DNA of 59,807 bases from Fibrobacter sp. (GTDB taxonomy: Bacteria > Fibrobacterota > Fibrobacteria > Fibrobacterales > Fibrobacteraceae). The notes beneath the pieces are model-generated. The model did no database searches. It was given only the letters and a program-made list of their open reading frames with translations, and was not told the DNA's origin. This document shows positions 1 to 59,807 of the stretch, one piece after another. Each line of letters starts with the position of its first letter. Positions within the stretch are counted from its first letter, which is position 1. The position numbers and the translations under genes are program-made. The DNA is taken from NCBI GenBank assembly GCA_024399015.1, contig JAKSIC010000018.1, positions 1-59,807 of the forward strand, written 5' to 3'.

Positions 1-1838
1 GCTACAAGTTCATTGCCTTCAACGAAGAATACCTTCTTACCTTGGATGGTCTTTTCTTCAATCTTGCTAGAAAGAGGCAGGTCACATTCAAGCATCACCT
101 GGAACAACAGGTCCATATCAGTGCGGCCGGCCTTGACATTACTTTCCAATTTTGTTAGGAATTCTAAATCCTGATTCATGTCATCAGGTTTATAGAACAC
201 ATTTTCCATATTGCTTTCTGCTAGTTTAAGCACGCGGAAGCCGACATCAAGGTTCTGTGCAGTAAGACCAGTTTCTTCCTTAATCTTTTTACCAGCACGA
301 CGAATGCGTTCTTTACCGATTTCACAGATGTTTTTGTAACCAGACCTAAAAGCGTCTGAATCCGTTGATATTGCTTCAGGAATCTGAACACAGATATACT
401 TTCTAGTCCCTCCATCTTCTGAGTTCAACTGCATGACTGCATGGGCATTTGTCGCTGAGCCAGAGAAAAAATCAAGGATAATAGAATCCTTATCCGTCAA
501 TGCTTGAATATGTTCCATACACACATCAACAACTTTTGGGGTGTCAAATGGGATATTCATCTTTTTTAACATCGCAGTATCTGAACCGCCATAGTATAAC
601 AATGACGGAATATTTTCAAGCATATTTTCAGCAAGCAAATATTTTCTTCGTGGTTGAGTTGATTCATCAACACCGAATAATATTTCGTCATTATCTAACA
701 ATCGTTTCATCGTTTCCGGAGGATTTCTCCAACCACGTTCAGGAACTGGGCACTTTTTTCCCGTTATGGGATGTATCAGAGGAATGAAGTATTCGTCAGG
801 TGCTTTCTTTTTATTAGGCCAAGCCATTGATACCGATTGAAATACATTTCCCTTTGCATCAATACGATTGTACGCTAATTCGCCACCGCTAAAATCAGTT
901 TGCGACTTGATCCATGCTGAAAAATCATCATTTATTTGTTCCAATGTATAAGATTCGCTCAGTTTAGCATACAGTTGAGCGGCCTTTTTTAGTATTGCCT
1001 TTCCATTCTTCTTTGGCCTAACCAACTGACATTTTTCAGAAAAAGTTAGAAAGTCTTTTGCATAAACGAGAATATATTCATGTTGGTATGATATACCTCG
1101 AGCATCACCCTTAGGGTTTCTTTTATCCCATACAATTACGCCGAGTTCATTTTGTTCGCCATATATTTCACGACTCATATTTTGCAAATTGGTGAACTCA
1201 TTTTCATCCATATTTATTAGAATCACACCATCATTGCGAAGCAGATTTCTAGCAATCTTCAAGCGCGGGTACATCATATTCAGCCAGTCGGTATGGAAAC
1301 GACCATTACTTTCGCTGTTCTTTTCAAAGTTCTGCAGGGTCATGTTACCGTTTTCATCAAACATGCCACTAGTAGAATTGAACAGGTCCGCATCCTGCTT
1401 GAAATCGTCGTTATACACGAAGTCATTACCGGTATTGTACGGCGGGTCAATGTAAATCATCTTGACCTTGCCAAGGTAATTGTTCTGTAGTAACTTCAGA
1501 ACCTCAAGGTTGTCACCTTCAATATACAGGTTCTGGGTGTTGTCAAAGTCCACGGACTCTTCCTTGCAGGGGCGCAAGGTCATGGTGCTAGGAGCATTGG
1601 CGGTACGGATTGCATCGCGCTTGCCCGGCCAATTAAACTGATAGCGTTCCTGAGGACCGTCAACGACGACACCGTTGATCTCGGCGGCGAGCTTATCCTT
1701 GTCAATGGCATGTTCAATGACATCATTACCATCTTCATCCTTACGGATTACCTCGGTAACACAGTTGGGGAACAAGGCCGCCAACTTCTTGAAGTTTTCA
1801 TCAGCCATATCCTTAGTCTTCATCTTAACGTGTTCCAT
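1..1838 (-). CDS. Type III restriction-modification Mod-like DNA methyltransferase (3' end cut by window edge)
   Basis: About 612 residues are visible; the C-terminus lies left of the window. It should methylate adenine in a target site as the Mod subunit of a type III-like system. The catalytic DPPYNTGNDF motif (motif IV) is near residue 128 and the SAM-binding DFFSGSATNAHA motif (motif I) near residue 456, the motif order of beta-class N6-adenine methyltransferases. The stretch between them (about 500-1420) is the expected target-recognition domain and is visibly more AT-rich than the flanks, as usual for this variable domain. The start ATG at 1838 shares its A with the stop of the DUF4391 gene (TGATG), so translation is probably coupled. 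The sequence stops inside a VEGNELVA stretch close to the usual Mod end. A Res helicase-nuclease gene is expected further left but cannot be seen. Confidence 0.9.
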   Translation of the reverse strand, partial: MEHVKMKTKDMADENFKKLAALFPNCVTEVIRKDEDGNDVIEHAIDKDKLAAEINGVVVDGPQERYQFNWPGKRDAIRTANAPSTMTLRPCKEESVDFDNTQNLYIEGDNLEVLKLLQNNYLGKVKMIYIDPPYNTGNDFVYNDDFKQDADLFNSTSGMFDENGNMTLQNFEKNSESNGRFHTDWLNMMYPRLKIARNLLRNDGVILINMDENEFTNLQNMSREIYGEQNELGVIVWDKRNPKGDARGISYQHEYILVYAKDFLTFSEKCQLVRPKKNGKAILKKAAQLYAKLSESYTLEQINDDFSAWIKSQTDFSGGELAYNRIDAKGNVFQSVSMAWPNKKKAPDEYFIPLIHPITGKKCPVPERGWRNPPETMKRLLDNDEILFGVDESTQPRRKYLLAENMLENIPSLLYYGGSDTAMLKKMNIPFDTPKVVDVCMEHIQALTDKDSIILDFFSGSATNAHAVMQLNSEDGGTRKYICVQIPEAISTDSDAFRSGYKNICEIGKERIRRAGKKIKEETGLTAQNLDVGFRVLKLAESNMENVFYKPDDMNQDLEFLTKLESNVKAGRTDMDLLFQVMLECDLPLSSKIEEKTIQGKKVFFVEGNELV

Positions 1839-2449
1839 CAGGTATTCTCCAGTTCTAATTCAAGTTCCTTGACCAAATCAATCAATTCTTTCTTACGGCG
1901 CGGCTGCTTTTCCTTAAAAGCCTTCTGCCGTGTAGTTTCAATCTTCTTAATCAGCGCCACCCTAGCGGCATCAATTTCAACCTGTTCAGCCAGGGTATTG
2001 TCGCCTTCAACAACAATACCGCCAATAGACTTAATCAGGTTCTCCCAGACTTCATCCAGGTCGGAACCATTCAGATCTAGTCTAGCTTTTTCCAGATCCA
2101 TCAGCGCGGTTGCGTACAGCTTCCTTTCATAGGATATGACAAACTGTACCATGTTTCCTGTACATAGCGCGAATATGACCTTCTGCGGGATAACCCTGGC
2201 AAGCAAATCCAGGTTCTTCGTCTTGCATCCCGCATTACGAAGGTTCAATGTGAGTACATATATACCCTTGCCATCCTTGGCGGGCTTCAACGCAGGCACC
2301 GTTGACACATCAATAAAGTTCGTAATGAACATGGTAACGATGTCTGCATTAAAAGCCTGCTGATCAGCGGTATTCACCTTGAACTTGGTAAAGACGCGTT
2401 CCTTACCAAGCTGGTTATTCCTTTCTGTAGACTTAGGCAATCCGTACAT
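1838..2449 (-). CDS. DUF4391 domain protein of the restriction-modification operon
   Basis: This 203-residue protein matches my memory of DUF4391: a conserved N-terminal start near MYGLPKSTERNNQLGK, then a sheet-rich region and a charged C-terminal coiled coil (about residues 150-203, rich in K, E and L). Its biochemical role is unknown to me. The family is often found beside SNF2-type helicases and Mod methyltransferases in type III-like restriction clusters, which is exactly its position here. Its ATG overlaps the helicase stop (TAATG at 2451-2447) and its own stop overlaps the mod start (TGATG), so the three genes form one tightly coupled translational unit. Confidence 0.75.
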   Translation of the reverse strand: MYGLPKSTERNNQLGKERVFTKFKVNTADQQAFNADIVTMFITNFIDVSTVPALKPAKDGKGIYVLTLNLRNAGCKTKNLDLLARVIPQKVIFALCTGNMVQFVISYERKLYATALMDLEKARLDLNGSDLDEVWENLIKSIGGIVVEGDNTLAEQVEIDAARVALIKKIETTRQKAFKEKQPRRKKELIDLVKELELELENT

Positions 2450-5400
2450 TATTTCACCACGAAGAAGCTGACGAGTTCAAAGTCATCCATGCCTGCGGCA
2501 GACTTGTCAAACAGTTCACCCTGTTCGCCGTCCAGGAAGCTGTCAATGGCACTATCCTTACGAACATCCACGACGGATTCAACGGCCTTCCCCAGCAGCT
2601 TGGAATAGCGATCCATGCGCTTACCATCGGCGGTTTCGCGGTTAAAGGCCTTGCACAGGTCCTTAATCGGCTCCACCTTTCCCTTGCTCAGGGCGCGGAC
2701 ATTATCAAGCAAATCCTTAGGAGCAAGATAGTTCGTTACTACATTGCCATCGTTATCCAGGTACACCATGTAGAATGGGTGTAGGCGATTACGCTTACCG
2801 ATATTGATTTCACCCGTCTTATTCTTCAGTACGAATATGACACCTTCAGGCAGGCCCGCAGTCTTGGCTACAACAGCATGCAAGCCAAGCGGCGTATGGT
2901 CAATGTCAGGGTTGCTCTTCATGTATTCCACAAGGTCCTGACGGAATTCGTTCAGGCCAAGGTCCATGATGGATACACCCTTGTTCATTTCTTCCAGGTC
3001 AACCACTTCGTCATGCAGACGCTTCAACTGATCAATACGGTAATCAAGTTCACCAGGTTCTTCAGGCGCAATGGGGTTGTCGTCACCTGTAGAGGTCATC
3101 ACCACCGCCTTCATCTTGCTTTCTACGCGGCCCTTAAGATTGATATATTCATCAAGTTCCATGTCCGGCCAGAAGTTTTCCAGCTGAATGCACTTGTTCT
3201 TGGAACCAATACGGTCCACTCGTCCGAATCGCTGAATGATACGCACAGGGTTCCAGTGGATATCGTAGTTCACCAGGAAGTCACAATCCTGCAGGTTCTG
3301 ACCTTCAGAAATACAGTCCGTAGCAATAAGGATGTCAATCTCTTCCTTAATGTTCGGATAGATGGACGCCTTCTCCTTAGATATGGGAGAGAATAGTGTC
3401 AACACCGTATTGAAATCCATCTTCTGCTTAATCTTCAACGTAGATCGTCCATCCACGTCACCGCTGACGAGCGCGGTATGCATGCCATGAACCTTCTGCA
3501 TGTGCTCAGAAACATGCTGATAGAGGTATTCAGCCGTATCGCTGAATGCCGAGAATACAATGACCTTCTTGTTGTCGCCGTTGATGGGATTCTTGATCTT
3601 ATGGTCAATATCGGCAAGAAGCTGCTGCAGCTTACTGTCATGTTCAGGGGGGACATTCTCCACCATCTGAATCAGTTTACCGATAACAAATTCGTCAGCT
3701 TCCAAGTCCTGCTTCCATCTGATATGGTCAAGGTCATCCAGGCTGATACGGTTGTTCTCGTTACCGACGGTGATTTCGTCTTCTTCCAGACCGAGACCAT
3801 CGATATCAATGCCAGCGAGTTCGCCCTTACAGTCGCGAACCATGGTCAGGGTACTCTTGATAAGTTCCTGCACATGCTTCAGGGACAAATTGAACGAATA
3901 CACGGAACTTTCCAAACGCTTCAGGAGCTGAACCTGCATAAGGACGCGAATACCCTTTTCGCGGTTCACCAGGGAAAGCTGCTTACCGCCGGACTTGGTA
4001 GTTCCCTCCTGCTCGTACTTGTACATCCTACTCGGCAGGATGTATGCAGACGGTGAATAGACAACCAGTTTTAGCTGTTCCAACAGGGCAAAGATGGCCT
4101 TGAAGGTCACATCCTTGTTCATGTCGGTAATGCCAGGACGGCGAGCGATAGGCTTCAGTCGTTCAGGGAATGCACCTATCTTGGCGGTATCGTAATACTT
4201 TTCAATGTGCTTACGGCTGCGCGCGATAGTCACTGCGTCAAGAATCTTGAAGAAATCAAAGTTCAGGCTTTCAAGCAACCGCTGAGTAGTTCGTTCACCT
4301 TCTTCCAGGTCTGCCCACTTGTTATAGGCACTCTGAGCCTGCTTGAACACATCGGCCACCGTTCGTCCTTCCATGCCCAGGACCTGCTCTATGCGGCTAG
4401 AATCGCCTTCGTAGGCTAGTTCAAGCTGATTCTTCAAGTCATTGAACCTGTTATTGACAGGAGTAGCGGACAGCATCAGGACCTTGGTACGGACGCCCTG
4501 ACGGATGACCTTGTTCATCAGCTGAAGGTAACGGTTCTCCTTCGGATCCTCGTCATCGTCCATTTCGGTAATCTTGCCACCGTTACGGAAGTTGTGGGAT
4601 TCGTCAATAACCACCAGGTCATAGTTGGACCAGTTGAATCGTCCCAAGTCTGTACCGTTTGATTCACCGTGGGTTCTGGACAGGTCAGAATGGTGCAGGA
4701 CCTTATAAGCGAATCGGTCGCTTGCCACGGGGTTGTTCTTGTAGTTCTCGCGATAGGTCAGCCAGTTGTCCTTCAGTTTCTTCGGGCAAAGGACAAGTAC
4801 ATTGCGGTTCTTATTCTCGTAATACTTAATGACAGACAGCGCGGTAAAGGTCTTACCAAGACCCACGCTATCGGCAAGAATGCAGCCGTTGAACTTTTCA
4901 AGCTTATTGATAATGGCTAAGCACGCTTCCTGTTGGAAGTCATACAGCTTATTCCATATAGCGGAATTCTTGAAGCCTGTAGCCTCGTTAGCCAGGTCGT
5001 CATCAGAAATATCATCCAGGAACTCGTGGAAGATATTGTACAGCGTTACAAAGTAGATGAAGTCAGGAGAATTTTCACGGTAGACGTTTTCGATGTTATC
5101 CAGCACCACGTCGGTGATGTCCTGAAGTTTCTCCGCGTCGGCCCAAATCTTATTGAAATTGGCAAGGAAGTTGTTGGCTACGGGCGCTTCAATACGGTTG
5201 ATGCCGAAGCCCATGTAATTGCCCTGTTCAAGGCCAAGCTCAGTCTTGCTGAAGTCATTGATAGGGGTAAACGCGGTCGTAGACTTGTCAGGCGCGGTAA
5301 CCATGATGGAACCGGCGTGGACCGCCATTTCGGACACATTGGTACGGAACTTGACTTTTCGACGGATCCAGTCTGCACATTCCTTGGCGATAGCCTTCTG

Positions 5401-5700
5401 TGAGAGCTGATTCTTCAGCTTGATTTCAAACTCAGAACCAAAGAGGGATCGTTCGCGATTCAGCTTCGGAATGTAGAACTCCCGCTGTTCCTTCGGACCT
5501 TTGGCTGCATCCGTCTTGGTAAAGGTAGGTCTGGTGAAGATGAACCGCAGTTCATCCACCTGTTCCAACTCAGCCTTCAGAGCTTCATACGCGTATATGG
5601 AAAAGCTAGCTGCGGCGATGGATATCTTGCTCCCCACCTTCGCCGTAGACTTTAATTCGTCATTCAGCGTAACGTTAACATTATCTATGAAACTCTGCAT
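2449..5700 (-). CDS. SNF2-family helicase with PLD-like N-terminal domain
   Basis: This 1083-residue protein combines an N-terminal phospholipase D-like region (about residues 1-180) with a superfamily 2 SNF2 ATPase. Visible motifs are Walker A ADSVGLGKT near 277, Walker B DESH near 365, SATP near 410, and the C-terminal helicase lobe with VFSAFSDT, ATDCISEGQNLQ and QRFGRVDRIGS near 826. It probably translocates on duplex DNA. The position of the PLD HxK motif reads HAGS near residue 127, so the nuclease site looks degenerate. It lies 28 bases after the ASCH gene and overlaps the DUF4391 gene by one base. In other genomes such helicases accompany Mod and Res genes; whether it restricts DNA or moves the complex is unclear. 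Confidence 0.85.
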   Translation of the reverse strand: MQSFIDNVNVTLNDELKSTAKVGSKISIAAASFSIYAYEALKAELEQVDELRFIFTRPTFTKTDAAKGPKEQREFYIPKLNRERSLFGSEFEIKLKNQLSQKAIAKECADWIRRKVKFRTNVSEMAVHAGSIMVTAPDKSTTAFTPINDFSKTELGLEQGNYMGFGINRIEAPVANNFLANFNKIWADAEKLQDITDVVLDNIENVYRENSPDFIYFVTLYNIFHEFLDDISDDDLANEATGFKNSAIWNKLYDFQQEACLAIINKLEKFNGCILADSVGLGKTFTALSVIKYYENKNRNVLVLCPKKLKDNWLTYRENYKNNPVASDRFAYKVLHHSDLSRTHGESNGTDLGRFNWSNYDLVVIDESHNFRNGGKITEMDDDEDPKENRYLQLMNKVIRQGVRTKVLMLSATPVNNRFNDLKNQLELAYEGDSSRIEQVLGMEGRTVADVFKQAQSAYNKWADLEEGERTTQRLLESLNFDFFKILDAVTIARSRKHIEKYYDTAKIGAFPERLKPIARRPGITDMNKDVTFKAIFALLEQLKLVVYSPSAYILPSRMYKYEQEGTTKSGGKQLSLVNREKGIRVLMQVQLLKRLESSVYSFNLSLKHVQELIKSTLTMVRDCKGELAGIDIDGLGLEEDEITVGNENNRISLDDLDHIRWKQDLEADEFVIGKLIQMVENVPPEHDSKLQQLLADIDHKIKNPINGDNKKVIVFSAFSDTAEYLYQHVSEHMQKVHGMHTALVSGDVDGRSTLKIKQKMDFNTVLTLFSPISKEKASIYPNIKEEIDILIATDCISEGQNLQDCDFLVNYDIHWNPVRIIQRFGRVDRIGSKNKCIQLENFWPDMELDEYINLKGRVESKMKAVVMTSTGDDNPIAPEEPGELDYRIDQLKRLHDEVVDLEEMNKGVSIMDLGLNEFRQDLVEYMKSNPDIDHTPLGLHAVVAKTAGLPEGVIFVLKNKTGEINIGKRNRLHPFYMVYLDNDGNVVTNYLAPKDLLDNVRALSKGKVEPIKDLCKAFNRETADGKRMDRYSKLLGKAVESVVDVRKDSAIDSFLDGEQGELFDKSAAGMDDFELVSFFVVK

Positions 5701-5727
5701 ATATCAATACCGATTTAATAAACAAAC

Positions 5728-6150
5728 CTACGGCATGGTGTGTAGACCCAATCCACCAGGACTCGGGAGCCATTCATCAGGGTTCCAGAGCTTGTAGGAC
5801 AGTATTTCTACCCCGCTTTCACCGTCAACGTCAATGACCTTACCAGTGGTAATCTCACCGATAATCAGAGCCTTGCCGTTTGTCTTATAGAACAATATCT
5901 TTGCCTTCTTCTTACGAAGTTCAAGGTCAGCCTGTTCCAGTTGGGTCGCGGAACCATCCAAGGTCCAGCAAGCAGATTCTTCCTCCAATTCAACCGCGGA
6001 ACCGGCCTCCTTGGGGGTAGCAACAGCAAGCCTTTTATTGGCAAAAGTCGAGGCATTCGTGCGAAATTCAATCGTTTTGACACCGCACAGGATCAGCTGC
6101 GCGTACGGTGATCTAATAACGAAATAATGGCTTGGTTTAGCCAGTTGCAT
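5728..6150 (-). CDS. ASCH-domain protein, first gene of the restriction operon
   Basis: A 140-residue protein whose N-terminus carries the ASCH-like pattern IRSPYAQLILCGVKTIEFR (residues 13-31), with the usual P-x-A-x-x-I-x-x-G-x-K-T-I-E-x-R spacing, followed by a beta-rich half containing GKALIIGEI. ASCH domains have a PUA-like fold and are thought to bind RNA or modified nucleotides. It is the first gene upstream of the SNF2 helicase, on the same strand, with a 28-base gap, so it is probably co-transcribed. A link to modified bases in restriction is an inference from position. The start is preceded only by a weak AGGG. Confidence 0.7.
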   Translation of the reverse strand: MQLAKPSHYFVIRSPYAQLILCGVKTIEFRTNASTFANKRLAVATPKEAGSAVELEEESACWTLDGSATQLEQADLELRKKKAKILFYKTNGKALIIGEITTGKVIDVDGESGVEILSYKLWNPDEWLPSPGGLGLHTMP

Positions 6151-6246
6151 GCAATGCCCTAATGTAAGAATTCCTTGTCAAAAATATAATACAATACAGG
6201 AAATCTATAGATTAACCAAAGTACTAATACAACGTAAATTCATATC

Positions 6247-6284
6247 AAAAAAAGCCGACCATATCTTTAACGATAAGGTCGGTC
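6247..6284 (-). terminator. Rho-independent terminator after the 230-residue gene
   Basis: Arms GCCGACC (6254-6260) and GGTCGGT (6278-6284) form the stem. On the minus strand it is followed by seven T (complement of 6247-6253). It separates the unknown gene from the restriction operon. Confidence 0.75.
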
Positions 6285-6293
6285 AAATGGAAT

Positions 6294-6986
6294 CTATTTA
6301 TCGGAGTATTCCTTGAAGCGTTTGTGAATCAGATAACACTGCAACATACTCTTGCACGTTCCCATTTCACCATCCAAGCCCTTGACCAGACGGTCGCACG
6401 GGCCTCCATTTTCTTTTGCAAAGGGACAACGTTTTGTATCAGAAATAAAGTGACGAACCATAGCATCAAAAGCTTCTGCAGGTTTCATTGAGGCATAATC
6501 AGGTTCCGGTTCAGGTTCCACATCATCCTGCTCCTTCTCATATTCCCAGTCTTCTTCCAGGTCGCTCTTGGGAATTTCGAAGTCGCCGAAACACTTGCCC
6601 TTGGTTTCCGCCATGAACTTTTCGGCATCTTCACGGGCGCTGCGGGCGATATAGGTCAAATAGCGGAATTCCTGGTAGAATTCGAAGTCAGATTCCTCAA
6701 AGAACTCCTCATAGGAGCAGCCGAGGCCGTCAATGTAGCCCGTAGCATTCAGCTCTTCAAAGAATGCCTCGTCAATGGGATTCTCGAAGTGCTTTTCGAA
6801 GGTGCTGGCTTCGGTCTTGTACATATTGGGGATGCCTTCGCACTCGGCAAGGGAAAGGAACAAGGTCTTCCCTTCGTCAGAGAGCAGCTCCACTTCTACC
6901 ACGGCAACATCCATGCCCGGGCCACAGGGACCAACGCCACCGTCGACAATTCCACACTTAACGTCCTTGATCTGATACTTTGCCAT
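6294..6986 (-). CDS. Hypothetical acidic protein
   Basis: I do not recognise this 230-residue protein. It is very acidic (E/D-rich, especially residues 65-165, with a PEPEPE stretch), has no signal peptide or membrane segment, and ends in a cysteine-containing region (CPFAKENGGPC, then CKSMLQC) that could bind a metal. It has a good ribosome binding site (GGAGGC, six bases before the ATG), its own promoter (7014-7042) and its own terminator, so it looks like a stand-alone expressed gene. Its position at the edge of a defence-rich region does not by itself give a function. Confidence 0.7.
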   Translation of the reverse strand: MAKYQIKDVKCGIVDGGVGPCGPGMDVAVVEVELLSDEGKTLFLSLAECEGIPNMYKTEASTFEKHFENPIDEAFFEELNATGYIDGLGCSYEEFFEESDFEFYQEFRYLTYIARSAREDAEKFMAETKGKCFGDFEIPKSDLEEDWEYEKEQDDVEPEPEPDYASMKPAEAFDAMVRHFISDTKRCPFAKENGGPCDRLVKGLDGEMGTCKSMLQCYLIHKRFKEYSDK

Positions 6987-7013
6987 AGCAGGCCTCCATT
7001 CTAAAAGGTTACG

Positions 7014-7042
7014 CTATAAATATCGTACAGAACCCATGACAA
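7014..7042 (-). promoter_or_regulatory. Promoter of the 230-residue gene
   Basis: On the minus strand TTGTCA (7042-7037) is followed after 17 bases by TTATAG (7019-7014), 28 bases before the start codon. Match to a sigma70-like promoter is good but unproven. Confidence 0.5.
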
Positions 7043-7056
7043 AAGATGACATTTTT

Positions 7057-7092
7057 CAAAAAAAGAACCCCAGGAATTCCTTCCCGGGGTTC
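7057..7092 (-). terminator. Terminator after the 108-residue gene
   Basis: GAACCCC (7065-7071) pairs with GGGGTTC (7086-7092). Read on the minus strand, the stem is followed by a T-run (complement of 7057-7064). Confidence 0.8.
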
Positions 7093-7106
7093 CCACACAA
7101 CACAAA

Positions 7107-7433
7107 CTATTGTCCCTTCAGCTTCTTGTGTATGGGGTGATTCCTGACAAAGTTCTTTTCAGCGTAGGCGATGCGCTGTTCCAGGGGGATCCTGGTGTTT
7201 GCCAAGAGATAGCGGCAGAAACGGTCCACATAGTCGTAGGGGTCCCACTTGCCCATGTGCGCGCAGATAAAGTCCAGGAATCGATCAACGTCCATGTCGT
7301 CGGCCTTGCAGCAAATGGCTTCCGACATCCAGGCGAATCCGGCGTCGCTGTCGTAATCCGGGGACTTGCGGTCGTAAGGGCATTCCCCCTCCCCCTTGTA
7401 GTAAAAACAGAATTGCTGGTTTCTGGTTTCCAT
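7107..7433 (-). CDS. Hypothetical small protein
   Basis: A 108-residue protein I cannot assign. It is rich in D, Y and C (CFYYKGEGECPYD near the start, then ICCKADDMD), soluble in appearance and followed by a strong terminator. The ribosome binding site GGAGGC eight bases before the ATG lies inside the edge of repeat R1 (7438-7527), which therefore serves as its leader. Its cysteine-rich acidic style resembles the neighbouring 230-residue protein, but I see no real sequence match between them. Confidence 0.65.
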   Translation of the reverse strand: METRNQQFCFYYKGEGECPYDRKSPDYDSDAGFAWMSEAICCKADDMDVDRFLDFICAHMGKWDPYDYVDRFCRYLLANTRIPLEQRIAYAEKNFVRNHPIHKKLKGQ

Positions 7434-7437
7434 TAAA

Positions 7438-7527
7438 GCCTCCTTTTGGATTTAAAGATACCCATTCCTGAGTGCAGCGTGGTCGCTTGTGTGGCGACAA
7501 AAAACTTCCTTGACAGCTGCTGCTCAA
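7438..7527. repeat. Structured ~90 bp repeat, copy R1
   Basis: First of four copies (others at 8389, 12481 and 13743). Conserved parts are gcctcc, then aaagatacccattcc, gagtgc, a small hairpin GTCGC/GCGAC followed by AAAAAA, and cttccttgacagctg. Here it sits between the divergent 108-residue gene and the GNAT unit, supplying the leader of one and the -35 box of the other. Confidence 0.85.
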
Positions 7528-7538
7528 AAGAGTATATT
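7510..7538 (+). promoter_or_regulatory. Promoter of the GNAT unit (copy 1)
   Basis: TTGACA (7510-7515), a 17-base spacer and TATATT (7533-7538) form a near-consensus sigma70-type promoter. The -35 is the end of repeat R1. The same promoter is kept in the second copy at 12553. Confidence 0.7.
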
Positions 7539-7609
7539 TTAGGTGCAGAATTGTGTTACCTCTGCTTTCTTACATTCAAACATCAGACCGTTTATAGCGA
7601 GGTATTGAC

Positions 7610-7750
7610 ATGAAGCCCATTAGCGAAATGCTTAACCGACAGCAGAACAAAATTACTAATCGTGAAGCGGTAGAACGTATTCATTCCGACAGCATGCCAA
7701 AAACAACGCTGAAGGAAGTCGAAGTCAAACTGCCCAATTACACGAGATGA
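7610..7750 (+). CDS. 46-residue putative antitoxin upstream of GNAT protein
   Basis: A short gene starting MKPISEMLNRQQNK and ending LPNYTR, 46 residues. GAGG lies eight bases before the ATG. Its stop overlaps the GNAT start (ATGA at 7747-7750), the typical layout of an antitoxin-toxin pair. I see no ribbon-helix-helix or other DNA-binding motif, and it is much shorter than the DUF1778 antitoxins of known GNAT TA pairs, so the antitoxin role is inferred from context. An exact copy exists at 12653-12793, which supports it being a real gene. Confidence 0.6.
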   Translation: MKPISEMLNRQQNKITNREAVERIHSDSMPKTTLKEVEVKLPNYTR

Positions 7751-8376
7751 GTAATCGCCTACAAATAGAACCTGTCAACGAAAACACATTCAAAACCATA
7801 GATGTCCGAGGCTGTTTTTCCAGCCCTAAAGTCAATGATTTCCAGAGTCTTTTTGACTGTTCCTGGAATTTTGACCGTTTGGTTTTGAAGTCAAGCGAAG
7901 GAAATCGCGAACTTTTGAATTTACAAAAGAGCGGTTCTTTCAATGCATTTGCATGTATTGATGCTGAAAATGAAAGCCCGATTGCATTTTTCACCCTAGC
8001 CGCATCAACATTGTGCGTCCCAGCCCAATACCGCAAAGGTAAGGATCCTGCTTCTTGGGACTCCTTCCCTTCTATACAAATCGACTACCTTTTTGTGGAC
8101 ATGGATCTACGGAAATGCGGAGTAGGTTCTTTCATTTTAAACTGGATAAAGAAACAATCCCTTGATAGACGTTTTCAATTTGAGGCATTCCGTTTCATAT
8201 ACTTGAATTCCATCAAAACTGAGCAGGCTATAAGATTTTATAAAAAGAATGATTTTGTTTTTGCAGACTGTGATGACGAACTAGATATTGAGCAGGCTTT
8301 AAATGACGGAACCTTCTGCGACGACAAGGAAATGGTCGTTCCCATGTTCTTTGACCTGAACAGCCTCAAGCTATAA
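7747..8376 (+). CDS. GNAT-family acetyltransferase, possible toxin
   Basis: A 209-residue protein with the GNAT acetyl-CoA pattern: IDYLFVDMDLRKCGVGSFIL (about residues 115-134) includes the R-x-x-G-x-G/A type loop, followed by YLNSIKTEQAIRFYKKNDF, the usual strand-helix region where a Tyr often acts in catalysis. The longer N-terminal part (about 1-100) is not typical of the compact TacT toxins. It overlaps the 46-residue gene by four bases and shares its promoter. If a toxin, it would probably acetylate aminoacyl-tRNA like TacT or AtaT; a plain small-molecule acetyltransferase cannot be excluded. A twice-deleted copy lies at 12790-13032. Confidence 0.7.
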   Translation: MSNRLQIEPVNENTFKTIDVRGCFSSPKVNDFQSLFDCSWNFDRLVLKSSEGNRELLNLQKSGSFNAFACIDAENESPIAFFTLAASTLCVPAQYRKGKDPASWDSFPSIQIDYLFVDMDLRKCGVGSFILNWIKKQSLDRRFQFEAFRFIYLNSIKTEQAIRFYKKNDFVFADCDDELDIEQALNDGTFCDDKEMVVPMFFDLNSLKL

Positions 8377-8388
8377 TCATCAACGACA

Positions 8389-8504
8389 GCCTCCTTTTGG
8401 ATTTAAAGATACCCATTCCTGAGTGCAGCGTGGTCGCTTGTGTGGCGACACGGAAAAAGGCCGCCCTCGGGCGACAAAAAACTTCCTTGACAGCTGCTGC
8501 TCAA
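8389..8504. repeat. Structured repeat, copy R2 with internal insertion
   Basis: Same repeat as R1, directly after the GNAT stop, with a ~26-base insertion (around 8451-8475) after the GTCGC/GCGAC hairpin. The insertion carries CGCCC/GGGCG arms and, on the minus strand, a T-run, so it looks like a terminator or second hairpin. A shorter fragment, acgatagccttgaca, follows at about 8530-8545 and resembles the start of R4 joined to its end. Confidence 0.8.
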
Positions 8505-8612
8505 AGCCCAAGGCAACGCTGAAATTTCAACGATAGCCTTGACAACTAGTGCTTATATGTATAAATTTTATGCATCGACGAGCCGTCAGAACGTGCAATT
8601 GCATTTCTACAG

Positions 8613-8670
8613 GACCTCTGAGAGGGGTAAAGCCTCTCGGCTGCGCACTTAAAGCAAAATTTCGGAGGTC
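8613..8670 (+). promoter_or_regulatory. Leader able to sequester the Panacea ribosome binding site
   Basis: GACCTC (8613-8618) is complementary to GAGGTC (8665-8670), which contains the ribosome binding site three bases before the ATG at 8673. Inside is a second hairpin, GAGAGG (8620-8625) with CCTCTC (8633-8638). If folded, the mRNA hides its own Shine-Dalgarno sequence. I do not recognise a known riboswitch. Confidence 0.5.
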
Positions 8671-8672
8671 AA

Positions 8673-9116
8673 ATGTCTTATCCAGCAATACACATCGCCC
8701 AACTTCTACTGACAAAGTTTAAGGATCAGTCTCACTCGCAAGAGCTCATGACCAACCTTAAATTGCAGAAGATGCTTTACTACGAGCAGGGCTTTCATCT
8801 TGCCGCCTTCGGCACACCCCTCTTCAACGAGAGTATCGAAGCATGGATGTACGGCCCAGTTGTCCCCGCTGTTTACGAACATTTTTCCGACAAAGGTTCT
8901 AGCGGTATCGAACCCGCAGAAAACGAAATCTTCGACTTGAGCGAAGACGAAGCCACCTTGTTTAATAACGTTTTCGACGTTTACAACCAGTTCTCCGCAA
9001 CAAAACTGGTCGAAATGACACACTCTGAACCTCCCTGGTGCAATTCCGAGGTAGGAAGGGGCTGCGTTATTTCAAACGAATCCATGGAAGCGTTCTTTAA
9101 AACAAGGCTGAGCTAA
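8673..9116 (+). CDS. Panacea (SocA-like, DUF4065) domain protein
   Basis: A 147-residue protein with the hallmarks of the Panacea domain: MTNLKLQKMLYYEQGF (near residue 25-40), then ESIEAWMYGPVVPAVYEHF (about 52-70) and a C-terminal helical part with LVEMTHSEPPW. Family members are best known as antitoxins of PanAT pairs or as the SocA proteolysis adaptor. Here the following gene overlaps it (TAATG at 9114-9118) and ends like a typical antitoxin, so the Panacea protein may be the regulated partner instead. The start has GGAGG, and the leader can hide this site. A TTGACA and TATAAA-like box near 8544-8570 may be the promoter. Confidence 0.85.
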   Translation: MSYPAIHIAQLLLTKFKDQSHSQELMTNLKLQKMLYYEQGFHLAAFGTPLFNESIEAWMYGPVVPAVYEHFSDKGSSGIEPAENEIFDLSEDEATLFNNVFDVYNQFSATKLVEMTHSEPPWCNSEVGRGCVISNESMEAFFKTRLS

Positions 9117-9304
9117 TGGGCAAAAAACAATTCAACATCAAAGTTCCTGATGTCCCCACTAGCGTTTCTATAACAAAGGCTTCCGCCAGCCAGATGCTTC
9201 GAATTATGCAGGCACTATCTGCAGAAGCACAAGAAGCAGGCGTCGCCAACATGAGTCTAGATGAAATCAACGCAGAAATCGACGCCGCAAGGAAGGGAAA
9301 GTAA
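9116..9304 (+). CDS. 62-residue partner of the Panacea protein, antitoxin-like tail
   Basis: A short basic protein whose C-terminus MSLDEINAEIDAARKGK looks like the toxin-binding tail of type II antitoxins (L-x-E-I-x-x-x-I-x-x-x-R). The N-terminal half (KKQFNIKVPDVPTSVSITKAS) has no motif I can name. It is translationally coupled to the Panacea gene through TAATG. The pair is likely a TA or defence unit; which partner is toxic cannot be told from sequence. No terminator is obvious; the convergent 72-residue gene ends 12 bases away. Confidence 0.65.
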   Translation: MGKKQFNIKVPDVPTSVSITKASASQMLRIMQALSAEAQEAGVANMSLDEINAEIDAARKGK

Positions 9305-9316
9305 ATTTCCCTGGAG

Positions 9317-9535
9317 TCACTGATTTTCAATATATTCCTGATAAAGCGCCACCGGGCCGAGGTGCCACATCTTGGTGTTTTCTTGTTCCAGCTCGCTGTA
9401 GGTTTTCGAAAGATAGAGTTTTTTGAGAGCTTCTACAGGTTCAATGTTTGAATCTTCCGCAAGCATTTCAGCCATCCAGGAGAGTTTGGAAGGCAGAAGC
9501 AAGTAAAGATTTTTCTGGTTCACTTCCAAATTCAT
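9317..9535 (-). CDS. 72-residue third gene of the DUF3990 unit
   Basis: A small protein with a helical N-terminus (LLPSKLSWMAEMLAEDSNI) and the segment ALKKLYLSKTYSELEQENTK, a pattern I have seen in short proteins next to DUF3990 genes. Its ATG overlaps the DUF3990 stop (ATGA at 9535-9532). It may be an antitoxin or accessory factor. No enzymatic motif is visible. Confidence 0.6.
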   Translation of the reverse strand: MNLEVNQKNLYLLLPSKLSWMAEMLAEDSNIEPVEALKKLYLSKTYSELEQENTKMWHLGPVALYQEYIENQ

Positions 9536-10017
9536 TTTACAACCTCGGCATCGATATACTTGAGGGCCTGTAAGGCTTTTTCTGTATGGAATAGATACTG
9601 ATCGACTAGTTTATAAGTTTTCAGTTCGGCAATCAAGTTTTCCTTGTCAAGAAAGCCGCCTTCAAACAGGGCAAACGCAGCATACACGCGATCATTGGCC
9701 ACGGGGCCATACACAATATCGTAATTATGCGTATAGTTTTTTTGCGTGCGATTATTCATCACAAAATCTACCCATTCTGTTGTGGGAGTTTCAAAAACAA
9801 GGCAATTCAAATTATTCAACGCAGCATCACGGTCAAACTCATAGACATTGATATAGCCGCAGGAAGCCTTGCGTTCCGACATTCTACGCCTTACCCAATC
9901 TTCGGCCTGTTGATGAGAGGTCGTTGTGTAGAAACCATTTCCGTAATCAAGAGTTCTGCTTGGAATTCTTATTTCTGGGCTTGATACAATTTCAATACTT
10001 CCATGGAACAGTTTCAT
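9532..10017 (-). CDS. DUF3990 protein, probable ADP-ribosyltransferase-like toxin
   Basis: A 161-residue protein starting MKLFHGSIEIVSSPEI. The start at 10017 is chosen over an upstream one because GGGAGGG lies just before it and it overlaps the previous stop (ATGA). The YGNGFYTTTSHQQAEDW stretch (about residues 25-42) and the YDIVYGPVANDRVY stretch (about 97-110) are characteristic of DUF3990. As I recall, this family is related to the ADP-ribosyltransferase fold, in which HGS, a GFYTT-like strand and a late acidic residue line the NAD pocket. It lies between two short genes with overlapping starts and stops, as in a TA operon. ADP-ribosylation activity is inferred. Confidence 0.75.
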   Translation of the reverse strand: MKLFHGSIEIVSSPEIRIPSRTLDYGNGFYTTTSHQQAEDWVRRRMSERKASCGYINVYEFDRDAALNNLNCLVFETPTTEWVDFVMNNRTQKNYTHNYDIVYGPVANDRVYAAFALFEGGFLDKENLIAELKTYKLVDQYLFHTEKALQALKYIDAEVVK

Positions 10018-10238
10018 TTTGTCCCTCCCTGGCGAACCGCAATAAACTCGTCGATTTCTTCCACAAGCCATGTAGCACTTTGCGTATGCAAAACTTCAAA
10101 GTGTTCCTGCAAATATTCCAAAACGCCATACTTGTCTAAATGCTGCATAGCTTCGGCTCCAGAAATTTGCTTCGCATTCTTATACTGCTCAATACAAAAC
10201 GAAATAAAGTAAGAGATGTTTGACGTTTTTTCTTTCAT
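10014..10238 (-). CDS. DUF3791 protein, first gene of the DUF3990 unit
   Basis: A 74-residue protein with features of DUF3791: an aromatic N-terminal helix (ISYFISFCIEQYKNAKQIS), LDKYGVLEYLQEHFEVLHT with the LHT signature, and an acidic end VEEIDEFIAVR. DUF3791 genes commonly precede DUF3990 genes, so this is probably the antitoxin or regulator of the unit. The stop overlaps the DUF3990 start. Confidence 0.75.
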   Translation of the reverse strand: MKEKTSNISYFISFCIEQYKNAKQISGAEAMQHLDKYGVLEYLQEHFEVLHTQSATWLVEEIDEFIAVRQGGTK

Positions 10239-10285
10239 ACTATTCTATCCGACTTATGAAAGAAATATAAGTAAATCTTCTTAAC

Positions 10286-11128
10286 TTACCCAACCTCCAC
10301 CACAAAATCCTCCTTTTTCAGTCCATATTCCTGATAGGGATTTTCGTTCGGGTAGCCGACAGGATTGCAGAGCAGCAGGTGCTTTTTGCCTTTGCTATCC
10401 GTAATCCACTTCTTGATTGCCGTGTGGGTGTGGCCCGCTTGCCAAATGGAGCCATCGGGCATATTTTCCAGATACTTGGCTCCTGCGAAGTAAAAGAAAT
10501 TCGAGCATTCGTCATGTTTGTATCGTTCTGCCATGCCAAATTCCAGCGGCAGAAAATGAGTCATCATGATGTTTGGTTGTTGTTGCGTCAAGGATTGCAT
10601 CACTTGTTCATAATGTTGCCAAATCGCATCGGGATCGTTGCCTTTGTAATTCCAGTGGCGGCCATCAAACCAGCAGAATTTCCAGAGCGTTTTGTTCTGC
10701 GCCGCAGTCGCTCCTGGCATGTGCTTATACTCAAAGTCGCACATTCCCATGCAACCGGCAACGCCTTCTACAATGCGATTTTCAAGCAGATGAACATTAG
10801 GAATCTTTGCTACTTCGCCACAAAAGAAAGCAATCTTTTCTTCGGATGTCAAAAAATCACGGTCCTTGCCGTAGTGAGACTTTTTCTCTGTAATGATGTC
10901 GTGATTGCCAAGGCACAAATACACCTTGGCATATTTCGTGGCGATGAACTTCAAAAACTCCACATACGTAAAGTAATCGTTGGCGATATCCCCCGCAATG
11001 CAGTAGGCATCGGCTGGCAAGAAGTTCCGCTCATAGAACTGTTCAAAAGCTTTCTGCAGCGGCTCCCTGGAGCGCGTCATAGGGCTGTAGAAATCAACAT
11101 GTAGGTCACTGATAAAGTAGTATTTCAT
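10286..11128 (-). CDS. Calcineurin-like metallophosphoesterase
   Basis: A 280-residue protein with the ordered metal-binding motifs of this superfamily: SDLHVD (residues 7-12), GDIAND (about 46-51), GNHD (about 74-77), a THF near 196 and GHTHTA (about 238-243). It should hydrolyse phosphoester bonds with two bound metal ions; the substrate is unknown. It follows the RhuM-Fic gene by 12 bases on the same strand, so the two are probably co-transcribed. A phosphodiesterase that removes AMP groups or nucleotides would make sense beside a Fic enzyme, but this is inference. Confidence 0.85.
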   Translation of the reverse strand: MKYYFISDLHVDFYSPMTRSREPLQKAFEQFYERNFLPADAYCIAGDIANDYFTYVEFLKFIATKYAKVYLCLGNHDIITEKKSHYGKDRDFLTSEEKIAFFCGEVAKIPNVHLLENRIVEGVAGCMGMCDFEYKHMPGATAAQNKTLWKFCWFDGRHWNYKGNDPDAIWQHYEQVMQSLTQQQPNIMMTHFLPLEFGMAERYKHDECSNFFYFAGAKYLENMPDGSIWQAGHTHTAIKKWITDSKGKKHLLLCNPVGYPNENPYQEYGLKKEDFVVEVG

Positions 11129-11140
11129 CCTTCAAACTCC

Positions 11141-12088
11141 TTACAAACAATTCACGATAACATCCACCATGATTTCCTTCTCTTCGGGCCTGGACTCCGC
11201 AATCATAATGGTGAGAGCAACAAGTGTGGCGTCATCGATGGTCTTTTCTCCATCTTTATAGAGAGCGCCGTTCCTATCCAAAAAGTAAAGGAACATAGTG
11301 GCGGCAATACGCTTGTTCCCGTCCCAAAAACTGTGATTTTTAGTTACAAAATATAAAAGGTTGGCAGCCTTCACCTGTAACGAAGGGTAAAGTTCGATAC
11401 CGTCAAAAGTTTGATAAATGTCGCCAATGCTCCCCCTGAAAGAGTCATCCTTTTCTTTGCCAAAGACCTCCGATTTTTCTGAAAAAGTCATCTGATCGAT
11501 GACCTGCCGGCACTCCTCATAGGTCAAAACATAGGTGGGTTCATCCCCTTTTGGCCTTGCAAGGGTCTGATGATCGTAAGAATCCAGCAATTCAAGGGCT
11601 TTTCCATAATTTTCGACCACGGAAAGGACTTGCGACGCGTCAAGGGAACTTTTTGTACGCTTCAGAAGCTTTACCACCTGCCCTAAATCCTGCAAACGCT
11701 TTTGGTTTACGGCGTATCCCTTCAGCAGGTATTCCTTCAAGACGGTATTTGCCCAACGCCGGAACATGACGCCCTGCTTGCTTTTGACGCGATAGCCCAC
11801 GGAAATGATAACATCGAGGTTGTACAGGACCAGTTCAGAAACTTGCATTTTTTCTTTAATAGCACCATGAGGAGTGGTATGTGCAAATTTTGCACATACC
11901 ACTTTGGGATCAATTTCCCCTTCCTGAATGGCATTTCGAATATGGCGGCCAATTACAGTACGGTCTTTTAGAAACAATTGGGCCATTTGTTCTTGCGACA
12001 GCCAAACAGTCTCGTTTTCCAGACGAACATCAAGCCGTGTCGAGCCATCGGCCATCTCATAAATAAGAACGTTTCCTTTATTTTCCAT
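11141..12088 (-). CDS. RhuM-Fic fusion protein
   Basis: This 315-residue protein has an N-terminal RhuM-type domain (about residues 1-130: DVRLENETVWLSQEQMAQLF, DRTVIGRHI, then YNLDVIISVGYRVKS) and a C-terminal Fic/Doc domain with the catalytic HSFWDGNKR motif near residue 255. RhuM was first seen in Salmonella pathogenicity island 3; its part here looks like a DNA-binding Bro/KilA-like module. The Fic part may AMPylate or otherwise nucleotidylate a protein target. No separate antitoxin gene lies beside it; the metallophosphoesterase follows directly. The start has GGAGG six bases upstream. Confidence 0.85.
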   Translation of the reverse strand: MENKGNVLIYEMADGSTRLDVRLENETVWLSQEQMAQLFLKDRTVIGRHIRNAIQEGEIDPKVVCAKFAHTTPHGAIKEKMQVSELVLYNLDVIISVGYRVKSKQGVMFRRWANTVLKEYLLKGYAVNQKRLQDLGQVVKLLKRTKSSLDASQVLSVVENYGKALELLDSYDHQTLARPKGDEPTYVLTYEECRQVIDQMTFSEKSEVFGKEKDDSFRGSIGDIYQTFDGIELYPSLQVKAANLLYFVTKNHSFWDGNKRIAATMFLYFLDRNGALYKDGEKTIDDATLVALTIMIAESRPEEKEIMVDVIVNCL

Positions 12089-12175
12089 ATTTGCCTCCTA
12101 CGATTGCTTTTCTTGAGTTCAATTTTCAAAAGGGCATAGTTTCCCCATTGAATTTTGAACCATTTTTTTTTGCAA

Positions 12176-12205
12176 AACAAAAACACCTGATTTTCCATCA
12201 GGTGT
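12176..12205 (-). terminator. Orphan minus-strand terminator
   Basis: ACACCTGA (12183-12190) and TCAGGTGT (12198-12205) form a stem followed on the minus strand by a T-rich run. The same stem is found after the xylanase gene at 14680. No gene lies upstream of it here, so it is probably a leftover. Confidence 0.6.
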
Positions 12206-12480
12206 TCAGGAGACTATCCGTAACGCTCGGGAGGAATAGTAGCTTATTCAAGAAAATTGGCAAGAGCATTTATGTTAAGGTTTTGTAAAACCAATTATAA
12301 TTCGTAAAAGGAGATCCCCGCCTTCGCGGGGATGACATGCAAAAGGTAGCCGGGGATGACATAAGACGGAAAACGCCCTATTCCTCCCCGACCCCATGAA
12401 GGGGAATCATGTACCCGCTAGCTTTCTTGCCCAGGAACTTGTAGCTATCAAATGGGGTAGCCCTCCCTTGTGCAAGGGAA
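12206..12480. other. Intergenic stretch without a convincing gene
   Basis: I see no coding sequence here. It contains one dispersed palindrome (12310-12337) and, just before repeat R3, a short perfect inverted repeat cccttg/caaggg at about 12464-12477. Confidence 0.5.
12310..12337. repeat. Dispersed palindrome of the GGGATGACA type
   Basis: ggagatcccc, a cgccttcgcg core and ggggatgaca form a near-perfect inverted repeat. Relatives occur at 18962, 21965 (inside tilS) and 50517; all end in ATGACA. Confidence 0.7.
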
Positions 12481-12570
12481 GCCTCCTGCTGTATTCAAAG
12501 ATACCCATTCCCGAGTGCCGCGAGGTCGCCTATTGGGCGACAAAAAACTTCCTTGACAGCTGCTGCTCAA
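12481..12570. repeat. Structured repeat, copy R3
   Basis: Same repeat as R1, upstream of the second GNAT unit. The internal hairpin differs in sequence but still pairs (GTCGCC with GGCGAC), which suggests that the structure is kept. Confidence 0.85.
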
Positions 12571-12581
12571 GAGAGTATATT
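12553..12581 (+). promoter_or_regulatory. Promoter of the GNAT unit (copy 2)
   Basis: TTGACA (12553-12558), 17 bases, TATATT (12576-12581), as in copy 1. The promoter is intact although the GNAT gene behind it is damaged. Confidence 0.65.
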
Positions 12582-12652
12582 TTAGGTGCAGAAAAATGTT
12601 ACCTCTGCTTTCTTACATTCAAACATCAGACCGTTTATAGCGAGGTATTGAC

Positions 12653-12793
12653 ATGAAGCCCATTAGCGAAATGCTTAACCGACAGCAGAACAAAATTACT
12701 AATCGTGAAGCGGTAGAACGTATTCATTCCGACAGCATGCCAAAAACAACGCTGAAGGAAGTCGAAGTCAAACTGCCCAATTACACGAGATGA
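12653..12793 (+). CDS. Second copy of the 46-residue putative antitoxin
   Basis: As far as I can compare by eye, identical in sequence to 7610-7750, with the same ribosome binding site and the same four-base overlap with the next gene. It is intact while its partner is deleted, so it could act as a stand-alone antitoxin. Recent duplication is the likely reason for the identity. Confidence 0.6.
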   Translation: MKPISEMLNRQQNKITNREAVERIHSDSMPKTTLKEVEVKLPNYTR

Positions 12794-13032
12794 GTAATCG
12801 CCTACAAATAGAACCTGTCAACGAAAACACAGATCTACGGAAATGCGGAGTAGGTTCTTTATATTCCATCAAAACTGAGCAGGCTATAAGATTTTATAAA
12901 AAGAATGATTTTGTTTTTGCAGACTGTGATGACGAACTAGATATTGAGCAGGCTTTAAATGACGGAACCTTCTGCGACGACAAGGAAATGGTCGTTCCCA
13001 TGTTCTTTGACCTGAACAGCCTCAAGCTATAA
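12790..13032 (+). pseudogene. GNAT acetyltransferase copy with two in-frame deletions
   Basis: Compared with the 209-residue copy at 7747, this copy lacks 105 codons (the equivalent of 7789-8103) and a further 24 codons just after the RKCGVGS loop. Both losses keep the frame, leaving an 80-residue open reading frame with the original start and end. Most of the acetyltransferase fold is gone, so it cannot be an active GNAT enzyme. The remaining sequence looks identical to copy 1, which points to a recent duplication. A retained role for the short product cannot be excluded. Confidence 0.75.
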
Positions 13033-13035
13033 TCG

Positions 13036-13173
13036 GTCAAAGATGGTGATTTAATCGGCTATCCCGAAGAACAAGAGTACATCTTCTTGCCTTTCGCAAA
13101 GTTCAATTTCTCAAAAAATGACGTTGCTTGGAAGGGCGGTATTTGTTATATTGATTGCACGATGGAGGTTTAG
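13036..13173 (+). pseudogene. C-terminal fragment of a lost gene (possibly ADP-ribosyltransferase-like)
   Basis: Right after the deleted GNAT copy the sequence reads openly for 45 codons to a TAG: DGDLIGYPEEQEYIFLPF, then AKFNFSKND and CYIDCTMEV. There is no start codon, because the duplicated GNAT unit replaced the front. The P-E-E-Q-E-Y-I-F-L-P pattern recalls the last strand of arginine-type ADP-ribosyltransferases (E-x-E followed by hydrophobic residues and P). That identification is tentative. Confidence 0.45.
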
Positions 13174-13174
13174 T

Positions 13175-13348
13175 ATGCCGAGTCAACAATTATTAGATTT
13201 GATTGCTTTTTGCGAAACCCTCGCTCCTATTGGAGAAGGTCACAAGCCGGAGGCACGCTGGATGCCTTGGGATTGTTATGTTGCCGCGGCAAAAAAATGG
13301 AATGAAAAACATCCCGATGACCTTTGCGAAATTGGATACGAAAAATAA
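13175..13348 (+). CDS. 57-residue hypothetical protein
   Basis: A short protein starting MPSQQLLDLIAFCETLAPIG and ending CEIGYEK, with W-x-x-W-D-C-Y in the middle. GGAGG lies eight bases before the ATG at 13175, which I prefer over upstream in-frame starts. The start lies one base after the stop of the preceding gene fragment, so it was probably the second gene of that operon. TTGCTT and TATATT with 17-base spacing (13124-13152) could now drive it. A terminator follows. I do not recognise its family. Confidence 0.55.
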   Translation: MPSQQLLDLIAFCETLAPIGEGHKPEARWMPWDCYVAAAKKWNEKHPDDLCEIGYEK

Positions 13349-13378
13349 ATCGTAGCAATCTACAAGAATTTATCCACC

Positions 13379-13413
13379 AGCCCTTCCGAATGACCGGAGG
13401 GGCTATTTTATTT
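13379..13413 (+). terminator. Terminator after the 57-residue gene
   Basis: AGCCCTTCCG (13379-13388) pairs with CGGAGGGGCT (13395-13404), followed by a T-rich run. Confidence 0.7.
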
Positions 13414-13417
13414 GCCT

Positions 13418-13742
13418 ATGGCTAGAAATGGAAAAACAAAGGTCCGTGGCAAGGCTGCCAAGCAGATGTCCGCTATCGGGGATTTCATTTGGCGCCTAAA
13501 GCGCCTGGAGGAAAAAACCGTGATGCTGGAGACGCACCACGTCAACGTCGGATGGAAGGACGAGATTGTCTCCAACTTTGACGCGGATTTTGTCGGCCCC
13601 GGAATCAAGGCCGCGAGCCTGGCCACCATCGCAAAGGTTATGAACTATGGCCGCACCGGTGGAGTCGCCAAGGGCCAGCTCCAGCGCGCGATGAAGGACC
13701 GCAATGCATACGAGGCTAACGCCCCTATTACCATCCACGATA
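13418..13742 (+). pseudogene. Truncated gene resembling a phage tail or neck protein
   Basis: Starts MARNGKTKVRGKAAKQM and contains GDFIWRLKRLEEKTVMLE, VNVGWKDE and AASLATIAKVMNYGR, a layout reminiscent of HK97 gp10-like or virion-morphogenesis proteins (a basic helix, V-x-V-G-W, then an A-T-I-A-x-x-x-x-Y-G pattern). After NAPITIHD the frame runs into repeat R4, so the true C-terminus is missing. No ribosome binding site is visible at normal distance, only a terminator. I read this as a phage gene remnant cut by the repeat; the family call is a guess from pattern. Confidence 0.5.
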
Positions 13743-13827
13743 GCCTCCTTTTAATTCAAAGATACCCATTCCCGAGTGCCGCGTGGTCGCTTGTATGGCG
13801 ACAAAAAACTTCCTTGACAGCTGTCAA
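13743..13827. repeat. Structured repeat, copy R4
   Basis: Same repeat as R1, replacing the end of the phage-like gene. The GTCGC/GCGAC hairpin, AAAAAA and cttccttgacagctg are kept; downstream it diverges. Confidence 0.8.
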
Positions 13828-13961
13828 TCCGCGAGGATGCGGGACACGGTAACAAGTACTTGCAAAACCTTCTGGATTTGTGTAAATTTCATGCAAGCAT
13901 GCATTTAAAAACGGCTCGGTCATAAAAATTTATTTTACGACTCTCGCCTCCGGATAAATGA

Positions 13962-14303
13962 ATCGCGGAACCCACCCGGGTTGAACCTTTTGAAGATGTG
14001 TACGAGGACCTTATGGCATTCAGCGCAGACCAAATCGAAGCCTACCGCAAGGAAATGGAAGAACGCCGTAGACTGGACGCGATTTCTACCCGCAAGTACA
14101 CCGAAGAGTTGATCAAGCAGCAGGAAGAACAAATCGCGGCAAATAAGCAGGTCATTGAAGCCAACAGGCAAGAACTTGCAGCGAATAAGCAGGAGCTGGC
14201 GGCGAATAAACAGGAACTTGCGGCCAACAGGCAGGAACTGGAAGCAGAAAAAGCCCGTGCCGACAAATACGCAGCAATCCTTAGACAACACGGCCTGCTG
14301 TAA
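13962..14303 (+). pseudogene. C-terminal tail of an Rpn/PD-(D/E)XK transposase-like gene
   Basis: The frame is open from just after a TGA at 13959-13961 to the stop at 14301. It reads VEPFEDVYEDLMAFSADQIE, then a charged coiled coil with four or five heptads close to QELAANK. I believe this is the end of an Rpn-family recombination-promoting nuclease, in which a nuclease domain is followed by such a tail, but the nuclease part is missing. A short protein could still start at the GTG at 13998 or the ATG at 14013; no ribosome binding site supports this. Confidence 0.5.
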
Positions 14304-14367
14304 AAGTTAATAAAGCTGACTACATAGAAAAAGGCTGCCCGGGAGGATAATTTTCGAAAATCGGGCA

Positions 14368-14414
14368 TTTTTACGGGAAAAACTGTTTTTTTAGAGACCA
14401 GTTTCCCGTAAAAT
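14368..14414. repeat. Inverted repeat with arms around TTTTACGGGAAA
   Basis: Left arm 14368-14385 and right arm 14399-14414 pair almost completely (TTTTACGGGAAA and CTG with CAG and TTTCCCGTAAAA). It lies in the ~430-base gene-free stretch between the Rpn remnant and the xylanase gene. Confidence 0.6.
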
Positions 14415-14558
14415 TATAGACAAACTACCGGTAAAAACTGAATAAACGACCTTTTCGGCCCATTTCCTGCCGTATTTTTGTGATTTGTCCCCATTTTTTC
14501 ATCCATTTTCCCCAGAAAAACGGCCAAAAGCACCGGATTTCTACAGACAACCTAACAA

Positions 14559-14600
14559 ATTACGGGAAAACAACCCCATTTTAATTTGTTTTTCCCGTAA
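14559..14600. repeat. Second inverted repeat with TTACGGGAAAACAA arms
   Basis: Left arm 14559-14573 and right arm 14586-14600 pair. The arm core matches that of the repeat at 14368, so both belong to one repeat family. Confidence 0.6.
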
Positions 14601-14679
14601 AATGAAGCCAAAAACCAAAATTATCCCCAAAAGGCCGGGGGCATTTGTTGGCCAAAGGCTGCGGATTTTCATTTTATAC

Positions 14680-14706
14680 AAAAAACACCTGATTTTCATC
14701 AGGTGT
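14680..14706 (-). terminator. Terminator of the xylanase gene
   Basis: ACACCTGA (14685-14692) pairs with TCAGGTGT (14699-14706). On the minus strand it is followed by six T and lies 28 bases after the xylanase stop. Confidence 0.8.
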
Positions 14707-14733
14707 TCAGGAGTCGCGTCACTCTACTTCGTG

Positions 14734-16608
14734 CTAGTCAGTGATGCTGAAAGTCATCATCTGCTTGGTGCTCTTGCAACGGAGGTAGTACACGCCCTTT
14801 GCAAAGTCGACATCGCTATCCTTGATGTAGGAGATTGCCTGGCCGAAGCTGTATGCTCCGATGCGGCCCATGAAAGCGCCCTGCATGTCGAAGATGTCGA
14901 AGTCCTGACGGGTTGCGTATTCGAATTCGAGGCTCGGGCCGATAGATGTCTTGTCATCGCTGCTTGCCGGCTGTTCGGCGGAGCTGGAAGAAGACTTTTC
15001 GATAGGTTCGGGGTCCTTTTCGCCCTTGGCAACGAAGGTCATGTAGTCAATGTCGAACCAGGATCCTGTTACGGTGAGACGAAGGATATGCTTGCCTTGG
15101 GTAAGGTTCACATCGGCGCTGACCTTGTTGTAGTCGCTGTAGTTCTCTTCGCCAGAAGCTGCCTGGGGAACAGAGATAGACTTGGTAATGTCTTCGCCGT
15201 CAATGGAGAGCTTGAAGCCAGAGGTATTGTTTGCGGAAGCGACTGCGGCATACATGGTGTAGGTGCCGGTTGCCTTCACGTCTACAGTGTATTCGTACCA
15301 GTTGCCTTCGCTATTGTAGCCGATGACAACGCCGGTGGCACCCTTGTACAGGTTGGGAGCGTCGTCCTTACGGTATTCGGAGTTGCCGTGGCCGGAGCTT
15401 CCAACGCTATAGGAATCGTTGCCGGAGCCGATACCCGGAACGTCGAAGTTTTCGGCCTCGATCTTGCCCGGAATGTCTGCAGCCTTGCCGCCGAACGGAG
15501 TCTGCGGTTCCGGTTCCCTGGTTTCGCCGGTAGGAAGGCCGGTGGTGTTCACGCCCTTGTTATTTGCCAGATATTCCTTGAGCCAGGTCATTGCCGGGCG
15601 GTCCTGACCGTTCCTGATCAAGCCGGAGCAGCCGCTGGCGGTACCGTTACAGTCCAGCCAGGTACGGCCATAGATGTAACCCCAGAAGGTAATGCCGGCC
15701 ACATAGGGGTCTTCCATCCAGTACTTGACCTGTTCGCTGACGCACTGTTTCTGAATGCCATCGTCGGTAGACGGGACGTCGTATTCGGAGATGATCACCG
15801 GGAAGTTGTTGGTTTCCTTGTGGATCTTCTGCATGGTAGAAACGAAGGTATTGTAGTTCAGGCAGTTGCCGCCGCCACCGGTGCCGTTGTAGCCACCGCC
15901 GGTGCTCATCAGGTCGTGTGCCTGGAGGCCGTAGGCGTCGACCGGAGCGCCATTCTTGCGGATAGTGTTGATCAGGTTGATACCCTGGTCCACATGCCAC
16001 TGGATGGTGTTATAGTCGTTATAAATAAGGATTGCCTTGGGCCAGCGTTCACGTGCCATCTTGAATGCGGTAGTCAAGAACTGGTAATCGCCGTTGTTAT
16101 CGCCACCCAGTGCAGGGATAATCTTGGTTCTGGTGTAACCGGAATGATACTGCCCATTGCCGGTACGAATTGCTTCGTTGGCCACGTCGATCATTTCGAT
16201 ATCAGGATAGTGTTCCTTGACAGCGTCGAACCAGGCGGTAATAGCCTTCTTGGTTTCATCGACACTCAGGCTTTCGAGCCAGCCGGGATACTGACCACCC
16301 CAAAGGAGGGCGTGGAACTTGAAATGGCCGCCATTGTTCTTGGCCCAGTTGTAGGCGGCGTCGCAGCCTGCCCAGTTGAACCTGCCGCGGGTACCTTCGA
16401 TGGAACCCCACTTACAGCCGTTTTCGGCCGTGGCCTGGTTCCAGAGCTTGGTATATTCATCGTTAGGGCCAGGGGCTGTGTTAGACTGAGTAATGTTGCC
16501 TACGAACTTTGCGGCACCATCAGCAATACCGGGACCAGCAAAGGCCGGTACAGAACAAGCAGCAGCCAGAGCAAGGCCAGCAGCAAAACTGGAAAGAGAT
16601 TTTTTCAT
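14734..16608 (-). CDS. Secreted GH10 endo-1,4-beta-xylanase with CBM6-like module
   Basis: A 624-residue secreted enzyme that should cleave the xylan backbone. A signal peptide (MKKSLSSFAAGLALAAACSV, cleavage probably after AFA) precedes a GH10 barrel (about residues 25-375) with the acid/base Glu in DVANEAIR and the nucleophile Glu in IISEYDVP. A CBM6-like module follows (IPGKIEAENFDVPG to WFDIDYMTFV, about 385-520), then a Ser-rich linker and a C-terminal domain ending GVYYLRCKSTKQMMTFSITD, which resembles a type IX secretion sorting domain. The start at 16608 is chosen because GAGG lies nine bases upstream and the signal peptide begins there. It has its own terminator, a palindrome in its leader (16623-16640) and a 42 bp repeat array upstream. 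It is probably transcribed alone. Confidence 0.93.
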   Translation of the reverse strand: MKKSLSSFAAGLALAAACSVPAFAGPGIADGAAKFVGNITQSNTAPGPNDEYTKLWNQATAENGCKWGSIEGTRGRFNWAGCDAAYNWAKNNGGHFKFHALLWGGQYPGWLESLSVDETKKAITAWFDAVKEHYPDIEMIDVANEAIRTGNGQYHSGYTRTKIIPALGGDNNGDYQFLTTAFKMARERWPKAILIYNDYNTIQWHVDQGINLINTIRKNGAPVDAYGLQAHDLMSTGGGYNGTGGGGNCLNYNTFVSTMQKIHKETNNFPVIISEYDVPSTDDGIQKQCVSEQVKYWMEDPYVAGITFWGYIYGRTWLDCNGTASGCSGLIRNGQDRPAMTWLKEYLANNKGVNTTGLPTGETREPEPQTPFGGKAADIPGKIEAENFDVPGIGSGNDSYSVGSSGHGNSEYRKDDAPNLYKGATGVVIGYNSEGNWYEYTVDVKATGTYTMYAAVASANNTSGFKLSIDGEDITKSISVPQAASGEENYSDYNKVSADVNLTQGKHILRLTVTGSWFDIDYMTFVAKGEKDPEPIEKSSSSSAEQPASSDDKTSIGPSLEFEYATRQDFDIFDMQGAFMGRIGAYSFGQAISYIKDSDVDFAKGVYYLRCKSTKQMMTFSITD

Positions 16609-16622
16609 ATAACCATCCTCAA

Positions 16623-16640
16623 TATGGAATAATTTCCATA
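16623..16640. promoter_or_regulatory. Perfect palindrome in the xylanase leader
   Basis: TATGGAA (16623-16629), TAAT, TTCCATA (16634-16640). It lies 15 bases before the xylanase start codon and could be an operator or an mRNA hairpin. Confidence 0.5.
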
Positions 16641-16723
16641 ACACCATGGTTAAAACTATTTCAAATTGGAATAAGCAACATATGGTGATCCATAGGTTGT
16701 GTGGACAAATTATCCAAGGGGTT

Positions 16724-17110
16724 TCCTAACCGGTAGATTGTCCATCAAAAAAATTTGATGCGCATTCCCGACCGGCAGATTGTGCTTCCAGGAAATTTGA
16801 CAAGCATTTCACTACTGGCAATTATGCTTCACAAAAATTTGAAGCTCATTTCTAACCGGCGGATTGCCCATCAAAAAAATTTGAAGCTCATTTCCGACCG
16901 GCGGATTGCTCTTCCAAAAAATTTGAAGCTCATTTCCAACCGGCGGATTGCCCATCAAAAAAATTTGAAGCTCATTTCCAACCGGCGGATTGCGCTTCCA
17001 AAAAAAATGATGCGCATTCCCGACCGGCGGATTGCACTTCCAAAAAAAATGACACTCATTTCCAACCGGCGGATTGCACTTCCAAAAAAATTGATGGGCA
17101 TTTCCCCGCG
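16724..17110. repeat. Array of about nine 42 bp tandem repeats
   Basis: Units of about 42 bases follow one another without spacers. Each contains aaatttgaagctcatttcc (or a close variant) and accggcggattg, ending alternately in cccatc or a cttcc form. The outer units are more diverged than the central ones. The unit length is a multiple of three, so one strand stays open (for example LKLISNRRIA repeated), but there is no ribosome binding site and the outer units decay, so I do not call a gene. It is not a CRISPR array because there are no unique spacers. Confidence 0.85.
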
Positions 17111-17436
17111 GGGAAAAGCTTTTCTGTATTACGTTGTATTACATCTGCAAAAAAGCGTGACAGAACTTTGACATTACTGTGACATTTCTCCTTTTTTCAA
17201 GAAAAATCCGATGCGTTTCATCGGCCATTTTGGACCCTTCGTCAAAAAAATTGGTGTTCCACCCCTTCAAATTTCGCTAGAAACGGCGTTTTTTGTTTCA
17301 TGACAAAACTTTGACACAATTTTGACACTTTTTCATAACCCAGCTTTGTAGATTGAAATCAAGGCCGGAACGCAACGCCACAACGGCGAAACGCCCGGCT
17401 GAAACATCAAACAACTCTCAAAACGAGGTTAATATT
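17111..17436. other. Gene-free AT-rich stretch upstream of the DUF6261 gene
   Basis: No coding sequence is seen. It contains the palindrome tttccccgcggggaaa near 17101-17116, several TTGACA-like hexamers, and a possible promoter: TTGACA at 17311-17316, 17 bases, CATAAC at 17334-17339. Confidence 0.45.
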
Positions 17437-18234
17437 ATGACACAGATTACCGCAATCAAGTTCACGAATTTCCGTAACGGTGAATTCCGCGCACTCCACA
17501 CCGAAGGCGTCGACTTCGCCAAGGCTATCACCGACAAGGATGTCAAGCAGGTGGTCGCCGCCTACGAAAAGTCTGTCCAGGATCTTTCCGAATTCATGGA
17601 GGCTAGCATCCTGGAGACCACGGCAAGCCTGGTCAAGAAGCTGGACGCCGACCGTAACGAAATCTACAAGTCCTGCCGCAGGGTGGCACAGGCATCCATG
17701 AACTTCCCCGATGCAGAGGCTGCTGCAACCGGAGCCCAGATCTGGAAGGTGTTCAGCGAGAACCCGAGCCCCATCAACATGAACCAGGCCCAGTCCACCG
17801 ACGTTCTCCTGAATATCGTTAACGGCCTCAAGAACATCGGCGATGAAAAGCTTACGGCCTGCGGGTTCAAGGTCTGGCTGGACAAGCTGGAGGAGGTGAA
17901 CAACCAGTTTATCGCAACCGACGAAACCCGTATCTCGGAACGCGCCCAGAAGGAACTGGAGCAGGGCAAGAAACTGCGTGCCGCCTGCTACGACGCCTAC
18001 TATGCCGTTGTAAATGCGGCGAGCTACAAGGCGTTCGAAGGCAGCGAATCTTGCAAGGCATTCCTCGAGGCCATGACCACCGCGATTCATGAAAAGTGCC
18101 AGCAGGTGAAGGCCCGCGCCGTACGTAAGTACAACAAGAAGAAAGCGGCGGAAAACGCTGCAAACGAAGCGGCGAATGAAGCTGCCCCCACTACGGACTC
18201 TGTTTCCACGGTGGGTGTAGAAAATGCAGCATGA
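17437..18234 (+). CDS. DUF6261-like helical protein
   Basis: A 265-residue, mostly helical protein that fits my memory of DUF6261 from Bacteroidota: IKFTNFRNGEFRALHTE at the start, DADRNEIYKSCRRVAQA, and LEEVNNQFIATDETRISERA in the second half. The function of the family is unknown. The tail (about residues 225-265) is rich in Ala, Glu and Lys and probably disordered. The start at 17437 has CGAGG upstream and is preferred to an earlier in-frame start without one. A strong terminator follows. No catalytic motif or signal peptide is visible. Confidence 0.65.
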   Translation: MTQITAIKFTNFRNGEFRALHTEGVDFAKAITDKDVKQVVAAYEKSVQDLSEFMEASILETTASLVKKLDADRNEIYKSCRRVAQASMNFPDAEAAATGAQIWKVFSENPSPINMNQAQSTDVLLNIVNGLKNIGDEKLTACGFKVWLDKLEEVNNQFIATDETRISERAQKELEQGKKLRAACYDAYYAVVNAASYKAFEGSESCKAFLEAMTTAIHEKCQQVKARAVRKYNKKKAAENAANEAANEAAPTTDSVSTVGVENAA

Positions 18235-18274
18235 TCTTCACAACATCCATAATAAGTTAGAAGGAGACTCAGGT

Positions 18275-18306
18275 CCCGGCTTCCAAGGAAGTCGGGATGT
18301 TTTTTT
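18275..18306 (+). terminator. Terminator after the DUF6261 gene
   Basis: CCCGGCTTCC (18275-18284) pairs with GGAAGTCGGG (18287-18296), followed by seven T. It lies just before the xpt promoter. Confidence 0.8.
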
Positions 18307-18329
18307 ATGGCGTCCATGGATATTTTTCC

Positions 18330-18337
18330 TACATTTC
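18330..18337 (+). promoter_or_regulatory. TAnnTTTC box five bases before the xpt start
   Basis: TACATTTC is followed by CGTGC and the ATG at 18343. It resembles the Bacteroidota -7 element TAnnTTTG; the spacing would give a leaderless or nearly leaderless mRNA. No Shine-Dalgarno sequence is present. Confidence 0.4.
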
Positions 18338-18342
18338 CGTGC

Positions 18343-18963
18343 ATGAATTTCCTAGAAGAAAAAATCCTCCGAGACGGGGTCATTAAGGAAGGCAACATCC
18401 TTAAGGTCGACAGTTTTTTGAATCATCAGATCGACGTGGACATTATGCGCCAGATGGCCTACGAATTCCAGCGTCGCTACCGTGATGTAGAAATCAACAA
18501 GATCCTTACCATCGAAGCAAGCGGTATCGCCATCGCCACCTTGCTCGGCCACCTGTACGACGTGCCGGTGGTTTTCGCCAAGAAGAGCCAGACCGCCAAC
18601 AGCACCGACGACAAGTACGTTTCCCAGGCCTACTCCTTCACCCACAAGAAAATGAACAACGTGTTCATTTCCAAGCCCTACATGTCTGCAACGGACAAGG
18701 TTCTCATTGTGGACGACTTCCTGGCGGATGGCGCTGCAGCCCACGCCCTCATTGACCTGGTTCACCAGGCAGGCGGCACCGTGGCGGGCCTCGGCATCGC
18801 CATCGAGAAGGGCCAGCAGAAGGGCGGCGCAACGCTCCGTTCCGAAGGCTACCGCGTGGAATCCATCGCCATCGTAGATTCCATGGATTGGCAGACCCAG
18901 ACCATCAAGTTCAGGGAACAGCCCGAAGTTCCGCTGAAGAACACCAATTTGAAATTAGGCTAG
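18343..18963 (+). CDS. xpt: Xanthine phosphoribosyltransferase
   Basis: A 206-residue enzyme that joins xanthine to PRPP to make XMP in purine salvage. Alignment from memory with Bacillus Xpt is continuous: NILKVDSFLNHQID near residue 18, TIEASGIAIATLL, the PRPP-binding motif VLIVDDFLADGAAA (about 125-138) and a C-terminal GYRVESIAIVDS. The start MNFLEEKI matches the usual N-terminus and lies five bases after a TAnnTTTC box, so I prefer it to in-frame ATGs at 18307 and 18316. It is followed by a nucleobase permease, as in the Bacillus xpt-pbuX operon. I see no purine riboswitch. Its TAG stop is part of a dispersed palindrome. Confidence 0.93.
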   Translation: MNFLEEKILRDGVIKEGNILKVDSFLNHQIDVDIMRQMAYEFQRRYRDVEINKILTIEASGIAIATLLGHLYDVPVVFAKKSQTANSTDDKYVSQAYSFTHKKMNNVFISKPYMSATDKVLIVDDFLADGAAAHALIDLVHQAGGTVAGLGIAIEKGQQKGGATLRSEGYRVESIAIVDSMDWQTQTIKFREQPEVPLKNTNLKLG

Positions 18964-18988
18964 ATCCTTCGCTACGCTCAGGATGACA
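18962..18988. repeat. Dispersed palindrome of the AGGATGACA type
   Basis: agatcctt, cgctacgctc, aggatgaca. It overlaps the xpt stop codon and separates xpt from pbuX. Confidence 0.65.
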
Positions 18989-19028
18989 CTGCGGGCGAAC
19001 CCCATCATGCGACTCTTTAGGTGAAACA

Positions 19029-20333
19029 ATGAAAGCTTCTGAAAATATCTACCAGTTGGACGGCAGGGTCCCTGTTCTGCAGGCAATTCCTTTCGGTCTG
19101 CAGCATGTGCTGGCCATGTTCGTCAGTAACATCACCCCCATCATCATTCTCGCAGGCGTGGTTGGCATCGACAAGGGCCTTACCGCAAGCCTCATCCAGA
19201 ACTGCATGATTATCGCGGGCATCGGCACCATGATCCAGCTGTTCCCCGTCTGGAGGATCGGCGCCCGCCTCCCCATCGTCATGGGCATTAGCTTTACCTT
19301 CCTTTCCACCTCCATCTACATCGGTACAACCCAGGGCATGGGTACCCTCATGGGCGCAGTGATTATCGGCGGTATCGTGGAAGGTTTGCTGGGCCTCTTT
19401 GCAAAATACTGGCTGAAGCTTGTTCCCCATATTGTGGCTGCCACCGTGGTGACCGCCATCGGTTTCTCGCTGCTCCCCATCGGCGCAAACTCCTTTGCCG
19501 GCGGCCAGGGTGCAGCAGACTTCGGCGCCTCCCACAACTGGATCGTAGGCACCATCACCCTTCTGGCCTGCCTCCTCACCCAGGTTTTCGCCAAGGGCTT
19601 CCTCCGTTCCCTTTCCGTGCTGGTGGGCCTTGTGGTAGGTTACATCGTTTCCCTCTGCATGGGCATGGTGGACTTCTCCGGACTTTCCAACTGCAGCATT
19701 ATCGCCCTCCCCAAGGTTCTCCCCTTCACTCCGGAATTCCACCTGGGAGCCATCCTTTCTGTGGTGGCCATCTTCCTGGTTTCTGCGACGGAAACTGTGG
19801 GTGACACCAGCGCTCTCGTCAGCGGAGCATTGAAGCGCCAGGTGCATAAAGACGAACTGGGCCGAGCCATTTCCTGCGACGGTTTCGTCAGCACCCTTTC
19901 CGGCATCTTCGGCTGCACCCCGATTACTTCCTTCAGCCAGAACGTGGGCCTCGCCTCCCTTTCCGGTGTCGTGAACCGTTTTACCATCGCCACAGGCGCA
20001 ATCATTATGCTGCTGGGCGGCATCTTCCCGCCGGTAGGCACCCTCCTCACCACCATTCCGCAGGCGGTTCTGGGCGGTTGCACCATCATGATGTTCGGCT
20101 CCATCCTCTTCGCAGGTTTCGGAATGCTTGCCAAGGCGGGCTTCAGCCAGCGTAACATGATTATCGTGAGCCTTTCCCTCAGCGTAGGCCTAGGCTTCAC
20201 TTCCGCCTCCCAGATGTTCAAGGTATTCCCCCAGATCATCCAGACCGTCTTCGCTGAAAACTGCGTGGCCGTGGTCTTCGTGCTGGCCGTTATCCTGAAC
20301 CTGGTGCTCCCCAAGGATAAAGCGGAAAAATAG
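19029..20333 (+). CDS. pbuX: Xanthine/uracil permease of the NCS2 family
   Basis: A 434-residue inner-membrane transporter with many hydrophobic segments, importing xanthine or a related nucleobase with a cation. NCS2 signatures are visible: ATETVGDTSAL (about residue 257) and TPITSFSQNVGLASLSGV (about 298-315), which form the substrate site. It follows xpt by 65 bases, so import and phosphoribosylation are probably co-expressed. Substrate choice (xanthine rather than uric acid) is inferred from this neighbour. There is no strong plus-strand terminator, only the hairpin at 20352-20379. Confidence 0.9.
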   Translation: MKASENIYQLDGRVPVLQAIPFGLQHVLAMFVSNITPIIILAGVVGIDKGLTASLIQNCMIIAGIGTMIQLFPVWRIGARLPIVMGISFTFLSTSIYIGTTQGMGTLMGAVIIGGIVEGLLGLFAKYWLKLVPHIVAATVVTAIGFSLLPIGANSFAGGQGAADFGASHNWIVGTITLLACLLTQVFAKGFLRSLSVLVGLVVGYIVSLCMGMVDFSGLSNCSIIALPKVLPFTPEFHLGAILSVVAIFLVSATETVGDTSALVSGALKRQVHKDELGRAISCDGFVSTLSGIFGCTPITSFSQNVGLASLSGVVNRFTIATGAIIMLLGGIFPPVGTLLTTIPQAVLGGCTIMMFGSILFAGFGMLAKAGFSQRNMIIVSLSLSVGLGFTSASQMFKVFPQIIQTVFAENCVAVVFVLAVILNLVLPKDKAEK

Positions 20334-20343
20334 CCCCTCGAGA

Positions 20344-20379
20344 ACAAAAAAACAGGTGCTAACCGAAGTCAGCACCTGT
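20344..20379 (-). terminator. Terminator between pbuX and the DUF1353 gene
   Basis: ACAGGTGCT (20352-20360) pairs with AGCACCTGT (20371-20379). Seven T follow on the minus strand. The hairpin may also slow plus-strand transcription. Confidence 0.75.
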
Positions 20380-20482
20380 CATTTGGGGGTTAGGAGGAAC
20401 CATAATATAACAATTTTTTTGTCAAAATTGTGCTTCCCCTTTGTAAAAAATTGATTTGCAAACCGCTAGGCCGGTTTAAAGA

Positions 20483-21040
20483 TTAGCGGTATTCCCACTT
20501 GGTGACAAAGAGGTGCTTGCAATCTAGATCATCGGACTGCTGGCCCCAATGAGACTTGGAACCTGCGAAAAGTTCGATACCGAAGTCAGCACAACCACGA
20601 ATCTTGCGGCCCATGCCGGCCTTCTTCCAGATTTCGCGAAGGATATCGTCGCATTCTTCACGGCTCAGCTTCTTGTCGAGACCGGTGACTTCACCACCCC
20701 AAACATAGAGGCCGTCGTGAATGAAGGGGGCAGCATTGTAAAGGTCGTTGCCTTCCTTATAATGAGGAACCACACAGCCGAAAATATCGGGAGCGGAAGC
20801 ACCATCGGTCATGAAGCCCTTCTTGAAGGTCACGTGCAGAATGAACTGACGTTCCTTGCCTTCGGACGGGAAACGACGAGTACCGATCACATCGATTTTG
20901 CAGTCCTTGGTGAACCAGAACATTTTCTTGTTGTCTTCCAGTTCAAAAGGATAGTCCTGCTTGACAGACTGAACGGTGATAGAATTGCGCTTTTCATTCT
21001 TAGCGCCAAAAATACTGGATAAAAAGCTCCAGATGCCCAT
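20483..21040 (-). CDS. DUF1353 protein
   Basis: A 185-residue protein with the DUF1353 pattern: FKKGFMTDGASAPDIFGCVV (about residue 75-95) and AAPFIHDGLYVWGGE with the conserved His-Asp pair, followed by REECDDILREIWKKAGM. The family is common in phages and in bacterial genomes near cell-wall genes; its function is not established. A GGAGA ribosome binding site precedes the ATG. It is transcribed alone, with its own terminator. Confidence 0.8.
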   Translation of the reverse strand: MGIWSFLSSIFGAKNEKRNSITVQSVKQDYPFELEDNKKMFWFTKDCKIDVIGTRRFPSEGKERQFILHVTFKKGFMTDGASAPDIFGCVVPHYKEGNDLYNAAPFIHDGLYVWGGEVTGLDKKLSREECDDILREIWKKAGMGRKIRGCADFGIELFAGSKSHWGQQSDDLDCKHLFVTKWEYR

Positions 21041-21160
21041 TTTGTTCTCCTAATTTTCCAAAAAACAAGATTGTTCTTTGGCCATTTTTAAAAAATGTAA
21101 GGAAATTATAATAAAACTTATTCAAGATGCGGGACACAAGGACAACAGTTTTTAATTTTT

Positions 21161-21168
21161 TATATTTG
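21161..21168 (+). promoter_or_regulatory. TAnnTTTG promoter element of hisI
   Basis: TATATTTG lies 25 bases before the hisI start, which has a separate ribosome binding site (AAGGAAGG). It matches the Bacteroidota -7 consensus exactly; no TTTG is seen at -33. Confidence 0.45.
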
Positions 21169-21193
21169 GTGCCGTAAAACAAGGAAGGCTCTT

Positions 21194-21544
21194 ATGAAGT
21201 TCGAAGATATCATGAAGGAAGTTAAGTTCGAAGTGGAAGTGGACGGCGTGATGCTGGCCCCCGCTATTGTACAGGATGCCGACAAGGGCGACGTTCTCAT
21301 GATGGCCTGGATGAACGAAGAAGCCCTCCGCCGCACCCAGGAATGCGGTGAAATGGTCTTTTGGAGCCGTAGCCGCAAGGAATACTGGCACAAGGGCGAC
21401 ACCAGCGGTAACGTAATGACCGTGGTGGAATGGGCTACCGACTGCGATAGCGACGCCCTCCTTTTCAAGGTCCGCATGCAGGGTCCCCAGGTTGCTTGCC
21501 ACACAGGTGCAAGAAGCTGTTTCTTTAAGAAGTGCGAGAAATAG
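21194..21544 (+). CDS. hisI: Phosphoribosyl-AMP cyclohydrolase
   Basis: A 116-residue enzyme of histidine biosynthesis that opens the purine ring of phosphoribosyl-AMP. The family pattern is complete: [28 protein letters not shown] (about residues 57-74), the Asp/Cys metal site DCDSDALL, and [10 protein letters not shown] near the end. No hisE domain is fused. Other his genes are not in the window. The stop TAG is the first part of a GGTTCGAGG-type repeat, after which tilS begins. Confidence 0.95.
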
Positions 21545-21580
21545 GTTCGAGGCACGAGGTTCGAGGCGCGAGGCTTCAGG
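21544..21580. repeat. GGTTCGAGG-type intergenic repeat after hisI
   Basis: Short direct repeats of the form ggttcgagg / ggcacgagg follow the hisI stop. The same repeat type is seen at 27822 and at 52922. Confidence 0.65.
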
Positions 21581-21596
21581 GGTAATTTCAAAAACA

Positions 21597-22628
21597 ATGA
21601 ATATTTCGCTAGCCGACATCAAGGAGACTATCCAGCGAAATGGCTGGAAGAACTTGCTGCTGGCGGTTTCCGGTGGGTTGGACTCCATGTGTCTGGCCCA
21701 TTTCTTTATTTGCAACAAATATGCCCTGGGTATTGAATGGCTGGGGGTTGCCCACGTGCATCACGGGCTTCGAGAAGGCTCCGCCGACCTGGACGCAGAG
21801 CTGGTGGAGCAATTTGCGGAGGCCCAGGGAGTCCCCTTTTTCTTGAAGAGGCTGGACGGCGAGGCGCTCAAAGCCAGGGAAGGTTCGCTGGAGAATAATG
21901 CTCGCGAAGCAAGGTACCAGGCACTGAGATCTATTGTTTTTGAACTGCAGGATAAGAATTACTTGGATTGCCACGGCTTTCAGCCTCGCAATGACATGCA
22001 AACAGTCATCGTTACAGCCCACCATGCGGGAGACCAGGCGGAAACAGTCTACTTGAGATTGCGCCGGGGCGTCACCCTTACAGGTTTGCGGGGGATTCAG
22101 ATGGTCCGCGAAGGCCACGACGACTTCCCCGCCATTTTTCGCCCGTTCCTGAACATTTCCCGTGAAGAATTGACAAAGTACGCCAAGGACAACGATATAA
22201 ACTGGCGTGAAGACGAAAGCAATTCCGATACAAAGTTCGCCAGAAACCAGATCAGGCTCCAGGCCCTTCCCAATTTGGAAAGGGAATTTTCGGGAGCAAG
22301 CGCACAACTTTGCCGTATCGCCAAGAAGGCCGCCCCCGCCTATGAAAAGGTAATGGCCATTGCAGACAAACTATTCTCCCCCATGGTCGTTTCTACGGAA
22401 AATGGCCTCACTTTGGATACCAAAAAGGCCAAGGTTTCCCTGAAGGGGGGAATGGACGAAATTTTCCGTCTTTGGCTGGATAAACAGGGGTACCGCTTCC
22501 CCATCGGATGCTTCAAGGGCAAGGGTTTCGTAAGTGAAATCCGAAATCTATCCTACCGCACACGTTTCATCGTGAAAAACCGCCATATTATCAGGATTTA
22601 CAGCAAAAAGTCAGCAACTGACATTTAA
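21597..22628 (+). CDS. tilS: tRNA(Ile)-lysidine synthase
   Basis: A 343-residue enzyme that adds lysine to C34 of tRNA-Ile(CAU) so that it reads AUA. The PP-loop ATP site SGGLDSM is at about residues 25-31, followed by HVHHGLREGS, NNAREARYQALR, TAHHAGDQAETV and LRRGVTLTGLRG. It is shorter than E. coli TilS but has a small C-terminal domain. The start at 21597 is chosen because the upstream in-frame part only translates the hisI end and an intergenic repeat. Residues around LDCHGFQPRNDMQ look like a palindromic repeat inserted in frame. Confidence 0.9.
   Translation: MNISLADIKETIQRNGWKNLLLAVSGGLDSMCLAHFFICNKYALGIEWLGVAHVHHGLREGSADLDAELVEQFAEAQGVPFFLKRLDGEALKAREGSLENNAREARYQALRSIVFELQDKNYLDCHGFQPRNDMQTVIVTAHHAGDQAETVYLRLRRGVTLTGLRGIQMVREGHDDFPAIFRPFLNISREELTKYAKDNDINWREDESNSDTKFARNQIRLQALPNLEREFSGASAQLCRIAKKAAPAYEKVMAIADKLFSPMVVSTENGLTLDTKKAKVSLKGGMDEIFRLWLDKQGYRFPIGCFKGKGFVSEIRNLSYRTRFIVKNRHIIRIYSKKSATDI
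21965..21998. repeat. Dispersed palindrome inside tilS
   Basis: ggattgccac, ggctttcagcc, tcgcaatgaca: arms ATTGC/GCAAT and GGCT/AGCC pair. The ATTGCCACG...CGCAATGACA form is typical of intergenic dispersed palindromes; here it is translated in frame as part of TilS. Confidence 0.6.
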
Positions 22629-22690
22629 GAATTTGTATCTTGTCAGTGTATTGATCAAAGTGTTGATTTTTGAACAAAAAAAAGGACCAT

Positions 22691-24820
22691 ATGAGTCAAC
22701 TTAAGGGCAAACCAACCCCTCCATACAAGAACAAGAATTTTATCATCCTCATCGTGATGATCCTTTTGCTTTTTGTCATGTTCCCCCTGGCAGATCGCGA
22801 AGGCGAATCCAACATTACCCGCACCGAATTTTTGGCAATGATGGGTGACTCCACCAAGGTCATTACCGAACTTTCCCTGCACAAGACCCGCGACGGCATC
22901 ATTATCGAAGGTGCCCGCGAAATGACTGCCGAGGAACAGGCCGAAGCCAAGAAGAACCAGAGCGTTCTGGCCAGGTTCACCCGCGCCGACGACAGCGCCA
23001 AGCCGGGAACCAAGCGTTTCACCAGCCACATGCTGGAAATCAGCAACGACCAGATTACCGCCTGGGAAGTTTTCAAGGGCGTCAAGGTCAAGGTTATCCA
23101 CGAAGAAAACACCTGGATTGACACCTTGGTGGCATTCATGCCTGCAATCCTCCTGATTGTATTCTTCTACTTCATGATGAACCGCCAGATGGGTGGTGGC
23201 AGCAAGGGTCCCTTCGCCTTCGGCAAGAGCCAGGCCAAGCAGCTGGACCAGAAGAAAAAGACCTTGTTCACCGATGTTGCAGGCTGCGACGAAGCAAAGC
23301 AGGACCTGCAGGAACTTGTGGAATTCTTGAAGGATCCCAAGAAGTTCGATTCTCTTGGTGGCCGTATTCCCAAGGGCGCCTTGCTTGTTGGCCCTCCGGG
23401 TACCGGTAAGACCTTGCTTGCCCGCGCTGTGGCAGGCGAAGCAGGCGTTCCCTTCTTTAGCATGAGCGGTTCCGACTTCGTGGAAATGTTCGTGGGTGTG
23501 GGTGCAAGCCGCGTCCGTGACTTGTTCGAAACCGGTAAGAAGAACGCTCCCTGTATTTTGTTCATCGACGAAATCGACGCCGTAGGTCGCCAGCGTGGCG
23601 CAGGTCTCGGTGGCGGTCACGACGAACGCGAACAGACCTTGAACCAGTTGCTGGTGGAAATGGACGGCTTTACCGCCAACGAAGGCGTGATCCTTATTGC
23701 CGCCACCAACCGTCCTGACGTTTTGGACAAGGCATTGCTCCGTCCGGGTCGTTTCGACCGTCAGATTGTGGTGGGCCTCCCCGACCTGAAGGGCCGTGAA
23801 GAAATCCTCCGCGTACACCTGAAGAAGCGCAAGGTTCCTCTGGCAGACGACGTGGATGTAAAGGCTGTTGCAAAGGGCACCCCGGGTCTTGCCGGTGCAG
23901 ACTTGGAAAACCTGGTGAACGAAGCCGCCTTGATGGCCGCCCGCTTCAACAACAAGAAGGTGACCATGCTGGACTTCGAAGAAGCCCGCGACAAGCTCTC
24001 CATGGGTGCAGAACGCCGTACTCTCTTGATGACCGACGAGGAAAAGCGCCACACCGCCTACCACGAAGCTGGCCACGCCCTCATGACCTTGCTTTGCAAG
24101 AACAGCGACCCGCTCCACAAGATTACCATTATTCCCCGCGGCCGCGCTCTTGGCGTGACTATGAGCCTGCCGGAACGTGACCAGGTCAGCTACAGCCGTG
24201 AATACGCCGAAGAACGCATCATGATCATGATGTCCGGCCGCTTGGCTGAATTGATTTTCTTCAACCACCAGAGCACTGGCGCAAGCAACGACATTATGCG
24301 TGCTACGGAACTTGCCCGCAAGATGGTTACCGAATGGGGCTTTGACGACGAAATCGGACCGGTCTGCTACAGCCGTACCGATGGCGAAGTCTTCCTGGGC
24401 CGCGAAATCAGCAAGCCTAAGGAAATGTCCGAAATGATGGCCCAGAAGATCGACAATGCGGTCAACAGCCTCATCAAGAATCTGGACAAGCGCGCCTTCG
24501 ACCTTTTGGAAGAGAACCGCGAACAGCTGAAGACCTTGGCAGAAGCCCTCTTCGAATTCGAAGTTCTTGACCGCGAAGAAATCGACAAGGTCATGGCTGG
24601 TGAAAAGCTGGAAGGCACCAAGAAGAGCCGCCAGTACAAGGCCATGGAAGAACTTGCCGAAAAGCGCAAGAAGGAAAATACCCCGCCGCCGGACCCGGGC
24701 AAGCAGCCGCCCGTTGCTCCCGCAACCGACGCCCCTGTTAGCGAAGTGAAACCCGCCCCTGCCGAAGGCAGCGAAACTGCCGACGCATCCGCCACCACAG
24801 AAGAAGGACCGAAGGCTTAA
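22691..24820 (+). CDS. ftsH: ATP-dependent zinc metalloprotease FtsH
   Basis: A 709-residue membrane protease that unfolds and degrades membrane and regulatory proteins. One membrane segment lies near residues 18-35 and a second near 140-160. The AAA domain has Walker A GPPGTGKT (about residue 235), Walker [12 protein letters not shown] and the SRH region [20 protein letters not shown]. The zinc site HEAGHAL is near residue 460. The C-terminus is extended by a Pro/Ala/Glu-rich tail of about 60 residues. The start at 22691 has AGGA upstream. It begins an operon with folP, cdaA and an SUMF1-like gene (gaps of one, minus fourteen and 27 bases). Confidence 0.97.
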
Positions 24821-24821
24821 G

Positions 24822-25712
24822 ATGCTTAACGAACTGCTGTCCAAATCCCGAGCACTCCCCTGGAAAATCGGAAACGAATTGCTTTCCTGTCAGCCTACGC
24901 CGCTGATCATGGGCATTGTGAACGTGACTCCGGACAGCTTTTTCGATGGCGGCCAGCACAACACTCTGGACGCAGCATTTGAACACTCCCTCAAGCTCCT
25001 GGACGAAGGCGCAATCATTCTGGACATCGGTGGCGAAAGCAGCCGCCCCGGAAGCACCCCCGTTCCCGTAGACGAGGAAATCCGACGCGTCTGCCCTCTG
25101 GTGGAACGCCTTGTGGACTACGCCAAGACTTCCGGCCGCAAGTTCTACATTTCCATCGATACCGTCAAGGCGAAAGTGGCCCGCGAATCCATGAAGCGTG
25201 GGGCACATATCATCAACGACATTAGTGCGTTGACCATGGACCCCGACATGGTCCAGGCCGTTGCCGACACAGGCGCATCTGTTGTACTGAACCACATCCG
25301 CGGAAACTTCGGCACCATGCAGCAGGACTTCAAGCCCTACGAAAACGTGGTGAAGGAAGTCCACGATGAACTGATGGACCAGGTTCTCAAGCTCTTGGCC
25401 CTGAAGGTGGACCCCCAAAGAATTTGCCTTGACCCAGGGATCGGTTTTGGAAAGACCGCCCAGGACAATATCGACTTGATGAAGTCCGTTGAAGACTTCC
25501 TGGACGAAGGCTACCCCGTTCTTATCGGCAGCTCCCGCAAGTCCTACATCGGAAAAATGAAAGGTCTCGAAAATAGCGACCGCCTGATTCCCACCGTTAC
25601 CGCAGGCATCGTTGCCGCCCTGGGTGGAGCCAGCTGCATTCGAGTCCACGACGTTAAGGAAGCTCACGAATCCATGCTATACTTGGAGGCCATGACCAAT
25701 GGTTCTGTTTAA
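24822..25712 (+). CDS. folP: Dihydropteroate synthase
   Basis: A 296-residue enzyme of folate synthesis that joins p-aminobenzoate to the pterin diphosphate; the target of sulfonamides. Family motifs are clear: MGIVNVTPDSFFDGG (about residue 27), DIGGESSRPGS (about 67), SIDTVKAKVAR, DPGIGFGKTAQDN and VLIGSSRKSYIG. The start is one base after the ftsH stop, and the end overlaps cdaA by 14 bases, so translation is coupled. The folP-cdaA neighbourhood is also seen in Bacteroidota. Confidence 0.95.
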   Translation: MLNELLSKSRALPWKIGNELLSCQPTPLIMGIVNVTPDSFFDGGQHNTLDAAFEHSLKLLDEGAIILDIGGESSRPGSTPVPVDEEIRRVCPLVERLVDYAKTSGRKFYISIDTVKAKVARESMKRGAHIINDISALTMDPDMVQAVADTGASVVLNHIRGNFGTMQQDFKPYENVVKEVHDELMDQVLKLLALKVDPQRICLDPGIGFGKTAQDNIDLMKSVEDFLDEGYPVLIGSSRKSYIGKMKGLENSDRLIPTVTAGIVAALGGASCIRVHDVKEAHESMLYLEAMTNGSV

Positions 25713-26541
25713 GTTATTCGATATCATCGATGTTCGCATGGCAGATATTCTTGATATTCTGCTTATTTCCATTATTCTCTACTACATCTTCTTGCTGTTC
25801 CGCGGAACCCGCGCAGCCCAGATGCTTTTCGGTGGCATGCTCCTGATTCTCGCCTGGATCATTGCCCAGTGGTGGGAATTGCACACCGTGGTGTGGCTCA
25901 TCAGTAACCTGGCAACCTTGGGTATTATCGCCATCGTGATTTTGTTCCAGCCGGAAATCCGAAGCGCCTTGACCCGAATCGGCCAGGCCGCAAGTAAGAT
26001 GAATTTCCATAGCATGTTCTTCCATACCAGCGGCCTTGACGAAATCACCAAGACAATTTCTGCCGCAGCACAGGACCTGGCAAAGACAAAGACCGGTGCC
26101 TTGATTGTATTGGAAAAGCGCGTGGGTCTTAAGAACTACGCCGACACTGGTGAAATCCTTGACGCACGAATCAGCACCCGTCTTTTGCGCGCCTTGTTCT
26201 TCCCCAACTCCGCCCTTCATGACGGTGCCGTAATCTTGAACAGCAAGCGCATTGTTGCCGCCGGCTGTATTTTGCCTATGCCCACCGGTAACGCAGAAAA
26301 GGAAGCCGGCTACGGTATGCGTCACCGTGCGGCAAAGGCCTTGGCTTCCGAATGCGACGCCCTGGTCATCGTTGTTTCCGAAGAAACAGGCTACATTTCC
26401 ATCGCCTACCGTAACACCCTGCGCCGCAACATCAGCGTGCAGGAACTGAAGCAGGAAATCATCCGCCACTGGGGTGAATTGTTTAACGACGTACGCGAAA
26501 CAGAAAAGGCAGAATCTGCCGCTGCAGAAAAGAACGCATAA
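25699..26541 (+). CDS. cdaA: Diadenylate cyclase CdaA (c-di-AMP synthase)
   Basis: A 280-residue membrane protein making c-di-AMP from two ATP. Three N-terminal membrane segments (about residues 14-80) are followed by the DAC domain with the catalytic NSALHDGAVI (DGA motif, near 175) and GMRHRAA (RHR motif, near 210). The C-terminal 20 residues are Ala/Glu-rich. An alternative start is the ATG at 25738 (MADILDI), which would avoid the overlap with folP. Control of cell wall and osmotic balance is known for the family; there are no other c-di-AMP genes in this window. Confidence 0.93.
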   Translation: MVLFKLFDIIDVRMADILDILLISIILYYIFLLFRGTRAAQMLFGGMLLILAWIIAQWWELHTVVWLISNLATLGIIAIVILFQPEIRSALTRIGQAASKMNFHSMFFHTSGLDEITKTISAAAQDLAKTKTGALIVLEKRVGLKNYADTGEILDARISTRLLRALFFPNSALHDGAVILNSKRIVAAGCILPMPTGNAEKEAGYGMRHRAAKALASECDALVIVVSEETGYISIAYRNTLRRNISVQELKQEIIRHWGELFNDVRETEKAESAAAEKNA

Positions 26542-26568
26542 AATCCACCGGGTTTTAAGAGAAATTTT

Positions 26569-27822
26569 ATGAGCGAAAATCAGAATACTCAGAACAATCA
26601 GGACGCCCAGAAGAACAAGCGTAAAAAGAAGAACATCGCCATTCTCGTTTTAATGTTCCTTTTGCTGGTATGCCTTTTTATTGCGCAGTGCCACCTGGAC
26701 CAGATCAAGCAGGAAGCCTTGGCCAAGGAACAGGAAACCGCTCTGGAAATGCAGCGCCGTCACACCTTGGACAGCCTCCGTCAAATCGAGAAGATGCGTG
26801 CCGACAGCCTCCGCATCGCAGACTCCCTGGCAGCTATTCCCGTGGACACCGTCGTTGCCGACACCCCGAAGGTAGAACCGGTTGTGGAACCGCCGAAGCC
26901 CCGTGTGAACCGCGATAGCATCAAGCATGTTCGCGACAGCATCAAGCACGTAAACGATAGCTTGGCTGCAGTCAAGGATTCCATCGACAGAGCCAACAAG
27001 GCTATTGCCGACAGTATCGCCGCCGCAGAAAAGGCTGCTGCAGAAGAAGCCGAAAAGAAGCGCATCCAGGATAGCATCCGCAATTCCGACAAGGTTCCGC
27101 CCACAGCAGAAATCACCCCGCCGGCCGGCCGTTACTACGACCCCATCAAGCTGAAGGTGAAGTGCGACGAAATCAAGTGCAAGACCTACCTCTCCATCGG
27201 TGACACCATGAATCCCGTGGAAGCAGGCAAGGCTATGGAATACAACAAGACTGGTTCCGTATTCTACTTCGCAGAAGACTCTGTTGGCAATCGCACCCCG
27301 TGGGAAGAAGCCAAGTACGATATGGCCAGCGACAACGTTTGTGGCAAGAACGCCTACCCCGTTCCCGTGGGTGGCAAGACCGTTTGCGTAGACGCCTACG
27401 AATACCCCAACAAGGCTGACGAAAATCCGAAGGACATGGTTTCCCAGGAAGAAGCCGTGGCCCTCTGCGCCAAGGAAGGCAAGCACCTCTGCTCCATCGA
27501 TGAATGGCAGGCAGCATGCCGCGGCAAGGACAACTTCAAGTATTCATACGGTGATAGCTACCGCCAGAACAAGTGCAACACCAACACCAAGACTGCAAAG
27601 CGCAGCGGCCGTAAGGATCAGTGCCGTAGCTGGTGGGGCATGTACGACATGAACGGAAACCTCTGGGAATGGACATCCTCCCCCAGCAAGGATCATCCCA
27701 ATATGTTCCTGGTTGCAGGCGGTGCCTGGAATACCAATAACGGAAGCAAGTGTACCGAAAGCAAGTTCAGCTTCTATCCCCAGAACCAGTATCCGTCCGT
27801 GGGCTTCCGCTGCTGTAAGTAG
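26569..27822 (+). CDS. Membrane-anchored SUMF1-domain protein with DSI repeats
   Basis: A 417-residue protein. It has a short basic N-terminus, one membrane segment (about residues 26-42), a coiled-coil and linker region rich in D-S-I/L repeats (RDSIKHV, KDSIDRA, ADSIAAAE; about 70-175), a beta domain like that of chitobiase C-termini (AEITPPAGRYYDPIKLKVKC), and a C-terminal formylglycine-generating-enzyme-like (SUMF1) domain with CSIDEWQAAC, MYDMNGNLWEWTS and VGFRCCK. Its many cysteines suggest disulfides and an extracytoplasmic position. It probably binds or anchors rather than oxidises sulfatases. It is the last gene of the ftsH operon. DSI-rich linkers are frequent in Fibrobacter surface proteins. 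Confidence 0.8.
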   Translation: MSENQNTQNNQDAQKNKRKKKNIAILVLMFLLLVCLFIAQCHLDQIKQEALAKEQETALEMQRRHTLDSLRQIEKMRADSLRIADSLAAIPVDTVVADTPKVEPVVEPPKPRVNRDSIKHVRDSIKHVNDSLAAVKDSIDRANKAIADSIAAAEKAAAEEAEKKRIQDSIRNSDKVPPTAEITPPAGRYYDPIKLKVKCDEIKCKTYLSIGDTMNPVEAGKAMEYNKTGSVFYFAEDSVGNRTPWEEAKYDMASDNVCGKNAYPVPVGGKTVCVDAYEYPNKADENPKDMVSQEEAVALCAKEGKHLCSIDEWQAACRGKDNFKYSYGDSYRQNKCNTNTKTAKRSGRKDQCRSWWGMYDMNGNLWEWTSSPSKDHPNMFLVAGGAWNTNNGSKCTESKFSFYPQNQYPSVGFRCCK

Positions 27823-27848
27823 GCACGAGGTTCCAGGCTCGAGGTTCG
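27822..27848. repeat. GGTTCGAGG-type repeat after the SUMF1 gene
   Basis: aggcacgaggttccaggctc and then gaggttcgaa. It starts exactly at the TAG stop codon, as at hisI. Confidence 0.6.
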
Positions 27849-27853
27849 AAGCC

Positions 27854-28387
27854 CTATTCAAGCAGTTCTACGTGAAGGTGTTCCGCGTCGCCTTTTTCCC
27901 AAAGAACGCGGCACAGACCTTTTAGCTTATCCTCAACGCCGGTGACAATCATCCGGCGTTTTTCAATGGGGATATACTTTATACGAAAATCGATGGCCTT
28001 GTTGAAGTAGTGCTTTGAATTACGGGCATGGTAAGGATAGTCGTTTCCGCTGGTAATCACGGGAACGTAGTCATCCCCCATCACGTTGTGGAACACGTTT
28101 ACCACGATAATGCCCACGGTGTCCATGACAGGCTCCAGGCTTTCCAGGTAAACACCTTCCTTTTGACGGGTACGGCGCACCAGCAGGCGGTGCAGTTCGC
28201 GTTCGTTAAAGGGGCGGGCTTTCAAATGCTTGAGATATTCCTCGGGGGACCAGGTATCCTCCACGTATTTTGGCTCGTATTTCGGGATAGGGCGATTATT
28301 CGCCTTAATGAGGTTATACGCCCCAAAAAGCAACAAAATAGCCAATACGGGCGCCAATAAATACAAATGTTTTACAAGAAATCCCAT
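27854..28387 (-). CDS. Membrane-anchored M15-like peptidase
   Basis: A 177-residue protein starting MGFLVKHLYLLAPVLAILLL with one membrane segment and then an extracytoplasmic domain. The pattern SKHYFNKAIDFR (about residues 132-143) and AEHLHVEL at the end give the His, Asp and His zinc ligands of M15-type D-Ala-D-Ala carboxypeptidases (S-x-H-x-x-x-x-A-x-D and H-x-H). It probably trims peptidoglycan peptides. The upstream extension of the open frame overlaps the divergent lipoprotein gene and has no support. The ribosome binding site is weak. Confidence 0.7.
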   Translation of the reverse strand: MGFLVKHLYLLAPVLAILLLFGAYNLIKANNRPIPKYEPKYVEDTWSPEEYLKHLKARPFNERELHRLLVRRTRQKEGVYLESLEPVMDTVGIIVVNVFHNVMGDDYVPVITSGNDYPYHARNSKHYFNKAIDFRIKYIPIEKRRMIVTGVEDKLKGLCRVLWEKGDAEHLHVELLE

Positions 28388-28414
28388 GTTTTCAAGGGAA
28401 AAAATAACTATTTT

Positions 28415-28780
28415 ATGGGCATGAAAAAGATTCTCACTATTTCTGCTATTGCTCTTTCTACCCTGATGTTCTCCGCTTGCGAAAACAATTCCGCAAACTA
28501 CGCTGGTTGCTGGCAGGGTGAATCCAACATGATTTTCGAAGTCTTGCCTGCAGGTGGTGAAAACTACACCATTCGCAATATCAATGGCGACCTGAACGCT
28601 ACCATTAACGATGGCAAGATCTGCGGCACCAATTCTCTGGACATGCTTTACTGCATGAGCGTCAAGGGAGACTCCGCCTACTACGAATTCGGCGGCATCA
28701 CCACCGGTTACAAGAGAATTTCCAAGCAGGAATACGACGCAATCTTCGCTACCCAGAAGAAAGCCGGCATCGCTGAATAA
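28415..28780 (+). CDS. Small lipoprotein
   Basis: A protein of about 121 residues with a lipoprotein signal: MKKILTISAIALSTLMFSAC, the last Cys being the probable lipidation site. The mature part (ENNSANYAGCWQGESNMIFEVLP and on) looks like a small beta barrel of the lipocalin type, with GCWQG recalling lipocalin-like W motifs. The function is unknown. The start could be 28415 (MGMKK) or 28421 (MKK). It has its own strong terminator and is divergent to the M15-like gene. Confidence 0.75.
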   Translation: MGMKKILTISAIALSTLMFSACENNSANYAGCWQGESNMIFEVLPAGGENYTIRNINGDLNATINDGKICGTNSLDMLYCMSVKGDSAYYEFGGITTGYKRISKQEYDAIFATQKKAGIAE

Positions 28781-28820
28781 TTTTCTATGGAGATCCGAGG
28801 GAAACTTCGGAAATAAAAAA

Positions 28821-28848
28821 GCTCGGGTTTTACCCGGGCCTTTTTTTA
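28821..28848 (+). terminator. Terminator of the small lipoprotein gene
   Basis: GCTCGGGT (28821-28828) pairs with ACCCGGGC (28832-28839), then eight T. Confidence 0.85.
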
Positions 28849-28879
28849 TTGAGCGTTCGCAGGTCAAGCCCACGACATT

Positions 28880-29653
28880 TTACTTTGCTTCGTTCATGAC
28901 TTCAAGCACAAGCTTTTCTACAAGTGCCTGGCTGGGAGCGCCGCTCCAGACGCGTTTGATGTAACCATTCTGATCAAGCAACATGAGGGTCGGTACCGCA
29001 CGGATTCCATAACGACGCCAGAGGTCTTGTGTGGCATCGCGATAAAGCGGGTACGGGGACTTATGCTGACTTGAATAGAAAGCGTTCAGCGTATTTACAT
29101 CTTCGCTAGAAATGCCGATAACTTCAAGACCCTGGGATGCATACTTATTGTACACGTTGGCAAGTACGGGCAAAGTCTTGCGGCAAGGGCCACACCAAGT
29201 TGCCCAGAAGTCCAGCAAGGTAGCCTTAGGCTTTGCCTGGCGCTTTTCACCATTCTGATAGAAGTTGGCCTTGAATTCAGCAATCTTGCTACCGACGGCA
29301 GAACCTGTGAGGCTACTGATATCATCGGGACGGTCAGTCAACTTCACGTTCAAAGTCTGCTTCTTGCCGTCGCGAAGAATTTCCAGTTTGATGCTCTGAC
29401 CGGTCTTACCCTTGGACACCGCATTCTGGATCTGGGACATATCTGTAAGAGCCACACCCTGCACACCAATAATCTGGTCCTCGGCCTGCATGCCTACATT
29501 AAAACAACCGGAATTAGGATGAACGCCCTTCACCACCAGAGACAAATGATTTTCGTAAGTTGCCTTTTTAAAGGTAAGGCCAAGCCACGGCACTGCACAA
29601 GAGAAACTTGTCGCAAAGGCAATCAGCAAAACAGATAACTTAAAGCACTTCAT
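28880..29653 (-). CDS. PDZ-TlpA-type thioredoxin fold protein
   Basis: A 257-residue exported protein. The signal peptide (MKCFKLSVLLIAFATSFSCA) is followed by a PDZ domain (about residues 30-105; NVGMQAEDQIIGVQGVAL and GKTGQSIKLEILRDG) and a TlpA-like thioredoxin domain (about 120-257) with the redox centre ATWCGPCRKTLP. It probably reduces or exchanges disulfides of envelope proteins; the PDZ part may select partners. The fusion of PDZ with thioredoxin is unusual but known. It is the last gene of an operon with the outer-membrane protein gene and pyrD. Confidence 0.88.
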   Translation of the reverse strand: MKCFKLSVLLIAFATSFSCAVPWLGLTFKKATYENHLSLVVKGVHPNSGCFNVGMQAEDQIIGVQGVALTDMSQIQNAVSKGKTGQSIKLEILRDGKKQTLNVKLTDRPDDISSLTGSAVGSKIAEFKANFYQNGEKRQAKPKATLLDFWATWCGPCRKTLPVLANVYNKYASQGLEVIGISSEDVNTLNAFYSSQHKSPYPLYRDATQDLWRRYGIRAVPTLMLLDQNGYIKRVWSGAPSQALVEKLVLEVMNEAK

Positions 29654-29666
29654 TTAGCACTAACTT

Positions 29667-30227
29667 TTAGAACAGCAGAACGCCGATATTGAAATGGGCC
29701 AGAAAGTTTGTTTCACGATTCAGGAACTGGTCATTGTCATCTTCCACAATGCCTTCGCCGAACATGTAACCCACGCTGATTTCCAGACGGACAAGGAAGC
29801 TAGCCTTCTGGAGGGGCATAAAGTCGCGGCCGTAACCAAGAGAAATCATGGGAGCCACGTTCAATTCATCGTAGTTCTTCACAAAGACACCGGAAAAACC
29901 GACCTTGACATAGTCATCGTAAGTCAGTTCCATCAAGGAGCCGCCAAAGAAGAATCTCCAGTCAAGACCAACACCAAAGACGCAACCCGGGAAAAGTGCA
30001 TCGGCAAACAGAGCAAAAGAATTGTGCTTGCCCAAGCGGTATTCACCTTCCACATTCACGCCCACATCAATGGAGCGAATGTAGTAACCCAAGTCCACGG
30101 ATCCACCATAGAACCATGTGGGAAGTTCACGGGCAGGTTCAGTCTTGGCAGCAGAGCCTTCTTCAATGAAGAAGCCAGCCCAGGAGGAGGAAACCACAAT
30201 AGCGAGCAAGAACAAAATCTTACGCAT
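29667..30227 (-). CDS. Outer-membrane beta-barrel protein
   Basis: A 186-residue protein with a signal peptide (MRKILFLLAIVVSSSWA) and alternating hydrophobic strands (GGSVDLGYYIRSIDVGVNVEG, VRLEISVGYMFGEG), ending in FNIGVLLF with the C-terminal Phe of barrel proteins. The size fits an eight-stranded barrel. Its start overlaps the pyrD stop (TAATG), and tlpA follows 13 bases later, so the three are one operon. Function unknown. Confidence 0.75.
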   Translation of the reverse strand: MRKILFLLAIVVSSSWAGFFIEEGSAAKTEPARELPTWFYGGSVDLGYYIRSIDVGVNVEGEYRLGKHNSFALFADALFPGCVFGVGLDWRFFFGGSLMELTYDDYVKVGFSGVFVKNYDELNVAPMISLGYGRDFMPLQKASFLVRLEISVGYMFGEGIVEDDNDQFLNRETNFLAHFNIGVLLF

Positions 30228-31414
30228 TATTCAACCTTTGTCTGCTTCGGGTTACGGTCGTCGTATTCAGCCAAGGATCTGTAGCCTTCTTCGTAAAGGG
30301 CGGCTTCCAGTTCCTTACGCATGGCATGAGCAGCCATCCAACGGAAAGCAACTACGGAATAGCACTGCACAGCATCTACACCAAGCTTGATCAAGTCGTA
30401 AATCTTGAAACCATGGTCAATACCGCCACAGGCAATGACGCTCATCTGCGGATAGTGTTCGCGAATGTACTTCACGTTCCACAGCATGTTTTCATAAAGG
30501 GGACGGCCAGACATACCACCACAGTCACCATCGGCACGGAGCGGGGTCAAGTCTTCGAACTTGGTCTGCACCGGAAGTTCGCTAATCTTCTTAGTCGGGT
30601 AAGTATTGCCCACCACAACACCATTGACGCCGGTACGGACCAGCATATCCATGATGTTCACCAGGTGGCGTTCAGAAAGGTCCGGACTGATCTTGGCATA
30701 GACAGCCTTACGCAAAGTCTGGCTGTTACGGAACTTCATGATTTCTTCGAAAATCTTTTCGGTAAGAGTCAAGTCCATGTCCACGCGGGATTCACCGGTG
30801 TTGGGGCAGCTCACGTTGATTTCGATGTAGTCACCAGCCTTGTAGGCAATGGAGAAACTTTCTACAACGTCCTTCAACTTTTCGTTTTCGTCGGTAAGGC
30901 CCGGAGTTTCGGCAACGGAAACACCAACGCACATACCCACCTTGTGGGCCTTCATCAGCTGCTGATCGACGCGCTTGGCAATGACTTCAACACCTTCGTT
31001 ATTCAAGCCCATGCTGTTGTGGATGGCACGTTCGTTTTCCAGGAAGCCGATACGGGGGCGATGGGTGTTGCCTTCGCGGTAGTTGCGGGTAGCAGTACCT
31101 ACGGAAATACCACCGAAGCCCATGTTGGCGTAGTCGCAGATGCGCTTTGCTGTCTTGTTTGCGCCGGCGGCCAAAATGATGGGGCAACCGAAATAAAGGG
31201 AATTGCTATGGTCCGGGAAAGTCACCACACGCTTCAGGGTCTTCTTCTTGTCGGGATGACCGCCCATAAAGGGAATGAAGGGTGCGAAATGAGCCACATG
31301 CTTCAGGGAGTCGTGGCGGAATTCCGGGTTGTTATGAAAAATCTTTCTAATCAGAGCAAGGACTCTATCACCAAAATTAAGGTAGTATTCGTGATTGACA
31401 CATTTAAAACTCAT
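30227..31414 (-). CDS. pyrD: Dihydroorotate dehydrogenase
   Basis: A 395-residue flavoenzyme of pyrimidine synthesis. It has an FMN-binding barrel with GFGGISVGTATR, the active-site loop YIEINVSCPNTGES (about residues 195-208) and the C-terminal phosphate loop VIACGGIDHGFKIYDLIKLG. The N-terminal 60 residues and overall length point to the class 2 membrane-associated, quinone-linked type, although the loop carries Cys next to the Ser. GAGG lies eight bases before the start. It is the first gene of an operon with an outer-membrane protein and a TlpA-like gene, an odd mixture. Confidence 0.88.
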   Translation of the reverse strand: MSFKCVNHEYYLNFGDRVLALIRKIFHNNPEFRHDSLKHVAHFAPFIPFMGGHPDKKKTLKRVVTFPDHSNSLYFGCPIILAAGANKTAKRICDYANMGFGGISVGTATRNYREGNTHRPRIGFLENERAIHNSMGLNNEGVEVIAKRVDQQLMKAHKVGMCVGVSVAETPGLTDENEKLKDVVESFSIAYKAGDYIEINVSCPNTGESRVDMDLTLTEKIFEEIMKFRNSQTLRKAVYAKISPDLSERHLVNIMDMLVRTGVNGVVVGNTYPTKKISELPVQTKFEDLTPLRADGDCGGMSGRPLYENMLWNVKYIREHYPQMSVIACGGIDHGFKIYDLIKLGVDAVQCYSVVAFRWMAAHAMRKELEAALYEEGYRSLAEYDDRNPKQTKVE

Positions 31415-31452
31415 AGTCGATCCTCAAAGGGTTGGCTGTACCTATAAAATAG

Positions 31453-31470
31453 AAAATAGTTTGCTATTTT
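31453..31470. promoter_or_regulatory. Perfect palindrome between pyrD and the M20 peptidase gene
   Basis: AAAATAG (31453-31459), TTTG, CTATTTT (31464-31470) in the intergenic region of two divergent genes. Possible operator; no factor is known. Confidence 0.45.
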
Positions 31471-31496
31471 AATGTAAACATTTATTGGAGATGGAT

Positions 31497-32873
31497 ATGG
31501 AACAACAGCTTAAGAAAATCATTCACGACAATATGCCCCGGTACATTGAAAAACTGAGCAAACTTGTCAGCATTCCTTCCATCAGTTTCGACAATTTTGA
31601 CCAGAAGTTTGTCCTGGAATCTGCCGAGGCCGTGAAAAAGATGTTCCTGGAGGCAGGACTTTCCAATGTGCAGTTCCTGGTGCCTCCCAGCGGTCGCCCC
31701 ACGGTCTATGGCGAAAGCCTCACCTCCCCCGACAAGCCCACCATTTTGTTGTACGCCCATCACGATGTGCAGCCGCCCATGCGCGAAGCCTTGTGGAACA
31801 CCAAGCCTTTTGAAGCTGTTATGGGCGACAACGGTGAACGTCTTTTCGGCCGAGGCACTGCCGACGACAAGGCCGGTATCATTACCCATTTGGCAGCCCT
31901 TGAACAGGTTCGCGCCCTCAAGGGTAACGATGGTCCCAACCTGAAGTTTATTATCGAAGGCGAAGAAGAATCCGGTAGCGCAGGCTTTGCACAGATTCTC
32001 TCCCAGCATGCAGAACTTCTGAAGTGCGATGCAGTGATCGTTGCGGACCTGGGGAACTTTGCCAAGGGCACCCCCTCCATCACGACCACTCTCCGTGGCA
32101 TGAGCGCCGTTTCCGTGGAACTGAAGGCCACCAAGGCACCCCTCCATTCTGGTTCCTGGTCCGGCCCCATTCCCGACGTGGCCCAGGTTCTCTGCCGCAT
32201 GATCGCTAGCCTGACCGATGGCACAGGCAAGATTCTCATCCCGAATTTCGAAGACAACATGGTTCCGCCCACCGCAGAAGAACTTGAATCCTACAAGAGC
32301 CTGGGCATGACCGAAAAGATTTTCCGTAACGACGGCGGCGTGCTGGACAGCGTGCAGCTCCTGGTCCCCGAAGATGAAATCCTCCTTGCCAACTGGCGCA
32401 GGCCTTCCATTACGGTAACCGCCATGGAAGTGGGCAGCCGCCTGAACGCAGGCAACGTTCTGCAGGACTCCGCCTACGCCCGCATCGGCATCCGCCTTGC
32501 TCCGGGCATGGATGCAGAACACTGCACAGACTTGCTGGTGGATTTCCTCAGGAAGCAGGTTCCCTACGGTCTAGAAATCAAGTTCGATATCGAGGACGGT
32601 GCAAATCCCTTCGTGACGGACACCAGCCACCCCTTCTTCCAGCTGATGAGCAAGTCCATGGGCGAAGCCTACGAATCCCCCACCAAGTTCATTGGCTGCG
32701 GCGCAAGCATTCCTGGTGCAGAACTTTTCCGCAAGACCTTCGGCGACATTCCTATTCTGCTGACCGGTCTCGAAGATCCTGAATGCAACGCCCACGGCGA
32801 AAACGAAAGCCTTTACCTGCCCGACTTCGAGAAGGGTATTCTGGCAGAAACCTTGTTCTTTGGCGGTCTGTAA
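31497..32873 (+). CDS. M20-family dipeptidase
   Basis: A 458-residue zinc peptidase. Visible motifs are TILLYAHHDVQPP with the first zinc His and catalytic Asp (about residue 83), FGRGTADDKAG with the bridging Asp (about 117), EGEEESGS with the general-base Glu (about 150), and a late zinc His in HGENESLYLPDFE. The length and HxDVQP motif place it with carnosinase or succinyl-diaminopimelate-like members acting on dipeptides. The ATG at 31497 is preferred because GGAG lies six bases upstream. Its stop overlaps the sirtuin start (TAATG), so the pair is coupled. Confidence 0.9.
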   Translation: MEQQLKKIIHDNMPRYIEKLSKLVSIPSISFDNFDQKFVLESAEAVKKMFLEAGLSNVQFLVPPSGRPTVYGESLTSPDKPTILLYAHHDVQPPMREALWNTKPFEAVMGDNGERLFGRGTADDKAGIITHLAALEQVRALKGNDGPNLKFIIEGEEESGSAGFAQILSQHAELLKCDAVIVADLGNFAKGTPSITTTLRGMSAVSVELKATKAPLHSGSWSGPIPDVAQVLCRMIASLTDGTGKILIPNFEDNMVPPTAEELESYKSLGMTEKIFRNDGGVLDSVQLLVPEDEILLANWRRPSITVTAMEVGSRLNAGNVLQDSAYARIGIRLAPGMDAEHCTDLLVDFLRKQVPYGLEIKFDIEDGANPFVTDTSHPFFQLMSKSMGEAYESPTKFIGCGASIPGAELFRKTFGDIPILLTGLEDPECNAHGENESLYLPDFEKGILAETLFFGGL

Positions 32874-33574
32874 TGATGAAGCTTGCAAAAAAGCGCCTGG
32901 TTGTTCTGACGGGTGCCGGCATCAGTGCGGAATCCGGACTGCGCACCTTCCGCGGAAACGACGGGATGTGGGAGCATGAAAGCATTGACGACGTGTGTAC
33001 GCCCGAGGGTTACTTCCGCGACAAGAAGCGTGTGAAGGACTTTTACAACTTCTTGAGGGGCGGCCTGAAGGACCACGAACCCAATGCGGCACATATTGCG
33101 TTGGCGGAACTGGAGCACCGCCTGAAGGACGATTTCCTGCTGATCACCCAGAACGTGGACAACCTCCACGAACGTGCCGGCAGCTGTAGGGTCTTGCACA
33201 TGCACGGCGACCTGATGCGCCTTACCTGCGAAAGGAATCCGGAACACAAGTTCATCTTCAATGAAGACGAAACCATGGAAACCCGCTGCCCCTTCTGCGG
33301 AGCCATGAGTCGCCCCGATATCGTATTCTTCGGAGAACAGCCCTTGTACATGGACCAGATCCAGGATGTCCTGCAGAATTGCGAAGAATTCGTTTACATT
33401 GGAACCAGTAGCGTGGTCTACCCTGCCGCAGGCTTCAAGAGCTTCGCCCATTCCTATGGTGCAAAAGTCACCTGCCTGAATTTGGAAGTTCCTACCAGCG
33501 ATCCCTACACCGATGTCTGCATCCAGGGCAAGGCAACAGAAATCGTGCCCAAGTGGTGCAAAAATTTCAAATAG
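32873..33574 (+). CDS. cobB: Sirtuin-type NAD-dependent protein deacylase CobB
   Basis: A 233-residue enzyme removing acyl groups from lysine using NAD. Motifs: LTGAGISAESGLRTFRG (NAD site, about residues 12-28), TQNVDNLHERAG (about 90-101), the catalytic His in VLHMHGDL, CPFCG as part of a zinc site, IVFFGEQPL and IGTSSVVYPAAG. It is close to E. coli CobB over most of its length. The class III (desuccinylase) Tyr-x-x-Arg reads Y-N-F-L-R here, with Arg one place later. The first zinc Cys pair has only one Cys. The start overlaps the peptidase stop; MKL at 32876 is an alternative. Confidence 0.92.
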   Translation: MMKLAKKRLVVLTGAGISAESGLRTFRGNDGMWEHESIDDVCTPEGYFRDKKRVKDFYNFLRGGLKDHEPNAAHIALAELEHRLKDDFLLITQNVDNLHERAGSCRVLHMHGDLMRLTCERNPEHKFIFNEDETMETRCPFCGAMSRPDIVFFGEQPLYMDQIQDVLQNCEEFVYIGTSSVVYPAAGFKSFAHSYGAKVTCLNLEVPTSDPYTDVCIQGKATEIVPKWCKNFK

Positions 33575-33602
33575 TTCTGACAAATACTTTATAAAGTACG
33601 AT

Positions 33603-33636
33603 AGAACCTGTAGAAACATCTGCAGGTTCTTTTTTT
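33603..33636 (+). terminator. Terminator after cobB, touching the next start codon
   Basis: AGAACCTG (33603-33610) pairs with CAGGTTCT (33623-33630), then TTTTTT directly followed by the ATG at 33637. Confidence 0.8.
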
Positions 33637-35028
33637 ATGACTGTTATATACGCAACACCAAAATGTGATCAGGCACTTACCGCAAGCGTCAACGTATCCA
33701 TTCCCCACTCCGTCACTTGCTGGAAAGAGGCTAAGCCCTACCTTAAAAATTTGAAGGGAACCCCTAACGGTTTTAGTAAAGAAATCCAGGTTTGGAAAGA
33801 TGTTGCAAGCACTCCTCACGCCCAAAAAGTAAGGCAATTCCTCAACGGCGAAGAAATCCATATCGACACAAACCGTTTGTGTATCTTTGTCAGCAGGGCA
33901 TATGTAAAGAACGCCGACGATGCAAGGGAAATTGTCAAGAAAATTTTTGAGGGTGACTATATTAAAATCACACCTAAAATTCAGGATTCTCTAAAAATCA
34001 AGGCGAAGATAATTCCGGAGTCCTACAAGATTCTTTCCCAAATTAACGAAGAGCACTTCTTTCAATTCAAGGAGCCAATCCGAATTAGAGTCAACTTTAC
34101 AACAAGCATCCAATTAAAGAACGCCATCAAGGATATTCCAAGCAGCAAGTTGGAAGACGGTTTCACTATTGAAACTTACGACCACTATGTTATGATTTTA
34201 AAGAAATTGCTGAACGACCCCAGTTCCATCTACTTTGCAAAAGCAACCCCGAACAAAGATCTTCTTGCCCGAGGCTTTTCTGAAAATTTTTCCTACTATT
34301 CGCCCAAGCCAACACTCTTCAATACTCCCAAAACCGTTGATGACTTGGAAAAGATTTTCTTTCACGAATACTTTTACAAGCATTCCATTTCGCTGGAAAG
34401 TTTATGCAAACTGGCAAATGATTTTGGCACCCACCGGGAAACTATTGGCATGGAAGAATTTGCCGTAAGCTACGCAAGCACGCAAATGACCTTTGGAAAC
34501 AATTACATCCAAGGATCCGCTTCTTTTGATTTGGACTTTCCAACCACCTTCAATGACATCCAGGACTTTTATGAAAAACTGGTAATTGCAATCCAGAATC
34601 TTGAATCTGCAGAAGAATCTCTTGCCAAAATAGAAGATCCAACTCTCAGTAGAAACGTTATCATCGGCCCCGATGGAATGCAACTTTCGTTTTTTATCAA
34701 CAATCAAGCCAATTCCGCCAAAAGAACTTTATACAGCCGATTTTATGCCACACGTGTCCAGCAAATGAGCAAAAATCACCCCAATGATCTCCTCAAGAAT
34801 TTTGAGGACCTGAAGAATAACATCCACAAGTTGCACGGAAACTTGAAAAGGCTAGAAGCTTTCTTTAGGCACGAGGTGTTCGCCTTCTTCCCTGAAAACG
34901 ACGCACCCATCAGGCGGAAAGAGCTGAGCAAGTTCATCTTTTTTAAAATTGCAATGGACCCGCTTTCCTATGCCGATTGCGGGAACCCATATTATGAAAA
35001 AATCAGTCGAATGATTTTGAATCTTTAA
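33637..35028 (+). CDS. Hypothetical 463-residue protein
   Basis: I do not recognise this protein. It is soluble in appearance, with mixed helices and strands: an N-terminal half rich in Lys and Ile, a segment HRETIGMEEFAVSYASTQMTF, and a helical C-terminal third (LLKNFEDLKNNIHKLHGNL). There is no signal peptide. Its codon use is richer in A and T than that of neighbouring housekeeping genes, which suggests transfer. The start codon directly follows a terminator T-run and has no ribosome binding site; the next Met is far inside, so the start is uncertain although the long open frame is convincing. The gene ends 18 bases before the convergent OppD-like gene. Confidence 0.65.
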   Translation: MTVIYATPKCDQALTASVNVSIPHSVTCWKEAKPYLKNLKGTPNGFSKEIQVWKDVASTPHAQKVRQFLNGEEIHIDTNRLCIFVSRAYVKNADDAREIVKKIFEGDYIKITPKIQDSLKIKAKIIPESYKILSQINEEHFFQFKEPIRIRVNFTTSIQLKNAIKDIPSSKLEDGFTIETYDHYVMILKKLLNDPSSIYFAKATPNKDLLARGFSENFSYYSPKPTLFNTPKTVDDLEKIFFHEYFYKHSISLESLCKLANDFGTHRETIGMEEFAVSYASTQMTFGNNYIQGSASFDLDFPTTFNDIQDFYEKLVIAIQNLESAEESLAKIEDPTLSRNVIIGPDGMQLSFFINNQANSAKRTLYSRFYATRVQQMSKNHPNDLLKNFEDLKNNIHKLHGNLKRLEAFFRHEVFAFFPENDAPIRRKELSKFIFFKIAMDPLSYADCGNPYYEKISRMILNL

Positions 35029-35046
35029 GCCGTAAGTGCGTCGGCA

Positions 35047-36129
35047 TTAAAGAGCGAAGCAGCGGGCCTTATGATCGCCTGCTGTTTTTTCGTTGGTAGA
35101 ATCAACGTATTCCGGCGGAAGTTCATTGGAGCGGCACTTGGCCTGAACTTCGGCGCTGCAGGCGGAACACTTTTCGCAACGGTCAGCAAAGCGGCAACCT
35201 GCCACAAAATCCTTGGGGTGCGGCACAGAACCCGGAATGGATTTCAGCGTGCGCATTTCGCTGTGGCTTTCGGGAATAGCGGCAAGCAAGCCCTGAGTAT
35301 AAGGATGCAAGGGATTCTTGATGACTTCGCGGACGGGGCCCACTTCCACAATGCGGCCAGCATACATCACAGCAACGCGATTGGCGTACTGGGAAACAAT
35401 GCCCATGTTGTGAGTAATGAGGAGAACCGCAGTTCCTGTACTTTCAGCCATTTCCTTAAGGACTTCAAGAACTTGGGCCTGCACGGTAACGTCGAGAGCC
35501 GTGGTCGGTTCGTCGGCGATAATCAGCTTGGGCTTTGGCAACAGGGCCATCACGATGCAGATGCGCTGAAGCATACCGCCGGAAAGTTCATGAGGATAAG
35601 AATTCAGAACGCGGTCGGGATCAGTGAAGCCCGCCAGATTCAGCATGCGGCGAATTTCTGCATCCGGATTTACTGTAGCGCCATCCTTTGATGGGCGAAC
35701 GCCAAACTTGAAAACTTCCATCAGTTGTTTCTTGATGGTAAGCACCGGATTCAAGGCCTGCATGGGTTCCTGGAAAATGCATGCGATTTCGGAACCGCGA
35801 ATATTCTGCAAATCCTTGAGAGCAAGAGTGGACAAGTCGATGGTCTTGTCGGAGGAAATAAATTCCACGGAACCGCTGACGATTTTTGCGGAGGGCTGCG
35901 GGAGCAAACGCAAAATGCTCATGGCGGTAACGCTCTTACCGCAACCGGACTCGCCCACCAGCGCAAAGAATTCGCCAGGATAAATTTCGAAGGAAACACG
36001 GTCCGTCACCTGAACAGGCGCAGCATTCTTCTGTCCGTTGCCAAAGGCAACAGACAAATCGCGAACCGCGAGAACCGGGGTTTCGTTTCCGCGACCTGCA
36101 ACGCACTTTTCAGAATTCACTTCGGGCAC
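35047..36129 (-). CDS. Peptide ABC transporter ATPase, OppD/DppD type
   Basis: A 360-residue ATPase powering import of peptides or a related solute. It shows Walker A GESGCGKSVT (about residue 59), the Q-loop CIFQEPMQAL, the signature LSGGMLQR (about 182) and Walker B LIIADEPTTALD, then the oligopeptide-transporter C-terminal extension with a Cys cluster (GCRFADRCEKCSAC), which may bind a metal or iron-sulfur cluster. It lies downstream of a patatin gene and a YejE-like permease in one operon. A second ATPase, permease and binding protein are absent here. Confidence 0.9.
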   Translation of the reverse strand: MPEVNSEKCVAGRGNETPVLAVRDLSVAFGNGQKNAAPVQVTDRVSFEIYPGEFFALVGESGCGKSVTAMSILRLLPQPSAKIVSGSVEFISSDKTIDLSTLALKDLQNIRGSEIACIFQEPMQALNPVLTIKKQLMEVFKFGVRPSKDGATVNPDAEIRRMLNLAGFTDPDRVLNSYPHELSGGMLQRICIVMALLPKPKLIIADEPTTALDVTVQAQVLEVLKEMAESTGTAVLLITHNMGIVSQYANRVAVMYAGRIVEVGPVREVIKNPLHPYTQGLLAAIPESHSEMRTLKSIPGSVPHPKDFVAGCRFADRCEKCSACSAEVQAKCRSNELPPEYVDSTNEKTAGDHKARCFAL

Positions 36130-36136
36130 TTCAAAC

Positions 36137-36994
36137 CTACTTCTTCAGGAAAGCCTTGATTTCGTCAAGACGCTTCATTGCCAATTCGCGACCTTGGTCA
36201 TAGACACGCTGCAACTTCACCGGGTCACTTTCCGTACGGCCAATACCGAGGGACGCCTCCGGACACAGCACCATCACGTTGCCCTGCTTTTCCTGCTCGA
36301 AGACATAGCGGGTTTCTTCGTTATACATGATGTGACGATTTGCCACCGCATCCACCAGCTTCGGGTACTTGCGGTACACCAGGCGCATAATAGGCACCAG
36401 CTGGTTTTTCTTCTTTTCGTAGCTGCGGGGCTGAGTCAAAATCACGATATTGCGATTGAAGCCGATGGATTCAAAATACTGCAGGGGAATTGAATCCGCA
36501 ATGCCACCGTCCATGTACTTGTGGCCCTGAATGTCCACCAGTCTTGCAGCCAAAGGCATGGAGGCTGATGCGCGCATCCATTCCAGATCGTCGCCCAAAC
36601 CGTCGTTCATCTTGAAGTAAGCGGCCTCGCCCGTTTCGGCGTTGGTTGCCACCATGTGGAATTCCATGGGGTTCTTCACCAAAGCATCGTAATCGAAGGG
36701 ATCCAACACGCGGGGAATCTGCTTGTAGCAGAAATCGGCATCATAAAGGTCGCCTGTCTTGAACAAGTTACTGAAACTGCAGTAACGCTTGTCCTTGGCA
36801 AAACGAAGGTTGTAGCGGAGGGCTCGGCCCGGCTGGCGACTTTTCATGTTGCAACCAAACGCAGCACCGGCGGAAACGCCAACAGCACCGTCCACTTCAA
36901 TTCCCTGCTCCATCATCACATCGAGAATGCCGCAGGTGAAAAGGCCACGCATTGCGCCACCCTCAAGAATCAAGCCTGTCTTAATTTCGCTCAT
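36137..36994 (-). CDS. Patatin-like phospholipase
   Basis: A 285-residue lipid acyl hydrolase with the patatin dyad: LILEGGAMRGLFTCGILD (oxyanion loop, residues 8-25), GVSAGAAFG with the nucleophile Ser (about residues 39-47), and YMDGGIADS with the catalytic Asp (about 175). It is similar in layout to the E. coli YjjU type. No signal peptide is visible, so it is probably cytoplasmic. It lies between a peptide-transporter permease (gap 11 bases) and its ATPase (gap seven bases), which suggests a shared role, perhaps with lipopeptides or membrane damage. Confidence 0.88.
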   Translation of the reverse strand: MSEIKTGLILEGGAMRGLFTCGILDVMMEQGIEVDGAVGVSAGAAFGCNMKSRQPGRALRYNLRFAKDKRYCSFSNLFKTGDLYDADFCYKQIPRVLDPFDYDALVKNPMEFHMVATNAETGEAAYFKMNDGLGDDLEWMRASASMPLAARLVDIQGHKYMDGGIADSIPLQYFESIGFNRNIVILTQPRSYEKKKNQLVPIMRLVYRKYPKLVDAVANRHIMYNEETRYVFEQEKQGNVMVLCPEASLGIGRTESDPVKLQRVYDQGRELAMKRLDEIKAFLKK

Positions 36995-37005
36995 CGCCTA
37001 CCCCA

Positions 37006-38085
37006 TTAAATGTAACGGTCGCCGGACTTGGGGTCCATGGCATCACGGACACCTTCCCCAACAAAAGTGGTCAAAAGCAAAGTCACAAAAAGGGCGAGAA
37101 CAGTGCTCACGGAAATCCAAGGTGCATAAAGATTGTTCAAGCCCTGGCTCATCAGTTCGCCCCAGCTAGGTGTAGGCGGTTGCAGGCCGAAGCCCAGGAA
37201 GTCCAGAGAAGTCAAGCTACCGATACCGCCAATCAAGGTGAAGGGGAACAACGTGACCACCGGGGTCATGGCGTTGGGCAGAATTTCCTTGAAGAAAATA
37301 TGACGGTGCCCCAGGCCCAGAACCTTTGCAGACTGCACATAGGTCATGCTGCGGAGCTTCAGAAATTCGCCACGCATGTAGTAGCTGAGAGAAATCCAGT
37401 TGAAGGCAGCCATGATCAAAATCAAAAGCCAGAAGCTACGGCCATAAATACTGCCGATCAAGATCACCACATAGAGCATGGGCAGCGAAGACCAGATTTC
37501 GATAAAGCGCTGCATGCCCGTATCCCAGAACTTGCCCAAGTAACCCTGGATACCGCCAATCACAATGCCCAGGAAAGTTCCCAGCACGGTCAGCAGCAAG
37601 CTAAAGGAAATACAGATTCTAAAACCATGGATCAAGCGGGCCAGCACATCGCGGCCGTTGGCATCGGTACCCAGCCAATGTTCGCTGCTGGGAGCAAAAG
37701 GAGGAGCGCCGTCACCGCTCAGGTCCGCCTTCAGCGGGTCGTGAGCCACAGGAGGCATGATGGCCCAAGTCTCGGGGCAACCGCCTGCGCGCGGGAAACC
37801 GACCGCGGCGTCTTCTTCGCATTCTCGGACGTCGGCAAAAAGCTTGGCGTAGTCCTGCTCCGTATCGTAACTGCCCCCGAAGTCCTTTTCACTATAGCGG
37901 GCAAATGCCGGGAAATAAGTCTTGCCCTGATAACGCAGGACCAGAGGTTCGTCATTCACCGTCCAGGGGCTGGTCAGGGAAAGCAGGTAGACCACCACAA
38001 GAACAATCAAGGAATAAAACGCGCGCTTATTCTTGCGGAAGCGCTTCAAGCGGTTCTTAGTTTCTGTGGTCAAGCGAAGTTTCAT
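37006..38085 (-). CDS. Peptide ABC transporter permease, YejE type
   Basis: A 359-residue permease with an N-terminal membrane segment (about residues 20-40), a periplasmic part with NDEPLVLRYQGKTYFPAF and FGGSYDTEQDY, which is characteristic of YejE of the microcin C/peptide transporter, then five more segments with LGTDANGRDVLARLIHG and the EAA loop region near residue 250. The start at 38085 follows a TATATTGG box by six bases with no clear ribosome binding site, so the mRNA may be leaderless. It begins the operon with patatin and OppD-type ATPase. YejA and YejB are not found in the window. Confidence 0.88.
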   Translation of the reverse strand: MKLRLTTETKNRLKRFRKNKRAFYSLIVLVVVYLLSLTSPWTVNDEPLVLRYQGKTYFPAFARYSEKDFGGSYDTEQDYAKLFADVRECEEDAAVGFPRAGGCPETWAIMPPVAHDPLKADLSGDGAPPFAPSSEHWLGTDANGRDVLARLIHGFRICISFSLLLTVLGTFLGIVIGGIQGYLGKFWDTGMQRFIEIWSSLPMLYVVILIGSIYGRSFWLLILIMAAFNWISLSYYMRGEFLKLRSMTYVQSAKVLGLGHRHIFFKEILPNAMTPVVTLFPFTLIGGIGSLTSLDFLGFGLQPPTPSWGELMSQGLNNLYAPWISVSTVLALFVTLLLTTFVGEGVRDAMDPKSGDRYI

Positions 38086-38159
38086 CTTGCCCCAATATAA
38101 TAAAATAAAACGGCTCAAAATTTTTATATTACGAACCAGTACGAAAAAGGAACAACCTA

Positions 38160-39533
38160 GTGCGTAGACAAGATAACCAGCGAAATCGAGGAAACAACCC
38201 GGAGTTCAACCGAGGACTGGACGCTGAACACGCCGACGAATTCAAGGCAAATGAATCCGGAAGCAAAAAGCGTGAAGCTCGCGGAGAAAGAGGTCTCAAG
38301 GAAAACAAGGTGCAGAAAGAACGCTGCATTCTTGTGGGCATCGCCACCCCGAAAATCCGCTCCTGGCTTGCCACCGAACAACTGGCAGAACTTGGTCGAC
38401 TGGCAGAAACCGCCGGCGCTGAGGTTGTGAAAAGTTTCTTGCAACGCGTACAACAGTTTAACGCCGCCACCCTCATCGGCGAAGGCAAGGTTCACGAAAT
38501 CAAGATGGCTCTTGAGGAACTTGACGCCAAGATGGTGGTTTTCGATGACGACCTCAGTGGTTCCCAGGTGCGCAATTTGGAGCAGCGTCTGCCGGGCATC
38601 AAGGTGCTGGACCGCACCGGTTTGATTCTGGATATTTTTGCAAAGCATGCCGTCACTGCCGAAAGCCGCCTCATGGTGGAAGTGGCCCAGCTGCAGTACA
38701 TGATGCCCCGCCTCACAGGTGCATGGACTCACCTTTGCCGTCAGCATAACGGCGGTATCGGCACCAAGGGTCCTGGCGAAACCCAGTTGGAAACGGACCG
38801 TCGAATGATTCGTAAGCGAATCCAGGAACTGAAGAAAAAGCTTGAAAAGATCGAGGACGCTCGCGAAAGCCAGGCCCAGAACAGAAACGACATTTTCCAC
38901 ATGGGTATCGTGGGCTACACCAACGCAGGCAAAAGCACTTTGACAAACCGCCTTACCGGTGCAGACGTTTATGTAGAAGACAAGCTCTTCGCCACATTGG
39001 ACAGTACCACTCGTAAACTGTTCCTGGACGGCGAGAACATTATTTTGTCCGACACCGTAGGATTTATCCGCAAGCTCCCCCACAACTTGATTGAAACCTT
39101 CAAGAGTACCCTGGGTGTGGCCGCCCACGCCGACTGCATCTTGGAAGTGGTGGACGGAAGCGCCCCGGACTACCGCGAACATCTGGAAGTGACCCACAAG
39201 ACGCTGCAGGGCATTATCAGTTCCGTGACGCCGCGAATCCGCGTGTTCAACAAGGTGGAAACCTGCGACGAAGCCCGCCGTAACGAACTTCGCGAGAACT
39301 ATCCCGAAGCCATTCAGGTTAGCGCCAAGGAAAACATCGGCATGGAACTGCTCCGCAACAAGTTCAAGGAACAGCTTGAAATCTGGCACAAGAAGCGCGA
39401 ACAGCAGGCCGCACAAATCAAGGAAGTGGTGGAATCGCCGTGGCCCGCCCACCCCGCCGAAAGTGTAAACGACAACAGTTTCAACAGCAACCGGGATGAA
39501 AACTGGAAAGAACCGGGAATTTACGAAGTTTAA
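38160..39533 (+). CDS. hflX: GTPase HflX
   Basis: A 457-residue ribosome-associated GTPase. The N-terminal HflX domain has EGKVHEIKMALEELDAKMVV and DRTGLILDIFA, followed by GGIGTKGPGETQLETDRR, and the G domain has GYTNAGKSTL (G1, about residue 256), DTVGFI (G3) and NKVETC (G4-like). It probably rescues or splits stalled ribosomes. The start is GTG with AAGGA about nine bases upstream; no ATG is suitable. The first 50 residues are very charged and unlike other HflX proteins. Confidence 0.93.
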   Translation: MRRQDNQRNRGNNPEFNRGLDAEHADEFKANESGSKKREARGERGLKENKVQKERCILVGIATPKIRSWLATEQLAELGRLAETAGAEVVKSFLQRVQQFNAATLIGEGKVHEIKMALEELDAKMVVFDDDLSGSQVRNLEQRLPGIKVLDRTGLILDIFAKHAVTAESRLMVEVAQLQYMMPRLTGAWTHLCRQHNGGIGTKGPGETQLETDRRMIRKRIQELKKKLEKIEDARESQAQNRNDIFHMGIVGYTNAGKSTLTNRLTGADVYVEDKLFATLDSTTRKLFLDGENIILSDTVGFIRKLPHNLIETFKSTLGVAAHADCILEVVDGSAPDYREHLEVTHKTLQGIISSVTPRIRVFNKVETCDEARRNELRENYPEAIQVSAKENIGMELLRNKFKEQLEIWHKKREQQAAQIKEVVESPWPAHPAESVNDNSFNSNRDENWKEPGIYEV

Positions 39534-39638
39534 ACTACTTATAGGGTAAAGAAAATTTTTCCATCAAAAGCGGGTTCGTCGGGAAATTTCCTGCGTGTTA
39601 ATAGTGAGCGCAACAAGCGCTCGAAACATGGAGGAATA

Positions 39639-40462
39639 ATGAACAACTCAGAGAACAAGGCTAAAAGCAAGGCAAGACAGATTCCTGTGGAGTTCCAGGG
39701 ACAGGTTTATCTGGACCCGAAATACGACCCGGCATTCAAGGAACTTTTTGACAGCGAGGACGCCCTCAAGGATTTTCTTGATGCGGTTTTGAAACTGGAA
39801 GGGGACGACAAAATCAAGACCATCTCCTTCTCCTTCGACAAGACGATCAGCTTCCGCACGCCGCAGCGGAAGAAGGTCATCCTGGACATTTTCGCGACGA
39901 CAGGCTCGGGACGTTTTCTGGATATCGAGATGCAGAAGGCAGAGCACGACTATTTCAAGGACCGTGCGGTTCTGTACAAGGCGTTCCTGATTATCAAGGG
40001 GAAGCAGGAAATGGATCGGTCGCCGCAGGCAAGCCGGTTTCCATCTTCCCGAAAAATAAGTATATTGTAATCAGTCTGCCGAACTTCAAGAAGACCGCGA
40101 AGGACGTGCAGGGCTCCCTGGACGCATGGCTCTATCTGCTGAACCATGCCAGCGACGGAACGGAACTGCCAAACTTCGGGATCAGCGCCGTAGAAGAAGC
40201 CCTGGGGCGCATCCGTGTGGACAACGCAGACGAGGAACTCTTAACGGCACAGGTAAAGGACATGGTAACGAAGGAAGAAAACGCGACTATCTTGGCTAGC
40301 GCCATCCTCAAGGGAGTTGCCGAAGGTCGTGCGAAGGGACTCGAAGAAGGCCGTACGAAAGCAAGCAAGGAACTGGCAAAGGGATTCCGCGATGCAGGAA
40401 TTTCTTTAGAAATCATCGCCCAACAAACAGGCCTCTCCCCTGAGGAAATCAAGGCGCTGTAA
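39639..40462 (+). pseudogene. Rpn/PD-(D/E)XK transposase-like gene, broken by frameshift and deletion
   Basis: The first part (39639-40070) reads as an Rpn-type nuclease: DPAFKELFDSEDALKDFLD, then VILDIFATTGSGRFLDIEMQ with the catalytic Asp and Glu-x-Gln, and LYKAFLIIKGKQEMDRS. The frame then changes: from about 40024 a second frame reads AAGKPVSIFPKNKYIV and ISLPNFKKTAKDVQGSLDAW, continuing to the end at 40462. The family has about 60 more residues between these parts, so a deletion removed the middle and shifted the frame. The tail EGRAKGLEEGRTKA is typical of the family. These genes promote recombination and spread widely in genomes. Confidence 0.8.
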
Positions 40463-40545
40463 CCCTAGGACATTCTTGCAATTTAAAAAGGCTGCACCAT
40501 TGAAGGCGCGGCCCTCTATTACATTCCTGCATAATCAAATTTGAC

Positions 40546-40553
40546 TATATTTG
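40546..40553 (+). promoter_or_regulatory. TAnnTTTG box five bases before pgpA
   Basis: TATATTTG is followed by CCTGT and the ATG at 40559, with no Shine-Dalgarno sequence. Probable promoter of a leaderless mRNA. Confidence 0.45.
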
Positions 40554-40558
40554 CCTGT

Positions 40559-41140
40559 ATGAACAAGGAAGAACTTAAAGAAAAATACGGCAAGAAGCGT
40601 GTGCCACACCAGTGGCGCGGTACGGACTTTGTTTCCGCACAGATTTGTACTTTCTTCGGTTCTGGAATGAGCCCCAAGGCTCCAGGCACTATGGGAAGCT
40701 TGGCTGCAGCGATTGTCGCCTACCCCATGGCATTGCTGTTTGCAAAGATGGGATGCCCAGACCTTGTGTTCGCAGGCAACAACGCCGGTTTGAACATCGC
40801 ATTTTTCGCTGCAGCCCTCGTTGTTTTCTTCGCTGCAATCCCCTTTGTGAAGAAAGCCATGAAGGACACCCAGACAGAAGATCCGGGCTGGATCGTCATC
40901 GACGAAGTCTGCGGAATCTTCATGACATTTGCCTTTGTGGGAACTGCCAGCCTCTTGGCTCATCCCTGGCTGTTGGCAATCGGCTTTGGGTTTTTCCGAT
41001 TCTTCGATATTTTGAAGCCCCTGGGAATCCACAAGTTCGAAGCCTTCCCCGGCGCATGGGGCGTTATGGCAGATGATTTGCTGGGCGGAATTTACGCCGG
41101 CATTCTCATGTTCGTGATTGTATTTGCCGCTGGACTTTAA
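40559..41140 (+). CDS. pgpA: Phosphatidylglycerophosphatase A
   Basis: A 193-residue membrane enzyme that removes phosphate from phosphatidylglycerophosphate to make phosphatidylglycerol. The PgpA pattern is visible: FFGSGMSPKAPGTMGSLAA (about residues 34-52), WIVIDEVCGIF (about 109-119), FRFFDILKPLG and GAWGVMADDLLGG (about 165-177), with three or four hydrophobic segments. The ATG at 40559 is chosen because it gives the usual N-terminus and lies after a TAnnTTTG box. Its last codons and stop are part of a 21 bp tandem duplication. Confidence 0.92.
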   Translation: MNKEELKEKYGKKRVPHQWRGTDFVSAQICTFFGSGMSPKAPGTMGSLAAAIVAYPMALLFAKMGCPDLVFAGNNAGLNIAFFAAALVVFFAAIPFVKKAMKDTQTEDPGWIVIDEVCGIFMTFAFVGTASLLAHPWLLAIGFGFFRFFDILKPLGIHKFEAFPGAWGVMADDLLGGIYAGILMFVIVFAAGL

Positions 41141-41167
41141 CTATTCGCCGCTGGACTTTAACTATTC
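41126..41167. repeat. 21 bp tandem duplication at the pgpA stop
   Basis: A 21-base unit beginning gccgctggactttaacta occurs at 41126-41146 and again at 41147-41167, followed by a partial third unit. It duplicates the last four codons and stop of pgpA. Confidence 0.85.
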
Positions 41168-41182
41168 GCCGCGGAACACCTA

Positions 41183-43534
41183 TTAGGATTCTGCTTCTAA
41201 CGGGTAGTCAAACTGTATTGTTCTTTGGGTGGCAATCTTGTCGAACTTGATTTCGTAGCAGAAATTTTCGGCGTCGATGCCTACTATGGTGCCGGCGCCC
41301 ATTATTTTATGGACAACACGGTCCCCCTCACCAAACGTAGCCGAGGGAACCATTTTGCCAACGCCGTAGCTATCCGATTCGTCGATGCCACCCTTTAGGA
41401 TGCCATCCAGGTCTTCGCCGAATTCACGCTCGCTATCTAAATGAGCAATGTGCCTGCGGGCTTCCTGGTACCATTCGTCGCTGAAGCCGCGGGCAATATC
41501 CAGTTCGTCCATGTTCATTTCCAGCAGGAAACGGGACGGATAGCGGCATTGCACATCGCCACCGGCGCTATCCTCGGAATCACTCAAGCAAAGAACGTTT
41601 TCCGCACGGGTAAATGCCACATAAGCCAGGCGGCGTTCCTCTTCCAGCTGGATCTTGTTCTTCACACGCTTCACCGGGAAACAGCCCTCGTTCAAGCCAC
41701 ACACAAACACATAAGGGAATTCCAAGCCCTTGGCGTTATGAATCGTCATGAGCTGGACCTTGTCCTTGCGGGCAGCATCCTGGGCCGAGGAATCGGCGGA
41801 ACCGCCAGAGCTGTCGTCGGAAGTGTCGGTGTCGGAGTTGGTGAACAGCACAATATTCTGCAGGTATTCATCCAGGGTGGCGTCCTCCTCAAACGTCTTC
41901 TCAAATTCCATGACCCCTTGCTTCAATTCTGCAAGATTGCTGAGGCGATCGTCGTCGCCATCCAGGCGCAGCATTTCCTCGTAGCCCGATTCGCGGAGCA
42001 TCTTGGTCAGCACATCGCTAACCGCCATTTCACCTACGCAGGCACGGTACTTTTCAATCAGCTGAACAAACTCCCCCACCTTGGTGCGGGCCATAAAGGC
42101 GGCGCAATCCAGTTCCGGTTTGTTTTCGTCGGCCGCCACGTTTTCTACCGCGGCATTTTCCGCCTCGGCAGCCACATAAATTTCAAGCAGGGCATCGTAC
42201 AGGGTGAGCCCGCGACGCCCCGCATAAGCCGCCAACGCAGCCTGCTTCTTGGGGCCGAACATGCGCTTGGGCGTATTCACCACACGCATAAAGCTCAGGT
42301 CGTCGCCATAGACCAGCATGCGCAAGTAGCAAAGAACATCCTTCACCTCCTGGCGCTGGTAAAAGCCGATACCGCTGTAAACCTTGTAAGGAATATCTTC
42401 GCTCATCAAGGCCTCTTCCACCGAGCGGGACTGGGAATGCATACGGTACAAGACCGCAATATCCTTGCAAGACGCGCCCTTGTCAATAGCGCCCTTGATG
42501 CGTTCCACAATCCATTTGGCCTCGTCGCGGGTATTCTTCGCGTGGTAGAAAACCGGGGTCTTGCCCCCTTCGCGAACAGGCTTCAAAACCTTTTCGATAC
42601 GGAACTGGTTGTTCTTGATTACGGAATCGGGCACCCTCAAAATACTGGGCGTAGAACGGTAATTGTTCTGCAGCAAAATCGTTTTGCAACCCTCATGGTG
42701 ATGGTCGAATTCAAGAATACGGTTTACGTCGGCACCGCGCCACGTATAAATCGTCTGGTCCGGATCCCCCACCACAAAAAGGTTCTTGTGGTAGCTGCTG
42801 AGCAGATCCGCCAATCGGTACTGCTGGCCGTCGATATCCTGGAACTCATCCACCATCACATACATCATGCGCTTGCGCCACTTGTCAAGCTTTTCGGGGA
42901 AACGTTCCAGAATATAGAGCGTCACCAAGATCAGGTCGTCAAAATCCAGGGCAAAGTTCTTGCGCTGCTCGTAAATGTAGCGGTAATAAACCTTGTGCCA
43001 CTTGTCGGGAGCCGCACCGATCAAATCCAGCAAGCTCTCCGCATCCTTTTCGGCAAACATGGAAACGTAATCCATTTCGTTCGCCTTGCGGCCGCCAATA
43101 AAGTCCAGGGCGCTGCTGATCTTCATGTCGTTCAAGTGCAGGCCAAGCTCGGCATAGCACTTTTTTAGCAGGGACTTTTGGTCGTCCTCGTCCATGATCA
43201 TGAATTCCTTGGGATAGTTCAGAACGTGAATATCCTCCCGAAGGAACTGGACGCAAAAACCATGGAACGTGGAGATGTAACCGGAATCGTCGCCCCCCAG
43301 CATGGAACGGACACGACGCTTCATTTCGCCGGCAGCCTTGTTGGTAAAGGTCACGCAAAGGATGTTGGAGGGCGAAATGCCCATTTCCTTTGCCAAATAC
43401 AGATAGCGGTGAGTCAAAGTACGGGTCTTGCCGGAACCTGCGCCAGCAATCACGCGAACATAGCCTTCCGTAGTCTCTACGGCCAGGCGCTGTTCAGCAT
43501 CAAGTTTGGCAAGTTCAATCTCAAAATCCGTCAT
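41183..43534 (-). CDS. pcrA: UvrD/PcrA-type DNA helicase
   Basis: A 783-residue superfamily 1A helicase for DNA repair and removal of proteins from DNA. Motifs in order: GAGSGKTRTL (Walker A, about residue 32), VTFTNKAAGEM, VDEFQDID, GDPDQTIYTWRGA, NNYRS, MTIHNAKGLEFPYVFVCG (about 596) and RRLAYVAFTRA. The acidic insert around residues 560-585 (DTDTSDDSSGGSADSS) is unusual. The C-terminal region has the short UvrD-like tail GDRVVHKIMGAGTIVGID. A promoter with TTGACA and TATATT lies upstream. Confidence 0.93.
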   Translation of the reverse strand: MTDFEIELAKLDAEQRLAVETTEGYVRVIAGAGSGKTRTLTHRYLYLAKEMGISPSNILCVTFTNKAAGEMKRRVRSMLGGDDSGYISTFHGFCVQFLREDIHVLNYPKEFMIMDEDDQKSLLKKCYAELGLHLNDMKISSALDFIGGRKANEMDYVSMFAEKDAESLLDLIGAAPDKWHKVYYRYIYEQRKNFALDFDDLILVTLYILERFPEKLDKWRKRMMYVMVDEFQDIDGQQYRLADLLSSYHKNLFVVGDPDQTIYTWRGADVNRILEFDHHHEGCKTILLQNNYRSTPSILRVPDSVIKNNQFRIEKVLKPVREGGKTPVFYHAKNTRDEAKWIVERIKGAIDKGASCKDIAVLYRMHSQSRSVEEALMSEDIPYKVYSGIGFYQRQEVKDVLCYLRMLVYGDDLSFMRVVNTPKRMFGPKKQAALAAYAGRRGLTLYDALLEIYVAAEAENAAVENVAADENKPELDCAAFMARTKVGEFVQLIEKYRACVGEMAVSDVLTKMLRESGYEEMLRLDGDDDRLSNLAELKQGVMEFEKTFEEDATLDEYLQNIVLFTNSDTDTSDDSSGGSADSSAQDAARKDKVQLMTIHNAKGLEFPYVFVCGLNEGCFPVKRVKNKIQLEEERRLAYVAFTRAENVLCLSDSEDSAGGDVQCRYPSRFLLEMNMDELDIARGFSDEWYQEARRHIAHLDSEREFGEDLDGILKGGIDESDSYGVGKMVPSATFGEGDRVVHKIMGAGTIVGIDAENFCYEIKFDKIATQRTIQFDYPLEAES

Positions 43535-43561
43535 ATTTCATCCACCAACATACTGCACAAA

Positions 43562-43589
43562 ATATAGCCTATTTTGAAAGAATGTCAAG
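43562..43589 (-). promoter_or_regulatory. Promoter of the UvrD-type helicase gene
   Basis: On the minus strand TTGACA (43589-43584), 16 bases and TATATT (43567-43562), 28 bases before the start codon. Confidence 0.6.
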
Positions 43590-43605
43590 TAAAATCCAAA
43601 GTTGC

Positions 43606-43633
43606 AAAAAAGACGACCAAATAAGGCCGTCTA
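43606..43633 (-). terminator. Terminator of the FISUMP gene
   Basis: AGACGACC (43612-43619) pairs with GGCCGTCT (43626-43633) with one mismatch; the minus strand continues with a T-run. Confidence 0.75.
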
Positions 43634-43654
43634 TTCATTTCCTAGCGAAATTTT

Positions 43655-44245
43655 TTAGTCCTTCATGCACCGTACGGAGTACATGTTGGTGCTGATGTCG
43701 AAATCCCTGGAGAAATCCCCCGGAGGAGCCAGGTGCCAGCCATAGGCGTCGCCGTCTTCCTCGGTGGCGCTCCAGAAATGGGCGGAGACCCCCAGGTCGT
43801 AGAATCCGTCGGTGGCCTTCCCTGCCGGCACCACGTCAAAGCCGTAGCGGTCGGAGCCGTCCCACTTGTCGCGGGACTTGAGGCTTACCCAGGCGGCTTC
43901 CTTGCCGTCACTATCCTCAATAAAGGTCTTGAAGCGGATCCATTCCTCGTTTTCCGGAAGGTGCCAACCTGCAGGGCAAGCCTTGAGGGCGTCCTCGAAG
44001 GTATAAAGTCGACCGAACTTCTTGCAGTTTTCCTCTGAATTGTCGTAGCAGGCGCTGTTTTTGGTCTTGAAAGCCAGATTTTCGGCCATCCACAACCTTG
44101 AACCTACATATACGGTCCGGTATTCACGGCCGTCACGACCATCCCTAAAAGAGCCGGTCTGGGGAACGGCGAAACTTGGCACAAAGTTTGCAAAAACAAA
44201 TATTGTAACAGCAAAGACCCTAGAACAAAGGCGTAATTTTTTCAT
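43655..44245 (-). CDS. Fibrobacter major paralogous (FISUMP) domain protein
   Basis: A 196-residue secreted protein. After a signal peptide (MKKLRLCSRVFAVTIFVFA and on) it has the Fib_succ_major domain: GREYRTVYVGSRLWMAENLA, YTFEDALKACPAGWHLPENE, EEWIRFK, FWSATEED and SVRCMKD. The fold is related to SUMF1 and C-type-lectin-like domains; the function is unknown, though the family is hugely expanded in Fibrobacter and may bind surfaces or carbohydrates. This marker is the best single hint of the organism. The start at 44245 gives the signal peptide; a longer in-frame start at 44260 is less likely. Confidence 0.9.
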   Translation of the reverse strand: MKKLRLCSRVFAVTIFVFANFVPSFAVPQTGSFRDGRDGREYRTVYVGSRLWMAENLAFKTKNSACYDNSEENCKKFGRLYTFEDALKACPAGWHLPENEEWIRFKTFIEDSDGKEAAWVSLKSRDKWDGSDRYGFDVVPAGKATDGFYDLGVSAHFWSATEEDGDAYGWHLAPPGDFSRDFDISTNMYSVRCMKD

Positions 44246-44329
44246 TTTTTGTCCAATCAAAATTTTTATTTACAAGAAATGGAACGGTTTACAAATTTTA
44301 GGACTTTTTGCGATTCCAGTATTCCAATC

Positions 44330-44352
44330 TTTAGTTAATCTAACTAAATTTG
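44330..44352 (+). promoter_or_regulatory. Palindrome overlapping a TAnnTTTG promoter box of the porin-like gene
   Basis: TTTAGTTA (44330-44337), ATC, TAACTAAA (44341-44348) form a perfect inverted repeat whose right arm overlaps TAAATTTG (44345-44352). The start codon is 34 bases further on, with AAAGGAG in between. Confidence 0.5.
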
Positions 44353-44386
44353 GGTCACCTTATAAATATACTAAAGGAGTATAGAG

Positions 44387-45889
44387 ATGAACAAAATGAA
44401 GCTTTCTGCAATCGTCCTCGGCCTCGCTGCCGCTGGCGCATTTGCACAGAACGCCCCCGCAGCAGCTCCTGCAGCTGCTCCCGCACAGCCGGCCGCTGAA
44501 GTTAATGCAGATTCTGTAAAGGCTGCAGAAGAAGCCAAGGCTGCCGAAATCAAGAAGGCAGAAGAAGAAAAGGCCGCTGCTGAAGCCAAGAAGGCTGAAG
44601 AAGAAAAGGCCGCTGCTGAAGCCAAGAAGGCTGAAGAAGAAAAGGCTGCTGCTGAAGCCAAGAAGGCTGAAGAAGAAAAGGCCGCTGCTGAAGCCAAGAA
44701 GGCTGAAGAAGCCAAGTCCGCAGAAGCTGCTCCGGCTGCAGAAAACACCAACCCGGGCGAAGTTTCCGCTGCTGCATCCTCTGCTCTCTCCACAATCGCT
44801 GCAAGCTTGAGCGAAGGCGTTTCCGTTGCTAACGTACAGATCAAGGTTTCTGGTACCGTTGATTTGGAAGTTGTGACCAACGACGTTACTGAAGATGGCG
44901 ACCTGGAACACTACAACACCACTACTGACGCAGACTTCAATGTTGCTGTTCAGTTCAACGACAAGTGGTCCGCAAGCTTGGATCTCGCATTCGGTGACGG
45001 TGGCAACGGTTACGATGGTGCATACATCCAGTACAAGCCCGCCGACGTATTTGCGGTTAAGGTCGGTGACCTGACCTTCAGCGAAGGCGCATTCAAGTCC
45101 TACTATGGTTATGATGATCCGGCTAACAACGCTGCCGGCATGAAGGAAACCACCATCCGCGGTTTTGAAATCGATCTCGCAGGCCTGGAACTCGGCCTCG
45201 GCTTCATGAACAATGAAGTAGATGCCTACGACCTGCATGTTGCTTACGAATTCAACTACGCTGGCCAGCACCTCCGTCCGTACTTCAACTACCTGTCTCA
45301 TCAGGACAACAGCTACAATACCCTGCATGCTGGTATTGACGCAGGTTTGACCCTCGGTGGCTTCAGCTTCCGCGCTGTCTACGGCCTCCACATGGACTAC
45401 CTGATCGATAGCGACGACAAGGATGATGCAGGCGTTCGCTACACCAACAGCAAGGGTAAGGACGTTACTCCGGACTTGACATCCATGATCCACACCTTCT
45501 TGATCGAACCCAGCTTCGAAGTTAGCATGTTCGAAATCAAGACTGCAGCATTCCTCGCCCTCGTATTCGAAGGTGACAATAAAAACGTAGAAGGAGCTGC
45601 AGGCCTCGACTCCTATGGCGAAGAAGTTCCTGAATGGTTGTTCATCTACGCTGAACCGGCAATCAAGCTCGCTGGTTTCATGAAGTTGGGCATTCCTGTG
45701 GAATTCCACACCAACAGCCTCAACTCTGATGCAGAACTTTCTACCCTCGACGTAGGTGCTCGCGTCTACATCAACCCGGTTGAACACATCGACTTCACCG
45801 TATTCGGTATGATCGACCTCGGTCTCGGTGACGATACTGAAGACGACTTCGGTCTGCGCTTCGGTGCCGAAGCTGTTTACAGCTTCTAA
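44387..45889 (+). CDS. Porin-like outer-membrane protein with coiled-coil repeat
   Basis: A 500-residue protein. Signal peptide (MNKMKLSAIVLGLAAAGAFA), an Ala/Pro stretch, then four near-identical 12-residue units of the AAAEAKKAEEEK type (about residues 62-108) predicted as a long helix, and a C-terminal beta barrel (about 145-500) with alternating strands such as WSASLDLAFGDG and a final AVYSF. The helix may reach through the periplasm to peptidoglycan or form a trimer stalk, as in some porins. The ribosome binding site AAAGGAG and strong terminator suggest high expression. Confidence 0.8.
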   Translation: MNKMKLSAIVLGLAAAGAFAQNAPAAAPAAAPAQPAAEVNADSVKAAEEAKAAEIKKAEEEKAAAEAKKAEEEKAAAEAKKAEEEKAAAEAKKAEEEKAAAEAKKAEEAKSAEAAPAAENTNPGEVSAAASSALSTIAASLSEGVSVANVQIKVSGTVDLEVVTNDVTEDGDLEHYNTTTDADFNVAVQFNDKWSASLDLAFGDGGNGYDGAYIQYKPADVFAVKVGDLTFSEGAFKSYYGYDDPANNAAGMKETTIRGFEIDLAGLELGLGFMNNEVDAYDLHVAYEFNYAGQHLRPYFNYLSHQDNSYNTLHAGIDAGLTLGGFSFRAVYGLHMDYLIDSDDKDDAGVRYTNSKGKDVTPDLTSMIHTFLIEPSFEVSMFEIKTAAFLALVFEGDNKNVEGAAGLDSYGEEVPEWLFIYAEPAIKLAGFMKLGIPVEFHTNSLNSDAELSTLDVGARVYINPVEHIDFTVFGMIDLGLGDDTEDDFGLRFGAEAVYSF

Positions 45890-45930
45890 GATCCTGCAGG
45901 CCTAGTCCTGCATCGTCTTGAACAAATTAA

Positions 45931-45964
45931 AAGGCCCTGGTTTAACGACCAGGGCCTTTTTTTA
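45931..45964 (+). terminator. Terminator of the porin-like gene
   Basis: AAGGCCCTGGT (45931-45941) pairs with ACCAGGGCCTT (45947-45957), followed by T-run. One of the strongest in the window. Confidence 0.9.
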
Positions 45965-46057
45965 TATGCAAATGAAATTATGAAATCAGGCGAAGCCGGG
46001 TGTAGCGAAGCGGAGCCGAGCGAGGAGACAAAGCTCAAAGCCGTAACATCGCTTCAC

Positions 46058-47011
46058 TTAAAATTTAATCGGATACAGCCAATACCAGTGAACTTCAGGA
46101 TAAACCTGCAAAGTCGGAGCCGGCAACTTGAAGTAGTTGAGCCACTTCACCAAGGTTCTTGCCCAGCGGCTATGAGGTCTCAAGGCTTCCAGGTCGTAGT
46201 CCAAGGAAATATAGACTTCACGATGAGCGCCAGTTCTATAATCCCAGTATTCCTGAGTAAAGACACCACCATCAATACTAATACCGACAGCAAAAGCAAG
46301 CCAACTAGGATAATACTTCTGTGCAGCGGCAGGTAACAGACGATAGGGTTTAAAGGAGGCCCAGAAAGTCTGGTTTACGTAGTCATCAGTAAAGATTCCC
46401 GTTCCAGAAGCATCATGTTCCCAATCATAGTAGGCCTGGGAATTGATCCAGTAGCTCCACTTCAGGTCCACGTACTTGAACACGGGAACATAGCGTTCTG
46501 CCATAGGCAGGAAACCACCGATGGATCCAGACAAAACGTCAAAAATGCTGAAACCCCACTTAGGACCAAAACCATCCTTGATATCGATGGCGATGTGGGT
46601 CGACATGGCAGAAAGGCCTGCGAACAAGTAGGAGTTGAATTCCGAAAGACCGGACCAACGGTAACCTTCGTACAAAATCTCCGCCATGGCCACGCCGGAT
46701 GCAAAATGACCCAACTTGTCAATATTCAGGGCATAGTCAAAGTCATTCTCAAAATGGAAATGGCTGCTCTGGTCATCCCACCAACCCTTGGCAAACACGA
46801 AGATGTAAGCTGCACCATAAGCCGCGGCGGTAAAACCGAGCATTCCGGACAGTTTAGGAATGGAAATGGAGTCCTTGATATATTCCGGATCTTCGGTACG
46901 ATAGTCAAAAGTAGAATCGCGCCAATTCATGGGGCCTAGGAAATCATTTGCCTGGGCAACACCGGAGCAAATCAGGGCCGACGACAACAATGTTTTATAC
47001 AAATTCTTCAC
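46058..47011 (-). CDS. DUF2279 outer-membrane or envelope protein
   Basis: A 317-residue protein with a signal peptide (MKNLYKTLLSSALICSGVAQA). The DUF2279 features are visible: FHFENDFDYALNIDKLGHFA (about residues 86-105) and AIDIKDGFGPKWGFSIFDVL (about 140-160), with Asp, Lys and His residues conserved in the family. Its role is unknown. The start codon is GTG at 47011, five bases after TATATTTG (47017-47024, minus strand) and without a ribosome binding site, so a leaderless mRNA is likely. It is transcribed alone. Confidence 0.8.
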   Translation of the reverse strand: MKNLYKTLLSSALICSGVAQANDFLGPMNWRDSTFDYRTEDPEYIKDSISIPKLSGMLGFTAAAYGAAYIFVFAKGWWDDQSSHFHFENDFDYALNIDKLGHFASGVAMAEILYEGYRWSGLSEFNSYLFAGLSAMSTHIAIDIKDGFGPKWGFSIFDVLSGSIGGFLPMAERYVPVFKYVDLKWSYWINSQAYYDWEHDASGTGIFTDDYVNQTFWASFKPYRLLPAAAQKYYPSWLAFAVGISIDGGVFTQEYWDYRTGAHREVYISLDYDLEALRPHSRWARTLVKWLNYFKLPAPTLQVYPEVHWYWLYPIKF

Positions 47012-47016
47012 GGACG

Positions 47017-47024
47017 CAAATATA
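47017..47024 (-). promoter_or_regulatory. TAnnTTTG box five bases before the DUF2279 gene
   Basis: On the minus strand TATATTTG, CGTCC and then GTG start. Same arrangement as pgpA and xpt. Confidence 0.45.
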
Positions 47025-47049
47025 GAAACTTGAACAGGATTTTCTAGAT

Positions 47050-47077
47050 AAAAAAAAGCCAGCCTTTGCGGGCTGGC
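47050..47077 (-). terminator. Terminator of fabF
   Basis: GCCAGCC (47058-47064) pairs with GGCTGGC (47071-47077); the minus strand continues with eight T. Confidence 0.85.
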
Positions 47078-47100
47078 CTTTTCAACCGTAAACCGGTCAA

Positions 47101-48330
47101 TTAATCCTTAGCGAGGAGAACGACGCTATTGTGGCCACCGAAGCCGAAGCCATCGGACATGGCATAACGGAAGGAGTGGCTGGTGTTCTTGTTGGCGCAA
47201 ACGTCGAAGTGAATGCGTTCGTCCTGGTTGAACACGTTGGTAGTAGCGTGGATCATCTGGTTCTGGAGGGACTTGATGGTGATGATTGCTTCGAGAGCAC
47301 CAGCAGCACCAAGAGCGTGACCGATCATGCACTTAGAGGAGTTGATCTTGAGAGTGTCACGGAGACCGAAGACCTTTTCAAGAGCAGAGCATTCAGCAAC
47401 GTCGCCAAGCGGAGTAGAAGTACCGTGGGTGTTGACGTAGCCAACGTCGGAAGCAGCGATCTTAGCGTCGCGGAGAGCCATTTCGATAGCCATGCGAACG
47501 CCTTCACCGTCTTCACGAGGAGCGGACATGTGGTGAGCATCAGCGCTCATGCCAACGCCAGCAACGCGAGCGAGGATCTTTGCACCACGCTTCTGAGCGT
47601 GAGAAAGGCTTTCGAGAACGAGAACGCCAGCACCTTCACCGATAACGAAACCGTCACGATCAACATCGAACGGGCGGGATGCGGTGGTCGGATCGTCATT
47701 ACGCTTGGAGAGAGCCTTCATGGAGCAGAAACCAGCAACAGCGACTTCGTTCACGGTTTCGTCGGAACCACCAGCCAGCATGATGTCGGCACGGCCCAGG
47801 CGGATTGCGTCGTAAGCGGCTGCGATAGAGTGGTTAGAGGTTGCGCAAGCGGAGGTCACTGCGAAGCAGGGGCCCATCCAACCGATACGGTTGGAAACTT
47901 CACCAGCAGGCATATTGGTAATAGCCATCGGGATGAAGAACGGGGACACACGGCTCGGACCGCGAGTTGCGAAAGCAACGCAGGAGTCGGTGTACATCTT
48001 CATACCACCGATACCGGAACCGATGATAACACCTGCACGGGACGGATCTTCAGCAGCGGGATCGATACCAGCGTCAGCAAGAGCCTTGTATGCAGAATAG
48101 ACAGCATACTGGATGCTGCGAGAGTAGCGAGACTGGTCGCGAGCAGAGAAGTATTCGTCTGCAACGAATTCGTTAACGCTAGCAGAGAACTTGGTGGTGA
48201 ATGCGGAAGCATCAAAACGAGTGATCGGAGTGATGCCAGACTTACCTGCGAGGAGGTTGTCCCAAAGAATATCAGGGGAATTACCAAGGGCGGAAACGCA
48301 GCCCATACCGGTGATTACAACTTCTTCCAT
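47101..48330 (-). CDS. fabF: 3-oxoacyl-ACP synthase II
   Basis: A 409-residue condensing enzyme that elongates fatty acids on acyl carrier protein. The Cys-His-His site is visible: the nucleophile in TSACATSNHSI (about residue 163), NTHGTSTPLGD (about 303) and SKCMIGHALGAAGA (about 340), with the GFGFGGHN glycine loop near the end. The start has no strong ribosome binding site. No acpP or other fab gene lies next to it, so it is probably expressed alone. Confidence 0.95.
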   Translation of the reverse strand: MEEVVITGMGCVSALGNSPDILWDNLLAGKSGITPITRFDASAFTTKFSASVNEFVADEYFSARDQSRYSRSIQYAVYSAYKALADAGIDPAAEDPSRAGVIIGSGIGGMKMYTDSCVAFATRGPSRVSPFFIPMAITNMPAGEVSNRIGWMGPCFAVTSACATSNHSIAAAYDAIRLGRADIMLAGGSDETVNEVAVAGFCSMKALSKRNDDPTTASRPFDVDRDGFVIGEGAGVLVLESLSHAQKRGAKILARVAGVGMSADAHHMSAPREDGEGVRMAIEMALRDAKIAASDVGYVNTHGTSTPLGDVAECSALEKVFGLRDTLKINSSKCMIGHALGAAGALEAIITIKSLQNQMIHATTNVFNQDERIHFDVCANKNTSHSFRYAMSDGFGFGGHNSVVLLAKD

Positions 48331-48545
48331 ATTAACCCACTTGTTATAGTTGAGGTTCCTTGTGATTTACGCCACAATATAGCAATTAAAAACATTACGC
48401 AAAGTTGTTTTTAATGTTACGCAAGCCGATTTTACCCAAATTTACGAACACAAAACAAACTGTGCTTGTTTGAATTTGACGGGCCAAAGCTAGCAAAAAA
48501 CACTTAAAAATAAAACCCTAAAAGATGTTTTCCCGATGAAATAGC

Positions 48546-48553
48546 TAAATTTG
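48546..48553 (+). promoter_or_regulatory. TAnnTTTG box seven bases before orn
   Basis: TAAATTTG is followed by CCGATAT and the ATG at 48561. No Shine-Dalgarno sequence is present. Confidence 0.45.
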
Positions 48554-48560
48554 CCGATAT

Positions 48561-49106
48561 ATGGTAAGATGGAAAAGTTCCCCGAATTTGGTTTGGATGG
48601 ACCTGGAAATGTCAGGCCTCGATCCCGAAAAGGACGTTATTCTTGAAATAGCGACCATCGTGACGGATGCAAACCTGAAAACATTGGCCGAAGGTCCTGT
48701 CCTCGCTGTTCATCAGACCGAAAATGTTTTTGAAGGCATGGACGACTGGAATACTCGCCATCATAACCAAAGCGGCCTCGTAGATCGTTGCCGAAAATCC
48801 AAGTTGACCATCGAAGACTGCGAAAAAATGGTTCTGGACTTCATCAAGCCCTATACCGAATTCCGCGGCAATCTTCTCTGCGGAAACTCCATTACCCAGG
48901 ACAGACGCTTTATATATAAGTACATGCCCAAGTTGTCCAACTGGCTGAACTACCGAAATATCGACGTCAGCTCCGTTAAGGAACTGTCTTTCAGATGGTA
49001 CCCCAACCTGCCTGAGTTCCAGAAAATGGAAAACCACCAGGCCTTGGATGACATTCGCGAAAGTATTGCTGAACTAGAATATTATAGAAAGACGATTTTT
49101 AAGTAA
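48561..49106 (+). CDS. orn: Oligoribonuclease
   Basis: A 181-residue DEDDh 3'-5' exoribonuclease that finishes RNA decay by cutting 2-5 nucleotide fragments, including pGpG from c-di-GMP turnover. Motifs: WMDLEMSGLDPEKD (Exo I, residues 12-25), GNSITQDRRFIYKYMP (Exo II, about 108) and ENHQALDDIRESIAEL (Exo III, about 157, with the catalytic His and Asp). The gene begins just after a TAnnTTTG box and is followed two bases later by a penicillin-binding protein gene. Confidence 0.93.
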   Translation: MVRWKSSPNLVWMDLEMSGLDPEKDVILEIATIVTDANLKTLAEGPVLAVHQTENVFEGMDDWNTRHHNQSGLVDRCRKSKLTIEDCEKMVLDFIKPYTEFRGNLLCGNSITQDRRFIYKYMPKLSNWLNYRNIDVSSVKELSFRWYPNLPEFQKMENHQALDDIRESIAELEYYRKTIFK

Positions 49107-49108
49107 AA

Positions 49109-50515
49109 ATGGCATTAAAACCCTATCAAGAACCTAGAAAGCGCATATCCCACGCGGCAAGAATGCGCAACCGCTGTATTGTACTCATCGTATTTGTTGC
49201 AATTTGTTTTGGAATCGGCTCCTGCATTTCCAAATGTGGAGATAACACCGGCTACGCCAAGGCTGAACGAGAATTCGGCCAGGTTTTCGAACCTAAGGAC
49301 TCCCCTACCGAAGCAGACTCTGTCGCACAGGCAACTCCGACTGGAACCGCCTCTGCCGAAAAGAAAACCGCAGAAAAGAAATCCGTCGAGTCCATGAAGT
49401 TGCCCAGGGCCACCGCCGAGGATCTGGAAAACACCCAGGCTACCGTCGCCGCAGCAGTCTCTCCCGAAAATCCGCCCCAACCCGAAGTAATCGACAGCAC
49501 CCACATCAAGAATCAGAAAGATGTGTACATGGCAGAAAAGATCGACAATCTGCTTCGTCGTTTCAAACCGGAAAATTCCATCATTCTCATGGTGGATGCA
49601 AAGACCAACGAGATTCTCGCCTGGGGTGAACGCAAAGACAATGCCGTCCAAAGCAAGCCCGACTACCTGATCCGCAATACATTCCCGGCAGCATCCTTGG
49701 CAAAGACAATCACTATCGCTGCCGCCATGGACAACAACCGCTACGCATTGAACACCCAGATTCCGCTCATCGGTCACGCCCATCACTTGTACAAGAATCA
49801 GCTCCGCGTTCCTGCAAACTATCACGGTCCCACCGTCGACATGCAGGATGCCTACGCCCATTCCTACAACCCGCCTCTGGCCCTCATCGGCATGGACGTT
49901 GGAGCAAGCAAGCTGAAGGATGCTGCACGCAAGCTGGGTTACAACATGAATTTTGGCGCAGGACTTCCGGGACGATCCATTTTCGCCCCGCCTGACACCG
50001 GCTACGGTCTTGCCGAAGCTAGCTGCGGTTTCACCGACGCCACCACACTTTCTCCGTTGCAGGCTGCAGCCCAGGTCCGCGCCATCCTCATGAAGAAACC
50101 GCTGGAAATTCCCTGGTCCCCGAACCTGAAGGGTTACGCCCCTAAGGGCCGCATCGCTCTCGACGTTGGCACCTTCAAGGAAAACACCTACTACGGTCTT
50201 CGTCAGGCAATGATCCGTTCCGTCACCCACGGCACCGCCCGCAAGAACATTTCTACAAAGCACATGGCCCGCAAGAACTACAATGCCCTGACCATCGGCG
50301 GCAAAACCGGTTCTCTTGACGGCAAGGATCCCAAGGGTCGTTACGACTGGTTCATGGGTTTTGCGCAGTCCAAGGATGATCCCAGCAAGGCAATCATCCT
50401 GGTGGTGCTGCAGATTTACGATAATCAAGGTTTAAGACCTCAACCCACTACTCAAGTGGCAGGAATGTTGATAAATTATTGGGCACACCAATACGTGACC
50501 AACAAAAAGAATTAA
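49109..50515 (+). CDS. Penicillin-binding protein transpeptidase
   Basis: A 468-residue protein with a cytoplasmic start, one membrane segment (about residues 22-42), a low-complexity linker (about 50-125) and a transpeptidase domain with SLAK (SxxK, about residue 195), SYN (SxN, about 252) and GGKTGSLDG (KTG, about 410). It should cross-link peptidoglycan. It lacks the N-terminal dimerisation domain of class B PBPs, having a disordered linker instead. It is two bases after orn and about 40 bases before lgt. Confidence 0.88.
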   Translation: MALKPYQEPRKRISHAARMRNRCIVLIVFVAICFGIGSCISKCGDNTGYAKAEREFGQVFEPKDSPTEADSVAQATPTGTASAEKKTAEKKSVESMKLPRATAEDLENTQATVAAAVSPENPPQPEVIDSTHIKNQKDVYMAEKIDNLLRRFKPENSIILMVDAKTNEILAWGERKDNAVQSKPDYLIRNTFPAASLAKTITIAAAMDNNRYALNTQIPLIGHAHHLYKNQLRVPANYHGPTVDMQDAYAHSYNPPLALIGMDVGASKLKDAARKLGYNMNFGAGLPGRSIFAPPDTGYGLAEASCGFTDATTLSPLQAAAQVRAILMKKPLEIPWSPNLKGYAPKGRIALDVGTFKENTYYGLRQAMIRSVTHGTARKNISTKHMARKNYNALTIGGKTGSLDGKDPKGRYDWFMGFAQSKDDPSKAIILVVLQIYDNQGLRPQPTTQVAGMLINYWAHQYVTNKKN

Positions 50516-50516
50516 A

Positions 50517-50545
50517 GGAGATCCCGGCACACGCCTAGGATGACA
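50517..50545. repeat. Dispersed palindrome of the AGGATGACA type before lgt
   Basis: ggagatcccggcac, acgcc, taggatgaca. Weaker arms than the copies at 12310 and 18962. It lies between the PBP stop and the lgt ribosome binding site. Confidence 0.55.
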
Positions 50546-50555
50546 GGAGAATAAA

Positions 50556-51434
50556 ATGGAATTGTCTTGGTGGAATTTAATTCCTACATACTTTGACGGT
50601 ACAGCCATCGAATTGGGAAGTTTTCCCATCCGCTGGTATGGCATCATGTACATCTTCGCTTTTGTCACCGCATACTTTACCATGTGGCGCATCAACAAGA
50701 AAGAGAACATGGGCTATACCAAGGACCAGTTCGACAGCTTGTTCACCTGGATCATCGCCGGCATCATCATTGGCGCTCGCCTCGGCTATGTTTTCTTCTA
50801 CAAGCCCGGTTACTACCTGGCCAACCCCACCGAAATTATCTTGCCCTTGGTCCACGATGCTACGGGATACCATTTCGCAGGTATTGCCGGAATGAGTTAC
50901 CACGGAGGCTTGATCTTGGGAACCATCTTCACCTTCATCGGATTGAAGAAAAACAAGATGGACATTTGGAAAGGTTTGAACCTCTGTTTCCTTGTGGCTC
51001 CCCTCGCCTATACCTGGGGCCGTTGGGGCAACTTTATTAACGGAGAATTGTTCGGCGAAGTCACTACCAGCGCCATCGGCATGTACTTCCCCATGGCTCA
51101 CGACAGCCCCTTGAGCAACCCGATCCTCCACCACCCCAGTCAGCTGTACGAAATGATTTTCGAAGGCATCGTGCTTTTCGCACTTTTGTATAACCTGCGC
51201 CGCATTCCTCTGCTCCGCGACAAGATGCCCTGCCTTTACCTGATGGGTTACGGCATTTTCCGATTCTTCATTGAATTCTTCAGAAAGTCCGACGCTCACT
51301 TGGGACGCAACGACCTGTTCGGCATGAGCCGCGGCCAGACCCTCTGCAGCCTTATGATCCTCGGCGGATTGATTTGGTTGATTGTTTTGATTTACCGTCA
51401 GAACAAAAAACGCAAGGAACAGCCGACCGCCTAA
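50556..51434 (+). CDS. lgt: Prolipoprotein diacylglyceryl transferase
   Basis: A 292-residue inner-membrane enzyme that attaches diacylglycerol to lipobox Cys residues. It has about seven membrane segments and the Lgt signature GRWGNFINGELFGE (about residues 152-165), GMSYHGGLILG (about 112-122) and a late SRGQTLCSLM. The short Lys/Arg tail faces the cytoplasm. It lies behind the PBP gene and ends at a terminator. Confidence 0.95.
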   Translation: MELSWWNLIPTYFDGTAIELGSFPIRWYGIMYIFAFVTAYFTMWRINKKENMGYTKDQFDSLFTWIIAGIIIGARLGYVFFYKPGYYLANPTEIILPLVHDATGYHFAGIAGMSYHGGLILGTIFTFIGLKKNKMDIWKGLNLCFLVAPLAYTWGRWGNFINGELFGEVTTSAIGMYFPMAHDSPLSNPILHHPSQLYEMIFEGIVLFALLYNLRRIPLLRDKMPCLYLMGYGIFRFFIEFFRKSDAHLGRNDLFGMSRGQTLCSLMILGGLIWLIVLIYRQNKKRKEQPTA

Positions 51435-51459
51435 AGTTGGCAAACATTTAAAACAAAAG

Positions 51460-51491
51460 AAGTCGCGGAACAAACCGCGACTTTTCTTTTT
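51460..51491 (+). terminator. Terminator of lgt
   Basis: AAGTCGCGG (51460-51468) pairs with CCGCGACTT (51475-51483), then TTCTTTTT. Confidence 0.85.
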
Positions 51492-51591
51492 AGCTATTGA
51501 AAATCGAAAGTGTGCTTTAGCACCTTTCGACCAGGCTTTTGCGAAGCAAACGCCGGCGGGGAGTCCAGAGGGGCAGTGGCCCCTTTGCTCA

Positions 51592-52920
51592 TTATACGCT
51601 GACGCTGAGTTCGCTCACAGCCAGCGCAGGCACCTGGTAGCTGCTGAACTTATCCTTGTACTCGTTACCTACTTCAACAACATTCTGGATAATGTCAAAG
51701 AAGTTTCCGCTCAAGGTCACGCCATCCACCGGATGCTGGATCACGCCGTTTTCACACCAGAAGCCGTGGGCACCCATGGAGAGTTCACCGCTAATGGCAT
51801 TACATCCGGAGCCGCCTTCCAGGCGCACCACCAGGAGGCACTTGGGGAACAGCTTCAGGAGTTCTGCGGTAGTCATGGTTCCCGGAGGTACCAGCAGATT
51901 GTTGAAACCAGTCACCATCTTGCTACCGAAATCGCGGGCACCGTTACCGGTAGTTTCGCAACCAGCCTTTGCTGCGGTTTCAAGATTGTAGAGAGCGCTA
52001 TTGAAAACGCCATCCTTCACCACGTCCACACGCTTGGCCACGCAACCTTCGGAATCATAGCGAATCTTGTGGGCGAACATGTCACCCTGAGGATCGTTAA
52101 CGATGGAGAACTTTTCACCGGCGATCTTTTCGCCTTCCTTGCCGGCCAAGCGAGACTGTCCCTTCTGCATAGATTCTGCGATAAAGGGGCTGGTGTACAT
52201 TCCAATGATTCTTGCGGAAACACGTTCAGAGAAGACCACAGGAATCTTACCGCCTTCAATCTTCTTCGCACCGAAAAGTTCCGTTGCATATTCAGCAGTC
52301 TTGGAAGCAATTTCATCAATGCTGAATTCGTTCCAGTCACGGCCAGACTTCACAAAGTTGCCCAACTTCTTGATGCCGTCGCGGGAAGCCACAGCACCCG
52401 CACCAGCAGAAGCATAATTAGACTTGCCCTTGTACATCAGGCCAGTGTTGTTTGCAATGACAGAAGATGCAGAACTCATATCTGCGCCCAAGTACGGAAT
52501 GTTTTCGATTTCCTTGGACTTTGCAAAGGTCTGCTTTTCAAGTTCAATGCAGAAATCCTTCATCTGCTGAAGATTCAAGGATTCCAAAGCCGGATTGTAG
52601 TTGGGATAAGTTTCCGGGATTTCCGCAGCGCTAGGCAAAGTGATGTCGATGGATTCCGTCCACTGGGTATGACAAAGGGCGTCCTTCAAAGTCTGCGCGA
52701 TAGCATCCTTTGTCAAACGTTCCGTGTAGGCATAACCCGGATGACCATCCTTGATCACTCGAACACCCAAACCCACAGAATCAGAAATTTCAGTGTTCTG
52801 AACCTGTCCCTGGAAAACAGACAAGCCTTCAGAATGAGAAGTGGTGGCAATTACATCGTACTGTTCAGCCTGGCCCTTGGCCAAGTCGCACATATAGGAT
52901 ACAGCGTCAATAATATTCAT
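51592..52920 (-). CDS. pmbA: TldD/PmbA family protein (PmbA/TldE type)
   Basis: A 442-residue protein of the TldD/PmbA family, which matures small modified peptides or degrades certain unfolded peptides. Family features: GVRVIKDGHPGYAYTERLT (about residues 51-69), a central YLGADMSSASSVIANNTGL, and near the end VRLEGGSGCNAISGELSMGAHGFW. No HExxxH zinc motif is visible, which fits PmbA/TldE rather than catalytic TldD. The start at 52920 (MNIIDAVSY) is chosen because the longer frame reads only through an intergenic repeat. It is one base behind the HTH gene. tldD is not in the window. Confidence 0.9.
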   Translation of the reverse strand: MNIIDAVSYMCDLAKGQAEQYDVIATTSHSEGLSVFQGQVQNTEISDSVGLGVRVIKDGHPGYAYTERLTKDAIAQTLKDALCHTQWTESIDITLPSAAEIPETYPNYNPALESLNLQQMKDFCIELEKQTFAKSKEIENIPYLGADMSSASSVIANNTGLMYKGKSNYASAGAGAVASRDGIKKLGNFVKSGRDWNEFSIDEIASKTAEYATELFGAKKIEGGKIPVVFSERVSARIIGMYTSPFIAESMQKGQSRLAGKEGEKIAGEKFSIVNDPQGDMFAHKIRYDSEGCVAKRVDVVKDGVFNSALYNLETAAKAGCETTGNGARDFGSKMVTGFNNLLVPPGTMTTAELLKLFPKCLLVVRLEGGSGCNAISGELSMGAHGFWCENGVIQHPVDGVTLSGNFFDIIQNVVEVGNEYKDKFSSYQVPALAVSELSVSV

Positions 52921-52921
52921 T

Positions 52922-52965
52922 TTAAGGTTCCAGGTTCGAGGTTCGAGGTTCCTGGTTCGGGGTTT
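52922..52965. repeat. GGTTCGAGG-type repeat forming the end of the HTH gene
   Basis: aaggttccaggttcgaggtt and cgaggttcctggttcgggg. Similar to repeats after hisI and the SUMF1 gene, but here translated. Confidence 0.7.
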
Positions 52966-53206
52966 CCGGAGCCGCAGCACGGCGGGCCTTGCGTTCCAGC
53001 ATGGTCCAATAGGCGGCAGGGCTACCCGTCACAGATTCAAGAGAAGTGGCAAGTTCGCGAGTAATGGGTGTGGATCCTGCAATCAGGGATTCCAAAACTT
53101 CAAGGGAAACACCGATACGACGGGCAAATTCAGCCTTGTCCATCTTGAGCCATTCAATGCCTTCCAAAATAGCCTGACCCGGAGTGGGAGTACCATGTCT
53201 TGCCAT
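52922..53206 (-). CDS. HTH (XRE/HigA-like) protein with repeat-derived tail
   Basis: A 94-residue protein with a helix-turn-helix: MDKAEFARRIGVSLEVLESL (about residues 22-41), then TPITRELATSLESVTGSPAAYW, like the HigA family (E-x-x-x-x-x-P-A-x-x-W). There is no HigB toxin gene next to it. The C-terminus PETPNQEPRTSNLEP is the translation of a GGTTCGAGG-type repeat, so the original end was replaced or extended. It is followed one base later by pmbA, which it may regulate. Confidence 0.75.
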   Translation of the reverse strand: MARHGTPTPGQAILEGIEWLKMDKAEFARRIGVSLEVLESLIAGSTPITRELATSLESVTGSPAAYWTMLERKARRAAAPETPNQEPRTSNLEP

Positions 53207-53223
53207 ACAATCCTCTTACCAAA

Positions 53224-54831
53224 CTAAAATTCTACAGTCTTCCAGCCCTCGGCACCGAAACGCAAATCGCGTTCCACGAATTCCCAAATCAAAAGTTTCT
53301 TGCCTTTGAGAACTCCAGCCTTACGAGCCATCTTTTCACGAACCAAAGTACTTGCACCACCGTCACTAACAATGCTAGCCACAGGGCGTTTCATGTTCTT
53401 TGCAAAATGGGAAATCCAGCCTGCGTTCACCGGAGCGTCGGTCTGGTAAATACGGCTGAAGCTATCCCCAAGAATCAAAATCTTGGACTTGCGGAAATCA
53501 TCCTTGAAGGGTGTGCGTGTGGTGTCATAGACCACGGAGTCCTGAACAGAGGAATCAGCAGGTGCACGGGGTACCACTCGTTCCGTTACAGTCTGCTGGG
53601 AAACCACATGGCCAGTAACCTGCTGGATCTTGAACGTATTGAACTTGTTCAAGCCACTCATTTCACCAATGTCGCCCATACGATCAGCCAAACTATCGAA
53701 AGCAACATAATCCATAGTTTCTGGGCCAAGGTCCACAACACCATCAGCCATCATACGGAGGACCTTTTCATAAATCAGGTCGGCAGCAAGTTCTGCACCA
53801 CGGGGAGTCCAGTGGGTATCGTCATTTAAATAAAGTGCACCCAGGGAATCATCTTCAGCCTTGGCATCCCAAAGAGGCGTATAGAGGTTAACCGTATTGA
53901 AACCAAGCGCAGTCAAAGAGTCTAGAATTCTCTTTCCATGACCAAATTGCGGGCCGACGGCCCCTTTCACCACCGTGCTTAAATCTTTTCCTGTGAGGAC
54001 CTCGGGATAAATGCTAGGCTTACCCGGAACAACCACAACCAAAAGTTCCACATTTTTTTCCTTCAGCTGATCACGGAACTTGGTAATGGCAGAAATCGGA
54101 TTATCCAATTTTGCAGAGCGAACATCCATCGGAGATGCCTGTACAAGAAATTCCACATCCTGACGATAGAACAACCAAGGATCAGAACCTTCTTCCAAAC
54201 CACGATTGGCCAACACCACCTTTTCGCCCGGATCATTCAGCATCTTCCAAACAGCAAGCTGGTATCTGGGTCGTACTGCCAAAACCAAGGCATTTTCGTC
54301 TTCAACCTTCTTTTCAAAGGCTCTTAGATAGCGACTGGTCCAAATGCCATAATGCTTAATGTCGTGGAAAGCCTTCACCAAGGAGATTCCGCTGAATTCG
54401 GCAATGACAGCCTTCAAGGCAGAATCCACAGCCGGGAAAGTTTCCGGTTCGTCTTCCAAGGCGGAAAGCAGAGTATCCGCCTTTTTCAGTAACTTGTAGC
54501 CACTTTCCCCGCTGTCCAGTTCCGCATAAGCATTCACGGTAAGTGCCGCAGATTCCAAATCCGAAAGGGAGCCAATTACCGGTTCCAAAGCATCAGAAGT
54601 TTCCGCACCACCGGCAATCGCCTCCCGTGCTGCAGTCCATCGAGCGGCAAGCGTATCCGCCGCCACAGACAAATCCGCCTGACGCTTAAAGGGCGTATAA
54701 ACCAGGTCCTTGAAAATATCAAGACTACGGAATCGTTTCTCACCCTGCAAGTCCACCACCGTCTGCACCGTAAACGGCAACAACAGCAACAAGGAGAACA
54801 CAACAACAATGACAATATAACGATTCTTCAT
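53224..54831 (-). CDS. AlgX/AlgJ-like SGNH-fold protein
   Basis: A 535-residue protein with one N-terminal membrane segment (MKNRYIVIVVVFSLLLLLPF) and a periplasmic part. The C-terminal half resembles AlgJ/AlgX O-acetyltransferases: LLVVVVPGKPSIYPEVL (about residue 265), NDDTHWTPRGAELAADLI with the catalytic Asp and His (about 335), and LILGDSFSRIY with the Ser (about 455). The N-terminal half is helical and not recognised. It probably acetylates an envelope polysaccharide; an MBOAT partner is not in the window. The start follows a TAAATTTA box by six bases with no ribosome binding site. Confidence 0.75.
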   Translation of the reverse strand: MKNRYIVIVVVFSLLLLLPFTVQTVVDLQGEKRFRSLDIFKDLVYTPFKRQADLSVAADTLAARWTAAREAIAGGAETSDALEPVIGSLSDLESAALTVNAYAELDSGESGYKLLKKADTLLSALEDEPETFPAVDSALKAVIAEFSGISLVKAFHDIKHYGIWTSRYLRAFEKKVEDENALVLAVRPRYQLAVWKMLNDPGEKVVLANRGLEEGSDPWLFYRQDVEFLVQASPMDVRSAKLDNPISAITKFRDQLKEKNVELLVVVVPGKPSIYPEVLTGKDLSTVVKGAVGPQFGHGKRILDSLTALGFNTVNLYTPLWDAKAEDDSLGALYLNDDTHWTPRGAELAADLIYEKVLRMMADGVVDLGPETMDYVAFDSLADRMGDIGEMSGLNKFNTFKIQQVTGHVVSQQTVTERVVPRAPADSSVQDSVVYDTTRTPFKDDFRKSKILILGDSFSRIYQTDAPVNAGWISHFAKNMKRPVASIVSDGGASTLVREKMARKAGVLKGKKLLIWEFVERDLRFGAEGWKTVEF

Positions 54832-54847
54832 ATAATGTAAATTTAAC

Positions 54848-54886
54848 AAAAAACGGACTGCCCAAATGAAATTGAAGGGCAATCCG
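54848..54886 (-). terminator. Terminator of the tRNA gene
   Basis: CGGACTGCCC (54854-54863) pairs with GGGCAATCCG (54877-54886) with one mismatch; the minus strand continues with six T. Confidence 0.8.
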
Positions 54887-54893
54887 CTTTAAA

Positions 54894-54966
54894 TACTCGG
54901 TCCGCGACTCGAACGCGGAGCTACTCCTTAGGAGGGAGTCGTTTTATCCTGTTAAACTAACCAAGC
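54894..54966 (-). tRNA. tRNA-Arg (anticodon CCU)
   Basis: A 73-base cloverleaf on the minus strand: acceptor GCTTGGT with ACCGAGT (two G-U pairs), D stem GTTT/AAAC, anticodon stem ACTCC/GGAGT with loop CTCCTAA (anticodon CCT), T stem CCGCG/CGCGG with loop TTCGAGT, and discriminator A. It reads AGG codons. CCA is not encoded. A terminator follows. Confidence 0.93.
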
Positions 54967-55014
54967 AGCTACTTGGCAACGCCAAAGCGGGCGGAAATAT
55001 AGTAAAAAACAAGC

Positions 55015-57390
55015 TTACCGTCTAGAATGACCACTCATCATAGCCAAAAGTTTGTCGGCAATTTCGCCCCAATGGTCCAGAGCAACCTTTGCAATTGCCG
55101 GATCGTACATGAGGCCGATGTTCTTCTCAATTTCGTTTCTACAGAATTCAAGAGACATGGCGTCACGATAACAACGACGGCTAGTCATTGCATCGATGGA
55201 GTCCGCAATGGCAATCACGCGAGCGCCCAGCGGAATTTCATCGCCAGCAACTCCTTCCGGATAGCCGCGACCATCATAACGTTCATGATGATGGAGCACA
55301 ATCTGCACCATTTCCTGAGTGTAGTTGGACTGCATCAAGATACGGGCGCCTATCACCGGATGCTGCTTAATCACAGCGAATTCTTCGTCGGTGAGCTTAG
55401 AGGGCTTACCAAGAATGGCATCGCTGACGCCCACCTTACCAATATCGTGGAGGATAGCGGCATCGGAAATCAACTGCTGAGTAGATTCAGACAAGCCCAA
55501 GTACTTGGCCAACATTTCAGAAAGTTCCTGCACACGGTCAGAATGGTGAGCCGTGTAGGCGTCCTTGGCTTCTTCAATGGAAATCAAACAAGAAACAAGT
55601 TCTCTCAAATTTTTGTTGTCACCAGTTTCGCGACTTCTATGGGAAGAAACCTTGTCACGGTACATGTTCAAGTCTGCTTCCAGCTTCCAGTCACTGATGG
55701 ACTTGCGAAGGCCGGTATCATTCTTGAGGAAACTTTCGCCCACAGCCATCGAAAGCCTGTACAGGGAGTTCTTGTTATATTCGTCTACGGCCCTGTTCAA
55801 ATTGCAACGAAGCTTGTAAACCTGGTCGCGATTGGACTTCGCCAGCACCACAAACTCATCACCGCCAATGCGGAAGCACTTTCCACATTCACCAAACGAT
55901 GAGGAAATGGCATTGCCGGCGGCAACGATCAAGGCATCCCCTGCCAAGTGGCCAAAGGTATCGTTGGTGTATTTCAGACCGTTCACGTCGATCATCACCA
56001 TGACCCAGTCGGAATTGCCATCTTCTAAGCGGCTAATACGCTTCAGGTATTCATCGAAGGCAAGACGATTTTCCAGGCCAGTCAGAGAATCGGTAGTAGC
56101 AAGGTTCTGCAACTGCTTGTTATAAACTTCAAGCTTGCTGTTGATTTCTTCAAGTTCAAAAGAGGTTTCGCGAATGAAGGTTGCCATTCGGGCTGCAAGC
56201 GGCAACTTAGATTGTCTCATTGCTTGCGCCTCGGGAGCATTTTCCTCAGTCCTACCCTCTCCTTCTCGCATGGCTGCAATGACCAAGGTAATGTTGTGCT
56301 GGTTCAAATGGCTCTTTTCACGAACAAATTCACCATGAGAGAAAAAGCCAGTGCTTTCGGAAACGCCTTTCAAAGGCAAAAGTTCATAAGTCGGTTCGTA
56401 GGAAGACCAGAAAGCCTTACGGGCGGCGCAAGAGAAAATATGCAGGACATCGGGTTTGAATTCCCTGATTTTTTCACCTTCCTGGCGGATGGATTCCACA
56501 ATGGTCTGAGGTTCACCATAGGAAAGTCGTACGATGGATTCAACCTCTATGTCGGAGGACATCGTCAGGGAACCGTCAGGATTACTTGCAGCCGGGGCAC
56601 GCACAATCTGGGTTCCGTTATGTTCATAAAGCATGGGGAAATCCAGGGCGTTGTAAAAGAAGTTTTCGTCGTTACTGATGTTCAGGTACTTGTGGTAAAT
56701 ATCGTAAGCCGGAACACCGCCCAGTTCGTACAAAATATTGCCCGAGGCCTTGGTCACGTGGAAATTTCTGCCGATAGGTTTCCAACCGCTGATCTTCGTA
56801 GATTCAACGAAGAATTCCTCACCGCCGTAGAACATGATGATGAGGCCATGGCGATTAAATCCGCCTACCGAGGAGAACACGCAGGAATTAGAACTTGTAA
56901 TATCCGGAGAACAGACGATACCACCGAACATCTGGATTTCCGGACGGAGGCCTTCCATGCCATCGCAGAACAAGGTTGTCGAAAAGTCATTGATGGTGTA
57001 ATGCATTTCAATGGCCTTCACCCAGGGGTTGCTTTCGGCGTCAGCCACAATGCTTTTGGTAATACGTTCAACGGATGTGGTCTTCAAGTCGTACTGGTAA
57101 ATCTTGAACTTGGAGGAGGACTTTTCAAAAATAGTGGCGGTTACGGAAATTTCCGGGGCAAGTTCACAGTCCGCAATGTTGCCCGCAGTGGAATTACCCA
57201 TCCAGGGAACACCCGGGAAGACCTGTTCGATGGAAGTCCACACTGGTTTCAGAACTTCCTCATCAATAATGGCTGTGTGAATATGGAAAAAAAGAGCGCC
57301 GACACCGTTAGTATCGTACCATGTCTTGAACTCGGACAGTTCTTTCTTAAAACTAGACGGATCGCTAAAAGCGAATACTCTTTTTTTCAT
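55015..57390 (-). CDS. FIST-GGDEF-HD-GYP c-di-GMP turnover sensor
   Basis: A 791-residue cytoplasmic protein with three modules: an N-terminal FIST sensor pair (about residues 1-370; GNSTAGNIADCE, then CAARKAFW and GFFSHGEF), a GGDEF domain (about 425-590; DSLTGLENRLAFDEYL and the intact active site RIGGDEF), and an HD-GYP domain (about 620-770; AILHDIGKVGVSDAIL and HHERYDGRGYPEG). It can in principle both make and break c-di-GMP. FIST domains are thought to sense small ligands such as amino acids. No RxxD inhibitory site is seen before GGDEF. GAGG precedes the start. Confidence 0.93.
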   Translation of the reverse strand: MKKRVFAFSDPSSFKKELSEFKTWYDTNGVGALFFHIHTAIIDEEVLKPVWTSIEQVFPGVPWMGNSTAGNIADCELAPEISVTATIFEKSSSKFKIYQYDLKTTSVERITKSIVADAESNPWVKAIEMHYTINDFSTTLFCDGMEGLRPEIQMFGGIVCSPDITSSNSCVFSSVGGFNRHGLIIMFYGGEEFFVESTKISGWKPIGRNFHVTKASGNILYELGGVPAYDIYHKYLNISNDENFFYNALDFPMLYEHNGTQIVRAPAASNPDGSLTMSSDIEVESIVRLSYGEPQTIVESIRQEGEKIREFKPDVLHIFSCAARKAFWSSYEPTYELLPLKGVSESTGFFSHGEFVREKSHLNQHNITLVIAAMREGEGRTEENAPEAQAMRQSKLPLAARMATFIRETSFELEEINSKLEVYNKQLQNLATTDSLTGLENRLAFDEYLKRISRLEDGNSDWVMVMIDVNGLKYTNDTFGHLAGDALIVAAGNAISSSFGECGKCFRIGGDEFVVLAKSNRDQVYKLRCNLNRAVDEYNKNSLYRLSMAVGESFLKNDTGLRKSISDWKLEADLNMYRDKVSSHRSRETGDNKNLRELVSCLISIEEAKDAYTAHHSDRVQELSEMLAKYLGLSESTQQLISDAAILHDIGKVGVSDAILGKPSKLTDEEFAVIKQHPVIGARILMQSNYTQEMVQIVLHHHERYDGRGYPEGVAGDEIPLGARVIAIADSIDAMTSRRCYRDAMSLEFCRNEIEKNIGLMYDPAIAKVALDHWGEIADKLLAMMSGHSRR

Positions 57391-57589
57391 CCAAAATACC
57401 TCTAAATCGCAAAAGGGCGGGTAAAACGCCCTTTCATTACAATAATCTTACATTTTAATATATACAGATTTTTTTAGAAATCCATTTTTTTTGCAAAAAG
57501 CATGATTTTTTCAAAAAAATTGTGACATTTCTCCACATTTAACCTGACACAAAAGCTATTTTTCGCCCAGAAAATAGGAGGATCATACT

Positions 57590-58864
57590 TTGAAAAAAGT
57601 ATTTCTTTGCGTTATTGCAACATCGTTATTCCTTGTATCAAACGTTTGGGCTAAAAAAGACAATCAGGCATTAAAAGACCATGCTTACCAGTGCTTGGAA
57701 AAGCTGAGCATATTCTCCGCCCCGGAATTAGCCCCGAACGCAAACCTTCAAGTCTTGATGCAGAATGACAGTCTCATCATGCGTTACGACTCCAACTACA
57801 CCGCAAAAGTGGACAATATTCTGGAGACCTGGACTGAAGAATGTAAGGATCTCTTTGACAGAAATGTCTACTCCCCCGGTTTCTTTACCCGTTCCCCTCT
57901 TAGTGCACTGGTAGACTCTATCGCCACGAGCCAGCAAAGAGTTAGAACCGAAGCCATGGACAACGACAGCCTGAAGCAGGAAACCACTCACAAGGACAGC
58001 CTCAACGCACACTTCCTTTTCATGTTCAAGGACGGATACCTAAAGGAAATTGGCATCACCCCCCGTTTAAGAAAACGCTACCAGTACGTAAGCAACGGAA
58101 CTACGCTATTCTGGGGCTTTGAAGGAGTGACCCACAGAATTTACTTGGACGAAGGCTTGTTTAAGAAGGATTCTCTCATCATTTCTTCCGGTAACTACAT
58201 CACAGAGAAAAAGAATCTGACGGAAATCAAAAGACCTTGGAGCAGAGTGATTACCAAGCAGGATTATCCTGAACTTAAGGAATCCGACGCAAATGGCAAA
58301 TTCGAAAACGACACAAACGCATTCACTCCAATCTATTTTGGTGCAGTAAACAAAAGCTGGGCCCTTTCTGTACAAGCCTCCGCTGGACTCTTCGCAGGCT
58401 ATTTCACAGACAAAGTATTGGACGATATGGAAGCAGACCGAGACTCCTCTGCCATCATTGAAGGACTTCTGGAAATGGGCGTAAACTGGAGCGTCACCGC
58501 AGGTGCAATTCATTGCAGTCCCTCTAGTCAAAGATGCTTTGGCTTTGGCGCAGGTTACGGAAGCGACTACTTCTCCGGAAGTAAACTCGAAAAAGGCTAC
58601 TGGGACAAAGTGGAAGCAACTTCTGTAATGAACCAGGTAAGCGGCCTCAAGCTTTATGGTGAATACTTCTTTAAAAGCAATTTCCCCGTTGGCGTCCGCG
58701 AAACAATCACCATCCCTCTCAATGCAGGCATGGAATACATTCAGGCAAAGACAAACCTCTTCATTTCCATGTTGGACATCGGGTTTTCCATTTCTCCGGC
58801 CCAGTTCATCCCGACAATCAATATGGGCATAACCTACAGGTTTAATACAGAAGCACTTTTCTAA
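57590..58864 (+). CDS. Hypothetical secreted protein, TTG start
   Basis: A 424-residue protein of unknown function. The start is TTG at 57590, supported by AGGAGG eight bases upstream and by a clean signal peptide (KKVFLCVIATSLFLVSNVWA); the next in-frame ATG is too far inside. The first half has many acidic and hydroxyl residues; the second half has alternating strands (WALSVQASAGLFAGYF, FISMLDIGFSIS) and ends with MGITYRFNTEALF, suggesting an outer-membrane barrel. Four cysteines lie near residues 34, 85, 304 and 310. A strong terminator follows. Confidence 0.75.
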   Translation: MKKVFLCVIATSLFLVSNVWAKKDNQALKDHAYQCLEKLSIFSAPELAPNANLQVLMQNDSLIMRYDSNYTAKVDNILETWTEECKDLFDRNVYSPGFFTRSPLSALVDSIATSQQRVRTEAMDNDSLKQETTHKDSLNAHFLFMFKDGYLKEIGITPRLRKRYQYVSNGTTLFWGFEGVTHRIYLDEGLFKKDSLIISSGNYITEKKNLTEIKRPWSRVITKQDYPELKESDANGKFENDTNAFTPIYFGAVNKSWALSVQASAGLFAGYFTDKVLDDMEADRDSSAIIEGLLEMGVNWSVTAGAIHCSPSSQRCFGFGAGYGSDYFSGSKLEKGYWDKVEATSVMNQVSGLKLYGEYFFKSNFPVGVRETITIPLNAGMEYIQAKTNLFISMLDIGFSISPAQFIPTINMGITYRFNTEALF

Positions 58865-58878
58865 CTTCTAAATAGCAA

Positions 58879-58908
58879 AACGGGGTGTCAAAACATCCCG
58901 TTTTTTTT
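58879..58908 (+). terminator. Terminator before metG
   Basis: AACGGGGTGT (58879-58888) pairs with ACATCCCGTT (58893-58902), one mismatch, followed by a run of T that leads into the metG promoter box. Confidence 0.8.
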
Positions 58909-58915
58909 AAATTTT
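58908..58915 (+). promoter_or_regulatory. TAnnTTTT box five bases before metG
   Basis: TAAATTTT, CGCCT, then ATG at 58921. It overlaps the T-run of the preceding terminator; no Shine-Dalgarno sequence. Confidence 0.35.
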
Positions 58916-58920
58916 CGCCT

Positions 58921-59807
58921 ATGAAGAACTTTTACGTTACTACCCCGATTTATTATGTGAATGACGCACCCCACATCGGTCATTCCTACACTACCGTTTT
59001 GGCAGATATCCTCACCCGCTTCCACAAGATTCTGGGCTATCAGACCTTCTTTTTGACCGGTACCGACGAACACGGCCAGAAGGTGCAGCGCGCTGCCGCC
59101 AAGCGTGAAGTAGATCCGCAGGCTCATGTGGACGAATACTACCATCACTTCGAAGATCTCTGGAAGAAGATGGGCATCTGCAACGACTTCTTTATCCGCA
59201 CCACCTATCCCGAACATAAGGCTTACGTTCAGGAATGCCTCCAGAAGCTCTGGGACAAGGGCGAAATCTATTCCAAGGAATACGAAGGTTGGTACTCTGT
59301 CGGTGAAGAACGCTTCTTCGGCGAAGACGAACTTGACGAAAACAAGTGCGACCCCATTAGCCACCGCCCGGTGGAATGGTTGAAGGAAAAGAACTACTTC
59401 TTCAAGATGAGCAAGTATCAGCAGCAGCTCATCGACCACTTGAATCAGAACCCGGACTGGATCGTTCCCGACTACCGTCGTAACGAAATCCTGGGCTTCC
59501 TCCGTCAGCCGCTGAACGACCTCTGCATCAGCCGCCCGAAGGCACGCCTCTCCTGGGGTATTCCTCTGCCTTTCGATGGCGACTACGTGACCTACGTCTG
59601 GTTCGACGCCCTGTTGAACTACGTGAGCGCCTCCACCGCCTTCCACAAGACTTTTGCCGACGGCACCCCCATCTGGCCCGCCACCTACCACCTGATCGGC
59701 AAGGACATCCTCACCACTCATAGCGTGTACTGGCCCACCATGCTCATGGCCTTGGACATTCCTCTGCCCAAGCATATTCTGGCCCACGGCTGGTGGCTGG
59801 TGAACGG
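58921..59807 (+). CDS. metG: Methionyl-tRNA synthetase (3' end cut by window edge)
   Basis: The first 295 residues are visible. The enzyme charges tRNA-Met. The class I HIGH motif is in APHIGHSYTTVLADI (about residue 17-31), followed by FFLTGTDEHGQKV, WYSVGEERFF, ISRPKARLSWGIPLP and the YHLIGKDILTTHSVYW region; the KMSKS loop lies beyond the right edge. The connective peptide near residue 130 (DENKCDPISHRPVEW) has only one Cys, so it looks like the zinc-free (Bacillus-like) type. The start ATG has a TAnnTTTT box five bases upstream and no ribosome binding site. Confidence 0.95.
   Translation, partial: MKNFYVTTPIYYVNDAPHIGHSYTTVLADILTRFHKILGYQTFFLTGTDEHGQKVQRAAAKREVDPQAHVDEYYHHFEDLWKKMGICNDFFIRTTYPEHKAYVQECLQKLWDKGEIYSKEYEGWYSVGEERFFGEDELDENKCDPISHRPVEWLKEKNYFFKMSKYQQQLIDHLNQNPDWIVPDYRRNEILGFLRQPLNDLCISRPKARLSWGIPLPFDGDYVTYVWFDALLNYVSASTAFHKTFADGTPIWPATYHLIGKDILTTHSVYWPTMLMALDIPLPKHILAHGWWLVN

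Follow-up and report, generated by a model that had tools for sequence, protein, structure and literature searches.

The tilS gene of a Fibrobacter genome very probably carries a copy of a REP-like palindrome, CGTC-tagged or closely similar to that kind, which lies in frame and would be translated, leaving the enzyme working. The gene was studied in a stretch of 59,807 nt (hereafter the window). tilS (21597..22628, plus strand) is an intact frame encoding a tRNA(Ile)-lysidine synthetase of 343 residues. It was identified with TIGR02432 (172.6 bits; cut-off 93.6), Pfam ATP_bind_3 and an AlphaFold 2 model (mean pLDDT 84.9), for which the best PDB match was TilS 2e21.

The palindrome is located in a hypervariable segment of tilS, named site A (21927..22013, plus strand; residues 111-139). 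Site A has 29 codons here and up to 94 elsewhere. The stretch between ARYQAL and TAHH is 29 residues long, compared with 11-13 in Fibrobacter TilS with an empty site and 15 in F. intestinalis ATCC 43854. The sequence-only reading had put the length excess at about 13 residues. The excess is real, but its size is 16-18 residues over empty-site Fibrobacter TilS, and the TIGR02432 alignment placed 206 residues on 188 model positions, a surplus of 18. The solved TilS structures of Aquifex and E. coli have a gap at the insert position, which is just before the TAHHAGDQAET strand. In the AlphaFold 2 model, the palindrome-coded residues are mostly between a helix (98-118) and a strand (136-140). Residues 121-130 had a mean pLDDT of 55, the lowest block outside the C-terminus. 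The insert is predicted to be a low-confidence loop.

In the frame of tilS, the repeat core, GATTGCCACGGCTTTCAGCCTCGCAATGAC (21966..21995, plus strand), codes for DCHGFQPRND. Its left half, ATTGCCACG, and its right half, CGCAATGACA, each occur once in the window by exact search. On the plus strand, an outer stem is formed by ATTGC (21967..21971) and GCAAT (21988..21992), and an inner stem by GGCT (21975..21978) and AGCC (21982..21985). Comparison of flanks among the copies of the genome extended the element to 21960..21996 (plus strand), adding a left flank TACTTGG (family consensus TGCTT[CTG]G) and a right-hand A, so that the minus strand carries a TGTC tag. The folding energy of this single copy was unremarkable (z -0.4 to -0.9), so the case for a palindrome rests on the repeat family. 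The adjoining residues (FELQDKNY and MQ) are unaccounted for by the element. Part of the adjoining flank is common to a relative (L208) that has other repeats there, indicating that the insert has a history of more than one step. The insert boundaries are not base-exact, because the closest empty-site TilS found is only 62% identical.

The 3.34 Mb genome was matched 17 times by the pattern GATTGCCACGN{4,30}CGCAATGAC and not at all by the reversed control. The same pattern was present in 22 of 25 genomes of the genus and in 0 of 16 others; the control had no match in these 41 genomes. A looser palindrome pattern hit 52 places, chance matches among them. The family has constant outer arms, the conserved left flank, the right-hand A and hypervariable inner arms that still pair. 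In 73 distinct copies, the inner arms formed 237 of 292 pairs, compared with 149 ± 5.6 when partners were swapped; none of 2000 partner swaps reached 237. The TGTC on the minus strand was counted by eye in about 27 of 30 copies of the genome. The sequence-only reading had taken the segment for a dispersed palindrome in frame inside tilS, and the exact-arm copies, together with other copies lying between genes, bear this out. A chance look-alike within ordinary TilS length polymorphism would agree with the unexceptional folding energy of the window copy. It would not agree with arms of 10 and 9 bases found exact in 16 other copies, or with the left flank conserved among copies. The 17 exact-arm copies and the genus-restricted family with its zero control refute chance resemblance, and we give it practically no credence.

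Most copies were not called genic. In the genome sample (1.25 Mb plus loci around matches), 21 of 30 GATTGC copies and 17 of 18 GATCC copies were in this class; 9 of the 30 and 1 of the 18 were called genic, being in frame and flanked on each side by coding signal. Genic calling was based on ORFs and codon scores without a gene finder, and its thresholds were set by hand; they replaced a codon-score filter for each flank and a strict-stem filter, which missed real copies including that in tilS. Within the window, two sister repeats, GATCCCCGCCTTCGCGGGGATGAC (12313..12336) and GATCCTTCGCTACGCTCAGGATGAC (18963..18987), both on the plus strand, were not called genic. Copies are neighbours in places, for example at positions 69783 and 69824 of contig C5. 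In GATTGC copies, 4.5 of the 6 frames lacked stops on average, compared with 3.7 in shuffled copies, so many landings could be read through.

The window also contains other repeats. A minisatellite, GGTTCGAGGCACGAGGTTCGAGGCGCGAGG, is located at 21545-21575, with tilS on one side and a HisI-like gene, named by eye, on the other. It has relatives at 27821-27858 and 52925-52948, and similar ones are present inside tilS of other species. A 42-nt unit is repeated in tandem at 16723-17124. Long repeated blocks are found within 7436-13832: 7436-7735 and 12479-12778 are 95% identical, and 8207-8378 and 12863-13034 are identical.

tilS is one of many carriers in the genome. A search for other genes with the element in frame, proposed in the sequence-only reading, found eight in the sample: LigA, RibD, TopB, an RluB/RsuA-like pseudouridine synthase, an RlmL-like methyltransferase, a glycosyltransferase, a HAD-like protein and a membrane protein. 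L079, a TrmB-like methyltransferase, is a probable further carrier, though it was below the calling threshold. In another species (G004, 0.8 Mb sampled), in-frame copies were present in Dus, TruB, a LysE-type transporter, TilS, LigA and others. One match of that genome (VELVIPVLSIAGILFF, 36754-38745) was rejected as a false positive; it reads like an ordinary membrane segment. The LigA stretch before WICERKIDG had 10-44 residues in 30 genomes, 11 of them with a complete palindrome. LigA varies from species to species in a similar way to TilS, and tilS is not special. The gene for the RlmL-like methyltransferase of this genome (L088, 1025-2611) seemingly contains several different repeat-derived segments (SSDVIPAQAGIPSP, SSNVIASEAKQS and ENQSSIINHQSSII). 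RNA-modifying enzymes (TilS, RluB-like, RlmL-like, Dus and TruB) appeared over-represented among the decorated genes, which was spotted after the fact.

Orientation was analyzed in two genomes. Repeats prefer one orientation: of 121 copies from this genome and G004, 83 had GAT..ATGAC on the C-rich strand (binomial p ~5e-5). The sampled contigs of the two genomes have opposite skew, gene direction is confounded with the preference, and copies sharing descent are non-independent. In both the window and G004, tilS is on the C-rich strand, so repeats there would read in the sense direction. GC skew was negative or near zero on the plus strand in all six contigs sampled from this genome (C1, C2, C10, C12, C40 and C43), a uniformity that is unexpected for arbitrary contig orientation. 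A Y1 transposase (Y1_Tnp, PF01797) was considered as the mover and rejected. It had no match in this genome and was present in 7 of 25 genomes of the genus, and a palindrome of these types was near one of the seven Fibrobacter Y1 loci checked.

Site A was then compared across the genus. The TilS set came from same-genus genomes and from named GTDB records; most of the latter were Fibrobacter MAGs obtained from ruminants and from horse faeces. Thirteen of 54 distinct Fibrobacter TilS had an empty site A, including L209 (62% identity, the highest among the named TilS records in the table); the others had other palindromes, minisatellites or mixtures. Complete palindromes of three subtypes (GATTGC, GATCC and GATTCC) were found in 29 of 51 distinct site-A sequences, and minisatellites such as CTCGTCT or CTCATACC in 6. 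The remaining 16 had neither repeat type by the patterns used, and some of them are longer than empty sites. Complete palindromes were also present in two further TilS regions, B and C, in some species. As for the sequence-only reading, the recommended comparison with other Fibrobacter TilS revealed empty sites and the same loop holding other repeat types in other species. It had named a segment present in all Fibrobacter TilS and an element found nowhere else as grounds for giving it up; the segment is missing from the empty-site proteins, and the element recurs in the genome.

The frames stayed open throughout. TilS was 343-604 residues long in the Fibrobacter set, and no stop codon was found inside the same-genus TilS matches. 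Hairpins within coding sequences are the bypass elements of some mitochondria, and the hairpin in tilS is likewise inside coding sequence. The insert might accordingly be removed or skipped after transcription, as an intron-like element or by ribosome bypass, giving a protein without it. Skipping would lift the constraint on frame and stops, yet the Fibrobacter tilS frames examined stay open through the insert, and we consider this explanation very improbable. We infer that the insert is translated rather than skipped, that TilS is still active and that the insert is near neutral. ATA is among the codons in use, with a count of 979 in the sample.

A tree of 54 TilS, from which site A had been left out, had at least 8 changes between empty and filled and at least 23 changes of insert type. 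It was a quick tree with long branches flagged, and its counts do not separate gain from loss. They are not read as numbers of insertions, because tilS is a mosaic. Among TilS pairs with less than 85% core identity, 74 shared an exact tract of at least 40 nt; exact tracts common to diverged pairs were 40-193 nt long, at site A and elsewhere. The sharing of exact tracts by diverged pairs suggested that inserts pass between species by short-tract exchange besides insertion. This tract comparison, which is independent of the tree, showed tilS to be mosaic across Fibrobacter; we make no claim that tracts are enriched at site A. Chimeric assembly of MAGs may be a source of some shared tracts.

The history at site A could consist of many independent landings, or of few original insertions followed by short-tract recombination between species and editing in place (core exchange, tandem duplication and core deletion). 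The second possibility concerns the history, not the identity of the element. It fits the orientation of the palindromes, which was identical for all 37 complete ones at site A. It also fits L206 and L207, which are 76% identical over tilS and share about 200 nt across site A, exact except for one duplicated 24-nt unit, and L024 and L241, which have 63% core identity and 101 exact nt in common across site A. In L238 only GATCC-GGATGAC is left, like a palindrome minus its core. On the other side, different palindrome subtypes stand after different flanks, and the subtype of the window was not found at site A in any other TilS examined. Moreover, the longest exact tract overlapped site A in 18 of the 74 pairs and was elsewhere in 56, which argues for recombination along the whole gene; recombination itself creates no new repeat types. 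We regard few insertions as a serious contender, slightly short of an even chance.

The repeats might also be selected, either because the loop is diversified on purpose or because an RNA hairpin tunes translation or mRNA stability. The same TilS loop is filled repeatedly, and several other decorated genes encode RNA-modifying enzymes (RluB-like, RlmL-like, Dus and TruB), as such selection might produce. The 13 TilS without an insert, the interchangeability of minisatellites and palindromes and the weak hairpin of the window copy speak against it, and the peptides encoded by the tilS inserts had no evident common motif. Selection therefore seems improbable to us.

We thus favor a translated, tolerated palindrome copy, and its arrival can be pictured as follows. 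A repeat would arrive in tilS, and the gene would survive through an open frame and a tolerant loop. Without a stop in the frame used, the repeat would be translated and would lengthen an exposed loop of the PP-loop domain. Once long and tolerant, the loop could receive further repeats. Insert-bearing tracts might then be exchanged between species by recombination like an intergenic spacer, given an open frame. A broader proposal is that Fibrobacter housekeeping genes hold long-lived intragenic landing sites, at which repeats of several kinds come and go in frame and pass from one species to another. Such turnover, in an orientation linked to replication, would be a main origin of new protein segments in RNA-modification and DNA-maintenance enzymes. 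We put this proposal forward tentatively and consider it rather doubtful.

Non-coding repeat DNA keeps entering proteins that apparently work. The in-frame palindromes described here span a genus of gut bacteria, in a phylum other than that of Rickettsia. Tens of related species with empty, filled and refilled TilS and LigA loops make up a comparative series, which bears on two questions: by what means CGTC-type REPs spread when no transposase is known for them, and how non-coding DNA is turned into part of a working protein.

The closest known system is the CGTC-tagged REP superfamily. As described by Di Nocera et al. (2013, PMC3733652), its hallmarks are an unpaired CGTC tag at the end, often reading TGTC, a stem opening with complementary AT and a short unpaired tail that is mostly CCA; the stem has 8-9 bp and the loop 4-5 nt, and head-to-head dimers are common. 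According to the same source, these REPs are intragenic in several species, often in genes for DNA repair, tRNA synthetases and tRNA pseudouridine synthases, and no dedicated transposase has been found. A word search of its main text did not find Fibrobacter. We found no paper on repeats in Fibrobacter or on palindromes in tilS in the mostly openly accessible literature.

The window copy reads TGTC-ATTGC on the minus strand, and its first two stem positions are the complementary AT (ATTGC / GCAAT). Its tail is CCA, whereas most other copies have CGA, CAA or CTA. As with CGTC-tagged REPs, the Fibrobacter copies are many per genome, mostly between genes and some in frame within genes, and a transposase dedicated to them was likewise not found. 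The stem of the window copy differs: it has 5 + 4 pairs interrupted by an internal loop, instead of 8-9 continuous pairs, and closes on a loop of 3. Sister copies of the same genome (GATCCCGGCTCAAGGCCGGGATGAC) are compatible with 8 pairs and a 5-nt loop. Unlike CGTC-tagged REPs, several Fibrobacter core types share one set of ends, and the Fibrobacter hot spots are recurrent, with turnover from species to species. Judged by these features, the Fibrobacter elements appear to match CGTC-tagged REPs or to be very near to them. The window copy is called only CGTC-REP-like, because the interruption in its stem does not conform to the 8-9 bp rule.

The likeness to Rickettsia palindromic elements noted in the sequence-only reading holds up: in PMC3733652, RPE-6 (CGTC-1) and RPE-4 (CGTC-4) belong to the CGTC-tagged superfamily, whose tag, AT opening and CCA tail are seen in the window copy. 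The link of the Fibrobacter elements to these two is solely through that description. In-frame palindromes had already been reported in Rickettsia and in some other REP-rich genomes, and the defining trait of the Rickettsia elements, in-frame insertion in protein-coding genes, was found here in tilS and eight others, with frames read from the sequence. RPE-1, compared by description, is also a palindrome inserted in frame in housekeeping genes; R. conorii (PMC3733652) and a Fibrobacter relative both have a decorated TruB. According to the same source, RPE-1 is longer and belongs to an obligate intracellular bacterium. GTAG REPs and REPINs with RAYTs are similarly short, dispersed, non-autonomous palindromes, some of them intragenic, but they have another tag, and their Y1_Tnp domain is absent from this genome. 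What is new here is the phylum, the recurrence and turnover of intragenic hot spots within named housekeeping genes, and the mixing of palindromes and minisatellites at one site.
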